In this document: positions 1-64,000 of the stretch, piece after piece | Position numbering within the stretch: position 1 is the first letter of the stretch | Layout of the letters: every line of letters begins with the position of its first letter | Origin: a virus | Virus record (IMG/VR): IMGVR_UViG_3300025889_000085 | Coordinates: 1 to 64,000 of that record | Length of the DNA stretch: 64,000 nt | Reading direction: 5' to 3' (one strand) | Notes under the pieces: model-generated | Database searches by the model: none | Seen by the model: only the letters and a program-made list of their open reading frames with translations | What the model was told of the DNA's origin: nothing | Program-made: the position numbers and the translations under genes

Positions 1-170
1 TAGTGGTAATTGTAATAATTCATGCTTTTACGTAGCAAATGGTCAAATTCTTCCTGTGGAAGTTCCCGGGCTCGTTCTGTGTCCCAAACTGGACCGTCTG
101 TGGGTTTACTGTGAAACGAAACTGCACGGGGTTTTTTTGCTTTTACTTTGACGCCTGCTACTGTAGCCAT
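1..170 (-). CDS. Unknown early protein, 5' end only (gene runs off the left edge)
   Basis: An open minus-strand frame starts with ATG at 170 and continues past base 1, giving about 56 N-terminal residues. The visible part is basic at first (MATVAGVKVKAKKPRAVSFH), then acidic around WDTERARELPQEEFDH, and ends near SMNYYNYH. I do not recognise the family and see no domain or signal peptide. AAGGA lies about ten bases before the ATG. A sigma70-like promoter (TTGCAC, 17 bp, TATAAT) sits just upstream, so this is probably an early gene, divergent from the late neck operon. The start is well supported; the function is unknown. Confidence 0.75.
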   Translation of the reverse strand, partial: MATVAGVKVKAKKPRAVSFHSKPTDGPVWDTERARELPQEEFDHLLRKSMNYYNYH

Positions 171-194
171 TTTTGATCCTTCTTGGAAAACTGT

Positions 195-223
195 ATTATA
201 ACAGATTTATCATTATAGTGCAA
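195..223 (-). promoter_or_regulatory. sigma70-like early promoter for the left-edge gene
   Basis: On the minus strand TTGCAC (223-218) and TATAAT (200-195) are separated by exactly 17 bp, close to the bacterial housekeeping consensus. Transcription would start near 188 and leave a leader of about 18 nt with an AAGGA ribosome site. A TGTAAATA late-type motif (262-255, minus strand) lies further upstream and may add late expression. Confidence 0.6.
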
Positions 224-273
224 GTAATACCAAAGTACTACTCGAACTTTGGACTATTTACAGTTCAGACTGC

Positions 274-281
274 CATAAATA
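274..281 (+). promoter_or_regulatory. T4-type late promoter for the neck operon
   Basis: CATAAATA lies 22 nt before the ATG of the gp14-like gene. It matches the T4 late promoter (TATAAATA) recognised by gp55-bound RNA polymerase. The same NATAAATA/NNTAAATA element precedes most structural genes in this window. Confidence 0.6.
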
Positions 282-303
282 TAAGAATACTGGATTCTGA
301 CTT

Positions 304-1680
304 ATGCCAAGATTAAGCATGTGGCGTGACAACCACTCAAACGATTATAGATTTTTTGATAAACGCATTTCCGAAGAGTTTACTATCGGTGGCACCGGAG
401 TCTACTTACACAAATACATTGGCACGAACAGTCAGGCTAATGCCTATGCACTTACGTCAGAAGTCAGTGCCAATACAACAGTTTTAAGTTTTGCTAATGT
501 CAGCACTTTTGAACCAGGACAAACTGTACAGGGTATAGGTATTGCTGCAAATACCACTATCACTGTGGCTAATAGTACAGCAAACACAGTCACAATCAGT
601 GCCAATACCACAACCACAATAGCAAATGGTACACCTATTAGTGTTTATTGGAAAGATTGGGAACAGCCCGTATATCAGAATCAAAGTGCCCAAAACATAC
701 AGGACTTGTTGTTTTTAGAAAATAGAGATAGAAAGTATGACGAAGACGTTTATGTCATGCGCGGTATTTACACTGTTAACGACAATGATTTTGATTTGAC
801 ACAGTTTGGTTTATTCTTAAATGCAGACACAGTTTATATGACGTTTCACTTAAATGACATGATTGCTACGCTGGGACGTAAAATCATGTCAGGTGACGTT
901 ATTGAACTACCTCACAAAAAAGACTACTATCCTTTAGATGCCACAATTCCTGCAGTCCTAAAAAGATTTTATGTAGTACAGGACTGTACTTTTAGTTCAG
1001 AAGGATTCAGTCAAACTTGGTGGCCGCACTTATGGCGTATCAAAATGACTCCGCTAGTGGATGCACAAGAATACAAAGATATTCTCAACAACATCGCAGC
1101 CAGCGAAAACACTTCTGAAACAATTGGCAATGTGTCCAGTAACTTCAGTAAGTTGTTGCAAATAAACGATGCTATTATAGAACAAGCAGAACAAGATGTA
1201 GATAAAAGCGGTAACAATATGGATGAACTCTATATTGTCCCACTTACTCCAACAGGCGCTCCAGGCGATCCTACTGGTCTTGGTGCAGATAACTCAAACA
1301 CTTACGCAGGAAGTACTAGAACATTAGCAACAACAAGTCCAACTACTCCCAATGTTGCTATTCCTGCTTACTTAGGCGGTGATGGAACTGCTCCAAACGG
1401 ATTTACTGTAACTGCTGGTACTTCTTTCCCCGGAAGTCCAACAATCGGGCAATATGTATTAAGGACAGATTACGTGCCGAATAGATTATTCCGTTACGAT
1501 GGTGTTAGATGGATCAAAGTTGAAGACAATGTTCGCGCTAACTTGACTCCAGGTCCGGACAATAAGACACTACGCAGCATCTTTGTTAATGATACTACAA
1601 CTTACACTAATCAAGAAGGCGAAAGATTTCCAACACGCCAAAGCCTTAGCAAGGCGCTTACACCCAAGGCAGATAACTAA
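304..1680 (+). CDS. 14: Neck protein, gp14-like
   Basis: A 458-residue protein directly upstream of gp15, the place T4 gives to gene 14, whose product caps the filled head and joins it to the tail. Residues 120-270 carry the gp14-like core: a block around GDVIELPHKKDYYP followed by KRFYVVQDCTF and WWPHLWRIKMTPL resembles the gp14 region that begins GDLIYFP. The protein is much longer than T4 gp14 (256 aa). Residues about 44-115 form an Asn/Thr/Ala-rich beta-type insertion (SANTT..., ITVANSTANTVTISA), and residues 340-410 hold a fibre-like module (GQYVLRTDYVPNRLFRYDG). Its stop codon overlaps the gp15 start (TAATGG), so the two are probably translationally coupled. The gp14 identity rests on synteny plus weak similarity; another neck protein is possible. 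Confidence 0.6.
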   Translation: MPRLSMWRDNHSNDYRFFDKRISEEFTIGGTGVYLHKYIGTNSQANAYALTSEVSANTTVLSFANVSTFEPGQTVQGIGIAANTTITVANSTANTVTISANTTTTIANGTPISVYWKDWEQPVYQNQSAQNIQDLLFLENRDRKYDEDVYVMRGIYTVNDNDFDLTQFGLFLNADTVYMTFHLNDMIATLGRKIMSGDVIELPHKKDYYPLDATIPAVLKRFYVVQDCTFSSEGFSQTWWPHLWRIKMTPLVDAQEYKDILNNIAASENTSETIGNVSSNFSKLLQINDAIIEQAEQDVDKSGNNMDELYIVPLTPTGAPGDPTGLGADNSNTYAGSTRTLATTSPTTPNVAIPAYLGGDGTAPNGFTVTAGTSFPGSPTIGQYVLRTDYVPNRLFRYDGVRWIKVEDNVRANLTPGPDNKTLRSIFVNDTTTYTNQEGERFPTRQSLSKALTPKADN

Positions 1681-3497
1681 TGGCTTTACAACAGTTTTTC
1701 TACGACAAACAAATACGCAGATATATTACGCAGTTTATACGTATGGTATCAAACTTTCAAGTAGAGTTTGGCAAAGACAGAAACAGCAATACTACACTTC
1801 AACGTGTGCCTGTAATATATGGCGACAGCAGTAGGCAGGCAGCAGCAATTCTAAAACAAAACAGTGAAAACTATTTAAACAGCACACCTGCTATGGCAGT
1901 ATACATTGCTGGAATGGAATATGATCGTAGTAGAATTATGAATCCCACTTACGTAGACAAAATGAACCTACGTGAACGTTATTATGATTCTCAGACTGGG
2001 CAACTGGCAACTACACAGGGTGATACTTTTACAGTAGAACGCTTGATGCCTGTGCCTTATAGACTGACTTTAAAATTAGACATTTGGACTAGCAACACTG
2101 AACAGAAACTCCAGATTCTGGAACAAATCTGTACATTATTCAACCCAGCACTAGAAATACAAAGCACAGACAACTACGTGGATTGGACCAGCATTACTTA
2201 TGTATTGTTAAGTGGTGTCAGTTGGAGCAGTCGAACTGTACCTGTGGGAACAGATACTAATATAGACATAGCAACATTGACATTTGAATTGCCAATTTAT
2301 ATCAGTGCTCCAGCGCTGGTCAAAACATTGGGTGTGGTACAAAAAATTATTGCCAGCATCTACGATGCAGACGGCAATATCGACACCGCAATATACGACG
2401 AAGCAAATCTACTTAGTAGACAATACCTCACACCTCTTGATTATGGTGTAATTTTACTAAACGATGAGTTACGTTTAGTAAAATACAATGATCCAGTCGA
2501 CGACAAATTTGGACAACAATACATTAAAGAACTTGCTGCTAATGTTAGTGCAAATGCTAATATTGTGTTAACAGATGCAGATGGTATTACCAGTGACATG
2601 TTAATTACTGGGTTAAGCCAACGCGGTACAGGCACTATAACTGCTAATACTGAAAGTACCACTATAACCGGTGTGAGCACTACATTTTCATCAGATATAC
2701 GTGCTGGATTTACAATAGTCAGTCAAGACAATATATCTTTAGGCACAGTATCTAATGTTGTTAGCAACACTGAAATTACTTTATCCGCCAACGCAAATGC
2801 TAATGTATCAGCAAACGCCTACAATTTTATCAACAATGTTACAACCCCAAATACTACAGTAGTAAGTGTAAATGGTATTACAGTATTAGCAAATGATTTA
2901 ATTACTGGTAACATAGGTGATAAGATTGTATTCAGCGAACGCATATATGAATATGGCGTAAATGAGCCATGGCGCAGTTTAATAAATGTTTATGGTAACT
3001 TAGTTAATGGTACTAGTCAAGTTCGTTTAGAATTAGCAGACGGCACAACAGAAGTTGTAGGTACAGTGGCTTACAACCCTGCCGATGACACTAGTTTGTT
3101 ATATACTGTAGATGTAGACACAATACCAGCCAATACACTTTCACCTATCAACGCAATTATTGATCCCCAAAGTTCAAGACCTAACCGAGATTTACAAAAA
3201 CTTGTTAATGGTACAAGATATTTGTTAGTTAATGACTACTCAAGTCCTGCAAATGTTGCAAACGTAGCAACTTACAACTGGGTCGGTGCAGACAATACCA
3301 GACTGGTGGCCAGTGCAAACGACATTATACAATTCAACGGGCAACATTGGGTCGTTATATTTGATGCAAGTGAACTAACTGATACATACTATGTAACCAA
3401 CATGACCACAGGTACACAGTATGCATGGAACGGTAATACTTGGGCCAAGAGTTACGAAGGTTTCTATGAGGCAGGTAAATGGCAACTGGTAATATAA
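1680..3497 (+). CDS. 15: Tail sheath stabiliser / tail terminator, gp15-like
   Basis: A 605-residue protein whose first 240 residues match T4 gp15. Its N-terminus FFYDKQIRRYITQFIRMVSN parallels T4 FYNSSFRRYATLMGDLFSN, and a block around VERLMPVPYRLTLKLDIWTS with ILEQICTLFNP parallels the gp15 beta-core. gp15 forms the hexameric ring that ends the tail tube and sheath and docks the tail to the neck. T4 gp15 has 272 residues. The extra C-terminal half contains an Asn/Ala-rich insertion (about 287-405) and a terminal module with DIIQFNGQHWVVIFD and YAWNGNTWAKSYEG, a repeated-tryptophan style known from marine T4-like gp15 proteins. It overlaps the upstream gene by one base and the downstream Nudix gene by 19. 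Confidence 0.85.
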   Translation: MALQQFFYDKQIRRYITQFIRMVSNFQVEFGKDRNSNTTLQRVPVIYGDSSRQAAAILKQNSENYLNSTPAMAVYIAGMEYDRSRIMNPTYVDKMNLRERYYDSQTGQLATTQGDTFTVERLMPVPYRLTLKLDIWTSNTEQKLQILEQICTLFNPALEIQSTDNYVDWTSITYVLLSGVSWSSRTVPVGTDTNIDIATLTFELPIYISAPALVKTLGVVQKIIASIYDADGNIDTAIYDEANLLSRQYLTPLDYGVILLNDELRLVKYNDPVDDKFGQQYIKELAANVSANANIVLTDADGITSDMLITGLSQRGTGTITANTESTTITGVSTTFSSDIRAGFTIVSQDNISLGTVSNVVSNTEITLSANANANVSANAYNFINNVTTPNTTVVSVNGITVLANDLITGNIGDKIVFSERIYEYGVNEPWRSLINVYGNLVNGTSQVRLELADGTTEVVGTVAYNPADDTSLLYTVDVDTIPANTLSPINAIIDPQSSRPNRDLQKLVNGTRYLLVNDYSSPANVANVATYNWVGADNTRLVASANDIIQFNGQHWVVIFDASELTDTYYVTNMTTGTQYAWNGNTWAKSYEGFYEAGKWQLVI

Positions 3498-3913
3498 ATT
3501 CAAGTTGTGGTGCAATGATCTATTGCACCACTACAAAACGTTATCTATTCTTACTACGTAACGACGGCAAGTTTCCCGACACTTGGGGACTTGTGGGTGG
3601 CAAAATAGAACGTGGAGAAAGTATACTTGCGGGATTGCACAGAGAAATTAGTGAAGAACTAGGTGGCCGAATTGAAGGCGCCAAAGTTATTCCCATAGAA
3701 CAGTTTGTCAGCGACAACAAAAAATTTGTTTACCACACATTTTTAATCAAAGTAGAAGAAGAATTTGTACCAGACTTAAACCGAGAGCACAAAGGATTCT
3801 GCTGGGTGCCTTTGGAGTTCTTTCCAAAGCCATTGCACCCAGGCGTATTTAGAACTATCAGATTAGAAAAAAGTCGAAATAAGTTAAAGACGCAGGAAAA
3901 ACTTAAAAGTTAG
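3479..3913 (+). CDS. Nudix hydrolase
   Basis: A 144-residue protein with a complete Nudix box: G41-x5-E47-x7-R55-E56-I-S-E59-E60-L-G62, the metal- and pyrophosphate-binding helix of Nudix enzymes, which cleave nucleoside diphosphates linked to another group. The substrate cannot be told; phage Nudix proteins act on modified or excess NTPs, NAD-type dinucleotides or RNA caps. Asp34-Trp36-Gly-Leu-Val-Gly before the box fits the GDP-mannose/NTP pyrophosphatase style. The gene overlaps the end of gp15 by 19 bp in another frame, so it is expressed with the late neck operon rather than with early nucleotide-metabolism genes. Its stop overlaps the stop of the convergent 181-aa fibre gene, leaving no room for a terminator between them. 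Confidence 0.92.
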   Translation: MATGNINSSCGAMIYCTTTKRYLFLLRNDGKFPDTWGLVGGKIERGESILAGLHREISEELGGRIEGAKVIPIEQFVSDNKKFVYHTFLIKVEEEFVPDLNREHKGFCWVPLEFFPKPLHPGVFRTIRLEKSRNKLKTQEKLKS

Positions 3914-4455
3914 AATCTTCCAACTGCAACTTCAATTTCGCCAGGATCTTCTGTATCCTTACCGGTAATTGCTTTTCCAATTACAGCGCCACCGATATAC
4001 TGATCAGTAGATTGAGCATACCCTGGCACTTCACTGGTAATCATTAAATCACCCTGTTTAACAATACCGACGGCTTTGCAGGGACAACGTCCAGTTAGTG
4101 CAATGTAAGGATGTGTTTGATTTCTAGTGGCCAATTCACCTACATAAGCATTCATTTTATGGCTAGGTTGTGTACTAACAACTCCAAGTACTCTTGTGTC
4201 TGCAGGCTGTGAGGATTTAGTAATTTCCTGCATGCCGCCTAAAACAACAACATCACCTGGTTCTAAAGGAACATCTGTAGCGTAACGTTCTGCCAAGTCA
4301 GCGTATTTTGCATTGGGTTCAAATCCTCCTGCAGTAATACCGTCATGAATTCTGATACTGTCGTTGGTGATGTCTACCGAAAGTTCACCAGAGGCACCTG
4401 TAAATGCGTCATTTTGTGCTTCAGTTCCTCGTCTAAATTGTACTTGTGTTGGCAT
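3910..4455 (-). CDS. Short fibre-tip protein with tropism-determinant-like N-terminus
   Basis: A 181-residue virion protein. Residues 4-44 (QVQFRRGTEAQN, FTGASGELSVD, SIRIHDG) match the small N-terminal domain found in many phage tail-fibre and tropism-determinant proteins (RRGT...GEL...D...HDG). Residues 50-181 are a compact C-terminal domain beginning YADLAERYATDVPLEPGD and containing VVVLGG, RVLGVVS and ALTGRCPCKAVG. The same domain starts in the fibre gene at the right edge (ADLAEMYVPDQYYDPGTVVV). It therefore looks like a free-standing copy of a fibre tip domain whose shaft is supplied by neighbours. A GATAAATA late promoter and an ACGGAG ribosome site precede it, so it has its own late transcript. 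The exact partner is unknown. Confidence 0.75.
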   Translation of the reverse strand: MPTQVQFRRGTEAQNDAFTGASGELSVDITNDSIRIHDGITAGGFEPNAKYADLAERYATDVPLEPGDVVVLGGMQEITKSSQPADTRVLGVVSTQPSHKMNAYVGELATRNQTHPYIALTGRCPCKAVGIVKQGDLMITSEVPGYAQSTDQYIGGAVIGKAITGKDTEDPGEIEVAVGRF

Positions 4456-4472
4456 TTAATAAACTCCGTAAA

Positions 4473-4480
4473 TATTTATC
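4473..4480 (-). promoter_or_regulatory. Late promoter for the 181-aa fibre-tip gene
   Basis: GATAAATA on the minus strand, 17 nt before the ATG, followed by an ACGGAG ribosome-binding stretch. Confidence 0.6.
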
Positions 4481-4485
4481 GTTTT

Positions 4486-7182
4486 TTATGTCAGGACTCC
4501 GAGATCAACTGTTTCTAAAGAACCTGAAGGATCGTTCATGTCGTAGTTAGGAATAAGCGGAATTAAAAAAGCATCGAATGACGAACTTTCCCCTACATAT
4601 GTTTCGCCTGATCCATAATCACTGTTACCAGCAGATCCTGGGAACGATGTTAATGTACTGTTAAAATAGCCACCAGCGCCGCCGCCGCCTGAACTGTAAG
4701 GATCACCGTTGCTCCAAAAAACACCATCACCTTCGATAATATAACTACTGGCGTTAACGTTTCCTGAGGCTATGTAGTTAGTTCCTGACACATTTCCACT
4801 TAATGTTAGTCCAGTTAGCGTACCAACTGATGTGATGTTTGTTTGTGCTGCTGTATCAAGTGTACCTGTTAACGTGGCTCCACTATTACCTATCTGTGCG
4901 GCTTCAACAGTTGTACCAGTCAGTGTTCCACTTAGTGTAAGTCCAGTTAATGTGCCTAAACTAGTAACATTGGTTTGTGCTGCTGTACTCAATGTACCAG
5001 TGAGAGTTGCTCCACTATTACCGATTGTAGCAGCTTCTACCGTTGTACCAGTTAGTGTACCCGATAAAGTTAAACCTGTTAAAGTTCCAAGTGAAGTGAT
5101 ATTTGTTTGGGCTGCGGTTTGTATTGTACCTGTCAGTGTAGCGCCTGAATTACCAATTGCAGCAGCATTTATGGTTGTACCGGTAAGTGTCCCACTTAGT
5201 GTCAATCCGGTTAATGTACCTAAACTGGTTATATTTGTCTGTGCTGCTGTTTGTATTGTGCCTGTTAGTGTTGCACCTGTGTTACCAATTGCGGCAGCAT
5301 TTATAGTTGTTCCTGTTAGCGTACCACTGAGTGTAAGTCCAGTCAGCGTACCTAAACTTGTAATATTTGTCTGAGCAGCAGTTTGCAATACACCAGTAAT
5401 GCTTGGCGCTTGAATAGCATCGAAATAACCAGTACTCCAATAGTTGCTGGTTCCTCCTAAACTCAAACTAGCGTTACCTGCAGGTGTTACACCAACATTG
5501 CTTTGCCAACTTGTAGTAGCGTGATTATATATCCAAGTTGCGACACCAACTCCACCGACATTACCTGCTAATATACCAGCACCGTCAATACCAGCACTAG
5601 TTGTTTGGTTATTGGCAACGATAATGTCTTTGTCATTTATTACAATAGTCCCACTATCAACGTAAGTTACGTTACCTGTAACTTGCAGATTGCCCTCAAT
5701 AACGACTAAACCATTTTGTCCTGCACTTGCTGGATCGATAGTAATTGTGTCGTGTGTGCTGGTAATACTGTTACTACCAATTGTAATCTCGCCTGTAGTA
5801 AGACTGGAACCTACACTAGTAATGTTTGGTTGCGAAGCTTCTGTTACATACTGAGCAGTGCCTGCTGTAGTAGCAGAAGTTGCAGTGCCAGCGCTACCAG
5901 TGCTGTCGGCGTAAGTGGCATTGGCTACTGTTCCGGTTACATTAGCACCTGTGATGCTGGTTAATGCGCTTCCGTCGCCAGTAAAAGCAGTAGCAATGAC
6001 ATTGCCAGCAGTTAAATTGCCAGTTGCTTTTTCAAACGTAAATCGTGTGGTGCCCGCATCTGTAATAATAAAACTTTGTGCGCCGGTTGCGAGGTCCAAC
6101 TCCATTGTGTTGGGAGTGCCATTGTAGAAGAACTTAGCGTCATCTGAATTACCAAACCTTAAATGGTCTACAGAAGAACTGCCATCTGAGAAATCAATAA
6201 CTCTTGCGTAAATGCTTGTACCAGATAGCGTAGTATAGTAAAGATAATTGGTGCCGGGGTTGTAATAAAGTCCTGAGTCAATACCCAACGATGCATTGCC
6301 TGTCGTAGCGCCACTTAGTGAAAACGGAATGTAATAGTTCGCTGATGTACCGGTTAGTGTTGTTACAACTGTAGTTGCTGCGGCTGCAGTTCCAGTTACG
6401 TCACCTGTCAATGATCCAACTAAACTTGCTCCACTATTACCAATTGTAGCGGCATTAATAGTTGTACCTGTTAGTGTTCCTGATAAAGTTAGCCCTGTTA
6501 ATGTGCCTAGTGAAGTGATGTTAGTTTGAGCAGCGGTGCTTAGTGTGCCAGTTAGTGTTGCACCTGAATTACCTATTTGTGCTGCCTCAATAGTTGTACC
6601 TGTCAGTGTTCCTGATAAAGTTAAACCGGTTAAAGTTCCAAGACTTGTAACATTGGTTTGTGCAGCGGTGCTTAATGTACCTGTAAGTGTTGCGCCGGTA
6701 TTACCAATTGTGGCCGCTTCTACCGTGGTGCCCGTTAGTGTCCCACTTAAAGTTAATCCGGTTAGTGTTCCTAGTGAAGTAATATTTGTTTGAGCGGCCG
6801 TACTTAATGTGCCAGTTAGTGTGGCACCACTGTTACCTATTTGTGCTGCTTCAACAGTTGTTCCAGTTAGCGTACCTGACAGAGTTAGCCCGGTTAGCGT
6901 ACCTAGGCTGGTTACGTTTGGTTGGCTTGCAGTATCTAAAGTACCAGTTAGTGTGGCGCCTGAATTGCCAATCTGTGCTGCTTCTACTGTTGTACCAGTA
7001 AACGTTCCAGTGGCGCTCAGTGTAGTAAATGCACCGGTGCTGGGAGAACTGTTACCGATTGGAATATCGTTAATAGCGCCGTCCGTTTTAAGTTTCCAAG
7101 CGGCACCGTTCCATATCCAGGTTTTTGTACCAAAGGTATAGGTGTCATTTAGACTGGGACTGTTTGGAAAATTTAAAGGCAT
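4486..7182 (-). CDS. Repeat-rich tail fibre / adhesin (898 aa)
   Basis: An 898-residue protein built mostly from about ten copies of a 44-residue unit of the type TNITSLGTLTGLTLSGTLTG followed by TTVEAAQIGNSGATLTGTL. The first 40 residues include a short anchor-like segment (PSLNDTYTFGTKTWIWNGAAWKLK). Residues about 280-450 and 450-600 hold non-repeat modules, the second (ITIGSNSITSTHDTITIDP ... NHATTSW) also present four times in the giant fibre at 10459-21591. Near the C-terminus GDGVFWSNGDPYSSGGGG is shared with that giant too. Such Thr/Gly/Leu-rich repeats typically form trimeric beta-structured fibre shafts. The last 70 residues are unique and could be the variable tip. It has its own AATAAATA late promoter. 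I infer a host-recognition fibre; receptor unknown. Confidence 0.8.
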   Translation of the reverse strand: MPLNFPNSPSLNDTYTFGTKTWIWNGAAWKLKTDGAINDIPIGNSSPSTGAFTTLSATGTFTGTTVEAAQIGNSGATLTGTLDTASQPNVTSLGTLTGLTLSGTLTGTTVEAAQIGNSGATLTGTLSTAAQTNITSLGTLTGLTLSGTLTGTTVEAATIGNTGATLTGTLSTAAQTNVTSLGTLTGLTLSGTLTGTTIEAAQIGNSGATLTGTLSTAAQTNITSLGTLTGLTLSGTLTGTTINAATIGNSGASLVGSLTGDVTGTAAAATTVVTTLTGTSANYYIPFSLSGATTGNASLGIDSGLYYNPGTNYLYYTTLSGTSIYARVIDFSDGSSSVDHLRFGNSDDAKFFYNGTPNTMELDLATGAQSFIITDAGTTRFTFEKATGNLTAGNVIATAFTGDGSALTSITGANVTGTVANATYADSTGSAGTATSATTAGTAQYVTEASQPNITSVGSSLTTGEITIGSNSITSTHDTITIDPASAGQNGLVVIEGNLQVTGNVTYVDSGTIVINDKDIIVANNQTTSAGIDGAGILAGNVGGVGVATWIYNHATTSWQSNVGVTPAGNASLSLGGTSNYWSTGYFDAIQAPSITGVLQTAAQTNITSLGTLTGLTLSGTLTGTTINAAAIGNTGATLTGTIQTAAQTNITSLGTLTGLTLSGTLTGTTINAAAIGNSGATLTGTIQTAAQTNITSLGTLTGLTLSGTLTGTTVEAATIGNSGATLTGTLSTAAQTNVTSLGTLTGLTLSGTLTGTTVEAAQIGNSGATLTGTLDTAAQTNITSVGTLTGLTLSGNVSGTNYIASGNVNASSYIIEGDGVFWSNGDPYSSGGGGAGGYFNSTLTSFPGSAGNSDYGSGETYVGESSSFDAFLIPLIPNYDMNDPSGSLETVDLGVLT
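4800..5390 (-). repeat. 132-bp coding tandem repeats, C-terminal array of the 898-aa fibre
   Basis: Four to five consecutive copies of a 132-bp unit encoding the 44-residue TNITSLG...GTLTG repeat. Copies differ mainly at third codon positions, so the protein repeat is conserved better than the DNA. Confidence 0.75.
6410..7020 (-). repeat. 132-bp coding tandem repeats, N-terminal array of the 898-aa fibre
   Basis: About five copies of the same 132-bp unit as at 4800-5390, separated from it by two non-repeat modules. Confidence 0.75.
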
Positions 7183-7198
7183 CTCTTACTCTTTATCA

Positions 7199-7206
7199 TA
7201 TTTATT
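7199..7206 (-). promoter_or_regulatory. Late promoter for the 898-aa fibre gene
   Basis: AATAAATA on the minus strand, 16 nt before the ATG at 7182, squeezed between this gene and the stop codon of the upstream LamG adhesin gene. Confidence 0.55.
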
Positions 7207-7209
7207 TGG

Positions 7210-10098
7210 TTATGAGGTACTTAACTTATTGGGTAGAGCCGAGGTCGGTACCGAAGTTACATCTCTTGCTACACCTTTAGTGAATCTAATATCGTCTAAA
7301 TATCCATTCATTTCTTGAGTCGATGTCCCTGCTCTTGCACCCCAAAATCCTACGTCAAAACTGTTGCCCAACGCTGAAGTACTTGCTCCCACATTAGCCG
7401 TTGATCCTGATGTTCCTTGGTAAAGTGTAAGCGTTCCTGCTGCGGTTCTTACCAAAGCACAATAAGTCCATGTTTGCGCTGATATAGCAGTATCACTGTC
7501 TATAATATTACTATAGCCAGTGTTATTATCACCAAGGCTACTCATAACTGCGTAAGCACCTGTAGTATCTGTCACTGCCAAGTAACCTGACTTCCATTGT
7601 ATTCTAAGTGTTCTGCCTGTTCCAGAATTACAATACATCCACCATTCTAAAGTAAATGCTCCTGTGCCTGTAGTAATTAAAGTTGGTATGCTGGAAGTGC
7701 TGTGCCATAGACGCATATAATTAGATCCAGACGTGCCAAAATTAATTGAAGTATTTCCAAAATTTTTAACACTGTCACTGAGTGCCACGGTGGCGTTAAG
7801 ATTTATATTGTTGACACCAGAACCGTCGTAAATGTCAGCATCACTAAAAGGAACAGCAAGATAAGCAGACCCGCTGGCTAATGCACTTGATGGTGGCGTA
7901 AAGTTAGACGTATAAACTGCACTTTTTGTATATCTAAAATCGCTGAGCCATCCTTTAAATATTTCGTTAGGATTATCTGCATACCTTGAGGCTAATCTGA
8001 AAGTAGGAGTACCAGTAAATGATGGTGTGTTTGTATTAGTTGCTACACTCTGACCATTTAAGTATAATGTATTTGTTGTGCCGTTTCTAACCAAAGCAAC
8101 GTGTTGCCATACGCCTATTTTTGCAAGCCCAGTGGATGAAGTCGTAGTACCGTTAAATCCGTTAACCCAAAAAGCAATAGCCCCAGTTGAGCTGCTTGCA
8201 CCTACTATTGCAATACTATAGGATTGATTGGTATTAGTTCCTAATGTAAAAATGCCGTTCGTGTTATCAAACGTTCCATCTGGTTTAAACCAACACTCCA
8301 TTGTAAAATCACCAGTTGGTTTATGAGTTAAACTGGCTGATGAAGTTACATAATCTCCACTATCGTCAAAATACATTGCGCCGGCGTGGCTGGCAGGATC
8401 GTAGGCATTGTAAACAGGGCCAGCAGTCATTGGCGTTGAGGAGTTTGAATAAGGCCAACCTGTTACAGATGTAGCAAAAGCATTATCACTAATATCGCCC
8501 ATCCAAGGACCGGCATAAGCCAAGAACTCGGTATTTGCAATTTTTTCTAAACTGTGTGTAGGTGGATCAAACGCGGAAGTATACACAGCTGTGCCGTTAA
8601 CCAATCTTAGTTGGCAAATATACCCTTTAGGTGTATAACTGTAACTGGTGCTATACCCAACATAAAAAGTTCCGGAAAAATCAATTGTTGAACTGGATGT
8701 AGTTATTCCTACTTGTGCGCCATCACGATAGGCTTTTATGTTGTTTGATCCACTACCACTTTTTACGATTGCAAAATGGTGCCAGGCATTTCTTGTGCCG
8801 CCACTAAATGTAAGGTTTACTGTGCCGTCATACAAGTGCAATATGCCACCGCTGTCTCCATAGATTGCTGGTTTAGAGCCAAAGGAGCCGCCCATGATTC
8901 CATAATTGCCCCAAGTTGTATGATTGTTGTACCACCAAAACTCAAGCGTAAAATCGCCTGTACAGGTACAATTAGCATCAAGTGTCCAACTGTGATAAGA
9001 ACTGCCATCAAAATACACACTGGGAGGTGGTTCATAATATGGGCTGGCTGCGCCCGAATAAGGGTTGCCCGACACAGTCATAGTAATGCTATTACTGGAA
9101 TGATCAGTGACTACGCTATTGTCAGCAGTTTGTGCCGTAGCTATGCCTTGTATAAGTGCATTAGTATCAGCAAAATACGCATCACCCGTATCAGCAACAC
9201 TAATGGTCCACGTAATTGTTTTTGTAGCAGTTCTTGTAGTTGTATTAGCAGTAGCAGTCAACAGTGTGTACTCAGTTCCAACATCAGTTGGTGTGCCACT
9301 AATAGTGTCGCCTGAAAGACTTAAGCCATTTGGTAAACTATTTGCTGTGTAAACCACTCCATAACCTGCACCACTAGTGGCTACCAATGTTAAATTACTC
9401 ATGGCTGTATTCGCAGTTAAACTCTGTGCGTCGCTGGCAGGCAGACTCCAAGTAACTACATCAGTGTTTACCGTTAATGTAAATGAACGTAAAGCTGTCT
9501 GATTTTCTTCATCTTGTGCCTGAATGGTAAAACTGTAAGTTGTTGTATTACTGTCTACAGGTGCAGTTCCGGTTAAATTTCCAGTGTTAGCATCTAACGT
9601 AGCACCCGACGGCAAACTACCACTATAAAGACTATAAGTTATCGAATCACCACCTTCTTCTGCCACAAAAGTATTGTTTATACTGGTAGTTTCATAGTAT
9701 GGGCCAAGTTCGCTGTCTGCTGCCGGACTACTCCAAGTTGGCAGTCCGTCATAAACCAAACCTGGCACCAATGCTGCCGTGCCTCCATTTGGATTAGTTG
9801 CATATACAGTATAAGTCCCTGATGTTTTAGCAGGACTGGTAAAAGTTAGTGTAGTTGGTGTAATAGTTACAGAACCTATTTGTGCATTATCAACTCTTAC
9901 TGTTGCACCAGATTTAAAACCACTGCCTTGAAGTACTATTTCCTCGCCGCCTGCAGGATCGAGTTGTTTAACACTACCATCAACAGTATAACCAGTAATT
10001 TTTGGTATTAGATATTCTGTTTGGTTAAACTGTGATGCTAAAGAAACAATTCCCGTTTGATCGGCTGCTCGTTTTCCTTTAAGGCCTGAATTTCTCAT
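7210..10098 (-). CDS. Ig-like / LamG-domain adhesin (962 aa)
   Basis: A large surface protein of sugar- and protein-binding modules. Residues about 26-115 look like an IPT/TIG Ig fold (GGEEIVLQGSGFKSGATVRV ... YTVYATNPNGG). Residues about 117-300 are two cadherin-like putative-Ig repeats (SLPSGATLDANTGNLTGT; SLPNGLSLSGDTISGTP). Three LamG/concanavalin-A-like jelly-roll domains follow (about 370-520, 590-740, 770-940), with the usual marks FTLEFWWY, WHHFAIVKSG, FTMECWFKP and WQHVALVRNG. LamG domains bind glycans, so a receptor-binding or capsule-binding role is likely. I chose ATG 10098 because it follows GAGGAAA at ribosome-site distance and starts one base after the upstream stop; an in-frame ATG at 10149 would lie inside the upstream gene. 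Confidence 0.85.
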   Translation of the reverse strand: MRNSGLKGKRAADQTGIVSLASQFNQTEYLIPKITGYTVDGSVKQLDPAGGEEIVLQGSGFKSGATVRVDNAQIGSVTITPTTLTFTSPAKTSGTYTVYATNPNGGTAALVPGLVYDGLPTWSSPAADSELGPYYETTSINNTFVAEEGGDSITYSLYSGSLPSGATLDANTGNLTGTAPVDSNTTTYSFTIQAQDEENQTALRSFTLTVNTDVVTWSLPASDAQSLTANTAMSNLTLVATSGAGYGVVYTANSLPNGLSLSGDTISGTPTDVGTEYTLLTATANTTTRTATKTITWTISVADTGDAYFADTNALIQGIATAQTADNSVVTDHSSNSITMTVSGNPYSGAASPYYEPPPSVYFDGSSYHSWTLDANCTCTGDFTLEFWWYNNHTTWGNYGIMGGSFGSKPAIYGDSGGILHLYDGTVNLTFSGGTRNAWHHFAIVKSGSGSNNIKAYRDGAQVGITTSSSTIDFSGTFYVGYSTSYSYTPKGYICQLRLVNGTAVYTSAFDPPTHSLEKIANTEFLAYAGPWMGDISDNAFATSVTGWPYSNSSTPMTAGPVYNAYDPASHAGAMYFDDSGDYVTSSASLTHKPTGDFTMECWFKPDGTFDNTNGIFTLGTNTNQSYSIAIVGASSSTGAIAFWVNGFNGTTTSSTGLAKIGVWQHVALVRNGTTNTLYLNGQSVATNTNTPSFTGTPTFRLASRYADNPNEIFKGWLSDFRYTKSAVYTSNFTPPSSALASGSAYLAVPFSDADIYDGSGVNNINLNATVALSDSVKNFGNTSINFGTSGSNYMRLWHSTSSIPTLITTGTGAFTLEWWMYCNSGTGRTLRIQWKSGYLAVTDTTGAYAVMSSLGDNNTGYSNIIDSDTAISAQTWTYCALVRTAAGTLTLYQGTSGSTANVGASTSALGNSFDVGFWGARAGTSTQEMNGYLDDIRFTKGVARDVTSVPTSALPNKLSTS

Positions 10099-10099
10099 G

Positions 10100-10459
10100 T
10101 TAAGACATTTCCTCGAATGAACATACTGCCTGTAAATCACCATCGGCACTGGCGGTGCATCTTAGTGCATCACCTTCAAGTAAATAAATTGTGCCAGTTT
10201 TGTCAATTGCATTAAATGCACTGTCTGCTGCTACCGCTACTGTTTTCACTATATGATATGCAGTACTACTGCGATATAAATCCACAGTGATATCAGCTGA
10301 ACTTGTGCCATCTATGTTTGAGATAATCAAACTGTTAATTTTGTAAATCTTTCCACTGTCAGCAGCGTTTTCAACTATAGCGGTGGCGCTTGTTGTACAA
10401 CTCTGTACTGTAGTGTTGCCATTTACTGTTGTTAGACCTAAGATATTAGGTGTAGCCAT
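10100..10459 (-). CDS. Small virion protein of the fibre operon (119 aa)
   Basis: A 119-residue protein of alternating beta-type sequence (TTVNGNTTVQSCTTSATAIV ... KINSLIISNIDGTSS ... VDLYRSSTAYHIV). It has no transmembrane segment or catalytic motif. Its ATG overlaps the stop codon of the giant fibre gene (TAATG) and its stop is one base from the LamG adhesin start, so it is translated within a tightly coupled fibre operon. The pattern resembles small decoration or adaptor proteins of phage virions that display one beta-sandwich, but I do not recognise a named family. An adaptor joining fibre subunits is a guess from position. Confidence 0.6.
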   Translation of the reverse strand: MATPNILGLTTVNGNTTVQSCTTSATAIVENAADSGKIYKINSLIISNIDGTSSADITVDLYRSSTAYHIVKTVAVAADSAFNAIDKTGTIYLLEGDALRCTASADGDLQAVCSFEEMS

Positions 10460-13400
10460 TATAAACCTCCAAATAATATTGAGAATGCAAACGCTGTACT
10501 TGTAACTGATCCAGTTTCGTTACCTGCGTTGGCAAAAGCGTTTGCATCAATGTTACCTCCAGTACTAGCAACTGTTACAACTCCACCTGCAGGACTAACC
10601 ACAATACCACTGGGGTTTGGATTAGCTTCTGTTGGTTGCGGCATCAGTGCAATAGCACCAGTGCTGGCGTCTGTACTTATAGTTGCTCCGCCAAGATTAA
10701 TTGTATTTCCTGACAGGAACAAATCACGCCATTGGTAACTTGCACTACCTAAGTCGTAAGTTACATTTGCAGCAGGAATAATGCTTTGAGCAACTGCACT
10801 TAAATCAACATTGCCTCCACTGCCGCTGCCGTTGCTAAACGAAAGTTCTGCCTGCATTTCAGCCCACTGACTGCTGTCACCATCATTGAAGTAGATGTAC
10901 TGTATAGCACTGTCACTGTCAATCCATATGTCACCCTGACTTGGGCTACTTGGTGCGGTATTGCTTACTGTTGTAGTGCCGCCGCCACCACCTGAACTAT
11001 AAGGATCGCCATTGCTCCAGAAAACTCCATCTCCAGCAATAATGTAACTGTTAGCAGTTACGTTAGCAGTTACTCCTAGCGTTGTTCCAATTGTAGCACT
11101 GTTATTAATGGTTATTGCATTTACCGTACTGTTACCACTTGTATCTAAAGTGGCGCCGATTAGTGCCGCGCTGGCATTACCAATAGTAGCAGCATTTACA
11201 GTTGTACCAGTTAATGTTCCACTTAGTGTTAAACCAGTAAGTGTACCTACTGACGTAATGTTAGTTTGGGCAGCAGTGTCAAGAGTTCCTGTTAGTGTAG
11301 CACCGCTATTTCCTATCTGTGCTGCTTCAACAGTTGTACCTGTCAATGTACCACTTAAAGTGAGTCCAGTTAGCGTACCCACTGATGTAATGTTGGTTTG
11401 AGCAGCAGTGTCAAGAGTTCCTGTTAAAGTTGCTCCACTATTGCCTATCTGTGCTGCTTCTACGGTAGTTCCAGTTAGTGTTCCTGACAGGGTTAGCGAA
11501 GTTAATGTGCCAACACTGGTAATATTTGCCTGTGTGGCATTTGTTACGTACTCAGCAGTTCCTGCCGTTGTTGCAGTTCCTGCACTGCCAGTGCTGTCTG
11601 CATAAGTTGCATTGGCTACCGTTCCAGTTACATTAGCGCCTGTTAAACTAGTTAATTGACTACCGTCGCCTATTATGCTTGCACCAGAATTGCCAATAGT
11701 AGCAGCTTCTAGTGTTGTGCCGGTTAATGTGCCGCTTAGTGTCAATCCAGTTAGTGTACCTACTGATGTAATGTTGGTTTGAGCAGCAGTTTGTAAAGTA
11801 CCTGTTAACGAAGCGCCAGTATTACCAATCTGTGCGGCTTCTACAGTTGTTCCAGTTAATGTACCACTTAGTGTAAGTCCTGTTAGTGTACCGACACTAG
11901 TAATATTAGTTTGTGCGGCTGTGTCTAATGTACCAGTTAGTGTAGCACCACTATTTCCTATTTGTGCAGCATTTACTGTGGTTCCAGTAAATGTGTCTGA
12001 CAGGAATAAGTTGCTTGTATGTGCGCCGTCTGCTGCAACTACAAAAACGTTTTGAATGCCACTTACACTGGTATTAACGTTACCACTACCCTCAACAACT
12101 ACATTACTTGTTCCGTTAGTGATTGAAGATCCTGCTTCAACAGTAATACCTTCAATAAATCTACCGTTACCAAACAAGTAACTTCCGCTGGTAATGTTAC
12201 CTGTAGTTCCTAACTGAACTGCCGTTACATCGCCTGTTAATGTTATTCCACTACCAGCAATATTGCCTGTAACGCCTAATGTGCTTCCAATTGTAGTGGT
12301 ACTGTTTACAGTTAGTTCATTTACCGTAGCGTTACCGCTGGTGTCTAATGTTGCACCAATTAGTGCTGCACTAGCGTTACCGATAGTAGCAGCATTAACA
12401 GTAGTACCAGTTAGTGTACCACTTAGAGTCAATCCAGTTAGTGTACCAACACTGGTAATATTAGTTTGGGCTGCTGTACTTAATGTACCTGTTAGTGTTG
12501 CTCCACTGTTACCAATTTGAGCAGCTTCTACCGTCGTACCAGTTAGTGTACCACTTAATGTTAGTCCAGTTAATGTGCCTACTGATGTAATATTGGTTTG
12601 TGCAGCAGTTTGCAATACACCAGTAATACTTGGTGCTTGGATAGCATTGAAATATCCAGTATCCCAGTAATTACTAGTTCCGCCTAAACTTAAACTTGCA
12701 TTACCCGCAGGTGTTATACCTACATTTGAACGCCAACTGGTAGTAGCATGATTATATACCCAAGTAGCAATACCCTCGCCGCCTACATTACCTGCTAGTA
12801 TACCAGCGCCGTCAATACCAGCACTCGTTGTTTGGTTATTAGCAACAACTATATCTAAGTCATTGGTGCTGACAACATTACTGTCGATGTAAGTTACATT
12901 ACCAGTAACTTGCAGGTTACCTTCAATTACTACCAATCCGCCGCTGCCGGCAGTACTTGGATCGATTGTAATTACACTATGTGTGCTGGTAATACTATTG
13001 CTACCTATTGTAATTTCGCCAATAGTTACAGAATCGGCTAAGGAGTTAATGTTAGGCTGTGCTGCGGTGCTAAGTGTACCTGTTAGAGTAGCATCGGTAT
13101 TACCTATCTGTGCTGCTTCAACAGTTGTACCGGTTAGTGTGCCACTCAAAGTTAAGCCAGTTAATGTACCAACACTAGTAATATTCGTTTGTGCGGCAGT
13201 TTGTAATGTGCCTGTTAACTGTGATCCACTATTACCGATAGTTGCTGCTTCAATAGCAGTACCAGTTAATGTACCACTTAAAGTTAATCCAGTTAGTGTT
13301 CCAACTGATGTAATATTAGTTTGAGCGGCAGTGCTTAATGTACCTGTTAATGTAGCACCACTATTTCCTATTTGTGCAGCCTCTACTGTGGTACCTGTCA

Positions 13401-16400
13401 ATGTACCGCTTAATGTTAATCCAGTTAGTGTTCCAACTGAGGTAATATTGGTTTGACTTGCAGTCTGTAACGTGCCAGTTAATGTTGCTCCTGTGTTACC
13501 AATGCTAGCGGCTTCAATTGCAGTACCAGTTAATGTTCCTGACAAAGTTAGCCCGGTTAGTGTGCCAACGCTTGTAATATTAGTTTGACTTGCAGTTTGT
13601 AATGTACCTGTAATTGTTGTACCTACGTTGCCAACACTGGCTGCGTTGATATTTGTGCCGTCTAGGTTACCGCTTAGTGTTAATCCTGTTAGTGTACCTA
13701 CTGATGTAATATTAGTTTGTGCAGCAGTATCTAGTGTACCAGTTAATGTTGCACCACTATTACCAATCTGTGCTGCTTCTACCGTAGTGCCTGTTAAAGT
13801 GCCACTTAGTGTCAGTCCAGTTAGTGTACCTACCGATGTGATGTTGGTTTGGGCAGCAGTGCTTAACGTACCTGTTAAAGTTGCACCTGAGTTACCTATC
13901 TGTGCTGCTTCAACAGTTGTACCTGTCAATGTACCACTTAAAGTGAGTCCGGTTAGTGTACCAACACTAGTAATATTAGTTTGTGCCGATGTTTGTAATG
14001 TGCCAGTTAGTTGCGATCCCGAATTACCAATGGTGGCTGCTGTAATGGCTGTGCCAGTTAGCGTACCGCTCAAAATTAAACTAGTTAGCGTACCAACTTC
14101 TGTAATGTTTGTTTGGCTAGCAGTATCTAATGTACCAGTTAATGTTGCTCCACTATTACCAATCTGAGATGCGTTAAGAGTTGTTCCTGTTAATCCACCA
14201 CTTAATGTTAAGCCAGTAAGAGTTCCAACTGCGGTAATGTTACTCTGAGTCGCATTTGTTACATATTCAGCAGTGCCTGCAGTATTAGCAAAATTAACAC
14301 TTAAACCACTTAGGTTACTTAATTGGCTACCATCTCCCAAGAAGTAAGTAGCAGTTACATTTCCACCAGCATGGATGTTACCTCCAACGCCAATACCACT
14401 GTTACCTTGTAGTACTAAAGCACCTGTGCTTACACTGGTACTGCGTGTTCCATCAACGTTGGCGCCACCTGGATCACTACTACCAATCAGTACCAAGTTA
14501 CCAGTTTTAATATTTCCATAAACAGCAGTACTGTGATTGATGACGTTAGCATCGTCTCCTGCACCACTACCATACCATTCTAAATTCTGTTCGTCATTAC
14601 TCCAAATTAACGCAGCATTGTCGTCTTGCGTTTTGTAGTAGTGCATTCTGAAGCCAATGTCTCTACCATCATCTTCAGTTAATGGAGTTAAGTTGGCATC
14701 AGTGTGCATTTCAATCAAGTTGTCTGTGACAGCAAGATTATTTGCACCGATAATATTAGTATTGCCTTCAACTGTTAAGTTGCCTGCGATTGTTGTATCC
14801 TGGCTAATAAGAACTGTACCGCCAATATGTACATCTTTGGCAATACCAACGCCACCTGCGACTACCAATGCTCCGTTGGTTGTAGCGGTTGCCTGTGTTG
14901 TGTCTGTAATTGTTGTAACACCAGTTACACCTAGTGTCGAACCAACTGTAGCACTGTTGTTTACAGACAATGCATTAACTGTGGCATTACCTGTGGCACT
15001 TAGTGTGCTTACAATAGCAGTATTGCCGCCGCCGGAACCCAATGCGCCATTTAAATTTGTGCCATTAATTGTAGTAATTGTTGCACTGGCGCCAGTAAAT
15101 GCAGCACCAATGTTACCAATTATGGCTGCTTGTACTGTAGTTCCGTTTAATGTACCACTTAAGGTTAAGCCAGTTAGTGTTCCAACTTCTGTAATATTTG
15201 TTTGGCTAGCAGTTTGTAATGTACCAGTTAACTGAGATCCGCTATTACCAATAGTTGCAGATTCTACGCTAGTACCAGTTAGTGTGCCACTTAGTGTTAG
15301 CCCAGTTAGTGTTCCTAGTGAGGTTATGTTTGTCTGCGCCGCAGTACTCAGCGTACCTGTCAAGGTAGCACCAGTGTTACCAATAGTAGCAGCACTTACA
15401 GTTGTACCTGTTAATGCACCACTTAGTGTCAATCCGGTTAGCGTACCAACCGATGTTATATTTGTTTGAGAAGCGGTGTCTAATGTACCGGTTAATGTAG
15501 CACCACTATTACCAATTTGAGCTGCTTCTACTGTAGTACCAGTTAGTGTTCCTGATAATGTTAAGCCAGTTAGTGTACCAACAGATGTGATATTTGTCTG
15601 GGCCGCGGTGCTCAATGTTCCTGTTAGTGTAGCACCTGAGTTACCAATAGTTGCTGCTTCTACTGCGGTACCTGTTAATGTGCCACTTAGTGTTAGTCCA
15701 GTTAAAGTGCCTACGCTAGTAATATTTGTTTGTGCAGCAGTTTGTAAAGTACCTGTTAAAGTACTACCAGTAATGGCTGCACCACTGTTACCAATTATGG
15801 CTGCATTAATCGTCGTACCTGTTAGTGTACCGCTTAATGTCAATCCAGTTAGTGTACCTACTGATGTGATGTTGGTTTGTGCAGCGGTATTCAAAGTACC
15901 AGTTAGTGTGGCGCCCGAATTACCTATTTGAGCTGCTTCTACAGTGGTTCCAGTTAGTGTACCACTTAGTGTAAGTCCGGTTAAAGTACCAACTGATGTA
16001 ATGTTTGTCTGCGCCGCAGTGCTCAATGTACCTGTTAGTGTAGCACCACTGTTACCAATAGTGGCTGCGCTGACTGTTGTTCCTGTTAATCCACCGCTTA
16101 ATGTTAAGCCAGTTAGTGTACCAACTGCTGTAATGTTACTCTGTGTAGCATTTGTTACATATTCAGCTGTTCCTGCGGTATTGGCATAATTTACGCTTAG
16201 GTCTGATAGTCCATCTAATTGGCTTCCATTACCAAAGAAGTAATTGGCAGTGACATTACCACCAACTTGCAACACATCAAAGTATCCTGTTGACCAATAA
16301 TTATTGGTTCCACCAAAACTTAACGCTGCATTACCTAGTGGAGTTATACCAACGTTGCTTTGCCAACTAGTAGTTGCATGATTATATGTCCAGGTTGCTA

Positions 16401-19400
16401 TTCCTTCACCACCCACATTACCTGCTAATATACCAGCGCCATCAATATCTGCACTAGTTGATCTATTATTTGCAACAACAATGTCTAAGTCATTGGTGCT
16501 GACAATATTGCTGTCAATGTAAGTTACGTTACCTGTAACCTGCAAGTTGCCTTCAATTACTACCAATCCACCACTTCCAGCAGTGCTTGGATCAATAGTA
16601 ATTACACTGTGTGTACTTGTGATACTGTTGCTGCCAATAGTTATTTCACCTATTGTTACCGCATCCGCAAGTTCGTTGATATTTGGCTGAGCAGCGGTGC
16701 TTACCGTGCCTGTTAGTGTTGCACCTGAGTTACCAATTGTAGCAGCATTTATAGTTGTACCAGTAAGTGTATCACTTAGTGTTAAACCAGTTAGTGTTCC
16801 AACACTAGTGATATTAGTCTGTGCAGCAGTGCTTAACGTACCTGTTAGCGTAGCACCTGAGTTACCAATAGTTGCTGCTTCCACTGCGGTACCGGTTAGT
16901 GTACCACTTAAAGTTAGTCCTGTTAGTGTTCCAACTGATGTAATATTAGTTTGAGCAGCAGTATCTAAAGTGCCTGTCAGGGTAGCGCCCGAATTACCTA
17001 TTTGTGCTGCTTCTACTGTGGTACCTGTTAATGTACCACTTAGTGTAAGTCCAGTTAGTGTTCCTAGTGAGGTTACATTTGGCTGGCTTACAGTGGATAA
17101 CGTTCCTGTTAGTGTAGTATTTGTATTACCAATGGTAGCAGCATTAATAGCAGTACCGGTTAGTGTACCACTTAAAGTTAGTCCAGTTAGTGTGCCTACT
17201 GATGTGATATTAGTTTGAGCAGCAGTATCTAAAGTTCCTGTTAACGTAGCACCACTGTTACCAATTTGAGCAGCTTCTAAAGTAGTACCGGTTAACGTAT
17301 CACTAAGTGTTAATCCTATTAGTGTACCGACTGCTGTAATGTTGCTCTGTGTAGCATTTGTTACGTACTCAGCAGTTCCTGCAGTGTTAGCATAATTAAC
17401 ACTTAGTTCTGTTAATCCACCTAATTGACTACCATTACCAAAAAAGTAACTGGCAGATATATTTCCAGTTGAATCAACATTACCAGCAATTATATTTCCG
17501 GTAACATCTAATGTTGTACCAATTGTAGCACTATTGTTGATTGTAATATCATTTACAGTGGCATTTGCAGTGCTTTCAACTGTTGCGCCAAATATAGTAC
17601 TACCTGTGTTACCGATTGTTGCGGCATTAACAGTTGTTCCTGTTAACGCACCACTTAGTGTCAAACCGGTTAGTGTACCAACACTGGTAATATTTGCTTG
17701 TGCTGCTTCTGTTACATACCCGGCAGTACCTGCTGTGTTTGCTGTATTACTGTTACCTGCTTCAAGAGAATATGTGGCGTTAGCAACTGTTCCTGTAACA
17801 TTTGCGCCAGTTAAACTGGTTAAAGCACTACCATCACCAATTAATGTGGCACCAGTATTACCAATTGTAGCAGCATTAATGTCAGTGCCAGTTAGTGTAC
17901 CACTTAGTGTAAGTCCGGTTAGTGTTCCTACTGACGTAATGTTAGTCTGGTTTGCTGTTTGAAGTACACCTGTGACGCTTGGTGCTTCAATTGCATTAAA
18001 GTAACCTGTACTCCAGTAGTTACTGGTGCCACCGAGGCTTAAACTGGCGTTACCAACCGGAGTTACTCCGACGTTACTTTGCCAACTTGTGGTAGCATGA
18101 TTGTATATCCAGGTTGCAACTCCTGCTCCACCCACATTACCTGCTAGTATACCAGCACCATCAATACCAGCACTCGTTGTTTGGTTATTAGCAACAATAA
18201 TGTCTTTGTCGTTGATAATTATAGTTCCACTATCAACATAAGTTACGTTACCTGTGACTTGTAAGTTTCCTTCAATTACAACTAATCCATTTTGACCTGC
18301 ACTTGCGGGATCAATTGTAATTACGCTATGTGTGCTTACAATACTATTGCTGCCAATTGTGATCTCACCAATAGTTACTTCGTCAGCAAGTTGATTAATA
18401 TTTGTCTGTGCTGGAGTATTGATTGTTCCAGTTAATGTAGCGCCTGAATTACCAATCTGCGCTGCTTGTACAGTTGTTCCGTTTAACGTGCCTGATAATG
18501 TTAATCCAGTCAGTGTACCAACTTGCGTTATATTTGTTTGAGCAGCGGTATCTAACGTACCAGTTAAGATTGCGCCTGTGTTACCAATTTGCGCTGCTTC
18601 TACTGTGGTGCCAGTCAATGTTCCTGACAGGGTGGCGCCAGTCAATACACCAACACTGGTAATATTTGCCTGTGCTGCTTCGCTGACGTATTGTGCAACA
18701 CCTGCTGTATTGGCAAAACTTACACTAACTCCTCCTAGTCCATCTAATAATGCACCATTACCTAAAAAATAACTAGCAGACACATTGCCAGTAACACCTA
18801 AATCAGTACCAATTGTAGCACTGTTGTTTATTGTTAACGCATTAATAGTTGCATTAGAAGTGGTGTTTAAAGTAGCGCCCGTGAATGCAGCGCCGGTGTT
18901 ACCAATGGTTGCTGCTTGTACAGTTGGGGCATTCAGTGTGCCGCTTAAATTTAATCCTGTTAGAGTGCCAACTGAGGTAATATTTGGTTGTGCTGCTGTT
19001 TGAATAGTTCCAGTTAGTGCAGCACCTGCATTACCAATAATGGCTGCACGAATAGTAGTGCCGTCTAATATACCACTTAATGTCAGTCCAGTTAGTATAC
19101 CAACACTGGTTATATTTGGTTGACTAGCAGTCTGTATAGTGCCAGTCAATGTACTACCAGTAATTGCTGCACCACTATTTCCAATTGTGGCAGCGTTTAT
19201 GGTTGTACCAGTTAGTGTGCCACTTAGTGTTAGTCCGGTTAGTGTACCAACACTGGTAATGTTAGTTTGACTGGCTGTCTGAATTGTACCAGTTAGGGTT
19301 GCACCTGTGTTACCAATTTGAGCAGCATTAACAGTAGTGCCTGTCAGAGTTCCGCTCAATGTCAGTCCAGTTAGTGTACCAACACTGGTTATATTTGTCT

Positions 19401-21591
19401 GTTGTGGTGTTTGTAGTACACCAGTAATACTTGGTGCTTCGATGGCGTTAAAGTAGCCTGTACTCCAATAATTATTTGTACCACCAAAACTTAGTGCAGC
19501 ATTACCTTGAGGTGTTATCCCTACATTTGAGCGCCAACTGGTAGTAGCATGATTATATACCCAAGTTGCGATACCTTGACCACCAACATTACCTGCTAAT
19601 ATACCTGCGCCGTCTATGTCTGCACTAGTTGTTCTATTATTAGCGACAATAATGTCTAAATCATTTGTACTTACAACATTACTATCAATGTAAGTTACAT
19701 TACCAGTTACTCGTAAATTACCTTCAATTACAACTAGGCCGCCACTGCCTTCTGTGCTAGGATCAATTGTGATAGTGTCATGTGTGCTGGTAATACTGTT
19801 ACTACCAATTGTAATCTCACCAATTGTAACTGCGTTTGCTAATTCATTTACGTTGGGTTGACTGGCAGTTTCTAATGTGCCAACTAAATTTGTGGCTTCG
19901 ACATTACCTGCAATAATATTTCCAGTAACGCCTAATGTTGTTCCCACTGTTGCACTAGTGTTAACAGTTAATCCATTTACTGTGGCATTTGCACTTGTAT
20001 CTAGCGTTTCGCCGACTAGTTGTGTAGCAGCATTACCAACAGTAGCAGCATTAACAACCGTTCCTGTAATAGCACCACTTAGAGTCAAACCAGTTAGTGT
20101 ACCAACACTAGTTATATTTGTTTGTGCTGCAGTGTCTAGTGTACCTGTTAATGTAGCACCACTATTACCAATTTGTGCTGCTTCTACTGTAGTGCCAGTT
20201 AGTGTACCACTTAATGTCAGACTGGTCAATGTGCCAACACTGGTAATGTTTGCCTGTGTAGCATTGGTTACGAACTCGGCAGTACCCGCAGTGTTTGCAA
20301 AGTTTACACTTAATTCTGTAAGTCCGTCTAATTGGCTACCATTACCAAAGAAATAACTGGCTGTAACATTGCCTGCGGTATCTACATTACCAGGTGTAAT
20401 GTTTCCAACAACTTCTAAACCTAAGGAAGAAAAAGTTGCTATCGATTCACCGTTAACTGAAATTAAAATATTTCCGTCACTAGCAGGAATGTCAACATTA
20501 GAAGTGCCATTTTGAATTCTATATGTTGTTGCATCTTCAGATCCTTGAATAACAAATGCACCACCTTCAGCAGTTGTAATAATCACTGCGGTATTGTTGG
20601 CACTAATTGATGCACCATCTAAGTTAATAGTACTTCCACTTAAGAATAAATCTTTAAATCTAAAATCTGAACTTCCCAAATTGTAAGTAACGTTGGCGCT
20701 TGGGATAATGTTGCCAATAAATTCTGTTGCACTAATACTGTTTGCAGTTATACCGTCGACACTGTCAAGGTTACCACTATACGTTGGCAAATAACTGGCT
20801 ACGTTTGCGTTTGAATAAGAAGCAGGCAGTCCTTCGAGTTGACTACCATTACCAATAAAATAAGCAGCAGTAACATTAGCAGTAGTAATTACATTACCAG
20901 CCAAACTATCTAAATTACCTGTGTATGTAGGCAAGTAATTAGCAACATTGGCATTGCCATATGTAATTTCACCTAAACCAGTTAGTTGACTACCATTACC
21001 AATAAAGTAGGCTGCACTAACATTACCAGTAGCAATAACATCTGTGCTAACGATGACATTACCAGCACCTATATTGCCTGTATAAGTTGGCAAGTAGCTA
21101 GCAACGTTTGCATTGCTGTAATTACCACTTACTACTACACCATTGACTGTGAGAGTTCCATTATCTACAGAAATATTTGTGCCGCGCAAAGTTACATTAT
21201 TGCTGAGATAAAGTTCTGCCCATTCTTTAGAAATACTACCGAGTGTATAAGTTGCTGTAGTCTGAGGTAGTACATCAGACTTAATGCTAGTCAAATCTGC
21301 TTGAATGTTACTAAAAACACTTTGACCGTTAGGATAAAAATATCCCGCCCCAATAATATTGCCAATAGTGCTTAAATTTCCAAAACCATTGATATTACCA
21401 ACTCGTAAATTGCCAGTAGTATAAAAATAATTTGCAGTAATTGTATTACCGGTTAAATTTGTCGTACTGTTGCTACCAATAATTGTGTATAACTCTGTAA
21501 AGTTACTGTTTGTTTTGGTAAATGCGGTATAGAGTGAATCACCAGAGTTACTATCTGGACCATCACCTAAGTCAATGATTTCTTGCGCCAT
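10459..21591 (-). CDS. Giant repeat tail fibre / adhesin (3710 aa)
   Basis: One uninterrupted 11.1-kb gene. The N-terminus (MAQEIIDLGDGPDSNSGDSL, then YTAFTKTNSNFTELY) is of the kind that anchors phage fibres to the baseplate. After about 450 residues come roughly forty copies of a 44-residue repeat (TNITSVGTLTGLTLSGTLTG / TTVEAAQIGNSGATLTGTL), interrupted by four copies of a module of about 150 residues starting VTIGEITIGSNSI and containing YNHATTSW and NNYWSTGYF. One further module carries DDGRDIGFRMHYYKTQDDN and LEWYGSG, shared with the fibre gene at the right edge. The C-terminal part repeats the GDGVFWSNGDPYSSGGGG element of the 898-aa fibre and ends near VTYDLGSASYQWRDLFLSG. I infer a very long trimeric beta-structured fibre for host attachment. 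It is preceded by an AATAAATA late promoter and a CGGAT ribosome stretch. Confidence 0.82.
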   Translation of the reverse strand: MAQEIIDLGDGPDSNSGDSLYTAFTKTNSNFTELYTIIGSNSTTNLTGNTITANYFYTTGNLRVGNINGFGNLSTIGNIIGAGYFYPNGQSVFSNIQADLTSIKSDVLPQTTATYTLGSISKEWAELYLSNNVTLRGTNISVDNGTLTVNGVVVSGNYSNANVASYLPTYTGNIGAGNVIVSTDVIATGNVSAAYFIGNGSQLTGLGEITYGNANVANYLPTYTGNLDSLAGNVITTANVTAAYFIGNGSQLEGLPASYSNANVASYLPTYSGNLDSVDGITANSISATEFIGNIIPSANVTYNLGSSDFRFKDLFLSGSTINLDGASISANNTAVIITTAEGGAFVIQGSEDATTYRIQNGTSNVDIPASDGNILISVNGESIATFSSLGLEVVGNITPGNVDTAGNVTASYFFGNGSQLDGLTELSVNFANTAGTAEFVTNATQANITSVGTLTSLTLSGTLTGTTVEAAQIGNSGATLTGTLDTAAQTNITSVGTLTGLTLSGAITGTVVNAATVGNAATQLVGETLDTSANATVNGLTVNTSATVGTTLGVTGNIIAGNVEATNLVGTLETASQPNVNELANAVTIGEITIGSNSITSTHDTITIDPSTEGSGGLVVIEGNLRVTGNVTYIDSNVVSTNDLDIIVANNRTTSADIDGAGILAGNVGGQGIATWVYNHATTSWRSNVGITPQGNAALSFGGTNNYWSTGYFNAIEAPSITGVLQTPQQTNITSVGTLTGLTLSGTLTGTTVNAAQIGNTGATLTGTIQTASQTNITSVGTLTGLTLSGTLTGTTINAATIGNSGAAITGSTLTGTIQTASQPNITSVGILTGLTLSGILDGTTIRAAIIGNAGAALTGTIQTAAQPNITSVGTLTGLNLSGTLNAPTVQAATIGNTGAAFTGATLNTTSNATINALTINNSATIGTDLGVTGNVSASYFLGNGALLDGLGGVSVSFANTAGVAQYVSEAAQANITSVGVLTGATLSGTLTGTTVEAAQIGNTGAILTGTLDTAAQTNITQVGTLTGLTLSGTLNGTTVQAAQIGNSGATLTGTINTPAQTNINQLADEVTIGEITIGSNSIVSTHSVITIDPASAGQNGLVVIEGNLQVTGNVTYVDSGTIIINDKDIIVANNQTTSAGIDGAGILAGNVGGAGVATWIYNHATTSWQSNVGVTPVGNASLSLGGTSNYWSTGYFNAIEAPSVTGVLQTANQTNITSVGTLTGLTLSGTLTGTDINAATIGNTGATLIGDGSALTSLTGANVTGTVANATYSLEAGNSNTANTAGTAGYVTEAAQANITSVGTLTGLTLSGALTGTTVNAATIGNTGSTIFGATVESTANATVNDITINNSATIGTTLDVTGNIIAGNVDSTGNISASYFFGNGSQLGGLTELSVNYANTAGTAEYVTNATQSNITAVGTLIGLTLSDTLTGTTLEAAQIGNSGATLTGTLDTAAQTNITSVGTLTGLTLSGTLTGTAINAATIGNTNTTLTGTLSTVSQPNVTSLGTLTGLTLSGTLTGTTVEAAQIGNSGATLTGTLDTAAQTNITSVGTLTGLTLSGTLTGTAVEAATIGNSGATLTGTLSTAAQTNITSVGTLTGLTLSDTLTGTTINAATIGNSGATLTGTVSTAAQPNINELADAVTIGEITIGSNSITSTHSVITIDPSTAGSGGLVVIEGNLQVTGNVTYIDSNIVSTNDLDIVVANNRSTSADIDGAGILAGNVGGEGIATWTYNHATTSWQSNVGITPLGNAALSFGGTNNYWSTGYFDVLQVGGNVTANYFFGNGSQLDGLSDLSVNYANTAGTAEYVTNATQSNITAVGTLTGLTLSGGLTGTTVSAATIGNSGATLTGTLSTAAQTNITSVGTLTGLTLSGTLTGTTVEAAQIGNSGATLTGTLNTAAQTNITSVGTLTGLTLSGTLTGTTINAAIIGNSGAAITGSTLTGTLQTAAQTNITSVGTLTGLTLSGTLTGTAVEAATIGNSGATLTGTLSTAAQTNITSVGTLTGLTLSGTLTGTTVEAAQIGNSGATLTGTLDTASQTNITSVGTLTGLTLSGALTGTTVSAATIGNTGATLTGTLSTAAQTNITSLGTLTGLTLSGTLTGTSVESATIGNSGSQLTGTLQTASQTNITEVGTLTGLTLSGTLNGTTVQAAIIGNIGAAFTGASATITTINGTNLNGALGSGGGNTAIVSTLSATGNATVNALSVNNSATVGSTLGVTGVTTITDTTQATATTNGALVVAGGVGIAKDVHIGGTVLISQDTTIAGNLTVEGNTNIIGANNLAVTDNLIEMHTDANLTPLTEDDGRDIGFRMHYYKTQDDNAALIWSNDEQNLEWYGSGAGDDANVINHSTAVYGNIKTGNLVLIGSSDPGGANVDGTRSTSVSTGALVLQGNSGIGVGGNIHAGGNVTATYFLGDGSQLSNLSGLSVNFANTAGTAEYVTNATQSNITAVGTLTGLTLSGGLTGTTLNASQIGNSGATLTGTLDTASQTNITEVGTLTSLILSGTLTGTAITAATIGNSGSQLTGTLQTSAQTNITSVGTLTGLTLSGTLTGTTVEAAQIGNSGATLTGTLSTAAQTNITSVGTLTGLTLSGTLTGTTVEAAQIGNSGATLTGTLDTAAQTNITSVGTLTGLTLSGNLDGTNINAASVGNVGTTITGTLQTASQTNITSVGTLTGLTLSGTLTGTAIEAASIGNTGATLTGTLQTASQTNITSVGTLTGLTLSGTLTGTTVEAAQIGNSGATLTGTLSTAAQTNITSVGTLTGLTLSGTLTGTAIEAATIGNSGSQLTGTLQTAAQTNITSVGTLTGLTLSGTLTGTTVEAAQIGNTDATLTGTLSTAAQPNINSLADSVTIGEITIGSNSITSTHSVITIDPSTAGSGGLVVIEGNLQVTGNVTYIDSNVVSTNDLDIVVANNQTTSAGIDGAGILAGNVGGEGIATWVYNHATTSWRSNVGITPAGNASLSLGGTSNYWDTGYFNAIQAPSITGVLQTAAQTNITSVGTLTGLTLSGTLTGTTVEAAQIGNSGATLTGTLSTAAQTNITSVGTLTGLTLSGTLTGTTVNAATIGNASAALIGATLDTSGNATVNELTVNSTTTIGSTLGVTGNIAGSGITLTGDVTAVQLGTTGNITSGSYLFGNGRFIEGITVEAGSSITNGTSNVVVEGSGNVNTSVSGIQNVFVVAADGAHTSNLFLSDTFTGTTVNAAQIGNSGATLTGTLDTAAQTNITSVGTLTGLTLSGTLTGTTVEAAQIGNTGASLTGTLQTAAQTNITSVGTLTGLTLSGTLTGTTLEAATIGNSGASIIGDGSQLTSLTGANVTGTVANATYADSTGSAGTATTAGTAEYVTNATQANITSVGTLTSLTLSGTLTGTTVEAAQIGNSGATLTGTLDTAAQTNITSVGTLTGLTLSGTLTGTTVEAAQIGNSGATLTGTLDTAAQTNITSVGTLTGLTLSGTLTGTTVNAATIGNASAALIGATLDTSGNSTVNAITINNSATIGTTLGVTANVTANSYIIAGDGVFWSNGDPYSSGGGGGTTTVSNTAPSSPSQGDIWIDSDSAIQYIYFNDGDSSQWAEMQAELSFSNGSGSGGNVDLSAVAQSIIPAANVTYDLGSASYQWRDLFLSGNTINLGGATISTDASTGAIALMPQPTEANPNPSGIVVSPAGGVVTVASTGGNIDANAFANAGNETGSVTSTAFAFSILFGGL
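11150..20250 (-). repeat. Long array of 132-bp coding repeats with four interspersed larger modules
   Basis: About forty copies of a 132-bp unit lie within the giant fibre gene. Adjacent copies are in exact register (for example units beginning near 11257 and 11389). Larger repeated modules (VTIGEITIGSNSI type) sit near 12610-13060, 16260-16690, 17950-18410 and 19410-19860; a fifth copy is in the 898-aa fibre near 5385-5840. Boundaries are approximate. The array offers abundant targets for homologous recombination within and between the two fibre genes. Confidence 0.75.
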
Positions 21592-21619
21592 TCTTTATCC
21601 GGTTTTTAGAACTATAGAG

Positions 21620-21627
21620 TATTTATT
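21620..21627 (-). promoter_or_regulatory. Late promoter for the giant fibre gene
   Basis: AATAAATA on the minus strand, 28 nt before the ATG at 21591; CCGGAT lies between it and the start. Confidence 0.55.
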
Positions 21628-21652
21628 TGTTTTTGATTATTAAGGTTCTACC

Positions 21653-21678
21653 AAAAAAATAGGCCCTTGCAGGCCTAT
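21653..21678 (-). terminator. Rho-independent terminator after the 136-aa structural gene
   Basis: On the minus strand ATAGGCC and GGCCTAT form a 7-bp stem around a 6-nt loop, directly followed by seven T residues. It ends the 136-aa gene and separates it from the giant fibre promoter. A second palindrome, ATCATTACGATAATGAT, lies just upstream at about 21684-21700. Confidence 0.75.
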
Positions 21679-21701
21679 CTTCATCATTACGATAATGATT
21701 G

Positions 21702-22112
21702 TTAAGCAACTGGAACTGCAACTGTTGCAGGTGTTGTTCCGCTGTCTGCACTGGTACCAACCAAGAATTTGTCATCTGTTTGATTCCAAACAAACTTGTT
21801 AGTAATTCTGCTGGCGTAGAATGTAGCTGCGTTAGCATATGTACATTCAATACTCATTGTGTTGGCAGTTAAGTTACCACTGTCAGTATTTGCCAAAGAG
21901 CATACACCTTCGTTTCCTGCTAGGTCATTAACTAAAAACTTAGTAGCTCCTTTTTTGCGTACAATGTATCCTGTAGCAGCACTGTTACCGCCTACTTTAA
22001 CTTCAGGACTAATTTGATTGCCTGTAATGCTGGTATTACCACCAACTTGAGCTGTTCCTACTGGATAACCAATATCAACTGTTGCACTTTTTGCTGTCTT
22101 AAATTTTGCCAT
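21702..22112 (-). CDS. Small structural protein (136 aa), possibly capsid-associated
   Basis: A 136-residue protein starting MAKFKTAKSATVDIGYPVGT, rich in Gly, Thr, Ala and Asn, with RKKGATKFLVNDLAG and a patch around TNKFVWNQTDDKFL. There is no membrane segment and no enzyme motif. It has a strong AAGGAG ribosome site, a late promoter about 70 nt upstream and its own terminator, so it is a free-standing late gene, as expected for an abundant virion protein. It is one gene away from the capsid gene 23, which makes a head decoration or head-fibre protein plausible, but I do not recognise the family and a fibre-operon role is equally possible. Confidence 0.6.
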   Translation of the reverse strand: MAKFKTAKSATVDIGYPVGTAQVGGNTSITGNQISPEVKVGGNSAATGYIVRKKGATKFLVNDLAGNEGVCSLANTDSGNLTANTMSIECTYANAATFYASRITNKFVWNQTDDKFLVGTSADSGTTPATVAVPVA

Positions 22113-22181
22113 TTTATTTCTCCTTAATTTAGCGTTCTAGGCCGCCCGGAGTGGCGCTCCGAGAGTTCATGTGAACAACTG

Positions 22182-22189
22182 TATTTACC
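22182..22189 (-). promoter_or_regulatory. Late promoter for the 136-aa structural gene
   Basis: GGTAAATA on the minus strand, 69 nt before the ATG at 22112. The leader includes the hairpin CGGAG/CTCCG (about 22148-22162) and the palindrome GTTCATGTGAAC (22165-22176), unusual for the otherwise short leaders of this phage. Confidence 0.45.
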
Positions 22190-22196
22190 GTAAACA

Positions 22197-22225
22197 TTGA
22201 CTATTTGGGCTATACCCAGTATTAT
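22197..22225 (+). promoter_or_regulatory. sigma70-like promoter of the kinase gene, with an inverted repeat in the spacer
   Basis: TTGACT (22197-22202) and TATTAT (22220-22225) are 17 bp apart. The start site would fall near 22232, only about four bases before the kinase ATG. Between the two boxes lies the inverted repeat TGGGCTATACCCA (22206-22218), well placed to be an operator. This promoter differs from the late TAAATA type of both flanking gene blocks. Confidence 0.6.
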
Positions 22226-22235
22226 TAAATAAAAT

Positions 22236-23054
22236 ATGAAAATATTAAGTGTCGGTCACGTCTGCACAGACTTAGTTTACTACAGTAATACCATACCTAA
22301 CATAAACAACAAAATAGGTTGTGAGCGTGCAGAGATCATTCTCGGTGGTAACGCTGCCAATGTGGGCCGTGCCCTAACTGAATTAGGTGCAGAAGTTGAA
22401 CTTTGTACTGTGCTGGGCAACCAACAACATGCATATTCAAAAATTATAATTGAACTGTTAAATGAATATGGCATCAATCACGATTATGTAAAATACAAAG
22501 AAGATCTAGCAACACCAAGTAGCATTATTATTGTAAACGACAAAGGCGAACGCACAGTTGTCTATCATCAAAGTGAAGAAATAAAACGCAAAATAAGTTT
22601 GCCCACAGACTACGACTTTGATTTAATTACCGCAGACAATCACAGAATGCCCATGGTCAATGAAATATTTTCTGCAGCACGTTTAAACAACATACCCACA
22701 ATGCTGGACATTGACGCACCAATAGAAACGTTAGAATCATACCCCAAGGCAGACTACGTTTGGTTAAGTTATGAAACTTATGCTTTGTGCAACCTCAGCA
22801 TCTACGATTTGCAGCGACAGTTTGGAGGCTTGGTAGGATATACTAACAGTGAGGATGAAATTTGTTGGTTAGAAAACGGCGAAGTAAAAACTTGCCAGCC
22901 AGAAACTATACAGGCCCTTAATACGTTAGGCGCGGGTGATGTGTTTAGAGCACAGTTTGCAGTATCAATTTGTAATGGGTTATCTGTTGAAGAGGCTGTA
23001 AAAGCAAGTTGTCACACCGCAGCATTACACTGTCAACAGTTACCAATTGCATAG
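22236..23054 (+). CDS. PfkB-family (ribokinase-like) sugar kinase
   Basis: A 272-residue kinase of the PfkB/ribokinase family, which transfers phosphate from ATP to a sugar or nucleoside hydroxyl. Visible marks are the N-terminal GGNAANVGRALTELGA (37-52), which shapes the substrate pocket, and the C-terminal NTLGAGDVFRAQF (229-241), which carries the anion hole and the catalytic base Asp235. The family usually has Asp-Thr before this GAGD; here it is Asn229-Thr230. The length is slightly below the usual 300 or so. The substrate cannot be assigned. It sits alone on the plus strand between two minus-strand late structural blocks, with its own sigma70-like promoter and a strong terminator, the layout of a moron or auxiliary metabolic gene. 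No Shine-Dalgarno is visible before the ATG, which lies nearly at the predicted start of the mRNA. Confidence 0.9.
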   Translation: MKILSVGHVCTDLVYYSNTIPNINNKIGCERAEIILGGNAANVGRALTELGAEVELCTVLGNQQHAYSKIIIELLNEYGINHDYVKYKEDLATPSSIIIVNDKGERTVVYHQSEEIKRKISLPTDYDFDLITADNHRMPMVNEIFSAARLNNIPTMLDIDAPIETLESYPKADYVWLSYETYALCNLSIYDLQRQFGGLVGYTNSEDEICWLENGEVKTCQPETIQALNTLGAGDVFRAQFAVSICNGLSVEEAVKASCHTAALHCQQLPIA

Positions 23055-23060
23055 CCAACA

Positions 23061-23084
23061 AAAAAGGACCTTTCGGTCCTTTTT
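23061..23084. terminator. Bidirectional rho-independent terminator between the kinase and gene 23
   Basis: AAAAAGGACC, loop TTTC, GGTCCTTTTT: a perfect 10-bp stem whose ends supply a T-tract on either strand. It can end the plus-strand kinase message and the minus-strand gene 23 message. Confidence 0.9.
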
Positions 23085-23115
23085 CGCTTCCCATCCCTAT
23101 GAGAATTTTCAGTGA

Positions 23116-24300
23116 TTACTGGAAGCTTAGGTTGCTTACATTAATCTCACTTAGGTAGTCGCCTGCGTTACCTAGAGAAGATGCTGTGTTTGTCAACTCA
23201 ACATATCCATAACGAGTCATAAAGCCTACGACTGGTTCGAATGTTGCTGGGTCTAGAACAACACCACTGCTCATCAATGGAATGTATGGGCAGTAGAATG
23301 CTGCGGCATCAGCCTCGCTGGAACCTTTGTAACCAACTAGAACAGCAGTTGTGTCTGCTGCATAGCTGTCTACGTAGATACGCATTGCGCCGTTTAGTGT
23401 ACCAACAAACTTGGTGTTTGTAGGTGCTTCGAATGTACCTTCTGTGGTACGTGCGAAAGCAGAAGTTGTTGCGCTCTGTAGTACTGTTAGAGCGGCTGGA
23501 CTTACAACTGCCCAGTTACCTGCGCCGCGACGTGTACGCTGTGCAATCAAGTTTGCACTGCGGTTGATTAGAACAGCTAGAGCAGCGTGTTCGTCACCAA
23601 CGAATGTAGCGGTACCAGATACTGTTGCCTGGTTGTATGTGAAGTCAGTAGCGGCTAGCGCACGTAGACTACCTAGAACTTCTTGGTCGATTTCAACGGT
23701 AATCTCTTGTGCTAGAGCAGCCATGATTTCTGCTTCAACGTCAAGACCATGCATGCTTTGTGCATCTTGGGCAGCTTCAAATGTCCAACGTGCGCTTAGC
23801 TTACGTGTCTTGGCTTCTACAACCTGCTTCAAGATTTGAACGTTGATTTTACGTCCTGGGTTGCCTTCTAGTGCTGTTGTACTAGCAGCACGACCTGTAG
23901 ATAAACTACCGGAATATGCTGTGGCAATCTTAAATGGGCTCAGTGCTTCGTCACCAGCGGTTGTGCTTGTGTCGAATGGTGCAGGTGCTGTGCTTGTAGC
24001 AGTTTCAGCATAACGAACACGTAGAGTGTGGATCTGTGCAACAGGTCCTGTCATTGGTTGAACACCAACGATTTCGTTAGCAATAACTGTAGGCATAACA
24101 CGTCGAATTACTGGTAAAATTACACGGTTTAGTGTAGCAACGTTACCAGCAGCGGTTGCGCCTGCTGTAGCAGCTTCTGCCAAATGCTTGCGAGTGTTTT
24201 CTAGGATAACACCCATTGTGGTTCTCTTGGAACCTTGTAGACCTTCTAGCAGGGCATCTTTTGTTTCGCCCCAACGGCCTTCTAGTAGTGCTTGTGTCAT
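23116..24300 (-). CDS. 23: Major capsid protein gp23
   Basis: A 394-residue homologue of T4 gp23, the subunit of the head hexamers. The signature stretch LPVIRRVMPTVIANEIVGVQ followed by PMTGP and QIHTLRVRYA is characteristic of T4-like capsid proteins; VEAKTRKLSARWTFEAAQD, HGLDVEAEI and VGYKGSSEADAAAFYCPY also align. It is shorter than T4 gp23 (521 aa). A likely maturation site for the gp21 protease (L/I-x-E) is Leu40-Ala-Glu42 before AATAG, corresponding to T4 LTE/AEI. A CTTAAATA late promoter lies inside the end of gene 22 and a TAGGAG ribosome site precedes the ATG, fitting very high late expression. No gene 24 follows; the kinase moron takes that place. Confidence 0.97.
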   Translation of the reverse strand: MTQALLEGRWGETKDALLEGLQGSKRTTMGVILENTRKHLAEAATAGATAAGNVATLNRVILPVIRRVMPTVIANEIVGVQPMTGPVAQIHTLRVRYAETATSTAPAPFDTSTTAGDEALSPFKIATAYSGSLSTGRAASTTALEGNPGRKINVQILKQVVEAKTRKLSARWTFEAAQDAQSMHGLDVEAEIMAALAQEITVEIDQEVLGSLRALAATDFTYNQATVSGTATFVGDEHAALAVLINRSANLIAQRTRRGAGNWAVVSPAALTVLQSATTSAFARTTEGTFEAPTNTKFVGTLNGAMRIYVDSYAADTTAVLVGYKGSSEADAAAFYCPYIPLMSSGVVLDPATFEPVVGFMTRYGYVELTNTASSLGNAGDYLSEINVSNLSFQ

Positions 24301-24324
24301 TTTTTCTTTACTCCTAATTAGGGT

Positions 24325-25422
24325 TTATTTAAGCCCTGCTAAACGTTTAATTTCAACAACATTATTATCGTTGGTTTCAACGCTGACCTTAGCAGATTTA
24401 TCACCTGTCACTTCTTTACGATTCTCTGTAACCATTTGCTTTTCGGCTTTTGGTTGTGCAGAATTGTTTAGAACTGCTGGTAGATACTTATCAAATGCAG
24501 ACTTCAGTTTCTCGGTCTGCACATTTTCCAAAAGCTGGCTCATTACTTCCTGCTTTTGCTTGTTCAAGGGTTTCATTAACTCGTTTAGAGTATCCTGACG
24601 CTCTTGACTTTCCTTAATCATGCGAATTTCACGGTCTTTTGATTCAACTAGTTGAGCCTTCTCATCAGCAGCAGCCTTGGCTTCTGTGATTTGTTGCTCT
24701 TTGTCTTCTAGTGCCTTCACAAGTTTAGCGATTTCCTTGTTCTCATTTAAGTGAGTAATAGCAAATTCACTGGCAAAGGCTTCGAATAGACGACGTCCAA
24801 AGTTGTTCTCGCGAGCAATTTGAATGTCTTCTTTTAGTTGAGTCAATTCAGACTCTAGTTTCTTGCCTACAGACTCCTTGACAAGTGCAGCAGATTTAGC
24901 AACAAATTTGTCTTGTAGTTCAGCTAGTTTGGACTTGGCTTCTGCTACTAGACGTACTTTTGTTTCTACTACGTCTTGCTTGTCTTTTGCAAACTCTTGA
25001 ATTTCTTCTGCTAGAGCTTTGATTACAAACTGCTCAAGTTTCTGTGTAGATTCTTGTGCAACTTTGCGATCAGAGCGCAACTCTTTGATTTCTTCTGCTA
25101 GTTTTCCAACTAGAAATTTATCAAACTTGCCAGCGGCTTCTGTCATACGCTTGTTAAAACGTACACGGTCTGCTGCCAACTGTTGCTTTTCCTCAGCAAA
25201 TTCTGTGAGTTCTGCTTGGAGACCTTCTGTGACCATCTTGTCTAGAGCTTCGACCATTACGCTTTTATCGTGTTCATAGCGTGTAGAGAACTCATCGCGC
25301 ATTTCTGTGCGAATTTGTTCACGTGCTTCATTAAGTTTGGATTCCCAGGCTTCATTAATTGCAGTCTGAGTTTCTTCGTTAATGATACCACTGTCTACTA
25401 ATGGTTTGATAGCATCAAACAT
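24325..25422 (-). CDS. 22: Prohead core scaffold protein gp22
   Basis: A 365-residue, highly charged, almost entirely helical coiled-coil protein between gp21 and gp23, the T4 order. Its start (FDAIKPLVDSGIINEETQ, INEAWESKLNEAREQIRTE) resembles gp22 of T4-like phages, the main internal scaffold that gp23 assembles on and that gp21 later digests. Repeated Glu/Lys/Gln-rich segments such as KLAEEIKELRSDRK and ALAEEIQEFAKDK suggest internal duplications. The C-terminus (NNVVEIKRLAGLK) is basic. It follows gp21 by 14 bp and must be cotranscribed with the upstream head genes. Confidence 0.92.
   Translation of the reverse strand: MFDAIKPLVDSGIINEETQTAINEAWESKLNEAREQIRTEMRDEFSTRYEHDKSVMVEALDKMVTEGLQAELTEFAEEKQQLAADRVRFNKRMTEAAGKFDKFLVGKLAEEIKELRSDRKVAQESTQKLEQFVIKALAEEIQEFAKDKQDVVETKVRLVAEAKSKLAELQDKFVAKSAALVKESVGKKLESELTQLKEDIQIARENNFGRRLFEAFASEFAITHLNENKEIAKLVKALEDKEQQITEAKAAADEKAQLVESKDREIRMIKESQERQDTLNELMKPLNKQKQEVMSQLLENVQTEKLKSAFDKYLPAVLNNSAQPKAEKQMVTENRKEVTGDKSAKVSVETNDNNVVEIKRLAGLK
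24326..24333 (-). promoter_or_regulatory. Late promoter for gene 23
   Basis: CTTAAATA on the minus strand, overlapping the last codons of gene 22 and 25 nt before the gene 23 ATG. This is the CTTAAATA variant seen for late genes of cyanophages. Confidence 0.6.
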
Positions 25423-25436
25423 GGATCATTCTCCTG

Positions 25437-26072
25437 TTATATTTTTAAGTCTTTGATGAGGCGCATTACTTCCTCACGCAAATACTTCTGTACCTTTTGA
25501 TTAGCACCGGCATCTTTTGCCATTTCGAGCACCTTGTGTCCCCCACGCATATTCAATAAGCCTTCATAGACTGCTTTTGGATATGCGTTTGGAGCACTAG
25601 GCTGTGCTACAATATCAACTGTGACTATATCAAAGTCACTGACGTGTCCAGTACCCTCGTTAACGTTACCGCTACCACGACTGCTTACGCCTAACTTCAC
25701 ACCTGATTCCAACATAGTTTGCACTAGTTGACCCATAGGTGTTGGAAGAACCTTTAATTTACCAAATCCGTTTGGACCGTCCATCCACATTTCTGTAATC
25801 ATGTGACTGACACGATCTAGGTTAATTTTTAAATCGTCTGGGTGATCTACTTCACCCAATACACTATAACCTTCTGTGATTTGCTTGTTAATATTACCTA
25901 CAGCATCGGAAATTTCACTAACGGGGTATACTCTTTGGTTAGCGTTTTTAACACCGCCCTGTATGAATATACCCTTCATATAGAGATTTTTACCTTTGCC
26001 GTCAGCGTTTGCCTCCGCTATAACTTCCATTCTAGCGTTGTCAAAGGTTAAATGCTCTTTAAGTAGGTTCAT
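25437..26072 (-). CDS. 21: Prohead core protease gp21
   Basis: A 211-residue serine protease of the T4 gp21 family that cleaves the scaffold and the N-terminus of gp23 during head maturation. Catalytic candidates are His77 in GEVDHPD, Ser130/Ser131 in GVKLGVSSRGSG, and Asp153 in TVDIVAQPSAP. The N-terminal LYMKGIFIQGGVKNANQRVY and HMITEMWMDG are also typical of the family. The length equals T4 gp21 (212 aa). It lies 13 bp after the gp67-like gene and 14 bp before gene 22, so the core proteins are made together. Confidence 0.96.
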   Translation of the reverse strand: MNLLKEHLTFDNARMEVIAEANADGKGKNLYMKGIFIQGGVKNANQRVYPVSEISDAVGNINKQITEGYSVLGEVDHPDDLKINLDRVSHMITEMWMDGPNGFGKLKVLPTPMGQLVQTMLESGVKLGVSSRGSGNVNEGTGHVSDFDIVTVDIVAQPSAPNAYPKAVYEGLLNMRGGHKVLEMAKDAGANQKVQKYLREEVMRLIKDLKI

Positions 26073-26085
26073 TAGTGATTATACC

Positions 26086-26880
26086 TTATACTTTACCTGC
26101 ACCGGATACTTTTTTCATATCTGGCTTTGTGGTCATTCCCATACTTGTACTCTTTGGTGTAGCACCGCCTTTGTCTTCGCCGCCTGCGTCGAAGTCAACT
26201 GCTTTACCGCCCATGTCGTTTTCGCCAGCAACTACAGACTCAGTGTTTGTACCTGCTTCTTCGCTTTCGACTGGGGAACCAACTTTTTCCAAGTATTCAC
26301 GGATCCACTCAGATTCTGTCATTTTGCGACTTTTCTTGGATTCAGCAACTTGAGGCTCCTGCTCTTCAGCAACTTCCTCTTCCTCTGCAACTTCCTCTTC
26401 TTCAGCAACTTCTTCGGTTTCCATAGCAACTTCTGCCATTTCGTCACCGCCCATGTCCATGTCCATGTCGCCTTCTTCCTCACCCTTGTCGCCCATCAAA
26501 GCATCAAATTCTGCTTTTAGTTCGTCAAGTGCGTCTTCTAGGTCCATAACACGGTCTTCGAGTTCTTCGTCGCCGTCCTCATCGCCTTCCTCATCGCCTT
26601 CTTCTTCGCCGCCTTCGTCGTCCATGTCCATCTCGACTTCTTCTTCGTCATCCATTTCCATGTCGTCGTCTTCGGCTTCAGCCATACCTTCTTCATCCCT
26701 AGTGATTTCGTCTACCATATTGGCGACTTGATCACCACCGACTTCTTCTAGGTCTTGCTCATCAATTAATGATTCGTAGATTTCACGGCTCTTTTCTACA
26801 ACGATGCTGTGGAAAAGTTCACGTGCTTTATCTTCGTCTTCGTTAATGATGTACTCAATTAGTTGTTCATATTTGCTCAT
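26086..26880 (-). CDS. 67: Acidic prohead core protein, gp67-like
   Basis: A 264-residue, extremely acidic protein. Residues 1-45 (EQLIEYIINEDEDKARELFH, EKSREIYESLID) match the N-terminal helix of T4 gp67, a small core protein that helps set head shape and is cut into internal peptides by gp21. T4 gp67 has only 80 residues; here the acidic part is stretched into long Glu/Asp/Met/Gly runs and a repeated AEEEEV segment, and residues 190-264 add a Gly/Lys-rich tail. Position between gp20 and gp21 fits genes 67/68 of T4. A TGTAAATA late promoter lies 47 nt upstream. Confidence 0.8.
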   Translation of the reverse strand: MSKYEQLIEYIINEDEDKARELFHSIVVEKSREIYESLIDEQDLEEVGGDQVANMVDEITRDEEGMAEAEDDDMEMDDEEEVEMDMDDEGGEEEGDEEGDEDGDEELEDRVMDLEDALDELKAEFDALMGDKGEEEGDMDMDMGGDEMAEVAMETEEVAEEEEVAEEEEVAEEQEPQVAESKKSRKMTESEWIREYLEKVGSPVESEEAGTNTESVVAGENDMGGKAVDFDAGGEDKGGATPKSTSMGMTTKPDMKKVSGAGKV

Positions 26881-26927
26881 GTGTTTGTTTCCTTATAAAA
26901 AACCATGGGTTTAAAATTCTGTATAGT

Positions 26928-26935
26928 TATTTACA
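26928..26935 (-). promoter_or_regulatory. Late promoter for the gp67-gp21-gp22 block
   Basis: TGTAAATA on the minus strand within a small palindrome (CTGTA...TACAG), 47 nt before the gp67-like ATG. Confidence 0.5.
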
Positions 26936-26991
26936 GAATATACGCATTTTATGGGTTAAATAGGCATTTTTTGAATGATTTCAGTGGCTAA

Positions 26992-27225
26992 TTATAAGCC
27001 AAGTCCGCCGCCAGCGGCTTGTTGTGGTGGTTGATACTGTTTAGACACTTTATCTAGCATCTGCTCGTGCTCTAACTTACGTGTATCATTCATGGCACGT
27101 AATTTATTAATTCTATCCAAAGTTAAACGTGTTTTACGTGTATCCGTGGCCTTAATAGCAGTGTTATCGTCTTTTTCAGAATAATAACCTTCTGGTGTTT
27201 TGTTATAAAGTTCTTGCAAGTGCAT
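26992..27225 (-). CDS. Conserved small protein next to the portal gene (77 aa)
   Basis: A 77-residue basic, helical protein (MHLQELYNKTPEGYYSEKDD, TRKTRLTLDRINKLRAMND) ending in a Gln/Pro/Gly-rich tail. Similar short proteins lie between gene 20 and the core genes in marine T4-like phages, so it is a genuine conserved gene. Its function is not known; the location suggests a head-assembly or core role. AGTAAATA, a late-type promoter motif, is five bases upstream of the ATG, so a transcript from it would be leaderless; otherwise it is read through from gene 20. Confidence 0.8.
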   Translation of the reverse strand: MHLQELYNKTPEGYYSEKDDNTAIKATDTRKTRLTLDRINKLRAMNDTRKLEHEQMLDKVSKQYQPPQQAAGGGLGL

Positions 27226-27230
27226 ACTGT

Positions 27231-27238
27231 TATTTACT
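27231..27238 (-). promoter_or_regulatory. Possible late promoter abutting the 77-aa gene
   Basis: AGTAAATA on the minus strand, five bases from the ATG at 27225. If used, the message would start at the first base of the start codon. Confidence 0.4.
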
Positions 27239-27248
27239 AAAAATTTGG

Positions 27249-28949
27249 TTAAATTGCTGGTGCAGCGCCTGCAGGCGCTGCGGTGGCGGGTCCTACCCCT
27301 GCTGCTCCACCTTCTTCAGGTGGTAGTTCAGGAATTGCTGCAGATTCTAAGTCACTGTCTAGTCCACCAGGGCTAATGCCTACACTACGTAAGCCGGCTT
27401 GTTCAACTGGCGCTTCCGAACTGTTGCCCTGTTCTTCACGCCACATACGTTCATTTTCCGATAGTTCTTCTTCAGTTAGACCCAAGTAACGTGTCAACAA
27501 GAAACGCTTACTCAAATATGGGTACTGCTCTAACTGAGTGAAACTGCCAATTCTTGCGCCATCAACTTCAGCCTGTCTGTAACTGGCAAAGTTCTGTGGC
27601 TCATTAAACTGTAAATCAAACAGGTTAGCGTCAATGTTAATACCACGCCAACGTAGGAAAATCTTAAACTCTTGGTCTAGTTTTTCAGCAATCATACGTT
27701 GTAGGCGCATACAGTACTGATTAAAACGCCATTCCTGAATAAGTGCAGTGCCTACTCTACCATCACTGAATGTGTTGGGGTTGCTGGTACCATCGTCTAA
27801 GCCTGTGGGCAAATAACTGGCCGGAATACGTAGGCCTCTAAACAGTTTGTTAGTAAAGAAGTGCAAGTCTGTGATCTCGCCCAAATTCTGTCCACCTGGT
27901 AGTGTTTCTACGCTACTGCCTCTGCCGTCCGCAGTCTGTGGGAAGAAAAAGTCTTCGTTGGTGCTCAGTGGATTGTATGTGGCATCCATCATGTTCTGAC
28001 CACCACCTGTCTGTGTTGGAATACGACGTTGGTGTACTTCGTTCTTTACACGCTCCACAAATGCCATGGCCATGTGGCTAGGCATGTTACCCACGTCAAT
28101 CTTAAAGATTCTACGCTCTGGCGCACGTTGCACACGATAGATAATAATAGCGTCTTCAAGCAGTTCTTTTTGCTTGAACACTTTAAACACGTTTTCTAAA
28201 ACTGAATTGCCAAAAGGCCAACTAAAGTCCAAACCTTCTGTTAGACTCATGTGTACAATGTGTTCGGCGTTTACTGTTGTTTCGTTTTGTGCATGACTAA
28301 AACGTGTGCCTCCACTGTAAGGAGTTGCTGGCTGAATGTAAGCGCCACTGGGACCGCCAACCTGCGGATGGTTAACTGCTACATCACTGGCGTTTACAGT
28401 GGTTGCAGTCAAGTTCATAAAGTTTGGCTGCAAGTCCTTGATCACATACTGCTCGGGTTTTTTGCCTTCTGCTTCATTGACAATAACTTTAGTAACCTTA
28501 CTCATTTCAACCCAGAACATTTTAAAAGTTTCTGGATCTCTAATAAAAACTTGGTCTCCGTACTTGATAGTGTTACGGAACATCTTAAAGATACGTTTAT
28601 TTAATTCGTTTAAACTGATCCACTGTTGCAGTTGTTCACTGATAATCTTAACTTCACTGTCAGTGGGTTTGTCTTTCCAAAAGAACTTGAATGTGCTGCC
28701 GTTTTCATCATTGGTCTGTGTGCTGAACTCAGCAAGAATGTCCAATGCAGCATTTACTTCACTGTCCATGTCCATTTGTTCGTACTGATTGTAACGTTCA
28801 ATACGGTTTGGATGTCCAATGTAAACTTCTGGTAAGTTACTTTGGAAGTTTCTGTAGTTAAAAGTATTGGACTGCCCGCTTTGACTGCTACTGATTGGAC
28901 TCAGTGCGCCACTGGTGTTTGCGGTTCTAAAATATTTTTTCCAAGCCAT
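27249..28949 (-). CDS. 20: Portal vertex protein gp20
   Basis: A 566-residue homologue of T4 gp20, the dodecameric portal that starts head assembly and passes DNA. Typical gp20 stretches are visible: IERYNQYEQMDMDSEVNAAL, DILAEFSTQ, RNTIKYGDQVFIRDPET, SVLENVFKVFKQKELLEDA, PERRIFKIDVGNMP and LFRGLRIPASYLP. The last 60 residues are Pro/Ala/Gly-rich and probably disordered. It begins the minus-strand head operon 20-(77 aa)-67-21-22-23, behind a GGTAAATA late promoter 20 nt upstream. Confidence 0.97.
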   Translation of the reverse strand: MAWKKYFRTANTSGALSPISSSQSGQSNTFNYRNFQSNLPEVYIGHPNRIERYNQYEQMDMDSEVNAALDILAEFSTQTNDENGSTFKFFWKDKPTDSEVKIISEQLQQWISLNELNKRIFKMFRNTIKYGDQVFIRDPETFKMFWVEMSKVTKVIVNEAEGKKPEQYVIKDLQPNFMNLTATTVNASDVAVNHPQVGGPSGAYIQPATPYSGGTRFSHAQNETTVNAEHIVHMSLTEGLDFSWPFGNSVLENVFKVFKQKELLEDAIIIYRVQRAPERRIFKIDVGNMPSHMAMAFVERVKNEVHQRRIPTQTGGGQNMMDATYNPLSTNEDFFFPQTADGRGSSVETLPGGQNLGEITDLHFFTNKLFRGLRIPASYLPTGLDDGTSNPNTFSDGRVGTALIQEWRFNQYCMRLQRMIAEKLDQEFKIFLRWRGINIDANLFDLQFNEPQNFASYRQAEVDGARIGSFTQLEQYPYLSKRFLLTRYLGLTEEELSENERMWREEQGNSSEAPVEQAGLRSVGISPGGLDSDLESAAIPELPPEEGGAAGVGPATAAPAGAAPAI

Positions 28950-28969
28950 TCGTTGTCTCTTTAGTACTA

Positions 28970-28977
28970 TATTTACC
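28970..28977 (-). promoter_or_regulatory. Late promoter for gene 20
   Basis: GGTAAATA on the minus strand, 20 nt before the gene 20 ATG, in the 32-bp gap after the tape-measure-like gene. Confidence 0.5.
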
Positions 28978-28981
28978 TAGA

Positions 28982-30784
28982 TTATGCAGCCTGCACAAGT
29001 CTTCTTAACAATTGATTAGTGTCTTCTTGTAATGTTACCTGTTGTTTCTGCCCTCTAGCAAGTTCGGTCATTGCTTGTTGAAATGCTTGTGTACGTACAT
29101 CACTAGCAGGATTTGGTAAATTACTGCCAACTGTCGAAGTAGCAGTCTGGGGAACTTGACTTTGCTCTTGTGCAGTTCCTGGACCAGTGCCGACAGGACT
29201 TCCTGGTGTTGTAGGCGGGGGAGTTGTCCCTGTCGAAGGAACAAACTTTGCTAATAAATCAGTGATTTTATCTAGGCCAGCGCTCAAAAGTTGAGCACCT
29301 TCAATACTTAATTTTACAATATCTGCAGTGGTTTGAAATTTACCTAATGCTATAGATTCAATAGTAGACTGTAATTTAAGTAACTCAGTATTAACATCAT
29401 CAATTGTGGTTGTAAAAGTATTTTGAATACCAGACAAACGTTGGGCAGCACTGGCTTGTGCTTCTACAGCACTTGCAAGTCTGTTAGACTGGCTTGTTAA
29501 TTCACTAATTGAAGAATTTAACAAGTTAAACAGTTCCGGGCCTCTACCAGCACTCTGCAAGAACAGTTCGTATCCATAAGTTTTTTGCAAATCTTTTCCT
29601 GCTTGGCCTACGTCTTGCAGCAACTGTGCTTGCCTCTTAGCAAATTCTTCTGGAGGTAAATCTTTCAGTGCAATTAACTGTCTCAGTTTATCAGTTAGCT
29701 CAGGTGCCATAGCCTGCAATCTTAAATTAGTCTGACTAGTAATATCTGCACCAACTGCTTGGGCTGCAAACAATTCTTGTGCATATGCTGCTGCCTGTGG
29801 AGTAAGTTGACTTAATGTGTTAGTCAAGTTCTTTTGTGCATCTGCACTGGCGTTTGCATAAGCATTTTGATATGCTGCGCTTTGAGAACGCTGTTTTTGC
29901 TCGTCCCTAATTTGCTGTGTGCTTTTGCCTGTTAGTAAACTAATTTCTTTTAAATTAAGCAAGTATGGTTCTGTTGTTGCTGCCAACTCTTGCTGATTCC
30001 GTGACTGACGTACACCTAACTGTGACTGTAGTGCCACAGTTTCAATTAACTCTGTATTCAAACCCTCAAAGCCACCGTATATTGTTCTAAGACCAGCGCT
30101 CATCTGTTTACCAGCGCCTACTAATGCCACTGCTGCTTGCTCACTGTTGCCACCTAACAGTGCCAAGTTAGCTGCTTGATTACTGACAATACTGGTAAAA
30201 CTCTGCAGACTTAGTCCGCCAGCAGCGGCTGCTGCTTTGGCCTGTTCCAGACTTGCTCCAAATACTAAACCTGCTTTTGACAGTTGATTAAAGTTATTAA
30301 CTAAACGTTGTGTAGCATCCAACTGGAAGTTTATGGCTTCACCAGCAAGCCTAATTACACCTTCACCTAATTTTTGAAGTCCTTCGACAACATTTCCTAA
30401 AATTGGAATGAACTTAGTAAATCCACCTACAGCATCAAAGACAGCCGAACTCAAAGTGGACAAAACACTAGTAAACAAACCGACCATTGGTTTTACTGCG
30501 GTAAATGCTTCGGTGCTGGTAGCCATTGCAGCAGGAACGCTGACCATACCTGATATCACTGTGCCAGCGGCATTGGCTAGTCCTTTAAATCCGGCAACCA
30601 ATCCATCAGCAGCAGCCACAGACCTTTTCTTAGACATTGTTTCTGCATCTGTGGCTTCACTGGCAGCACTGCTACTTCTTGCCAATTGAAGTAGTCTGCC
30701 GCTTACAGTATTTGCAGCACCACTAAGGTTATCGGTTCCTTGCATGAACCTTTGTAGAACTTCTTTTAAGTCGTCTTCATCCAT
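28982..30784 (-). CDS. Probable tail tape-measure protein (gp29-like role)
   Basis: A 600-residue, Ala/Gln/Leu-rich, mainly helical protein. Residues 60-160 contain hydrophobic helical stretches (GLVAGFKGLANAAGTVISGM, FTKFIPILGNVVEGL) and residues 160-470 long amphipathic helices (EQAKAAAAAGGLSL, SSISELTSQSNRLASAVEAQ). A Pro/Thr-rich linker lies at about 505-550, followed by a final helix. This is the composition of tape-measure proteins, which fill the tail tube and set tail length; T4 gp29 has 590 residues, an almost equal length. The neighbour across a divergent promoter is gp26, which in T4 lies in the same hub cluster as gp29. I see no direct sequence match to gp29, so the role is inferred from composition, size and context. 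Confidence 0.6.
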   Translation of the reverse strand: MDEDDLKEVLQRFMQGTDNLSGAANTVSGRLLQLARSSSAASEATDAETMSKKRSVAAADGLVAGFKGLANAAGTVISGMVSVPAAMATSTEAFTAVKPMVGLFTSVLSTLSSAVFDAVGGFTKFIPILGNVVEGLQKLGEGVIRLAGEAINFQLDATQRLVNNFNQLSKAGLVFGASLEQAKAAAAAGGLSLQSFTSIVSNQAANLALLGGNSEQAAVALVGAGKQMSAGLRTIYGGFEGLNTELIETVALQSQLGVRQSRNQQELAATTEPYLLNLKEISLLTGKSTQQIRDEQKQRSQSAAYQNAYANASADAQKNLTNTLSQLTPQAAAYAQELFAAQAVGADITSQTNLRLQAMAPELTDKLRQLIALKDLPPEEFAKRQAQLLQDVGQAGKDLQKTYGYELFLQSAGRGPELFNLLNSSISELTSQSNRLASAVEAQASAAQRLSGIQNTFTTTIDDVNTELLKLQSTIESIALGKFQTTADIVKLSIEGAQLLSAGLDKITDLLAKFVPSTGTTPPPTTPGSPVGTGPGTAQEQSQVPQTATSTVGSNLPNPASDVRTQAFQQAMTELARGQKQQVTLQEDTNQLLRRLVQAA

Positions 30785-30807
30785 ATTTTGTCAGTGGTAT
30801 ATTGCCA

Positions 30808-30815
30808 GATAAGTA
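30808..30815 (+). promoter_or_regulatory. Possible variant late promoter for gene 26
   Basis: GATAAGTA, one base off the late consensus, 35 nt before the gene 26 ATG. The same variant (TATAAGTA) occurs at 31918-31925 upstream of the small membrane protein gene. Confidence 0.3.
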
Positions 30816-30821
30816 TTAGTA

Positions 30822-30829
30822 TATTTATG
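30822..30829 (-). promoter_or_regulatory. Late promoter for the tape-measure-like gene
   Basis: CATAAATA on the minus strand, 37 nt before the ATG at 30784, in the divergent gap shared with gene 26. Confidence 0.55.
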
Positions 30830-30850
30830 GTATTCTAACCGCCTAATATT

Positions 30851-31687
30851 ATGAGTTCAAATCCATTACAAAAACACTACAGACAGCCACAACTTTATTT
30901 AAAATTGCCCAGCGGCGGCAAGTGGTGGCCTAAAAACAGCATTGACTGGCCGCAGACTGGAGAACTTCCAGTATACTCAATGACTGCCAAAGATGAACTA
31001 GCAATGAAAACTCCCGATGCACTGCTAAACGGTCAGGCCACGGTTGATGTTATACAAAGTTGTATGCCTAACATTAAAAATGCTTGGCACGCACCTGTTG
31101 TAGACTTAGACGCTATATTAATTGCTATCAGGCAGGCCACTTATGGCAACGAAATGGAATTTAACAGCGTATGTCCTCAATGTAACAATAAAAATGAGCA
31201 CATAGCTGATTTAGGTTATTTGAGCAGTGTGATTACTTGTCCAAAATTTGAAGAAAGCATTCAAGTCAAAGACTTGGAAATCTTTATTAAACCCAACAAT
31301 TACGAAACTTTTAACAAAAACAGTATGCGTAATTTCGAAGAGCAAAGATTGATTCAAACTGTGGCCAATGACAAGATCAGCGACGATGAAAAGATGGTAC
31401 AGTTTGCAAAAATGTTTAACACTTTACTGAATATCACAGTAGAACAAGTAGCAGACAGTGTAGTAATGATCAAAACTGCAGACAATGAGCGAGTAGAAAA
31501 CACAGCCTATATCAGAGATTTCTTTAGTAATTGTGACAAAGAAATTTTTACAGCAGTTAAAGAAAGAATAGATCTGCTGTCAGAAGAAAACAGACTGCAA
31601 AACTTGGAAGTTACCTGCGAAAGTGAAACCTGTCAGCATCAATATCGAGCGCCATTACTGTTTGAACTTAGCAATTTTTTCGCCTAA
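30851..31687 (+). CDS. 26: Baseplate hub protein gp26-like, with a zinc-ribbon-like insertion
   Basis: A 278-residue member of the T4 gp26 baseplate family. The N-terminal block KLPSGGKWWP, then VYSMTAKDELAMKTPDALLN, GQATVDVIQSCMPNIKNAW and DLDAILIAIRQATYGNEMEF is the family signature. T4 gp26 has 208 residues; the extra part includes two cysteine pairs, Cys108-x2-Cys111 and a C-terminal CESETCQH, that could form a zinc ribbon. gp26 is needed to build the central hub of the baseplate and in related phages this family acts as chaperone or partner of the tape measure, which fits the divergently placed tape-measure-like gene. Confidence 0.85.
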   Translation: MSSNPLQKHYRQPQLYLKLPSGGKWWPKNSIDWPQTGELPVYSMTAKDELAMKTPDALLNGQATVDVIQSCMPNIKNAWHAPVVDLDAILIAIRQATYGNEMEFNSVCPQCNNKNEHIADLGYLSSVITCPKFEESIQVKDLEIFIKPNNYETFNKNSMRNFEEQRLIQTVANDKISDDEKMVQFAKMFNTLLNITVEQVADSVVMIKTADNERVENTAYIRDFFSNCDKEIFTAVKERIDLLSEENRLQNLEVTCESETCQHQYRAPLLFELSNFFA

Positions 31688-31692
31688 GGCTT

Positions 31693-31911
31693 TTGACCCT
31701 GCCCAATGAAGAAATTGTAGCATTAGTGGACAGCTACGAAAAAGAGTCAAAAGCCTTAAAGAAGTCCGTACTAACCCTGTGTTGGTATATGCGAGGCGCT
31801 GTCAGTTATGAAGATGGTATGACCATGGGATTTCAGGATCGAGAGATTATTAACAAAATAATCGAAGAAAACTTAGAAACTGCAAAAGAAACAGGAATGC
31901 CATTTTTCTAA
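31693..31911 (+). CDS. Conserved small hub-assembly-type protein (72 aa, TTG start)
   Basis: A 72-residue acidic helical protein (EEIVALVDSYEKESKALKKS, VLTLCWYMRG, SYEDGMTMGFQDREIINKII, ETGMPFF) starting at TTG six bases after the gp26 stop. A protein with the same MRG...SYED...REII...MPFF pattern commonly follows gp26 in marine T4-like phages. Its place resembles the small second product that follows the tape-measure chaperone in many tailed phages, so a hub or tape-measure chaperone partner is likely. AAGG in the gp26 stop region may serve as ribosome site. CTG at 31699 is a less likely alternative start. Confidence 0.75.
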   Translation: MTLPNEEIVALVDSYEKESKALKKSVLTLCWYMRGAVSYEDGMTMGFQDREIINKIIEENLETAKETGMPFF

Positions 31912-31917
31912 TGGTCT

Positions 31918-31925
31918 TATAAGTA
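31918..31925 (+). promoter_or_regulatory. Possible variant late promoter for the small membrane protein
   Basis: TATAAGTA, one base off the late consensus, about 90 nt before the ATG at 32017. Just before that ATG the hairpin CCGTT-CGAAAA-AACGG (31989-32004) sits directly against the AAGGAG ribosome site and could modulate translation. Confidence 0.3.
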
Positions 31926-32016
31926 TCTCTTTTTGCAAATCGAAAAACTACCTTACAAAATCTGTTCATTACTCCATATATAACTTTACCGTTCGAAAAA
32001 ACGGAAGGAGAAAAAA

Positions 32017-32250
32017 ATGGAAATTATTGGTAAAATCAGAGGATGGGCCCAAGGCTTAGCCGATCTAGGCGTAAGCGTAATTGCTCTAGCAATTGTAGTA
32101 GAAATACTATTTAAAGGAGCCGCTATCCCATTTATGCCAGCAACCAGCGTTATCAGTAACGTTACAGGTATTATTGCTGCTCTAGGAGCACAAGGCTTAG
32201 TTGGTCTTGTCGCAATTTGGGTATTGTACTCTATTTGGAAAAGCAAATAA
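32017..32250 (+). CDS. Small two-helix membrane protein (77 aa)
   Basis: A 77-residue protein with two hydrophobic segments, about 17-38 (LGVSVIALAIVVEILFKG) and about 50-73 (GIIAALGAQGLVGLVAIWVL), a short amphipathic N-terminus (MEIIGKIRGWAQGLADLG) and a basic tail (SIWKSK). It has a strong AAGGAG ribosome site eight bases before the ATG. The size and topology would suit a holin, but no endolysin is adjacent, and membrane proteins of this kind near hub genes in marine T4-like phages remain uncharacterised. Two stacked terminators follow, so it ends the gp26 transcription unit. Confidence 0.8.
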   Translation: MEIIGKIRGWAQGLADLGVSVIALAIVVEILFKGAAIPFMPATSVISNVTGIIAALGAQGLVGLVAIWVLYSIWKSK

Positions 32251-32274
32251 ACTATTCCTAAATCAATGACAACT

Positions 32275-32302
32275 AAGACTGTCTGACAAACAGTCTTTTT
32301 TT
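32275..32302 (+). terminator. Rho-independent terminator T1
   Basis: AAGACTGT / ACAGTCTT, an 8-bp stem with a 7-nt loop followed by a T-run, 25 nt after the small membrane protein gene. Confidence 0.9.
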
Positions 32303-32312
32303 ATGTCCTTCA

Positions 32313-32331
32313 AGATGTGCTACGCACATCT
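32313..32331 (+). other. Perfect hairpin between two terminators
   Basis: AGATGTGC-TAC-GCACATCT: 8-bp stem, 3-nt loop, no T-tract. It directly abuts terminator T2 and may be an RNA-processing or stability element. Confidence 0.6.
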
Positions 32332-32363
32332 ATCACTGTCGTTTCACTCAGTGATATTTTTTT
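32331..32363 (+). terminator. Rho-independent terminator T2
   Basis: TATCACTG / CAGTGATA, an 8-bp stem with a 10-nt loop, followed by seven T residues; a back-up to T1. Confidence 0.8.
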
Positions 32364-32484
32364 GTATTCTAAGAGCGAAGCGATAGTAGTATCATCCAGA
32401 TAAATCAGTCACACTTTGCCCAGACAGGGCAAAGCGAGTGCATCATCCGAGTAGCACAGTCATTAGCGTTAGGACTATAATGTC

Positions 32485-32642
32485 ATCTTTATGTAGCATT
32501 AAGCAGTTTAATGCGACATTTATGTAACATTACGTAGGCGGTTGTCCGGTACCTACTCATCCCGTCTTTATTACAACGGCGGTTTATACTGAATACGCTA
32601 ACATTCTGTATAAACGTGCTGCCCCGCGGCAGCGTCTTTTTT
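32485..32642 (+). ncRNA. Candidate structured non-coding RNA with its own terminator
   Basis: About 155 nt with four successive hairpins: GCATTAA/TTAATGC; GTAGGCGG/CCG...CCTAC; a long one at 32582-32615 (GTTTATAC-T-GAAT, 8-nt loop, ATTC-T-GTATAAAC, 12 pairs with one T-T mismatch); and the terminator GCTGCC-CCGC-GGCAGC followed by GTCTTTTTT. A TATAAT box lies at 32476-32481, but no good -35 is 16-18 bp upstream of it. There is no reading frame. A terminator this strong 250 nt after T2 has nothing to terminate unless RNA starts in between, which is the main argument for an RNA gene. No known family is recognised. Confidence 0.4.
32618..32642 (+). terminator. Strong GC-rich terminator ending the ncRNA candidate
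   Basis: GCTGCC-CCGC-GGCAGC stem-loop followed by GTCTTTTTT on the plus strand. Confidence 0.8.
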
Positions 32643-32790
32643 GCCTTTAAAACCTGTTCAAACAACTAAACCGCGGCAGTTTGCGATCTTCGTCCTGTTA
32701 AGGATAGTAGTTGAGTGCTCTGTACAGCGCAGAGTCTTGCATCCCTGTCCTCCAATGAGTCAGGTCCAACGCACACGAGTTTAGCCTGTG

Positions 32791-33228
32791 CTAGCCGTTA
32801 CTGATTTTGTTTAAGATGTGAGAGCCATGGACACGGACCTGTATATGTCCGTTGTAGTATTGTTCAGATTCTAATACACGCCTTGAAAATTGTTCTCTTG
32901 CTTCAACGTAACTGCATTCTGCTCGACTTCGACAAAAGTATAGTATTTCTCTTGTGAAGTTTGCTGGACCCAGTGTTTTTACGTCTTCGATTAGTTCCAA
33001 ATTAGAGCCATAATATTCGCGCCAGTCAGAATCGACTTGTGATCGAATCTTCTTTTTGCGTTTGTTACCATTTTTGTATTTTACAGTTCTTGTTGTTGTT
33101 TTTTTAAATTTTGCTAGTTTTTTGCCTATGTATTTGCGCCCTGATACACAGTTTGTAATGAGATATACAAATCCAGCACAGTCCTCGGGTAATTGGTCAA
33201 TATCTTTACCTTCATACAGCCAAGTCAT
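32791..33228 (-). CDS. GIY-YIG-type putative endonuclease
   Basis: A 145-residue basic protein whose N-terminal half carries a GIY-YIG nuclease motif: GFVYLITN (19-26) and KYIGKK (32-37), separated by the usual short loop, followed by a Lys/Arg-rich strand (KYKNGNKRKKKI) and DWREYYGSN. The family cuts DNA; T4 endonuclease II and homing enzymes share the fold. Genes like this are conserved beside 46/47 in marine T4-like phages, so a housekeeping role such as host-DNA breakdown is more likely than a homing element. No intron or insertion boundary is visible. It is the last gene of the minus-strand 55-47-46 cluster and follows gene 46 by 71 bp. Confidence 0.8.
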   Translation of the reverse strand: MTWLYEGKDIDQLPEDCAGFVYLITNCVSGRKYIGKKLAKFKKTTTRTVKYKNGNKRKKKIRSQVDSDWREYYGSNLELIEDVKTLGPANFTREILYFCRSRAECSYVEAREQFSRRVLESEQYYNGHIQVRVHGSHILNKISNG

Positions 33229-33299
33229 TGGGGATTTGTTCTACGTCCATGTGTATTTTAATTATGCCATAATAGTTTATAAGTTATAAGTTCTGATTA

Positions 33300-35072
33300 T
33301 TATACAACTTCTACATCCGTTGTATAACTGGTAAATCCGTTTTCTTTGACTACAGTTAAAATATTATTTACACGCCCAGCCAATTCGTCTTTGTGGCTGA
33401 CAAGCCAGATACTCTTGTTGCTTTCTCTGCTCATTTTCTTAAGAATAGCCAAACTGTTTTCTACACCCGAAGCATCCATACCCGAATCTACTAACTCATC
33501 GATAAACAACAAGTTGATAGGTTGATACAGACTTTCCCATACATCACGGAAACTCCAACTTAAACTGAGGATCAAACGATTGCGTTCTCCCCTACTCAAG
33601 TTGTCAAAGTCTAACTCACGACCTAATTCTTCAATGCTTACAGTTAAGTCGTTTAAGAATTTGACCTGGTGTGGCAAACCAATACGATCCAGATACTGCG
33701 CCAATCTGCCGTTTAAGTAACTGAGGTTCTGATCAATGATCTTTTTACGAATAAATGAATCTTTGTTGGTCAACAGTTTGAGCAAGAACTCTTGGTGCTC
33801 TTTGACTCTGGTCAATTCATTGATAGTGTCGTAAGTAATCTCTTCAACCGCAGTTTCTTTCATTTCTGCGATCTGTTCACTGTAGGGATCCGGTTCTTCC
33901 TGTTTGGCAGTTAACTGCGTTAGCACACTGCCCATACTGCTTCTATGTTCAAATGCATCTGCTTCTGCTGAGTAAAATGTTTCGGGCCGACTGCCTAACT
34001 CGCCTATGACTGCTACAGTTTTTGTGTGCTCCTGCCATTGTGTGTCATTTGTTAATAACTGTAGTGCGGCTTCTTGCTTTTGTTCTTGCTTGCTTTTAAG
34101 TATTTCTTCTTGCTTGGCATCGTGTATGTCCTGCCCACAAGCATGGCACTTATGGTCTTCCAATAGAGCAATTTCTTTTTCTAGTTTGTCAATGAGTTTC
34201 TGTTGTTTGTCGTTGTCACGTTCAATACTAGTAATCCATTTTGTGCATTCGTCAACTTGCGACTTTTTACGGTCATAATCTGCCAACAGTTTGTGTGCAG
34301 CCAATTCTGCTTCAATGTCTAACTTGGCCAGTTCGTCATAGGCACTTTGTAAAGCAGCAACTTCACTGTCTTTTTTCTTTTGCCACAGTACTTGCCTGCG
34401 CTCTAAACTTTCAATTTGATTGTTGATGCGCTCGTTGGCATCTGACACTGCTTTAATTCTTGCTTCTTCATGTTGAATGGCATCTTTAGTAGAACGATTT
34501 AGCTCTTTCAATGCTTCAGCTTTTTCACTCAGCATGGTAATACCCAGAAGCTGCTCAATGATAGCACGTTGGTCATTGGCCCGCATACTGAGAAAAGGCT
34601 CTGTATAAGTGTTTAAGGCTACAACGTGCTTGAACATGTCATGACTCATGTTGAGCAAGCGTTCGATTTCCTGTTGTGTTTCTCTGCTGTCACCTTGACT
34701 GTTGTCGTCTCTACTTTCCTGCTCTTCGTCGTTGACATAGAACTTGAGCACATTGGGTTTGCGTCCACGCTCAATCCTGTAACTCTGTCCTTCGCAGTCA
34801 AAGTCGATGGTGATCAACATGGCCTTGCCGTTGGTCTTGTTGATTAGATTATCTTTTTTGATGTTAGTCAGTGCCTGTCCAAACAGTGCATAACTAAGTG
34901 CATTGATGATTGTAGTCTTGCCTGTACCGTTACGTGCGCCACTATCATCGCCACCCAAGTCTAAGTTTTCACCTAACACCAAAGTCAAGTCTTGGCGATC
35001 AAAGTCAATGCCCTGTGTGGCATTGCCCACGCTCATAAAGTTTTTAACTGACAGTGTTTTTATTTTGAACAT
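33300..35072 (-). CDS. 46: Recombination endonuclease subunit gp46 (Rad50/SbcC-like)
   Basis: A 590-residue ATPase that with gp47 forms the Mre11/Rad50-type complex, resecting DNA ends for recombination-dependent replication and host DNA degradation. Domains: N-terminal ATPase half with Walker A GARNGTGKTT (45-54); two long coiled-coil arms; a zinc-hook apex with CHACG at about residue 310; and the C-terminal half with signature LSRGERNRLILSLSW, Walker B INLLFIDELVDSGMD and the H-loop WLVSHKDEL. Length is close to T4 gp46 (560). The start at 35072 overlaps the 364-aa upstream gene by 29 bp and lacks a strong ribosome site, so it is probably translationally coupled to it. Confidence 0.96.
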   Translation of the reverse strand: MFKIKTLSVKNFMSVGNATQGIDFDRQDLTLVLGENLDLGGDDSGARNGTGKTTIINALSYALFGQALTNIKKDNLINKTNGKAMLITIDFDCEGQSYRIERGRKPNVLKFYVNDEEQESRDDNSQGDSRETQQEIERLLNMSHDMFKHVVALNTYTEPFLSMRANDQRAIIEQLLGITMLSEKAEALKELNRSTKDAIQHEEARIKAVSDANERINNQIESLERRQVLWQKKKDSEVAALQSAYDELAKLDIEAELAAHKLLADYDRKKSQVDECTKWITSIERDNDKQQKLIDKLEKEIALLEDHKCHACGQDIHDAKQEEILKSKQEQKQEAALQLLTNDTQWQEHTKTVAVIGELGSRPETFYSAEADAFEHRSSMGSVLTQLTAKQEEPDPYSEQIAEMKETAVEEITYDTINELTRVKEHQEFLLKLLTNKDSFIRKKIIDQNLSYLNGRLAQYLDRIGLPHQVKFLNDLTVSIEELGRELDFDNLSRGERNRLILSLSWSFRDVWESLYQPINLLFIDELVDSGMDASGVENSLAILKKMSRESNKSIWLVSHKDELAGRVNNILTVVKENGFTSYTTDVEVV

Positions 35073-36138
35073 TATCGCTTATTTCTTTATAAATTGGTTT
35101 GAATACTTGATCGATGTAGTCTAAAATTATTTGCCTATTATACAACAGTCTACTTTCTAATTCAAGATTTATTTGTTTCAAATAGTCTAGCGGCCACTTA
35201 GAAACAATCTCCGCTTGTTTCATAACTGCCAAGAATCTTTCACTGGGATCTTCAATGGAGTCATAACTTTCATCCCAGTAATCGTCAAAAGTTTTTATTC
35301 CAAACGACTGCAGATATCGAATAGTTCCTACCGCACCCAATATGATAAAAGGAGTTGTACACAATATTGGTCTCAATATTTTTTCACTTATGTAAACAGA
35401 TGGGTAATCAAAAACTGATTCGGACACTAAATCTACTGCGAATTCTTTGTAAAAATCAGATCCGTTTGGTGGTATATTTGGATTTATGTAACTTTTTGGT
35501 ACAGGAATTTGATTTAAAAATAAAATTTCTTTGTTTTGCGTTAACGTTGTCCAATCTTCACTAACTGAAATCGCATTATTGTAAACATAATCCAAATTGT
35601 CATCGATATTGCTCTGATTTTGATTTGTAGGTATTTCACTTAGCATTTTAGTGTTTGGATTGTTAATTGAATACTGAATCTCCGAACAATTATTTTTAAT
35701 GATGTAGGCTATAAGTTTTTCTCTATGTGCTCTTAATAAGCCCACCATACACAACATAGGATATATTATATTTTTCCTATATCTTATAATATCTTTAACA
35801 TTGTTGTAACTATTATAGTTTAGAATAAGATTAAAAACTTCCGGTTGATCATTATTGTCAAAGTAAGGAATTAATTGTTTTTTAAGGTTACTACTGTTAC
35901 AAATAAATCTAAAAACGAAACCAGGAAATCCCATAGATTTAATCGCTAATAATAGATTGTATATTGTAAAACTCAAAGGAGAATTTAAAAAATAAAAGTC
36001 AGTGTCGTTATGTAAAACTACAATTCTTTCATTTGGCTTAAATTCTTCCTTAAAAAGTGTTTTTAACTTACCATGTAATGAAGGTGCGTCTTGCCGATAA
36101 TGGATCAAGTCAATAACATCAATTACGCTAATAGTCAT
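35044..36138 (-). CDS. Glycosyltransferase-like protein of unknown substrate (364 aa)
   Basis: A 364-residue, Ile/Asn/Tyr-rich protein, clearly richer in A+T than its neighbours. The C-terminal half holds the stretch VSESVFDYPSVYISEKILRP, PFIILGAVGTIRYLQSFG and IKTFDDYWDESYD. That pattern (ISEK...P...PFI..G..G....L...GF.TF...WDESYD) occurs in glycosyltransferase-like or exostosin-like proteins of phages and marine bacteria. The N-terminal half (VVLHNDTDFYFLNSPLSF) is not recognised. A strong GGAGG ribosome site lies seven bases before the ATG. It overlaps the 240-aa gene by 11 bp and gene 46 by 29 bp. The pair sits between genes 47 and 46, which are normally close, so I infer inserted cargo, perhaps modifying glycans or DNA. 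Function is uncertain. Confidence 0.6.
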   Translation of the reverse strand: MTISVIDVIDLIHYRQDAPSLHGKLKTLFKEEFKPNERIVVLHNDTDFYFLNSPLSFTIYNLLLAIKSMGFPGFVFRFICNSSNLKKQLIPYFDNNDQPEVFNLILNYNSYNNVKDIIRYRKNIIYPMLCMVGLLRAHREKLIAYIIKNNCSEIQYSINNPNTKMLSEIPTNQNQSNIDDNLDYVYNNAISVSEDWTTLTQNKEILFLNQIPVPKSYINPNIPPNGSDFYKEFAVDLVSESVFDYPSVYISEKILRPILCTTPFIILGAVGTIRYLQSFGIKTFDDYWDESYDSIEDPSERFLAVMKQAEIVSKWPLDYLKQINLELESRLLYNRQIILDYIDQVFKPIYKEISDNVQNKNTVS

Positions 36139-36850
36139 GCAAGTTCCTCCAATGATTGTATATGTTTTCTAAATTTTCATATGGAATTATTTGCAAAGTA
36201 TTTGCAATTTTTTGTAGGTTATCTATGATACTTTTATATTCTAGTAATTCACTTAGCGGGATCACAATATCGTTTTTTCCAACAGGAGGATTTTTAAAAA
36301 GATGAGTGAAGTTGTCTTCAATAATATTGTTCCTTATGAATCTATATAGACTGTTTGTTTTTACTTTGTACAGATTTTGGCTTTCAAAGCCAGCAATTTT
36401 ATAACTGTCTCTATGTTCTTGTTGAGTAATTTCATAGCCATCATCTATTTTACGTGCAGAGTATCGTTTGCGCCATTTGCTTTTATAGAACCATTTTAAA
36501 CTTGGCTGATCTAGCATAATAGTAATTATTTGATAATGCTGCATCCAATTTGGGATATTAAATTTATGTGTATGTAATGGTATCCACAAGTCGGCAAAAT
36601 TTATTGGAAGATTTGATAAATCGTCCCCTCTTGTATATGTTGCACTGTAATATTGATTTATTGAATAGCAGTTTTTTGGTTCATTATCTAACCAAGAATC
36701 AAAATCGCTGGTAAAACTACTTTTAAACCATTCTGAATCAGATTGCTCAGTGTTATTCCAAGATTGTATATCGGGGTGAAATCCTAGAAGAGCACAAAGC
36801 ATTTTACCTGCACCTCCTGGCGGATAACGCACAACAAGAAATTTTGCCAC
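36128..36850 (-). CDS. P-loop protein, possibly sulfotransferase-like (240 aa)
   Basis: A 240-residue AT-rich gene starting at GTG, whose G is shared with the TAG stop of gene 47 (TAGTG). The N-terminus FLVVRYPPGGAGKMLCALLG contains a phosphate-binding loop (GGAGK, 12-16) directly after a beta-strand, as in kinases and sulfotransferases. The C-terminal segment DIVIPLSELLEYKSIIDNLQ resembles the end of sulfotransferase domains, where a strand is followed by a helix packing near the nucleotide. Residues 85-130 (PLHTHKFN, QIITIMLDQPSLKWFYKSKW) fit a core in which an acceptor could bind. No reaction can be claimed. Together with the following glycosyltransferase-like gene it looks like a surface-modification pair. 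Confidence 0.55.
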   Translation of the reverse strand: MAKFLVVRYPPGGAGKMLCALLGFHPDIQSWNNTEQSDSEWFKSSFTSDFDSWLDNEPKNCYSINQYYSATYTRGDDLSNLPINFADLWIPLHTHKFNIPNWMQHYQIITIMLDQPSLKWFYKSKWRKRYSARKIDDGYEITQQEHRDSYKIAGFESQNLYKVKTNSLYRFIRNNIIEDNFTHLFKNPPVGKNDIVIPLSELLEYKSIIDNLQKIANTLQIIPYENLENIYNHWRNLHDY

Positions 36851-37866
36851 TAAAGATTCCTATAAATGTCCAGTAACAGATTATTATCGTAGTGATCGCT
36901 GGCAATAGCAGTTAGTTGATTAGTTACAATCTGATCTACACTTTCGAACTGCACATTACCCTGTATTTCATACTCTGATAAGTCTGTATTCTTTTGCGGC
37001 AGCAGTGTAATCTCACGCAGGTTATACTGCCCAATAAAAGTTTCTTTGATAAAATTGGCTTCTTCGTAACTGATATCAATGTCCAAGTTCACACGCACAT
37101 GCATACCTGGCGCCAGTATGTCGTCGGCATGATCCAGTATTGCTGCCAAGCCTAACACACGGTATCTGGGTTGATCGGGCCAAGCATGATACTCAGGCTC
37201 TTTGCCCCATTCAATAACACACAGTCCTCTGTCATCATCACCAGCGTCTGCATAGTTGTGTGGAAAGCAGTTGCCAATATAAGTGATGTTGCCGTGGTTT
37301 TGTCTTTTGTGAAAGTGCCCTGTGTAAACTTGTTCACAGGCCCGAAACTGTTCACGTTTGACTTCACCGTGATCGGGCATCTGCACCATGGCGTTCATGT
37401 AAAAGTGAGGAAGTTCAAAGTGTCCAAATACATATTTGGTCTTTAGTTTTGGCACACGTTTGTAGTCATCACCTACCAACCAAGGTGCAATAGTTACATC
37501 ACCTTCCGAGAACCAATCATTACAGATTCTAACATTGGGCAAATGTCTAGCCCACTCTACACTCTGTATGTCACGTTTGTCCCTATAGTACAAATCGTGG
37601 TTACCAGGGATAAAGTAGACCTGATCAAAGTTTGCGTTTAAATGCTCTAAGGCCTGCAGACTGTAGTTCAGTGTAACAATATTAATACTGGCACGGTTGT
37701 TGTGCCAGTCCCCCAGGAATAAAGCAGTTTCGCAGCCTTGGTCTCGTGCAGTCTGAGTAGCCCATTTGACAAAGTTCAAACAGTCTTCGTTATGCAGTTG
37801 ACTGTTTGACTTTAAGCCAAAGTGTATGTCCGTGAACACGGCTGCTTTTTTGAATAGATTAGCCAT
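36850..37866 (-). CDS. 47: Recombination endonuclease subunit gp47 (Mre11/SbcD-like)
   Basis: A 338-residue metallophosphoesterase, partner of gp46. The metal-binding motifs are present: FTDIHFG (Asp13, His15), FLGDWHNNR, PGNHDLYY, and later FGHFELP and YTGHFHKRQ. The length equals T4 gp47 (339). A sigma70-like promoter (TTGCAG, 17 bp, TATAAT) ends six bases before the ATG, so its transcript should start at or very near the A of the start codon and be leaderless; no Shine-Dalgarno is visible. Read-through from gene 55 is also possible, as only 47 bp separate them. Confidence 0.97.
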   Translation of the reverse strand: MANLFKKAAVFTDIHFGLKSNSQLHNEDCLNFVKWATQTARDQGCETALFLGDWHNNRASINIVTLNYSLQALEHLNANFDQVYFIPGNHDLYYRDKRDIQSVEWARHLPNVRICNDWFSEGDVTIAPWLVGDDYKRVPKLKTKYVFGHFELPHFYMNAMVQMPDHGEVKREQFRACEQVYTGHFHKRQNHGNITYIGNCFPHNYADAGDDDRGLCVIEWGKEPEYHAWPDQPRYRVLGLAAILDHADDILAPGMHVRVNLDIDISYEEANFIKETFIGQYNLREITLLPQKNTDLSEYEIQGNVQFESVDQIVTNQLTAIASDHYDNNLLLDIYRNL

Positions 37867-37872
37867 CTATCT

Positions 37873-37901
37873 ATTATAACTTCGTTTTTGGTCTACTGCA
37901 A
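37873..37901 (-). promoter_or_regulatory. sigma70-like promoter for gene 47, leaderless geometry
   Basis: TTGCAG (37901-37896) and TATAAT (37878-37873) on the minus strand with a 17-bp spacer. The gene 47 ATG begins six bases after the -10 box, which is where transcription normally starts. Confidence 0.65.
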
Positions 37902-37913
37902 CTGGAAAAATTG

Positions 37914-38792
37914 TCATTCGTCGTAATATCCGCCACCACCACCAGTCATCATGCCCTGTCGTGTATAACTGGGGTTTAGGTTGTTCATTTCTAAAATGTC
38001 ATCTCTGATATTTTGGTTACGTTTTTCAATGTTGAGCACACGAGTAAACGAGTTAGTAATTGCCGCAGTATAGTAAGCAAATGGGTTCTGACTCTTGCTT
38101 TCATCAAACTGTAAGCCAATTTGGCTTAACTGTAGCAGTGCCTGGCTACGCATTTCGTCGTTGTAAGTGTAGCCGCGCCAATTTGATCGAGTAGCATAAC
38201 GCTCGCACAGTTTCATAAACATGTGTGCCAATTTGTTGGTCATTTGTCCATGCTCACGTGAAAATTCTCCCGACTCTAAATCGCCCCGCCAGTGACTTTT
38301 GCCTACCAGTACAGGTTCACCCTCGGCATCGACACGATAGTGATAAAACGGTGGAAAGTTTACTTTGACATACTTGTTATGTTTAGGATCTTCCTCGTCA
38401 TACTCGGTGTGTGCTGGTTCGTCCTCATCGTCAACTAAGTCTTTAGCCTGTTGACGTGCTTTGTTAGTTTTGACTTCATCTAAGGGGATATGCTCCCAAG
38501 TCATTACACGAAACACACAGTCAGTTTGTGGGATTTTGGTATACTTAATTTCAAAATCTTCTAACTTTTGCTTTTGTCCTGTTTCTTTTACAGCCTGCTC
38601 ATGTGCCAGTTTGGTCAAGCGTTCCGCCCTTGCACGGCGTGCAGCCACAATGTTTTTCTTATTGATTTTTTTGACACTGTCTACGATCATGTCAAAATTA
38701 GCAGCGTCTTGGTCCAAATAACTGCAATAGGTAGTTTTACTTTTGTGTATTTCTTTAAGAATATCTTTATTATTAAGGTAATTGTGTTTAAT
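37914..38792 (-). CDS. 55: Late-transcription sigma factor gp55, apparent ATT start
   Basis: Homologue of T4 gp55, the sigma-like protein that directs RNA polymerase to TAAATA late promoters with the sliding clamp. The core (GQMTNKLAHMFMKLCERYA, SNWRGYTYNDEMRSQALLQL, NPFAYYTAAITNSFTRVLNI) aligns with T4 FNFSGYTQSWKQEMIADGI ... NPHAYITQACFNAFVQRI. The first standard start is TTG 38717, which has no ribosome site. The frame stays open 75 nt further up and encodes IKHNYLNNKDILKEI, matching the T4 N-terminus KYNYVNNKELLQAI. AAGGAG lies seven bases before the ATT at 38792, the only plausible initiation codon there. I therefore start at ATT (292 aa). An acidic insertion (about 110-140, DDEDEPAHTEYDEED) is not in T4. 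The tail is Gly-rich. Confidence 0.92.
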   Translation of the reverse strand: MKHNYLNNKDILKEIHKSKTTYCSYLDQDAANFDMIVDSVKKINKKNIVAARRARAERLTKLAHEQAVKETGQKQKLEDFEIKYTKIPQTDCVFRVMTWEHIPLDEVKTNKARQQAKDLVDDEDEPAHTEYDEEDPKHNKYVKVNFPPFYHYRVDAEGEPVLVGKSHWRGDLESGEFSREHGQMTNKLAHMFMKLCERYATRSNWRGYTYNDEMRSQALLQLSQIGLQFDESKSQNPFAYYTAAITNSFTRVLNIEKRNQNIRDDILEMNNLNPSYTRQGMMTGGGGGYYDE

Positions 38793-38799
38793 AACCGTT

Positions 38800-38805
38800 C
38801 TCCTT
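38800..38805 (-). promoter_or_regulatory. Ribosome binding site that fixes the gene 55 start
   Basis: AAGGAG on the minus strand, seven bases before ATT 38792; no ATG, GTG or TTG in frame lies within range of it. Confidence 0.7.
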
Positions 38806-38817
38806 TATACTGTTATA

Positions 38818-38846
38818 ATAGTAACATAGTTTTACTGGGTTGTCAA
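38818..38846 (-). promoter_or_regulatory. sigma70-like promoter for gene 55
   Basis: TTGACA (38846-38841) and TACTAT (38823-38818) on the minus strand, 17 bp apart; an overlapping TATTAT lies three bases further down. The start would be near 38811, giving a short leader with AAGGAG. Confidence 0.7.
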
Positions 38847-38878
38847 TTCTTGAATGCAAAATTGGCATAATTTTTGGC

Positions 38879-38886
38879 GATAAATA
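38879..38886 (+). promoter_or_regulatory. Late promoter for the baseplate operon
   Basis: GATAAATA, 18 nt before the ATG at 38905, followed by TCGGAAT as probable ribosome site. Confidence 0.65.
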
Positions 38887-38904
38887 TTTTAAATCGGAAT
38901 AATT

Positions 38905-39816
38905 ATGGCAAATTTACAGCAAGGTCCTAGTAGTAACTCAGACAACACAGATCCATCTGGAGTTAGTCAAACTGCTGGGGTAGCACCACAACAACAGTTT
39001 GCATCAGGCGGAGATGCAAGTGCATTTCGTTTAAGTACCCTTGCAGAAGGCATTGTAAAAGGTGGAGCCTTTGCTTTGGAAGCCATAGCTGGTAGTGTAT
39101 TTAACTTTAATTCTACTGGTGCGAACCCTAGTTCAATTGGTCCTGACGATGACTGGCGTGTGCGTATTAGTATGCAACCACAGACTGCTGCATTGTTTTA
39201 TAATAATCCAGGTAATCCTATATTGTACCCGTTGAGTCAAACCAATGGTGTAGTTTTTCCTTATACTCCACAAGTAGATATTTCACACCAGGCTGATTAC
39301 ACAGCGCAACCATTAACACATAGCAATTATCAAAGTTACTTTTATGACAAAAGTTCAGTACAACGTATAAACATTACTGCTGATTTTACTGTACAAAATA
39401 TTCAAGAAGGACAGTATCTTGCTGCAGTTATGCAATTCTTAAAAAGCACAACAAAAATGTTTTTTGGAAATAGTCAACTAGCAGGTACACCACCTCCAAT
39501 GGTGTTTTTAGACGGATATGGTCCAGCAATTTTACCACACGTTCCTTGTGTAGTGACAGATTTTAGTTATACTATGCCTGGTGATGTAGACTATATAAAA
39601 ATACCAGTTGGCGCCAGTTTGCAAAGCACCGCCGGCAATCCCATACAAAATAGTAATTATGCAGTACCAGCAAGACTGCCCACTGCTTGTACATTACGTA
39701 TCGGACTACAGCCAATTTACAGCAAAAATAACGTGGCAAGAAACTTTACACTAGAGCGTTATGCTGCTGGAGGCCTGATACAAGATTCACGTGGCGCTAG
39801 GGGAGGATTTATTTAA
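38905..39816 (+). CDS. 48: Baseplate tube-cap protein, gp48/gp54-like
   Basis: A 303-residue protein opening the baseplate operon. Its core, with DDDWRVRISMQPQTAALFYN, GVVFPYTPQVDISHQADY, LTHSNYQSYFYDKSSVQRIN and FTVQNIQEGQYLAAVMQFLK, is characteristic of the marine T4-like proteins annotated as gp48. In T4, gp48 and gp54 form stacked rings on the hub that start tail-tube polymerisation. The first 35 residues are Ser/Gly/Gln-rich and likely disordered. Only one such gene is present here, whereas T4 has both 48 and 54, so assignment to one of the two is uncertain. It ends in a four-base ATGG/TAATGG junction with gene 53. Confidence 0.7.
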   Translation: MANLQQGPSSNSDNTDPSGVSQTAGVAPQQQFASGGDASAFRLSTLAEGIVKGGAFALEAIAGSVFNFNSTGANPSSIGPDDDWRVRISMQPQTAALFYNNPGNPILYPLSQTNGVVFPYTPQVDISHQADYTAQPLTHSNYQSYFYDKSSVQRINITADFTVQNIQEGQYLAAVMQFLKSTTKMFFGNSQLAGTPPPMVFLDGYGPAILPHVPCVVTDFSYTMPGDVDYIKIPVGASLQSTAGNPIQNSNYAVPARLPTACTLRIGLQPIYSKNNVARNFTLERYAAGGLIQDSRGARGGFI

Positions 39817-40130
39817 TGGCACGGTCTAGTTCTAAGGTTGAATACAACTCAACAAGTCCTTATTACAATACACCGGTTATTGGAGGATACCTGGATTTAG
39901 CAAACATTCCTAGCATTCCTAAACTGCAAGGTGATGTTATTGTTACTGTAAACAAGACTTATCAGTATCGGCCGGACCTATTAGCATATGACTTATACGG
40001 TGATCCTGGATTATGGTGGGTGTTTGCTGTAAGAAACCCAAATGTAATAAACGATCCCATTTTTGACATGCGTATTGGTAAACGTATTGCAGTACCTAAA
40101 AAAGAAACATTACAAGGTATCATTACATAA
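39816..40130 (+). CDS. 53: Baseplate wedge protein gp53
   Basis: A 104-residue protein with the gp53 pattern: SPYYNTPVIGGYLDLANIPS, then RPDLLAYDLYGDPGLWWVFA and DPIFDMRIGKRIAVP. gp53 clamps neighbouring baseplate wedges together and has a LysM-like end. T4 gp53 has 196 residues; this short form is usual in marine T4-like phages. Start and stop overlap both neighbours by one base (TAATGG), so the first three baseplate genes are translationally coupled. Confidence 0.88.
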   Translation: MARSSSKVEYNSTSPYYNTPVIGGYLDLANIPSIPKLQGDVIVTVNKTYQYRPDLLAYDLYGDPGLWWVFAVRNPNVINDPIFDMRIGKRIAVPKKETLQGIIT

Positions 40131-42973
40131 TGGCTAACCTTTTTGATTTTAGTGCCGAGTTCGAAGGCGTCGATCAGGCAATTCAAGAACAAACAGGCGC
40201 AGTATATAATGAACCAGATCCATTTGTAATACCGTCAAGTCGAAACACGACATCTGTAGTGGAATCGTTTGGTGCAGAGAATTTCGTACCTACAGGTAGT
40301 CTTAGTCCTTACTTGGTAGATGAAGCAGCCCAAGCACAAGTTGATGAATCGTTTATTCAAGAAGCAGAAGGTTTAAATGCACAACAATCTGCTTTTTCTC
40401 CTAGTCTGGTATCCCCTACCACAAAAGAACCTGTTTATACAGTAGAAGTAAGAGGTACTGCACCAGCACAACAACCACTTGTAAATCCCTTGCACGATTT
40501 TGAAAGTTATACCTACAATTTAAGTTTACATGCAATCACAATTGAAAATTTCAATAATTTAACAGACAGCCCACGTGGATATATTCCAACCGATGTTTTA
40601 ATTGCAGGCGCTGGGCGTTACAGTGATAACTTTAAACGCAATCGCTTTTTTGAAGAAGACTTTTATTTTGAAAATCTAAGATTAGAGTCTATTGTTAACA
40701 CAAAAAAGACAAATAGATTTAGTAATGTTGTTAATATAGAGTTTACAATCATTGAACCCGGTGGGTTTACTCTTATTCAAAGGTTAATTAGTGCTTGCGA
40801 ACTTCCTCGCAGTCAAGGAGGAGTAGGAGGCCAAAATTATCTTAAACAGCCTTTCATATTACAAATTGATTTTTATGGACAAGTCGATGGTAATATAGGT
40901 GCTGGTATTATACCTAATCAAACAAAATTAATTCCAATTAAGTTAGTTTCAATGAACACTAAAATTGGTACAAAGGGCACACAATATGATTTCGAAGCAG
41001 TCCCTTATAACCATAATGCTTTTGACCCAACAAAAATAAACTTGCCAGCAAATTTCACCGTTAAAGCAGCAAAAGTTTATGATATATTTGGTGATGGTGA
41101 AGTCACAACAGAATCCACAGCAGAATCGCAAGCACTACAAGACCAAATTGAAGCCAGAAATAATTATAGTGAAACGTATGGAGCTGCATTGACAGAAGAT
41201 AATGAAGGGGCAGCAGCAGTTCTCGCAAACCAAGGAATCTACCAAACTAAGGTTACGCAAACACTTGGCAAAACAGGAATAGCGGCTGGATTTAACAGTT
41301 ATTACAAGACGTTAGAAGAAAAAAATAATTTAAAATACGATAGAATTAAATTTAGTTTAGATCCTGAAATTGGAGACTCGTTAATTTATACATCAGGACC
41401 AACTAGTATTTCTAATGCTGCAGAAACTGGTAGCACTGAAACTGCCGCTCAACAAGCAGGCGGAGCAAATAAAGGAACTATTGCTTTTAATGCCGGACAG
41501 TTAACTATACCTGCGGGCACAAATATTCAAAGTGTGATAGAATGGGCAATTACTAATAGCGAATATATGAGCAAACAGATAATAGGAGTACAAGGCGCGG
41601 GTGATCCCAGCAAAGGTGTTGTAAATCAAAGTGCTGAAATACTTAAATTGGTAAAAATCGTACCAAGAGTTAAAATCAGAGAATACGATCCTACTAGAGC
41701 AAATTACAGTTATGACATAACTTATATAATTAGAAAATTCCTAGTTAATAGTAGGACACCAAACGCACCGCAAGGCAGAGTGCAAGGGTGGGTTAAAGAA
41801 TACAACTACATTTATACCGGAGGTGTTAGTCCTTATACCGGTGATGTAGCAGTTAATAGAGACGTAATTAATCTTGATTTAGATTTTAACATGTTGTTTT
41901 ATACAGCAATTACTGGATTTAGAGAAAAAAACAAACTGTTTACAACCGGCGCAACTCAAGCCAATGGTGCAGATGATTTACAGACAATATTGAATGAAAA
42001 TGCCAGTGGGTTCGAAGGCGATCCGGGAAATACTCCTAGTACACAAACAACTAACCCAGCAAAGGCATTAGAAGATCTTGTTGAACGTGCAGAAGTTGTA
42101 TACCAGTCTGGTAGTAAAAGAAATCAAACTAGAACAGGTGCCGGCCAAGCTGGCGTTCAAGCGAGTGCAGATATATTAAACAATCAACTTTCTGATGCTA
42201 GAGGTGATATGATCAACGTGTCACTTACTATCACAGGCGATCCCCATTGGATTAAACAAGACGACATTCTTTATAATCAAAATTTAGTTGGACAAACTAG
42301 TAGACTTACTCCTAATAACAGTCTTTACACTGACAGCGGTGAACTTTATGTTTACTTAAACTTTATGAGTCCCGTAGACTATGATGAATCAACCGGACTT
42401 GCTATACCTTTTGGATCTTCATATAATTACAGCCTTTTTTCTGGTGTCTACAAAGTTATAACTGTTACGTCGACGTTTAGAGGAGGAGAATTTCGACAAA
42501 TATTAGAGTTGATTAGACTTCCCATTAGCGACCAGAATAGACTTAAAGAAGCACAGAGTGCATATAGACAGGCCTATGGTTTTGAAATTGGTACAGGACA
42601 AGGCGTAGCATTTCAAACAAGTCAACTTGCAGGTCAACGAATTTTTGGTACTATACTAAGTGGAGCACTTTTAAATGGAGGTGCTGGATTAGAAAGCCTT
42701 GCTGCTGCTGCAACCAAAAAAGTATTTGGCGAAGTACAAAACATTGTAGCAAAAGAAATTGGTAGATTAACTTCGGATATTTTCGATAGCAGCATTGCTG
42801 ATAACGCAGCTGATGCTCTTTCTTCGATTAATTTTGATGACATCGGAGGCGTCAACGCTACATTCCAAGACCTTGGAACTGATCTTGTTAATAGTTTAGA
42901 TTTCCTAGATGTTGAAGTAGGCGACCCTACGCAATTTACCAGTGATGTAGATTTCCTAGGCGACTGGTTGTGA
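40130..42973 (+). CDS. Large baseplate hub-like structural protein (947 aa)
   Basis: A 947-residue protein between gp53 and gp5. Residues 1-120 are low-complexity and acidic. Residues 120-320 (PLHDFESYTYNLSLHAITIE, FILQIDFYGQVDG, IPIKLVSMNTKIGTKGTQYD) form a beta-rich domain. Later segments include DPTRANYSYDITYIIRKFLV, VWGWVKEYNYIYTG-like tyrosine-rich strands, a block DMINVSLTITGDPHWIKQDD and SGVYKVITVTSTFRGGEFRQ. Residues from 850 on are helical and Ala-rich. The last beta blocks resemble tail-hub proteins (gp27-type folds) that clasp the tail spike, and gp27 is otherwise missing next to gp5. I infer a hub role from position and fold style, not from direct sequence match. Confidence 0.65.
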   Translation: MANLFDFSAEFEGVDQAIQEQTGAVYNEPDPFVIPSSRNTTSVVESFGAENFVPTGSLSPYLVDEAAQAQVDESFIQEAEGLNAQQSAFSPSLVSPTTKEPVYTVEVRGTAPAQQPLVNPLHDFESYTYNLSLHAITIENFNNLTDSPRGYIPTDVLIAGAGRYSDNFKRNRFFEEDFYFENLRLESIVNTKKTNRFSNVVNIEFTIIEPGGFTLIQRLISACELPRSQGGVGGQNYLKQPFILQIDFYGQVDGNIGAGIIPNQTKLIPIKLVSMNTKIGTKGTQYDFEAVPYNHNAFDPTKINLPANFTVKAAKVYDIFGDGEVTTESTAESQALQDQIEARNNYSETYGAALTEDNEGAAAVLANQGIYQTKVTQTLGKTGIAAGFNSYYKTLEEKNNLKYDRIKFSLDPEIGDSLIYTSGPTSISNAAETGSTETAAQQAGGANKGTIAFNAGQLTIPAGTNIQSVIEWAITNSEYMSKQIIGVQGAGDPSKGVVNQSAEILKLVKIVPRVKIREYDPTRANYSYDITYIIRKFLVNSRTPNAPQGRVQGWVKEYNYIYTGGVSPYTGDVAVNRDVINLDLDFNMLFYTAITGFREKNKLFTTGATQANGADDLQTILNENASGFEGDPGNTPSTQTTNPAKALEDLVERAEVVYQSGSKRNQTRTGAGQAGVQASADILNNQLSDARGDMINVSLTITGDPHWIKQDDILYNQNLVGQTSRLTPNNSLYTDSGELYVYLNFMSPVDYDESTGLAIPFGSSYNYSLFSGVYKVITVTSTFRGGEFRQILELIRLPISDQNRLKEAQSAYRQAYGFEIGTGQGVAFQTSQLAGQRIFGTILSGALLNGGAGLESLAAAATKKVFGEVQNIVAKEIGRLTSDIFDSSIADNAADALSSINFDDIGGVNATFQDLGTDLVNSLDFLDVEVGDPTQFTSDVDFLGDWL

Positions 42974-42988
42974 AGATAATTAACTAAT

Positions 42989-45145
42989 ATGGCGCAACTA
43001 CCTTATCAGAATAATAAGAAAAAACCAGAATGGAGTGAAAGTTCAAGCAGTATTTTCACTCCAACTATCGGTATCTACAAAGGTCTGGTTAAAAAACTAG
43101 ACAACGGAACACGTAGTGGGCGCCTGTATGTATATGTTGAAGATCTAAGCACTGCCACTAGCAACGATCCCAGCGGTTGGATTCTAGTAGATTATGCTAG
43201 TCCATTTATGGGCAGAACATTAGGTCCTGCACAAAAAGGCGCAGTGACCAATACTACAAATACTTTCTTTACAACACAACAGAGTTATGGTTTCTTTATG
43301 ACTCCACCGGACATTGGAAATTATGTGCTTTGTTGTTTTCCGGGCGGCAATAACCAAAGTGGTTATTGGTTTGCTTGTGTAAGTAACAGTCTTAGTAAAC
43401 AAATGATACCCAGTATCGGTGGCCTGCCTTTAAGCAGAATTGATCCTGCCAGCGTCCCTCCAAATTTTTCAAGTTATCTCAGGCCAGGCCAAATCTATCC
43501 TGTAGGAGAATTTAATGAAAACACGCAACAAGTGTTTACATCTAACTGGGCTACTGCTACTCTTAAACCTCTACATATTCCACAGTTTACCAGACTACTA
43601 ACACAGGGCCTAGATACAGACGCAAACGGAAGAGGAGTAATTAGCAGTAGTATACAACGTGACCCAGTAAGCGGAGTTTTTGGTTTTAGTACTCCTGGCA
43701 GACCTACAAACGATCCTGCAAGTGATCCAGATTTAAATGTAAAATTAGCATCGGGTGAAATAGATCCTGTAAACTTTGTTGCAAGTAATAGAGTGGGTGG
43801 TCACAGTCTCACAATGGATGACGGTGATTTATACGGCAACAATAACGTTGTAAAACTAAGAACTAGTGCTGGCCACCAAATATTCATGAATGACACAGAT
43901 GGATTCATGTATATTGCCAACAGTAATGGTACTGCCTGGGTTGAACTTACTAAAGAAGGAGATGTTCTAGTTTACGGGCAGCGTGATATCAGTATTCGTA
44001 GCCGAGGTAACTTAATGATGCACAGTGACCGTAGCATTATGATGAATGCTCGCGGCGCCATAGACTTAAAAAGTCAAGCACTGAGAGTAGAAAACACAGC
44101 AACAATTATAAACTCAGAACAGGCAATTCAAAATTACGCTCAACAAATTTCGATAAATGGAACCAGCGGAGTAAGCGTTTATGGTAGCAAAGCCAGTATT
44201 ACAGGTCTGGGTGGCTTGAGTCTGACAGGATTTCCTATTAGTATGAATAGTGGGACACCAGGCCAGCCACCACAAGCACCTAAAACGTTAAATCAATATC
44301 AACTACCAGATACTAGTTTTGTCCAAGGCCAAGGATGGGCAGCAGTTGATGGAGTGCTTCCATCAATTGCATACAGAGTTCCTACACATGAACCTTATGT
44401 TAGAGGAAATGTTGCAGCACTAATCCAACAACAAGAAGAAATATTTTCTGGAGGTACTGCTACTGTAGACGGAAATCAGGAAAATCAGATTAAATCGGTG
44501 AGTAGAGCAAACCTTAAACCCGGTATAGATGCTGCAAATATTTTAGGAATATCACAAGGTTCAGCAGCACCCACGGCAAATTATATTACTCAGCCTTCTA
44601 CATTGTCATTGGGCGATTTAAATAGCACTCAACTGAGAGCATATTCTGCGCAGGTAGGATATAATGCCAGCGGATCAGCATACGATGCTTACGACAGTCA
44701 AGGTCGCTTAGGGAAATATCAGATATCCCCTCAAGAATTAGTTAACCAAGGCTTTTTAAAACCCGATACTCCAAGAACCTTGGACGGAGTTAATAACCCT
44801 AATAACTGGACAGGTAAATTCGGTACAACAAGTGCTAATACTTTTTTCCAAAATACGCCATTACAGGATGCTGTAATGTACCAATATACTCAAAGCAACT
44901 ATTCTAAATTACAAAATATAGGCTTGATTGATTCCAGCAGTTCCTCAGATGAGATTGCTGGATTATTAAGTGCTTCTCATTTTAGCAACCCAGAAACTGT
45001 TTCAGTATGGGCAACTAAAAATCAAGATTTATCAAACACAATTGCTAAAAATTACAATAATGGAAGATATAGTCAGACACAGGTTACTGTTTTAGAAGCC
45101 AGCGACCGAAGCAAACAAATTGCTTCGACCACTCCAACAGCGTAA
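42989..45145 (+). CDS. 5: Baseplate spike protein gp5-like with C-terminal lysozyme-like remnant
   Basis: A 718-residue central spike protein. Residues 20-140 are the OB-fold of gp5 (GIYKGLVKKLDNGTRSGRLY, MTPPDIGNYVLCCFPGG). Residues 270-430 form the VgrG/gp5-type beta-helix needle, with stacked repeats such as SAGHQIFMNDTDGF, DISIRSRGNLMMHSDRSI and GAIDLKSQALRVENTA. The T4 lysozyme domain normally placed between them is missing. Instead residues about 545-700 carry a transglycosylase-like domain after the needle (QLRAYSAQVGYNASGSAYDA followed by YDSQGRLGKYQISPQELVNQ). The usual catalytic Glu of that motif (ESG) is replaced by Ala (ASG), so it may be inactive. It lies 15 bp after the hub-like gene. 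Confidence 0.88.
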   Translation: MAQLPYQNNKKKPEWSESSSSIFTPTIGIYKGLVKKLDNGTRSGRLYVYVEDLSTATSNDPSGWILVDYASPFMGRTLGPAQKGAVTNTTNTFFTTQQSYGFFMTPPDIGNYVLCCFPGGNNQSGYWFACVSNSLSKQMIPSIGGLPLSRIDPASVPPNFSSYLRPGQIYPVGEFNENTQQVFTSNWATATLKPLHIPQFTRLLTQGLDTDANGRGVISSSIQRDPVSGVFGFSTPGRPTNDPASDPDLNVKLASGEIDPVNFVASNRVGGHSLTMDDGDLYGNNNVVKLRTSAGHQIFMNDTDGFMYIANSNGTAWVELTKEGDVLVYGQRDISIRSRGNLMMHSDRSIMMNARGAIDLKSQALRVENTATIINSEQAIQNYAQQISINGTSGVSVYGSKASITGLGGLSLTGFPISMNSGTPGQPPQAPKTLNQYQLPDTSFVQGQGWAAVDGVLPSIAYRVPTHEPYVRGNVAALIQQQEEIFSGGTATVDGNQENQIKSVSRANLKPGIDAANILGISQGSAAPTANYITQPSTLSLGDLNSTQLRAYSAQVGYNASGSAYDAYDSQGRLGKYQISPQELVNQGFLKPDTPRTLDGVNNPNNWTGKFGTTSANTFFQNTPLQDAVMYQYTQSNYSKLQNIGLIDSSSSSDEIAGLLSASHFSNPETVSVWATKNQDLSNTIAKNYNNGRYSQTQVTVLEASDRSKQIASTTPTA

Positions 45146-45152
45146 TAATCTC

Positions 45153-45160
45153 GATAAATA
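45153..45160 (+). promoter_or_regulatory. Late promoter abutting gene 25, leaderless geometry
   Basis: GATAAATA ends five bases before the gene 25 ATG. With T4 late spacing (start about six bases after the box) transcription would begin at the A of ATG. Confidence 0.6.
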
Positions 45161-45165
45161 TTCAT

Positions 45166-45546
45166 ATGCCTATTCTATACAAAGGATTTAGTACAGTTGG
45201 TCGAAAAAAACATTTTCGCTTGACAGACTTTGAACTTGTAAAACAGGACCTTACAAACTATTTTAATATTCGTAAGGGTGAAAAACTGTCTAATCCTGAT
45301 TTTGGAACTGTAATTTGGGACACTATCTTCGAACCATTAAATGAAGATACAAAAGCCGTAATAATGCAGGATATAAAACGTATTATCGGATATGATCCCA
45401 GAGTAGCAGCACAGAATGTCATTGTTACTGAATATGATAGAGGCATTCAAATTGAAATAGAATTAATTTATGTGCAGACAAATCAAGTCAGCACTTTACA
45501 ACTGCAATTTGACGAACAAAGCAGAACTGCTTATCAGTTCCAATAA
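45166..45546 (+). CDS. 25: Baseplate wedge protein gp25
   Basis: A 126-residue member of the gp25 family (lysozyme-like fold without enzyme activity), which sits at the core of each baseplate wedge next to the sheath start. Conserved marks are MPILYKGFST, FELVKQDLTNYFNIRKGEKL, NPDFG, FEPLNEDT and the loop YDPRV. Length matches T4 gp25 (132). The start is firm because the family begins with this Met-x-x-x-Tyr-x-Gly segment. No ribosome site precedes it; see the adjacent promoter. Confidence 0.94.
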   Translation: MPILYKGFSTVGRKKHFRLTDFELVKQDLTNYFNIRKGEKLSNPDFGTVIWDTIFEPLNEDTKAVIMQDIKRIIGYDPRVAAQNVIVTEYDRGIQIEIELIYVQTNQVSTLQLQFDEQSRTAYQFQ

Positions 45547-45566
45547 AACCCCGGTTTTTCCAACCA

Positions 45567-45574
45567 GATAAATA
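45567..45574 (+). promoter_or_regulatory. Late promoter for gene 6
   Basis: GATAAATA, 17 nt before the gene 6 ATG, followed by ACGGAACAAG. A weak hairpin (AAAAC-CCCG-GTTTT plus T, about 45546-45559) between genes 25 and 6 may act as a leaky terminator. Confidence 0.6.
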
Positions 45575-45591
45575 TCTAAAACGGAACAAGT

Positions 45592-48500
45592 ATGGCCACT
45601 ACCACGAGACAAAGCAGTTTATTAGTCAATCAAGATTGGACTAAGTTGTATGAAAGTTTCAGAGCAGCAGACTTTCAAGCCTATGATTTTCAGACCTTAC
45701 GCAAAGCCATGCTGGACTACTTGCGTTTGTATTACCCAGAAGATTTCAACGATTATACAGAAAGCAGTGAATATATTGCCCTTGTTGATCTTATTGCTTT
45801 TATGGGCCAAAGTCTTGCATTCCGCACAGATTTAAATGCCCGTGAAAACTTCATTGACACTGCTGAACGCAGAGATAGCATTTTAAAACTAGCCCGCCTT
45901 ATTAGTTACGTTCCAAAACGTAATCAAACTGCCACAGGATATTTAAAGTTTGATAGCATCCAAACTACAGAATCTCTATTTGATAGTAGCGGCCTGGATA
46001 TTAGTAATTCGGTAATTGCTTGGAATGACAGCACAAATCCTAATTGGTACGAACAATTTGTTACGATTTTAAACGCTGCTATGCCCACAAGTCAAAGTGT
46101 AGGTGAACCATCTAATAGTGCCACAATTGGTGGAATATTAACAGACGAATATAATGTAAACGTGCCAACCAATACTCTTCCTGTTTTTAAATTTAATGCA
46201 ACAGTAGAAAATGCAAATTTAGGATTTGAAATTGTTAGTGCAACTAGTGCAAATCGAAGTTACGTATATGAAGCAAGTCCCGCACTAGGTCAGCCTTTTA
46301 ATATTCTTTACAGAAATGATAGTTTAGGTAACGCCAGTAACAATACTGGTTTCTTTTTTTACTTCAAACAAGGCAATTTACAAAATCTAGATTTTAATTT
46401 TAACGAAAGTATTCCAAACAATTTAGTTAATATTAATACTAACAACGTTAACAACACAGATGTTTGGTTATACCAACTTAACAATCTAGGTGGGATACGT
46501 GCCGAATGGAGCAAGGTACCTAGTGTAAATGGGTTTAACATCATTTACAATAATAACGCAGCAAAAACTAGTTTCCAAGTTACTACACGAGTAAATGATC
46601 AAATTGATTTAGTTTTTGGTGATGGAACATTTAGTGCTATCCCAACTGGAAGATTTAGAACATATTTTAGAACCAGCAGTGGATTAGAATATAAAATTAC
46701 ACCCAACAATTTAAGAAGTATCAATATATCTATTCCATACGTAAGCCGCAAAGGTAGATTAGAAACATTAACTGTTGTTGCAAGTTTAAAATATACTGTA
46801 GCAAATGCAGTTGCAAGAGAAAGCAACACAGAGATTAAAACAAAAGCACCACAACAGTATTATACACAAAATCGTATGGTAACTGGGGAAGATTATAACA
46901 TTTTTCCTTACACAAATTACAGCACCATAAGCAAAGTAAAAGCAGTAAACCGTAGTAGCAGTGGTGTTAGTAGGTATTTGGATGTGTTAGATAGCACAGG
47001 CAGGTATAGTAGCACAAATATTTTTGCTGATGATGGTGTGTTATACCGAGAAGAAAGTACAAACAGTTTTGATTTTACCTGGAGTACAACTTCCGATATT
47101 AATCGAATTATTCAAAATAATATTCTACCTATTATCAGAGGAAAACCTTTATTACACTTTTATTATGACAAATTTTTAAGGTTCGGCCTTACTAGTTATT
47201 ATTGGAAACGCAGCACAGTAGGATCGGGATCCAGTACAGGATATTTTGTAACTGCATCTGGTGGCTCAATTGCTGCTCAGGTAGGTGCAGGAACAACAGG
47301 CAATCCTTCATATGTAACTGAAAATAGCATTGTAATTTTTAGTCCAGGTGCAGGAAATTATTTTAATGCAGAAAACTATATTACTCCTATACCTGCTTCG
47401 GGCGTAATTCCTCAAAACGGCCGTACCGAACTTTATGTTACTATTACACGCCTAATAGGAAATGGCACACAAGGTAATTTAAGTGATGGATCTGGACCTA
47501 TTGCGTTAAGTCAAAATGTTCCAAATAACGCACAGGCGATCACAGTTATTCCTGCGTTTAGCAATAGTTTTAGCGCCTCATTGATAGCCAGACTAATTCA
47601 ACTGATTTCTTCATATAGCGAATTTGGAATTAGGTACGATCAAGAATTGCAAGCATACGCAATTGTTTCTGCACAAGATATAGACGCCGCCAGCGAATTT
47701 AGCCAAACAAACCAAGGTAGTGAACTAGGTATTAACAATGACAGTAGTTGGATAATGAACTTTACATTGAACGCTACGACTTATAGTGTACAAACCCGTC
47801 AACTTAGTTATATCTTTCAAAGTGTAAGTGAAACTAAATTTTATTTTGATGATAGTTTTAAAATATTTGACTCAACTACAGGATTAACTGTGAATGACAA
47901 TGTCAATGTACTAAAAGTTAACGGAAACCCTGATACAGGAGCACCTTATACCAATAACTATCCATGGTATATCTATGGACAGATTGCAGAAAGTGATGGC
48001 TATGTTGACAATAGTAAAGCATTAATTACTTTTTCAGACTTTGATGATGATGGAGTCCCAGACGATCCCGATATTTTTAATACTATTGTTCAGCCCGACA
48101 CAGACCCATTGGAAAAATTTATCTACTTACAAAAAGTTTACGGATACGAAAGTTTTGTTACTTACAATATATTAGATAAATCCTTGGTAGATTCGGGGTA
48201 CGCAACTGAAGATGATATTTTACCTAATGTTAACAATTATCCTTTGGGACAAATTTTCTATGCAACAACTGAAGAAAACTTTTACGTATTGGGCGGCACA
48301 AATACAAATAGAACACTGACTTTATCTAACGATTATTTGGCACGAACTGGAAGACAAGGTTTGTATTTTCAATATAGACACAACGCACCAGCAACAAGAA
48401 GGCTTGATCCAAGCCCAAATAATTTAATTGATCTTTACATCTTAACTAAAGAATACGAAAATCAATATAGAACTTGGGCTTTGGATACAACAGGAACCGC

Positions 48501-49002
48501 CACTGAACCTGATGAACCAGATAGTGAGACATTACGATTATCTTTTCAAGACTTAGAAAATTATAAATCTGTCAGCGATGCAATCATTTATAATAATGCT
48601 CAATTTAAACCATTGTTTGGATCTAAGGCAAGACCAGAACTGCAAGCAACCTTTAAAGTAATTAAAAATCCTAACCTTAATCTTAGCGACAGTGAGATAA
48701 AAAGTCAGGTACTAACAAGTATTAATAATTATTTTGCTGTAAACAACTGGGACTTTGGTGAAACTTTCTATTTCACTGAGTTAGCAACATATATTCAACA
48801 AGGACTTGCTCCTGCTATTAACAGTATAATCATTGTACCAAATAGTGATAGTCAGACTTACGGAAGTTTGCAACAAATTAGTAGCCAAGCAAATGAAATT
48901 TTAATTAGTGTTGCTACTGCACAGAATATAGAAATAATCACTAGTATTACTGCTGCTCAACTCAACCTCGAAAATCAAGCGGTAAATACTATTATTAATT
49001 AA
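45592..49002 (+). CDS. 6: Baseplate wedge protein gp6
   Basis: A 1136-residue homologue of T4 gp6, the wedge protein whose dimers form the inner baseplate ring and trigger sheath contraction. The N-terminal segment (DFQAYDFQTLRKAMLDYLRL, YYPEDFNDYTESSEYIALVD, LIAFMGQSLAFRTDLNARE, NFIDTAERRDSILKLARLIS, YVPKR) is a textbook match. T4 gp6 has 660 residues; the extra length lies in central beta-rich insertions rich in Asn/Ser/Thr. The C-terminal part (SEIKSQVLTSINNYFAVNNW, DFGETFYFTELATYIQQ) again matches the conserved gp6 end. It has its own late promoter and ends eight bases before the giant gene. Confidence 0.96.
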   Translation: MATTTRQSSLLVNQDWTKLYESFRAADFQAYDFQTLRKAMLDYLRLYYPEDFNDYTESSEYIALVDLIAFMGQSLAFRTDLNARENFIDTAERRDSILKLARLISYVPKRNQTATGYLKFDSIQTTESLFDSSGLDISNSVIAWNDSTNPNWYEQFVTILNAAMPTSQSVGEPSNSATIGGILTDEYNVNVPTNTLPVFKFNATVENANLGFEIVSATSANRSYVYEASPALGQPFNILYRNDSLGNASNNTGFFFYFKQGNLQNLDFNFNESIPNNLVNINTNNVNNTDVWLYQLNNLGGIRAEWSKVPSVNGFNIIYNNNAAKTSFQVTTRVNDQIDLVFGDGTFSAIPTGRFRTYFRTSSGLEYKITPNNLRSINISIPYVSRKGRLETLTVVASLKYTVANAVARESNTEIKTKAPQQYYTQNRMVTGEDYNIFPYTNYSTISKVKAVNRSSSGVSRYLDVLDSTGRYSSTNIFADDGVLYREESTNSFDFTWSTTSDINRIIQNNILPIIRGKPLLHFYYDKFLRFGLTSYYWKRSTVGSGSSTGYFVTASGGSIAAQVGAGTTGNPSYVTENSIVIFSPGAGNYFNAENYITPIPASGVIPQNGRTELYVTITRLIGNGTQGNLSDGSGPIALSQNVPNNAQAITVIPAFSNSFSASLIARLIQLISSYSEFGIRYDQELQAYAIVSAQDIDAASEFSQTNQGSELGINNDSSWIMNFTLNATTYSVQTRQLSYIFQSVSETKFYFDDSFKIFDSTTGLTVNDNVNVLKVNGNPDTGAPYTNNYPWYIYGQIAESDGYVDNSKALITFSDFDDDGVPDDPDIFNTIVQPDTDPLEKFIYLQKVYGYESFVTYNILDKSLVDSGYATEDDILPNVNNYPLGQIFYATTEENFYVLGGTNTNRTLTLSNDYLARTGRQGLYFQYRHNAPATRRLDPSPNNLIDLYILTKEYENQYRTWALDTTGTATEPDEPDSETLRLSFQDLENYKSVSDAIIYNNAQFKPLFGSKARPELQATFKVIKNPNLNLSDSEIKSQVLTSINNYFAVNNWDFGETFYFTELATYIQQGLAPAINSIIIVPNSDSQTYGSLQQISSQANEILISVATAQNIEIITSITAAQLNLENQAVNTIIN

Positions 49003-49010
49003 AAACTGGC

Positions 49011-52000
49011 ATGGCAATAACTAAAACTTTACCTTTCCTTCCTAGTGTTTTCCAAACCGAGACTAACGATAAGTTTTTAAGCACTACCCTTGATCAGTTA
49101 GTGACGGAGCCAAATCTCGTTCCTATTAATGGATATGTTGGCAGAAAGTTTACACCAGGTTGGTCTGGAATAGAATCTTACGTAAGAGAACCAAGTGGGG
49201 TTAGAGCAGATTATCAACTTGAACCAACCACAGTTGTTAAAAATGCTGCAGATGCAGACTCTGTTGAATTTTATAACACTTATCCAGAATTGCTGCAAAA
49301 AATTCAAGAACTTGGGGGCAACGTTGCAGATCAAGATAGGTTATTTACTAGTCAATTTTATACATATGATCCTAAAATAGACTATGATAAGTTTGTAAAT
49401 TATAGTCAATATTATTGGTTACCTGCCGGCCCTGATTCTGTAACTGTAAGTGCTACTAATATTGCAACTTCAAGGACATATTACGTTTATCCTGAAGACA
49501 ACATTAATGTTTACCGATTTAGCAGCGAAAGCAATGTTGGCAATCCTGATATTATTGTTGTAAGAGAAGGAACGTATCAGTTTGTTGTAAATCAGCCCGG
49601 CAAAAAATTCTACATTCAAACAGAACCTGGTTTAAGCGGAAGACAAACAAATAATAATAATTTAAGTTCTAGAGAGATCGAAGGTGTTACTAACAACGGT
49701 GATGATGTTGGTACAATTACCTTTAATGTTCCTATAAGTACTGCCCAAGACAATTTCTTAAATGCAACAAATGTTGCAGATGTCGGGTTTGTAACAAATT
49801 TAAAATATAGCCAAATTGACCAACAACTGTTAAGCACAGTTGCTGCATTGGGTGGTATAGATGGTGTAACTGCGAACACATTACTCGATGGCCAAAGTTT
49901 AGTTTTTGGTACTTATTACAGCGACAGTGCAGATTGGGATAGCGGTAGCGGTCCTGTTAGTGCAGGACTACGCTATGGAGTTTGGGATATTACTTTAACA
50001 CCAAGTGGCGGAGATTACTTAATTAGTTTAAGTTCAGGAACTGCCATACCAACAGGTAATAAAGTTACAATTTTAAGTGGTCTAAATTATGGTAATACAG
50101 AATGGTACAAAAATACATCAGGTTATCTGAGTCAAGTTCCTGTTATTACTGCACCATTTGACACGTTGTATTATCAAGACAGTGAGGATGCAGAACAATA
50201 TGGTCGTATTCAGATCCTTAGTGCAGTAACAAAAACAATAGATGTTAATACAGATATTATTGGTAGAAAAAATTATATTAGTCCAAATAAAATTACTTTT
50301 ACTAACGGACTTAAAATTAAATTCGATAATACCGTAACACCTGAAGTTTACAGAAACAACGAATACTATGTAGAAGGAGTTGGCGATTCAATAACTCTTA
50401 CTCCGGTAGAATGGTTAAGTGTTTTTTATAGTTCTAGCCAAGAAAATTTTAGCCCAGTTGTTCGTTTTGTAGGTACTACAACTTATGCAAATTTAAATCA
50501 ATCGAGAACACAACTAAGCATCGAAAGTAATGTTGATCCTTATACTGCAAATATTTCAACAGATTATGCCAGTTCAGGAGAAAACCGAAACAACATTTTC
50601 TCCAGCAACTTAAGTTTTCAATTTCCTTACAGAGGTGGGTTTAATACTGTTGGAGATAACGCTGACAATTTATTTCGAACAGGGACAATAGGTATGTCTT
50701 TGGTAGGAATACCATTTTATGGTCCAACCAATGAAGCATATATAGAAGGTAAAAATGCAACTTCGTGGCACTACAATTCCCCATATGTTAAAATTAATGG
50801 ACAAGATACCTATGGTGGTTATCCTGATTCAAATGGCATTTACCACTACAACGACAGCACGTTCATTACTGCAAATGCTTGGGGAAATGTTGCTGGCCTG
50901 GGTAGCAATCTGTATGTGGAAACTGACGGGCATAGCACACTATTAGGGTATGCTATAGACGGATATCCCATATACGGACCTTACGGGTATTCCAATCCTA
51001 TGGATAAAGATAGCGGCGCAGTATTAATGGTAAGCAGTTATCAAGCAGATGATGGTGCTTCTTATAGGCCTTTATCTAAACTGGTTACTGTTACTGCTAA
51101 CAACACTTCTGGGTCTAATATAACACTAAATTCGACTTTTGAACTTGAGCCCGGCATGAGGCTTACATTTAGTTCTAATGCTAGTATAACAACCCCAGAC
51201 GAGTACTGGATTGTTGCTGCCGGCCAACAATCCAGCGTCGGCCTTCCAAATAATAATTTAGGATTAAATCAGATCCAATTAAACAAAGACCTAATAATTT
51301 ATGCAAATACAGACATACAATTTGGCTTTCCTTCTGGTTCATTCATTGAGGATTATACGTACCAAGAAGGATTGGGTTCATTAGATAGGTTTAATGGTAG
51401 ATATTGTGTAACGCCCGACTATCCCAACGGGACCTATGCATACTTCTCGACTCAAGACACAACGGGTGTACCCACATACCCTTATTTTGTCGGACAAAAT
51501 TTCTATGGTAGTTTGGATATTAGTGATATCAATCAATTGACTGAACCAGACTATATTACCATTGATAGATCGAGTAGGGACCAAAATCCGTGGAGTAGAC
51601 GCAACCGTTGGTTTCATAAAGAAGTTCTTGCACAAACAGCAAGTTATAACGGAACTTCATTGATTAGTTTAGACACTTATCAAAGAGCACAAAGACCTAT
51701 TGTTGAGTTTATTCCTAATTTACAGTTAACTAACTTTGGCAATCTTGCACTAATACCTGTTGATATTTTTGATACCACGATTACACAACCATTCAGTGCA
51801 GTAGAAGGGGTCACTGGTATTTTCTTAGACGGTGTCAGGATCGTCGATGGTATGCGTATTATTTTTGCCAACGACATTGATCCGTTAACACGAAACAGGA
51901 TTTATGTTGTACGCTATGTTGACCAAGACGGTATTCCTTCAACTGCTCCTATTTTAACACTAAAACTAATCGTAGCCTATGACGGCATCCCTGATCCAGG

Positions 52001-55000
52001 CGAAACTGTTAGTGTTCTGAATGGTGTTAGTAACGGTGGTAAAAGTTATTGGTTTAACGGTGGCCAGTGGGTAGAAGGTCAGGTAAAGACTGGACTTAAC
52101 GTTGCGCCTTTATTCGACATTTTTGACGAAGATGGTAATAGTTTCACTGATAGGGACATTTATCCGTCAGTGAATACTGCAACAACATTTGACGGAACAA
52201 AACTATTCAGTTATCGAGAAGGAACTGGTACAGATGACAGTGTTCTTGGGTTTCCTTTAAGTTACAGATCACTTAACAATCAAGGTGATATAGAATTTGT
52301 AAACAACTTTGATGTTGATACTTTTGGTTACACCACAGATGGTGTCACAGAAGTAATAAAAAATATTAGTTTAGGTTATATTCATCGGAACAATGTTGAT
52401 GGTACAACTACTAAATTAACATGTTGGAATACAGTAGTAGAAAACACTAAACAATATCAAATTTTTAGTTATGAATTTGATGGAATAAACAACGATTTTA
52501 GTTTTGATATTGCGCCAAGTCAAAACACTGCTATTCCTAACCTACAAGTTTTAGTAAACTTTAAAAATCTGCAACAAACACAATATCAGGTAGAAGTAAG
52601 GCCAAATAATCAAAGATCAATTTCTATCAATAATAATCTTTTAAAATCTGGAGATAAGATAGATATTAAAGTTTACAGTACCCAAGTGTCTTCGCTTGGT
52701 TATTTTCAAGTACCTGATAATTTAAATTTCAATGTACAGAACGAAGTAGTTTCTTACCCTACGTTAGGACAAATTAGAAACCATGTAGGAAAACTTGTAA
52801 GAAGTAGCACACAATTTATAGGCGGGTATCCGGGCACTAGCAACCTTCAAGATTTGAACTTGACAGCATATCCTGGGGAAATACTACAACAAAGTAGTCC
52901 TATTAGTTATGCCAGTATGTTCTTAGTTGACAAAGACTTCAATTTTGTCAATAGCATTTATAATGCACAACAAGAGTATACCAGATTTAAGAATAAGTTT
53001 TTAAGTATTGCGACCAGCACCAATCAAATTGACTATAACGATCCTGTTTCTGGTGTAAACTACATTCTGAAAGAAATTAACAAAGTAAAAAATGATACTT
53101 TTCCTTGGTTTTATAGTGATATGGTACCATATGGCGACAATGTTAATGTAATATCCTATACTGTTTTTGATCAATTACAAACCAACTATGAAATTACAAC
53201 AACATTTAGCCTAAGTACACTGAGTAACCAGGCTATACTTGTTTACTTAAATGGTGTTCAGTTACTCAATGGGTATGATTATACTTTCTTAGCATCAGGT
53301 CCTGGCATTGCTTTAAGTTCTAATCTTTCAAGAAGTGTCGGAGATACATTAAAAATATATGAATATAGAAATACAGACGGAAACTATATTCCAGAAACAC
53401 CAACTAAATTAGGCCTTTATCCAAAGTTTAAACCTGAACTAGTGGCAGATAGTACTTATAGAACACCTATCTATGTAATAGTTGGCCACGACGGCAGCAG
53501 AACCCCAGCATTTAATGATTTTAGAGATACCTATCTATTAGAATTAGAAAAAAGAATCTATAATAATATTAAACAGGAATACAACGAAGATCAACTAAGC
53601 ATCTACAACAGCATGCCTGGCAAGTTTAGAACTAATGATTATAGTTTAACAACTTACAATAGAATCATTAGTCGCAGTTTCCTGTATTGGGCAGGACAAA
53701 ATAAAGTAGACTATAGCACAAACACAACTTACAACTCGGAAGATCCATTTACTTGGAACTATAGGACGGCTAAAGACAGCGACGGAGTATTTTTGCCAGG
53801 CAGTTGGCGTGCTTGTTACGAGTATTTTTACGATACTGTCAGGCCACACACAAATCCGTGGGAAATGTTGGGATTCAGCGAACGTCCTGATTGGTGGGTA
53901 TCTACTTACGGTCCTGCACCTTATACCAGTGGCAACACAATACTATGGACAGACTTAAAGAACGGATACATTGCTGGTGGCAGTAGACAAGGATACGATA
54001 CAACGTTTGCAAGATCCACATTACTAAGCATTATACCGGTAGATGCCCAAGGAAATCTGCGTAGTCCTATTGAAATACTTACTAACAATTATGATATTTC
54101 CAATATGGATGAAAATTGGAGTGTAGGCAATTGGGGTCCTGGTGAGTATGCTTGGAGGACTAGTAGTGATTGGCCTTATGCTCAGCAGATAGTTATGGCA
54201 TTGACCAAGCCTGCCCAGTATTTCGCATTAGGGATTCAGAAAAACAAATATGTTTACAGTTCAGTAATCAATCAGTACACTGTAACTGACACAAATTATA
54301 GACTGACACCATCAGATGTAGATATAAACGGAGACCAAGATGCCGATGGCAGTATTATCCGTTCTGCCGGATATTTAAATTGGATAAACGATTATCAAGT
54401 CAGTAATGGAGTATTGACAAAAACAAAACTTAATAGGTACTTGCACGATTATAAAATAAATCTTGCTTACAGAATGGCTAGTTTTAGTGATAAGAAACTG
54501 CTAAAAGTTTTAGCGGATCAGAACAGTCCTAGTAGCGTGAATAGTTCAGTTATTATTCCAGATGAAGATTACGAATTAATTTTAGGTAAATCTACTCCTT
54601 TAAGTAAAATAAAATACAGTGCAGTAGTAATTAAGAAAGTAGCCACTGGATTTGAAATTAACGGATATGATAGATCAAATCCAGTGTTTAACATTGTTGC
54701 CCCAAATATTGATAACGAATCGGATGTTATAACTGTTCTTGACCGGCAAGTCCAATATTTTACTAAGTTTAGAAATTATCGATTGACGATCCCTTACGGT
54801 ACAGTTTTAACAACTATTCAAGACGTTGCTAATTTTATAGCAGGATATGAAAGATTCTTACTATTGCAAGGATTCTCATTTGACTACTTTGATGAAGATC
54901 TGGGACAAATAAGAAATTGGCAATTAAGTACAAAAGAATTTATATTTTGGACTCAACAAGGCTGGCCTGTAAATTCTGTAATAGTTTTAAGTCCATTTGC

Positions 55001-58000
55001 AGAAAGAGCAAAGATCAGAACTAGGAACGCTTTTGTAGAAGCCATAGAAAATAGTTACTATGGTACCAAAGTAATGGATCAGAACTTTCGTATTCTTGAT
55101 AATGACACATATACCGTTAGAAGAGATCCACAACAGTTTTATTTAGAAATTGATGACATTAATAATAACAACTCTAGACTAATCGGTTATATCGAGTGTA
55201 ATCTTATCCAAATTGAAAATGTATTGATTTTTAACAATACAACTCAATTTAATGACATTATTTACAATCCTCAGTCCGGAGAGCGTCAGTATAAACTAAA
55301 ACTTATTGGACAAAAAACAGGCGAGTGGACAGGAAGTCTTTATGCGCCAGGATACATTTACAATGAGCCAGGCGTACCCGAATGGAGACAAAATAAAGAC
55401 TACCTTAAAGGTGACCTCGTTGAATACAAAACCTTTTATTATGCTGCAAAAGAAAATGTGCCCGGATCAGTAGAATTTAATTTTACTGATTGGAATCCAG
55501 TTGATAAAGATGCAATAAAAACAGGTCTTTTAAAGAACTTTAGTTTCAACGCTGGTCAGTTCACTGATTTTTATGACACTAACAAAGTTAACATCGAGTC
55601 AGAAGATGACCAATTGGGTTTCGGATTGATTGGCTTTAGAAGTAGGTCTTATCTAAGCAATTTTGGTGTTAACGACGCAAGTCAGGTTAAGTTATACCAA
55701 GGCTACATTAAGCAAAAAGGAACAAGGAATGCTATTAATTCATTGGCACAAGTAAGTCAGGATCCTTATACACCTACAGTAGGTGTTGATGTAAACGAAC
55801 AATGGGCATTCAGAGTCGGTAGTTATGGTGCTTTAGAAACTAATCAAGAAGTTGAAATAGTTTTGGATGAAAGTTATTTCCTAAGCAATCCAACAAGTTT
55901 GACCGTAAATCCCAATAACTCGATTACCTACAGTAGTATTTACACACGGCCCGATGACTTATATAGGACAACAACTATACCTTTTTCTAGTCCGTTTTTA
56001 TTAACAAGAACAGACAATACACCTAGAACTGATGACATACTGACTGCTGGATTTCCTAACATAGAAGATGTAGACTATACATTATTCAACTTAAATGACC
56101 TTAGCACTCTCAACGCTAATATTAACCAGATTGGATCAGGAACAACTATTTGGGCCGCAGTAGACTTTAACAAGGACTGGAATGTTTATTATGTTACCAG
56201 TATCCATGCTTCTGTAATTGAAATTGGAAATGCACTCAATGGCCGAGTAAGTTGTTTAACAAGTGGATTTCATAATTTAAGTAAAAATGATGTAATAGTG
56301 TTACAAAATGCTGAACAATTTTCAGGATTTTATAAAGTTTTAGAAGTAAATGGATTGAACTCATTTACTATTGAAACAGATTTAGATCTTAACGGGTTTA
56401 GCGGAGCAAGTGTAGATGCACCAGCCTATAAGTTGCAATCTTTAAGATATGACTATGCAACACAAATTAATTCTTGGACTCCAATAGACGGTTGGGCCGT
56501 TAATAGTAAAATCTGGATTAACAAGAATACAATAGATAGCGAATGGGGTGTCTACAATAAGACTGAGCCGTGGAGTGCCAACGTTAGTTTACCACAAAGC
56601 CAGTATTTTACAAATGGCTTGTTTGGTTCTAGTTTAAAAATTAGTACAGATAATAATTTTGTAATTGTTGGACAACCGGGATATAATGGAAATATCGGAT
56701 CTGCTGTAAACTATAAAAAATCTGGAAGCGGGTCACTAAGTCTTGACAGAACTATTACAGGATCTTCTAGTAACTTGCGGAGTTTTGGATTTAGTTTAGA
56801 AAGCCAAAACAATGTTGTTGCAGTCGGCGCACCAGATTCTGGAACAAACGGAGAAGGTTATACTTACATTTACACTAGAGATTTTACAGGAGCATTGGCC
56901 TTAAATCAGATACTAAGTGCAAGTAATGTAGACACAAGAAAATTTGGTTACAGTGTTGCAATGAGTTCTGACTACCAATGGCTCTATGTGGGCGCCCCAG
57001 ACACTGATCAGGTAATTGTTTACGGCTGGGATTCTTCAGTTGAAGAAGAAGTTGATACATTAACTGGAGACGGTAGTACTAGTTTTACGCTGACTTTTGA
57101 TCCTGCAGGCACCGAACTAGTTACAGTTAGTAACACGACAACAGAGTTTGTTCCTTATAGAGATTTTACAGTAAGTACCTTTGGGATTACATTCACTGCT
57201 AATACATCGGTCGATACATATGTTGTTAGACAACTCGGCCCTGGCTATAGAGAAATTACTACAATAAGCGGAACTGCAAACACTAGTTTTGGTTTTAGTG
57301 TCGCTACGAGCACAGAAGGAGCACAGGTTGTTGTAGGTGCCCCCACTTCTAATGTAACTGTTGGTAATACAAGTCTTCAAAGCGCAGGAACAATTAGTGT
57401 TTACGATAGATCTATCGAAAAGTTTGTTGCTATTTCTGGCCAAACAGATTTTGGAGGTGTGCGTAATCCAGTAAGCATTACCAAAGTATATATAGGAAGT
57501 GAACTACAAGTTAATGGTATTGATTACATTTTTTCAGGAGCAATCTGTCAGTTTGTAGTTGCGCCTGGCGCCGGCAAAATTATTACAATTGAAACAGACG
57601 AATTTAATCAAGTTGAAGAAACCGCAGCCGACTCACCACTAGCGGAAAACCAGTTTGGCTATAGTGTTGATTTATGTTCTTATAATTGTAGCATTTATGC
57701 AGGAGCACCTTATTATAGCAGTAATGAAGCAGCAGGAAAATTTCAAACTGGTGCAGTTTATCGTTTATTGAATCAAGGACGGATTTACGGTAATATAACT
57801 GGCGAGGTACAAAATCCAACAGTAACATCTGCTGACAGCATTAGACTAAATGATTATGAAGTAATTTTTACTGGTTCATCGCTCACACAAGTAGTATCTG
57901 ATATTAATAATAAACAAGTTCCTGGAGTTACTGCTTCTAACGCCAATGGATACCTTAGTATTGTAAGTAGCGGAACAATTTCTACTGACAAACTTCGTGT

Positions 58001-61000
58001 ATTACCGGGCACCGGATCTGCACTAACTGATTTAGGATTAGATGTATTCCCGCAAACTGAAATTATTTTAAACCCAACAAACTTTGCATTTGACCAGTTC
58101 GGCCAACGTGTGCTAATAGATAATACCAGCGAAAGACTTGCTATCGGTAGTACAGAAGCGATTACTATTGCAGACACCACATTTGATCTTGCAACTTTTG
58201 AAACAATTTTTGATGCCAATGGCACAAGATTTAAGGATGAAGTGGATTCTGGCGCCGTGTGGATCTTTAATTTACTAAGTGATAGTAGAGAAAATATTGA
58301 CAATCCAAGCCAATTTGCTTACGTTCAACAATTAAAACCAAGTAATATAACATCCCCTGATTTTAATATTACTGAAGGCATGAAATTTGGAAGTGCTTTT
58401 GATTTACAAAATCAAAAAATCTACGTTGGTGCAAAGAATGAAAGCACATTCGAAACGAACGCAGGCGCAGTGGCATTATTTGTTAATCCAGATAATTTGT
58501 ACGGTTGGGATCTGTATAGGTACGAAGAAGCAAAAATTGATACTACAGCCCTTATTAAGAGTTACACATACAGTGCTGAAAATCAGTTAATTATAGATAA
58601 TTTAGATTTTATTGACCCAGTTAAAGGAAAGATTCTTGGTGTAGCTGAGCAAGATATTACATACAAAGTTGACTACGATCCAGCAGTTTATAATAATGGA
58701 ACATTAGATACTGTTAGCATTGACCCTGAATTTTATTGGACAGATAAACGTGTTGGACAAGTTTGGTGGGATCTGAGCACAGTACGTTTTCTTGATTACG
58801 AGCAAGGCTCGGTACTATACAGGACAACAAACTGGGGCAGAGTTTTTCCTGGAAGTAGTATTGATGTCTACGAATGGGTAGAGAGTGATTATCCACCGAG
58901 TCGTTATGTAGAAACAGGTGGCGACGGCGAGCCTAAGTATCCAGACAACAGTGCTTACACAACAATTTCATACGTTGATCCGCAATCTAACACAACTCTA
59001 GTTAGGTATTATTACTGGGTTAAAAATAAAACAAATGTAACTGCAAACTTATTTGGTAGGACAATACCTACAACTTCTATTGCAGGATACATTAGTGATC
59101 CAAAATCTAGTCTTATTCCTTACTACGCAGCAATAAGACCGGATTCTGTGTCTCTTTACAATGTCCAAAACAAGACTGTAGGTAGAGACACAATTTTTCA
59201 TTTAAGTTATAAGACAGCAGACAATACTGCCATAATTCACAGCGAATATGCGCTGGTATCTGAAACTGGCGGAAATGAGAATTTAATTCCTAATTCTATA
59301 TATAACAAATTAGTTGACAGTCTTGCAGGATTAGATAAATTTGGAAACCCAGTTCCTGATCCTGCACTTGGTGTACAAGAACGCTACGGTATTGATATTA
59401 GACCAAGGCAGAGCATGTACATTGAAAGAGAATCTGCAGTAAAAACTTTTGTTACTTTTGTTAACAGTGTGTTTGCCAAGTACTTAATGAGTGAAGGTTA
59501 TAATTTATCTTTACTTAATGGCAGTGTATTAACAGCAGGCGGTAACGGCGAAACTATTCCCGATTCTAATTCTGGGGCCTACAATTTAACTGTAGATACT
59601 TACGACGAGCTAACTTATATTAACATCATTATTCAACCAGTTGGCTATAAAGTTCTTGTTTTAAATGATAGGACAGTTAGTAACCTTTGGACAATATATA
59701 CAAAACAGTCCGACAACACGTGGTTGTTAACTGACGTTCAGAGTTATAGAACAAGCGATTATTGGCAGTATATAGATTGGTATGCTCCTGGATTTACAGC
59801 AAAAACTGTTCCAAATTATACAATCAATACTTTTGCAGATTTATCGACTTTAACACAATTGCGTTCTAAAGATATTGTAAAAGTTCTAAACAATGGACAG
59901 AACCAATGGGTCTTATTGCAAATATTCCCTAACGTTGTAACTACAGTCGGTGTTGAAAATGGTACTATAAAGTTTTTAGACAGCTTGTGGGACTTACCTA
60001 ACAACGCTATGAGTTATGACAACGACTTATTTGACGGCGCAAGGTATGACCAAAACCCAAGTTTAGAGATAAGGCAATTAATACAAGCAGTCAAACAAGA
60101 TTTATTTGTAAATGAACTGGGCCCAGACTTCTTAGAATTATTCTTTGCTTTAATTTATAAAGCCTTACAAGAACAAAAGAGTTTGGATTGGGTCTTTAAG
60201 ACTAGCCTAGTTGATATTGTACAAAAAATAGACGGTTTAAACCAACCACAAATCTATTTTAAAGATGACACCGATTTTTACTTAGATTATATTGAGGAAG
60301 TAAAACCCTATCATACAAAAGTCAGGGAATTCATTGTAGACTATCAAGGCAACGATAATTGGACCGGTTATACCACAGACTTTGATGTACCATCATACTA
60401 CGACCCAGTATTTCAGCAATACAGAAGTCCTACAAGCGACTATGCACAAGATATAAATGCAAGAAACAATTTGTTGCAGTACAAAGATTGGAGAGACAAC
60501 TATCAATACTACATTGAAGAAATTACTGTAGCAAATGGGGGATCAGGATATACAAGTACTCCTAACGTAACAGTAACAGGCAGTAATATAGGAAATGATG
60601 CAGTAGCAAGGGCATTGATCACTAATGGAGCAGTTACACGCATTGAGGTATTATACCCAGGCTCTAATTATGTCTTACAACCCAATATTACAATTTCAGG
60701 AGGCAGCGGATCTGGCGCCACAGCATACGCTATAGTAAAAAATGATGTTACTAGAAAACTAAAAACTACTTTAGCGTATGATAGAATTACATACGGTTCT
60801 GAAGTATTAGTATGGACTGCTAATACATCTTATAGTGCCGGCAACATTATTACCTATTCAAACGTTGCCTATCAAGCCACGACATCATTTACTTCAGGAT
60901 CCACATTTAGCGGTACAAACTTAGAACTCTATGATGGAAATAGATTTAGAACTGCCAATGACAGGATTCAAAGTTATTACGTAGCCGAAACCGGCCAACC

Positions 61001-62432
61001 TGGAAAAGATTTTGGACTATTACAGACAGGTATAGACTATCCTGGAGTCGGCGTCGAAGGCCCATTATTTACTGATGCGGGCGGCTTCGATATTGGAAAC
61101 TTTGATTCGAGTGCTTTTGATGCTCTGCAAATTGATGCAGACGGTACTTATATTATAAGTGAAACCATACTAGATACTACGATTACAAGTGATTATACCG
61201 ACACTAGTTTAGGAACTAAACCAGAAGATATTCTAGTAGACGGTGGTCCTTACATCAGTGAACAAGTTTTAGAATGGCAGGCCAATACTTATTATCCCCG
61301 AGGTACAGTAATTAAGAATGACGGTGCTTACTACATATCTAATGTAGGAATAACAACAGGTAGTTCTTTTAGTATAGACAACTTAATGTTATACCCATTA
61401 AATCCATACAGTGCATTTGGTTCTCATGCTCCAGAGGAATTAATACCTGGGCGTGTATTTGATACCTTAGACCTAACAGTATATACACTAGCAGTGGGCG
61501 GCACAACTTCCGGGTATCAAACCTGGGTTAATGCAACTGCTTACAGTGTGGCAAACATACAAGTTGTGGATGGTGGCCTGGGATATGACAGCAATGTCGC
61601 TAACATTTCAGTAATTGTAGAAGGTAGCGGCGGAGCAACAGCCACTGTGGGTAGTGTTGACGCTAATGGTGCAATTACTTCAATTTCCATTATAACTCCA
61701 GGATCAGTTTATAAGTCACAACCGAATGTGACAATTACCGGCGCAAATACTAGTCCGGCACGTGCATTTGCAAGACTAAGTCAAAGCGATTACACAACAT
61801 TTGAGTTTAGGATGTTTAAAGATATGAATGACAATTATTCATATTATCGTCTTGATTGTGATGCAACTGTAACGCTGACCAATGCCTTAACTATTACCAG
61901 TAATACAATAAGTGTAAGTGACAGTAGCAAACTAGCAAATCCTGTACCATACGGAGCAAATCCTGGCGTGATTATAGTTAACGGTGAACGCATAACTTAC
62001 TATCAAAAAGACGACAGTACAAATACTTTGAGCCAAATTCGCCGCGGAACATGGGGTACAGGAGCAAATGCCCATGCAAATGGCAGTGTTGTTACAGATA
62101 TTAGCATAAGAGAACAAATTCCCTATACTGAGCACAGTTTTGTCTCTAACCTGTCAGGTAATGTGTTAACTACAGCCGGAATTGGATACGAATTAATTCC
62201 AAGTATCACATACATGCAAAGTACGCTTATATATGCTCGCGGCCAAGGCCCAGAAGACATTGCTACAGAAGACCCATTTAGCGGCAATACTCCTGCGAAC
62301 TTACTGATAACAGAAGTAAGTGAAGACGTTATAACAACTTCAGGCGGCGGCGCTCCAACAGCAACCAGTGAACAGGGTATGTACGTGGGACGTAATGCAC
62401 AGACTGTGTTCATCCTGGAAGGCGCATGCTAA
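49011..62432 (+). CDS. Giant baseplate-associated structural protein (4473 aa), in the gp7 position
   Basis: A single 13.4-kb gene directly after gp6, where gp7 is encoded in T4 (1032 aa). The N-terminus (MAITKTLPFLPSVFQTETND, DQLVTEPNLVPINGYVGRKF) is probably the wedge anchor. Residues about 600-820 contain a YHYH-type domain (GIYHYNDSTF, HSTLLGYAIDGYPIYGPYGY, LDRFNGRYCVTPDYPNGTYA). About 2530-3160 are FG-GAP-like blades (FGFSLESQNNVVAVGAPDSG, FGYSVAMSSDYQWLYVGAPD, FGFSVATSTEGAQVVVGAPT), likely one beta-propeller. About 2110, 3930 and 4090 hold chitin-binding-like W..x.Y..G..V modules (WTANTSYSAGNIITYSNVAY; WQANTYYPRGTVI). Two GSGYTSTPNVTVTG-type repeats lie at about 3845 and 4195. I infer that it supplies the wedge arm and many glycan- or protein-binding modules. 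Identity with gp7 is positional only; no gp8 is visible. Confidence 0.75.
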   Translation: MAITKTLPFLPSVFQTETNDKFLSTTLDQLVTEPNLVPINGYVGRKFTPGWSGIESYVREPSGVRADYQLEPTTVVKNAADADSVEFYNTYPELLQKIQELGGNVADQDRLFTSQFYTYDPKIDYDKFVNYSQYYWLPAGPDSVTVSATNIATSRTYYVYPEDNINVYRFSSESNVGNPDIIVVREGTYQFVVNQPGKKFYIQTEPGLSGRQTNNNNLSSREIEGVTNNGDDVGTITFNVPISTAQDNFLNATNVADVGFVTNLKYSQIDQQLLSTVAALGGIDGVTANTLLDGQSLVFGTYYSDSADWDSGSGPVSAGLRYGVWDITLTPSGGDYLISLSSGTAIPTGNKVTILSGLNYGNTEWYKNTSGYLSQVPVITAPFDTLYYQDSEDAEQYGRIQILSAVTKTIDVNTDIIGRKNYISPNKITFTNGLKIKFDNTVTPEVYRNNEYYVEGVGDSITLTPVEWLSVFYSSSQENFSPVVRFVGTTTYANLNQSRTQLSIESNVDPYTANISTDYASSGENRNNIFSSNLSFQFPYRGGFNTVGDNADNLFRTGTIGMSLVGIPFYGPTNEAYIEGKNATSWHYNSPYVKINGQDTYGGYPDSNGIYHYNDSTFITANAWGNVAGLGSNLYVETDGHSTLLGYAIDGYPIYGPYGYSNPMDKDSGAVLMVSSYQADDGASYRPLSKLVTVTANNTSGSNITLNSTFELEPGMRLTFSSNASITTPDEYWIVAAGQQSSVGLPNNNLGLNQIQLNKDLIIYANTDIQFGFPSGSFIEDYTYQEGLGSLDRFNGRYCVTPDYPNGTYAYFSTQDTTGVPTYPYFVGQNFYGSLDISDINQLTEPDYITIDRSSRDQNPWSRRNRWFHKEVLAQTASYNGTSLISLDTYQRAQRPIVEFIPNLQLTNFGNLALIPVDIFDTTITQPFSAVEGVTGIFLDGVRIVDGMRIIFANDIDPLTRNRIYVVRYVDQDGIPSTAPILTLKLIVAYDGIPDPGETVSVLNGVSNGGKSYWFNGGQWVEGQVKTGLNVAPLFDIFDEDGNSFTDRDIYPSVNTATTFDGTKLFSYREGTGTDDSVLGFPLSYRSLNNQGDIEFVNNFDVDTFGYTTDGVTEVIKNISLGYIHRNNVDGTTTKLTCWNTVVENTKQYQIFSYEFDGINNDFSFDIAPSQNTAIPNLQVLVNFKNLQQTQYQVEVRPNNQRSISINNNLLKSGDKIDIKVYSTQVSSLGYFQVPDNLNFNVQNEVVSYPTLGQIRNHVGKLVRSSTQFIGGYPGTSNLQDLNLTAYPGEILQQSSPISYASMFLVDKDFNFVNSIYNAQQEYTRFKNKFLSIATSTNQIDYNDPVSGVNYILKEINKVKNDTFPWFYSDMVPYGDNVNVISYTVFDQLQTNYEITTTFSLSTLSNQAILVYLNGVQLLNGYDYTFLASGPGIALSSNLSRSVGDTLKIYEYRNTDGNYIPETPTKLGLYPKFKPELVADSTYRTPIYVIVGHDGSRTPAFNDFRDTYLLELEKRIYNNIKQEYNEDQLSIYNSMPGKFRTNDYSLTTYNRIISRSFLYWAGQNKVDYSTNTTYNSEDPFTWNYRTAKDSDGVFLPGSWRACYEYFYDTVRPHTNPWEMLGFSERPDWWVSTYGPAPYTSGNTILWTDLKNGYIAGGSRQGYDTTFARSTLLSIIPVDAQGNLRSPIEILTNNYDISNMDENWSVGNWGPGEYAWRTSSDWPYAQQIVMALTKPAQYFALGIQKNKYVYSSVINQYTVTDTNYRLTPSDVDINGDQDADGSIIRSAGYLNWINDYQVSNGVLTKTKLNRYLHDYKINLAYRMASFSDKKLLKVLADQNSPSSVNSSVIIPDEDYELILGKSTPLSKIKYSAVVIKKVATGFEINGYDRSNPVFNIVAPNIDNESDVITVLDRQVQYFTKFRNYRLTIPYGTVLTTIQDVANFIAGYERFLLLQGFSFDYFDEDLGQIRNWQLSTKEFIFWTQQGWPVNSVIVLSPFAERAKIRTRNAFVEAIENSYYGTKVMDQNFRILDNDTYTVRRDPQQFYLEIDDINNNNSRLIGYIECNLIQIENVLIFNNTTQFNDIIYNPQSGERQYKLKLIGQKTGEWTGSLYAPGYIYNEPGVPEWRQNKDYLKGDLVEYKTFYYAAKENVPGSVEFNFTDWNPVDKDAIKTGLLKNFSFNAGQFTDFYDTNKVNIESEDDQLGFGLIGFRSRSYLSNFGVNDASQVKLYQGYIKQKGTRNAINSLAQVSQDPYTPTVGVDVNEQWAFRVGSYGALETNQEVEIVLDESYFLSNPTSLTVNPNNSITYSSIYTRPDDLYRTTTIPFSSPFLLTRTDNTPRTDDILTAGFPNIEDVDYTLFNLNDLSTLNANINQIGSGTTIWAAVDFNKDWNVYYVTSIHASVIEIGNALNGRVSCLTSGFHNLSKNDVIVLQNAEQFSGFYKVLEVNGLNSFTIETDLDLNGFSGASVDAPAYKLQSLRYDYATQINSWTPIDGWAVNSKIWINKNTIDSEWGVYNKTEPWSANVSLPQSQYFTNGLFGSSLKISTDNNFVIVGQPGYNGNIGSAVNYKKSGSGSLSLDRTITGSSSNLRSFGFSLESQNNVVAVGAPDSGTNGEGYTYIYTRDFTGALALNQILSASNVDTRKFGYSVAMSSDYQWLYVGAPDTDQVIVYGWDSSVEEEVDTLTGDGSTSFTLTFDPAGTELVTVSNTTTEFVPYRDFTVSTFGITFTANTSVDTYVVRQLGPGYREITTISGTANTSFGFSVATSTEGAQVVVGAPTSNVTVGNTSLQSAGTISVYDRSIEKFVAISGQTDFGGVRNPVSITKVYIGSELQVNGIDYIFSGAICQFVVAPGAGKIITIETDEFNQVEETAADSPLAENQFGYSVDLCSYNCSIYAGAPYYSSNEAAGKFQTGAVYRLLNQGRIYGNITGEVQNPTVTSADSIRLNDYEVIFTGSSLTQVVSDINNKQVPGVTASNANGYLSIVSSGTISTDKLRVLPGTGSALTDLGLDVFPQTEIILNPTNFAFDQFGQRVLIDNTSERLAIGSTEAITIADTTFDLATFETIFDANGTRFKDEVDSGAVWIFNLLSDSRENIDNPSQFAYVQQLKPSNITSPDFNITEGMKFGSAFDLQNQKIYVGAKNESTFETNAGAVALFVNPDNLYGWDLYRYEEAKIDTTALIKSYTYSAENQLIIDNLDFIDPVKGKILGVAEQDITYKVDYDPAVYNNGTLDTVSIDPEFYWTDKRVGQVWWDLSTVRFLDYEQGSVLYRTTNWGRVFPGSSIDVYEWVESDYPPSRYVETGGDGEPKYPDNSAYTTISYVDPQSNTTLVRYYYWVKNKTNVTANLFGRTIPTTSIAGYISDPKSSLIPYYAAIRPDSVSLYNVQNKTVGRDTIFHLSYKTADNTAIIHSEYALVSETGGNENLIPNSIYNKLVDSLAGLDKFGNPVPDPALGVQERYGIDIRPRQSMYIERESAVKTFVTFVNSVFAKYLMSEGYNLSLLNGSVLTAGGNGETIPDSNSGAYNLTVDTYDELTYINIIIQPVGYKVLVLNDRTVSNLWTIYTKQSDNTWLLTDVQSYRTSDYWQYIDWYAPGFTAKTVPNYTINTFADLSTLTQLRSKDIVKVLNNGQNQWVLLQIFPNVVTTVGVENGTIKFLDSLWDLPNNAMSYDNDLFDGARYDQNPSLEIRQLIQAVKQDLFVNELGPDFLELFFALIYKALQEQKSLDWVFKTSLVDIVQKIDGLNQPQIYFKDDTDFYLDYIEEVKPYHTKVREFIVDYQGNDNWTGYTTDFDVPSYYDPVFQQYRSPTSDYAQDINARNNLLQYKDWRDNYQYYIEEITVANGGSGYTSTPNVTVTGSNIGNDAVARALITNGAVTRIEVLYPGSNYVLQPNITISGGSGSGATAYAIVKNDVTRKLKTTLAYDRITYGSEVLVWTANTSYSAGNIITYSNVAYQATTSFTSGSTFSGTNLELYDGNRFRTANDRIQSYYVAETGQPGKDFGLLQTGIDYPGVGVEGPLFTDAGGFDIGNFDSSAFDALQIDADGTYIISETILDTTITSDYTDTSLGTKPEDILVDGGPYISEQVLEWQANTYYPRGTVIKNDGAYYISNVGITTGSSFSIDNLMLYPLNPYSAFGSHAPEELIPGRVFDTLDLTVYTLAVGGTTSGYQTWVNATAYSVANIQVVDGGLGYDSNVANISVIVEGSGGATATVGSVDANGAITSISIITPGSVYKSQPNVTITGANTSPARAFARLSQSDYTTFEFRMFKDMNDNYSYYRLDCDATVTLTNALTITSNTISVSDSSKLANPVPYGANPGVIIVNGERITYYQKDDSTNTLSQIRRGTWGTGANAHANGSVVTDISIREQIPYTEHSFVSNLSGNVLTTAGIGYELIPSITYMQSTLIYARGQGPEDIATEDPFSGNTPANLLITEVSEDVITTSGGGAPTATSEQGMYVGRNAQTVFILEGAC

Positions 62433-62439
62433 AAAACAC

Positions 62440-62447
62440 TATAAATA
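62440..62447 (+). promoter_or_regulatory. Late promoter for the right-edge fibre gene
   Basis: TATAAATA, the exact T4 consensus, 18 nt before the ATG at 62466, followed by ACGGTATAC. Confidence 0.7.
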
Positions 62448-62465
62448 TATGAACGGTATACAAAA

Positions 62466-64000
62466 ATGGCAGTAAAAATTTCAGAATTACCTAGTTTAGG
62501 ATCAGCAAGTTTAAACACGTATGAAAGCGTAGTTCCTGTTGTAGCGAATACAGGGTCAGAAAATGTCACCTATAACACTACAATGGCCAATGTTAAAATT
62601 TTTGTTGAACAAGGCGATTTTGACGCAACTGGCAACATCAGTTTCCTTAATGGTAATATCATCGACGGAGCATTGACGCTAACTGGGGGTATAACTTCTG
62701 GAGGAGATATATCTGCCGGTAATGCTTCGCTTACCTCTGTTACCACTACAGGAGCAAGCCAAATTGGCTCCAACTTAGTTGTTCTTGGAAACCTAGTAGT
62801 TTCGGGCAACGTAGATTATGTGGGTGTAAACAATGTTATTACCAGCGATAACATCTTAGAGTTACACGTTGCCAATACTGCCAACATCAGTGAGCCTTGG
62901 ACTTTTGATGATGGCAAGGACATCGGCATTCGCTTTCACTGGTATAGCTCACAGAATGAAAACGCTGCACTAGTTTTTAGTCATGACGAACGTTATTTAG
63001 AATGGTATGACAGCGGTTCACTTGGTACAGATACTTTTACTGGTAACAGTTATGGTACATTTAAAGCAGGCGGTATTATCTTAGCTAACGTTACTCCTAC
63101 AACCGGTAACGGAACAGGCACACTACAAAGCCATGGAGGTGCTTCTGTTACAGGTAACCTGTGGGTAGGTGGTTGGGGAAATATTGTTGGAAGAATTGAT
63201 ACTCAAGGTAATATCACTACAACTGGAAATATAAATGCATCCAGCGGTGATCTTAGACTGAACGGCGCAAATGTTATTAGTGGCGCTGCAACATTTACTG
63301 GAAATATCGATACTACAGGCAACCTAACATTCTTTAATGGTAATATTGTAAACGGTAAAATGATTCTTACAAATATTACAGGCGGCGTTTACACAACAGG
63401 AAATATCTTTACAGATGCTAGAATGTCAACTGGCAATCTGGGAGTAAATTCGTATATTACCGTTGGAACAACAGCAGTGGTAGGTGCTAATGCAACTGTA
63501 AATCAACTTACAGTAAATAGCACAGCAACCGTTGGTAGTACGCTAGGAGTAACTGGCAATATCAGAACTGGTGCTGGTGCTACTGTTGTTGGTAGTGCAA
63601 CAGTTGGTACTACTTTCTATGTTGGCGGTGCAGCGTTATTTAATTCAACAATACAAGGCGCCAGCATACAAAACACTCCAATTGGAACAGTAACTCACGC
63701 ATCCGGTAAGTTTACTACTTTAACAACTACAAGTGATAACCTACTAGGGGGTGACTTACAGGTTACTGGTAATATAACACCGACTGCAAATGCAACTTAC
63801 GATATAGGAAATGTTACTTACAGATGGGCTAATATTTGGGCATCAGGAACTGTAACTGCCAATGCAACATATGCATTATACGCTGACTTGGCTGAGATGT
63901 ATGTACCGGATCAATATTACGATCCAGGTACAGTAGTTGTGTTTGGTGGCGAGCAAGAAATTACAGTTACTGACCAGCAAGGTGATACTAGAGTTGCAGG
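62466..64000 (+). CDS. Modular tail fibre protein, N-terminal 511 residues (runs off the right edge)
   Basis: The frame is open from ATG 62466 to the window end. It starts MAVKISELPSLGSASLNTYE, a fibre N-terminus. About residues 100-200 hold a module (NILELHVANTANISEPW, FDDGKDIGIRFHWYSSQNEN, LEWYDSGSLG) also found once in the giant fibre at 10459-21591. Then come Gly/Asn/Thr-rich shaft repeats (NSTATVGSTLGVTGNI; VGSATVGTTFYVGG). From about 465 the segment NATYDIGNVTYRWANIWASG leads into ADLAEMYVPDQYYDPGTVVV, the same tip domain that forms the C-terminal part of the 181-aa protein at 3910-4455. It is a late structural gene encoding a baseplate-attached fibre; the end is outside the window. Confidence 0.85.
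   Translation, partial: MAVKISELPSLGSASLNTYESVVPVVANTGSENVTYNTTMANVKIFVEQGDFDATGNISFLNGNIIDGALTLTGGITSGGDISAGNASLTSVTTTGASQIGSNLVVLGNLVVSGNVDYVGVNNVITSDNILELHVANTANISEPWTFDDGKDIGIRFHWYSSQNENAALVFSHDERYLEWYDSGSLGTDTFTGNSYGTFKAGGIILANVTPTTGNGTGTLQSHGGASVTGNLWVGGWGNIVGRIDTQGNITTTGNINASSGDLRLNGANVISGAATFTGNIDTTGNLTFFNGNIVNGKMILTNITGGVYTTGNIFTDARMSTGNLGVNSYITVGTTAVVGANATVNQLTVNSTATVGSTLGVTGNIRTGAGATVVGSATVGTTFYVGGAALFNSTIQGASIQNTPIGTVTHASGKFTTLTTTSDNLLGGDLQVTGNITPTANATYDIGNVTYRWANIWASGTVTANATYALYADLAEMYVPDQYYDPGTVVVFGGEQEITVTDQQGDTRVA

Follow-up and report, generated by a model that had tools for sequence, protein, structure and literature searches.

The sugar kinase gene described here, a member of the PfkB family, is a piece of cargo lying directly behind the major capsid gene gp23 of a T4-like myovirus, and the terminator behind it is that of the capsid gene. 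We propose that its product is a ketose-type sugar kinase which would serve phage-encoded carbohydrate modification, and that the gene entered the slot behind gp23 together with a sigma70-type promoter. To this reading as a whole we give about an even chance. The window, by which we mean the whole stretch of 64,000 nucleotides that was analysed, is part of a virus record of 98,369 bases.

The gp23 of this virus shares 66-69% identity with its counterparts in three jumbo phages (Vibrio phage 2.275.O, Sinorhizobium phage Phosso and Pseudomonas phage PA5oct), and the portal, prohead protease and capsid genes stand in T4-like order on the minus strand. The kinase ORF (P0001; 22236-23054, 272 aa) is on the plus strand and has minus-strand late genes with TAAATA boxes on both sides, as the first-pass annotation had described. 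One flank of the slot is gp23 itself (23116-24300, minus strand; PF07068, 1.7e-97); the other is a 136-aa virion-type gene (21702-22112, minus strand), whose family is found after gp23 in relatives and whose TAAATA late promoter (22182-22187, minus strand) is conserved at the same place there. Two giant ORFs lie elsewhere in the window, one of 3710 aa at 10459-21591 and one of 4473 aa at 49011-62432. Many diverged repeats are found in the first of them, both internally and in common with an upstream 898-aa gene. When all loci were compared with the window by blastn, internal repeats of the giant genes swamped the signal; the flanks were collinear.

Assignment of the ORF to the PfkB family, also made in the first-pass annotation, holds over its full length: residues 2-268 match Pfam PF00294 with E=4.1e-27 and 95.8 bits against a gathering cut-off of 25.8. 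An AlphaFold (AF2) model, for which the kinase and 58 aligned relatives were supplied, has a pLDDT of 93.8 and a pTM of 0.91. The structure-based comparison earlier proposed as a check revealed a ribokinase fold with lid strands, Foldseek against the PDB returning YihV, the sulfofructose kinase of E. coli (1.5e-23), then human ketohexokinase (KHK, 7e-22) and then ribokinases. A library of viral predicted structures gave one partial ribokinase-like match only (TM 0.59). YihV (E. coli/Salmonella, PDB 7ag6) is the best match in sequence as well (1.4e-18), with the same domain layout and the GAGDVF motif; however, the two proteins are 29% identical, the pocket reads GGP in YihV and GGNAAN in the phage kinase, and the latter is devoid of the C-terminal loop and helix of YihV. 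KHK (PDB 3nbv/6ul7) resembles the phage kinase in its GGNxxN pocket signature, its early C-terminus and its aligned substrate residues, but identity over the structural alignment is about 22% and the clasp residue Asp27 of KHK corresponds to Asn24.

The predicted catalytic base is D235 in the motif NTLGAGD, and D12, G38, N39, N42 and R106 are the predicted substrate-side residues. A phmmer alignment with KHK pairs them as D12/D15, G38/G41, N39/N42, N42/N45, R106/R108 and D235/D258, the roles of the KHK residues being ones that we take to be established. Equivalents of the residues by which KHK contacts fructose (D15, N42, N45 and D258) are thus present in the phage kinase as D12, N39, N42 and D235. 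Both the GAGD anion hole and the N-terminal GG signature are there; D235 and G38 are invariant in 59 aligned sequences, as are the GAGD motif and R106 among the aligned sequences. The substrate cannot be named from the sequence, because the kinase approaches no NCBIfam equivalog cut-off, the best being that of ribokinase (TIGR02152, 75.6 bits against 299.65). A defence system was ruled out, as PADLOC gave no match.

Several positions depart from the common family pattern. The first-pass annotation had called the family motif altered, since the kinase has NTLGAGD where the family has DTxGAGD. This turned out to be ordinary variation: N occurs in 6 of 59 aligned sequences, and at the equivalent positions E. 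coli Gsk has NT, PsuK NV and FruK/PfkB ST. Asn in place of Asp is accordingly no sign of decay. Two further departures are rarer. The nucleotide-binding turn TxGxxG is replaced by TNSEDE at residues 203-208, with S205 in place of Gly, and the first Gly position is held by Gly in 57 of 59 aligned sequences; a 41%-identical homologue reads TDGDRP. This turn is common in the PfkB family and not universal, and KHK deviates from it too. The C-terminal GA..P loop of ribokinase and YihV is absent, and FrlD and KHK likewise end early. In ribokinase, the Asp of DT and the C-terminal loop hold a monovalent cation. In the phage kinase the Asp of DTxxAGD is N229 and the loop is missing, and independence of K+ is therefore predicted.

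A 96%-identical variant (L008, L011) allowed us to estimate selection. The two kinase genes are separated by 55 synonymous and 12 nonsynonymous changes, with a synonymous distance of 0.415 and a dN/dS of 0.045, compared with 0.19 for gp23 and 0.033 for the portal gene of the same contig. The kinase is under strong purifying selection. This value and the intact GAGD motif rule out an inactive relic. Its GC content is 39.8%, that of the window 39.5%.

Scans of viral contigs yielded ten near-identical copies of the kinase and one other lineage, the 41%-identical protein already mentioned. The latter is encoded in a phage genome of 452,799 bases (G010) and in a contig of 102,607 bases, of which the fetched 10.8 kb are identical to G010. 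The query and these homologues group as a clade (100/100) that has a long stem and appears to be confined to phages. The tree does not resolve its nearest cellular subfamily and places the clade outside the YihV group. Cellular matches reach at most about 30% identity among the matches listed in a profile scan, and 32% in one whole-genome search. No match at 1e-24 other than a known seed was found among the matches listed for about 750 genomes of two bacterial classes, and a genome scan with the kinase protein gave none. Recent capture from a sequenced host was ruled out, as the genome scan, the profile scan and these roughly 750 genomes contain no close cellular relative. Matches in a 'phages' collection were set aside, being Salmonella contigs or a 2.7-kb unannotated fragment; the clade was not found in the isolated phages searched. 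In G010, whose gp23 is 74% identical to the one here, the kinase does not occupy the same slot, as it lies about 120 kb from gp23.

To see what normally stands behind gp23, 80 relative loci were chosen by their related gp23 genes, and none of them contains the kinase. In these relatives, the stop codon of gp23 is followed by a terminator, a TTGTTGGCTA-like link, a TAAATA late promoter, a hairpin-bearing leader and the 136-aa family. Loci such as L035 and L028 are cargo-free and have nothing between gp23 and the gene of the 136-aa family. Counted by hand, about 23 of the 35 loci that reach from gp23 to this family hold extra genes in between, several of these genes being on the strand opposite to gp23. 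NUMOD3/HNH endonucleases are the commonest contents; a restriction-like nuclease, GDSL lipases, a fatty-acid desaturase, TPR-glycosyltransferases (TPR-GT9), a hexapeptide transferase and a porin were also found. We thus regard the interval between gp23 and the next virion gene as a hypervariable cargo hotspot, judged from compared gene orders, and the kinase as one of its contents. The porin, of the Gram-negative type (L067:7372-8361; Pfam Porin_4, 9.4e-31), would be an unusual gene for a phage to carry. The desaturase (L027:4267-5148; Pfam 5.7e-24) fills the slot in another relative. Homing-endonuclease-associated exchange sites with gene turnover have been described near capsid genes (PMC10448857). 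The gp23 slot is comparable to them in that nuclease genes adjoin an essential capsid gene and genes turn over, but here accessory genes including the kinase replace the nuclease, and no nuclease flanks the kinase copy.

Comparison of the junctions with cargo-free loci such as L035 and L028 places the inserted segment at about 22191-23051, good to a few bases. The earlier description of the kinase as a cargo gene is borne out by this insertion in a hypervariable slot and by its absence from the 80 relatives. It had also been called self-contained, and in this respect at most its candidate promoter qualifies. The sigma70-like promoter is within the inferred insert, whereas the bases at 23052-23054, which form the TAG stop codon, and those of the terminator fall in capsid flank that pre-existed and is common to kinase-less relatives. 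The perfect 10-bp hairpin AAAAAGGACC-TTTC-GGTCCTTTTT is indeed present at 23061-23084, but it is not the kinase's own. By strict criteria, 71 of 78 kinase-less relatives have a terminator no further than 120 nt from the stop of gp23, against 0.0 in shuffles, and a looser scan found one in 76 of the 78 loci. Because of this we assign the hairpin primarily to gp23, the kinase presumably using it as well. It is preceded by an A-run and followed by a T-run and should therefore terminate in both directions. The 'self-contained moron' of the first-pass annotation is better described as a cargo gene that borrows the terminator of the capsid gene.

Which pathway might employ the kinase is suggested by genes in its surroundings and in relatives. 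In G010, the kinase is directly followed by a radical SAM protein and putative lysis genes, probably an RlmN-like protein and a spanin/holin. At a distance of approximately 5-14 kb there are genes for two aldolases, one GatZ/KbaZ-like and one of class II, and for a radical SAM protein, a cupin, a carbamoyltransferase and an NTP_transferase-APH protein; most of this sugar block is encoded on the strand opposite to the kinase. Homologues of the G010 radical SAM protein (38%) and carbamoyltransferase (44%) are present at 67.5-88.6 kb of the contig studied here. Its interval 69.9-86.4 kb encodes a carbamoyltransferase, several related radical-SAM-type proteins and SGNH-like proteins, and these sugar-type genes are about 45-60 kb from the kinase. 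In G005, a further relative, there are genes for a kinase and a nucleotidyltransferase of the HldE type. PfkB kinases of jumbo phages are already known from sugar clusters: PfkB/HldE-type kinases of jumbo phages and cyanophages have been assigned to NDP-sugar clusters and interpreted as suppliers of phospho-sugars for the synthesis of NDP-sugars and glycans (PMC7824862). The HldE-like kinases found in relatives differ from the phage kinase, whose clade is separate (100/100).

Some further features of these regions deserve a record of their own. Along 67548-88644 of the contig (G000; L094, L095) runs a long series of genes that all point in one direction. They encode several radical-SAM-type proteins, including one that has a B12-binding domain, as well as SGNH-like proteins, a carbamoyltransferase and an apparent dCMP deaminase, and several of them have homologues close to the G010 kinase. 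On the minus strand of L095 (13401-15920), a DUF2201 metallopeptidase/VWA protein adjoins a MoxR-like AAA ATPase, and this pair has a strong Shine-Dalgarno sequence and sigma70-like promoters. In G005 (L203:2511-4732) an HldE-type nucleotidyltransferase, an HldD-like epimerase and a PfkB domain, of which the match covers the C-terminal part only, make up a set that looks ADP-heptose-like.

With respect to transcription, the sigma70-like promoter TTGACT/TATTAT with 17-bp spacing, described in the first-pass annotation, is present at 22197-22225 on the plus strand, and it is the best plus-strand match at this place. Across the region, promoter-like sites do not exceed the number expected from shuffles (22 against 24.2), but an equally good site appears in only 2.2% of shuffled versions of the 123-nt intergenic sequence. 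A similar promoter stands just after gp23, on the strand of gp23, in 14 of 78 kinase-less relatives against 3.2 expected, these 14 not being independent, as several carry related endonuclease genes. The case for the sigma70-like promoter is hence built on its position, on both hexamers being unchanged in the variant L008/L011 and on the similar promoters at the slot in relatives.

A competing promoter, missed in the first-pass annotation, adjoins the -10 hexamer: a TAAATA core, in the form TTAAATAA, at 22226-22231 on the plus strand, 10 nt before the ATG of the kinase. If it were the functional one, the kinase would be a late gene whose product acts late, for example in virion modification, and the sigma70-like match would be incidental. 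The sequence TAAATA is depleted in the whole contig (70 found, 134 expected), yet it precedes many structural genes, and the TTAAATAA of the kinase resembles the box of gp23 and is unchanged in the 93% variant. Against this stand the distance to ATG, which is 22-34 nt for most late genes, and the bases around the core, as the kinase has T before and A after it where most sites have A/G and T/C. We consider late transcription unlikely and favor the sigma70-type promoter, from which the kinase would be expressed early. A few TAAATA sites in the contig are only 10-11 nt from ATG, which suggests near-leaderless late mRNAs. There is no Shine-Dalgarno sequence upstream of the kinase ATG, and because both candidate promoters sit right before it, the kinase mRNA would be almost leaderless in either case.

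An early kinase could also divert sugar or nucleoside pools of the host, along the lines of the first-pass annotation, and a phage glycan pathway would then play no part. The sigma70-like promoter would fit this, several members of the PfkB family act in catabolism, among them YihV, the best match in fold, and the top NCBIfam model is that of ribokinase. However, no partner catabolic genes adjoin the kinase, genes of sugar-biosynthesis type cluster near its G010 homologue, and no close relative hinting at recent host capture is found among the matches listed for the two bacterial classes. We therefore rate an effect on host metabolism as rather improbable; the comparative context points to phage glycan or nucleotide-sugar chemistry instead. 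Very unlikely, in our view, is a protein that keeps the fold and the sugar pocket and has a nucleotide site degraded at the TxGxxG turn, the C-terminal loop and the monovalent-cation Asp, acting as a ligand binder or with another phosphate donor. S205, N229 and the missing loop would agree with such a protein, but GAGD, D235 and R106 are invariant, FrlD and KHK lack a long C-terminus too, and the low dN/dS argues for a working enzyme.

The glycan-serving kinase that we prefer can be pictured as follows. A PfkB/ribokinase-fold enzyme of a phage-specific clade, presumably active and ATP-dependent, was inserted with its sigma70-type promoter as cargo between gp23 and the next virion gene. Its nearly leaderless transcript would run convergent to gp23 and end at the bidirectional terminator. 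The enzyme might phosphorylate a ketose-type sugar in its ketohexokinase/sulfofructokinase-like pocket, and the phospho-sugar would be supplied to phage glycan or nucleotide-sugar synthesis, not to degradation of host sugar. We infer the ketose substrate from this pocket, and the glycan pathway from the sugar genes in G010, in the present contig and in G005 together with the jumbo-phage precedent (PMC7824862). Against this picture weigh the ATP-side turn TNSEDE, the missing C-terminal loop, the distance of the NCBIfam scores from every equivalog cut-off, the immediate neighbours of the G010 kinase, which are no sugar enzymes, its strand, the 45-60 kb between the kinase and the sugar-type genes of the present contig, and the TAAATA core, which would permit late transcription. 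A more specific proposal, which we consider doubtful, is that the clade represents a new PfkB subfamily with a lost monovalent-cation site and a reshaped nucleotide site, making a ketose-1-phosphate which, in concert with aldolase, carbamoyltransferase and radical-SAM enzymes, would enter a phage pathway for a glycan or metabolite.

Taken together, the kinase belongs to a hotspot, mapped here, where T4-like jumbo phages keep accessory genes behind the capsid gene. Should its link to glycans be true, it would offer a way into the sugar and radical-SAM islands of these phages, which are so far uncharacterised.
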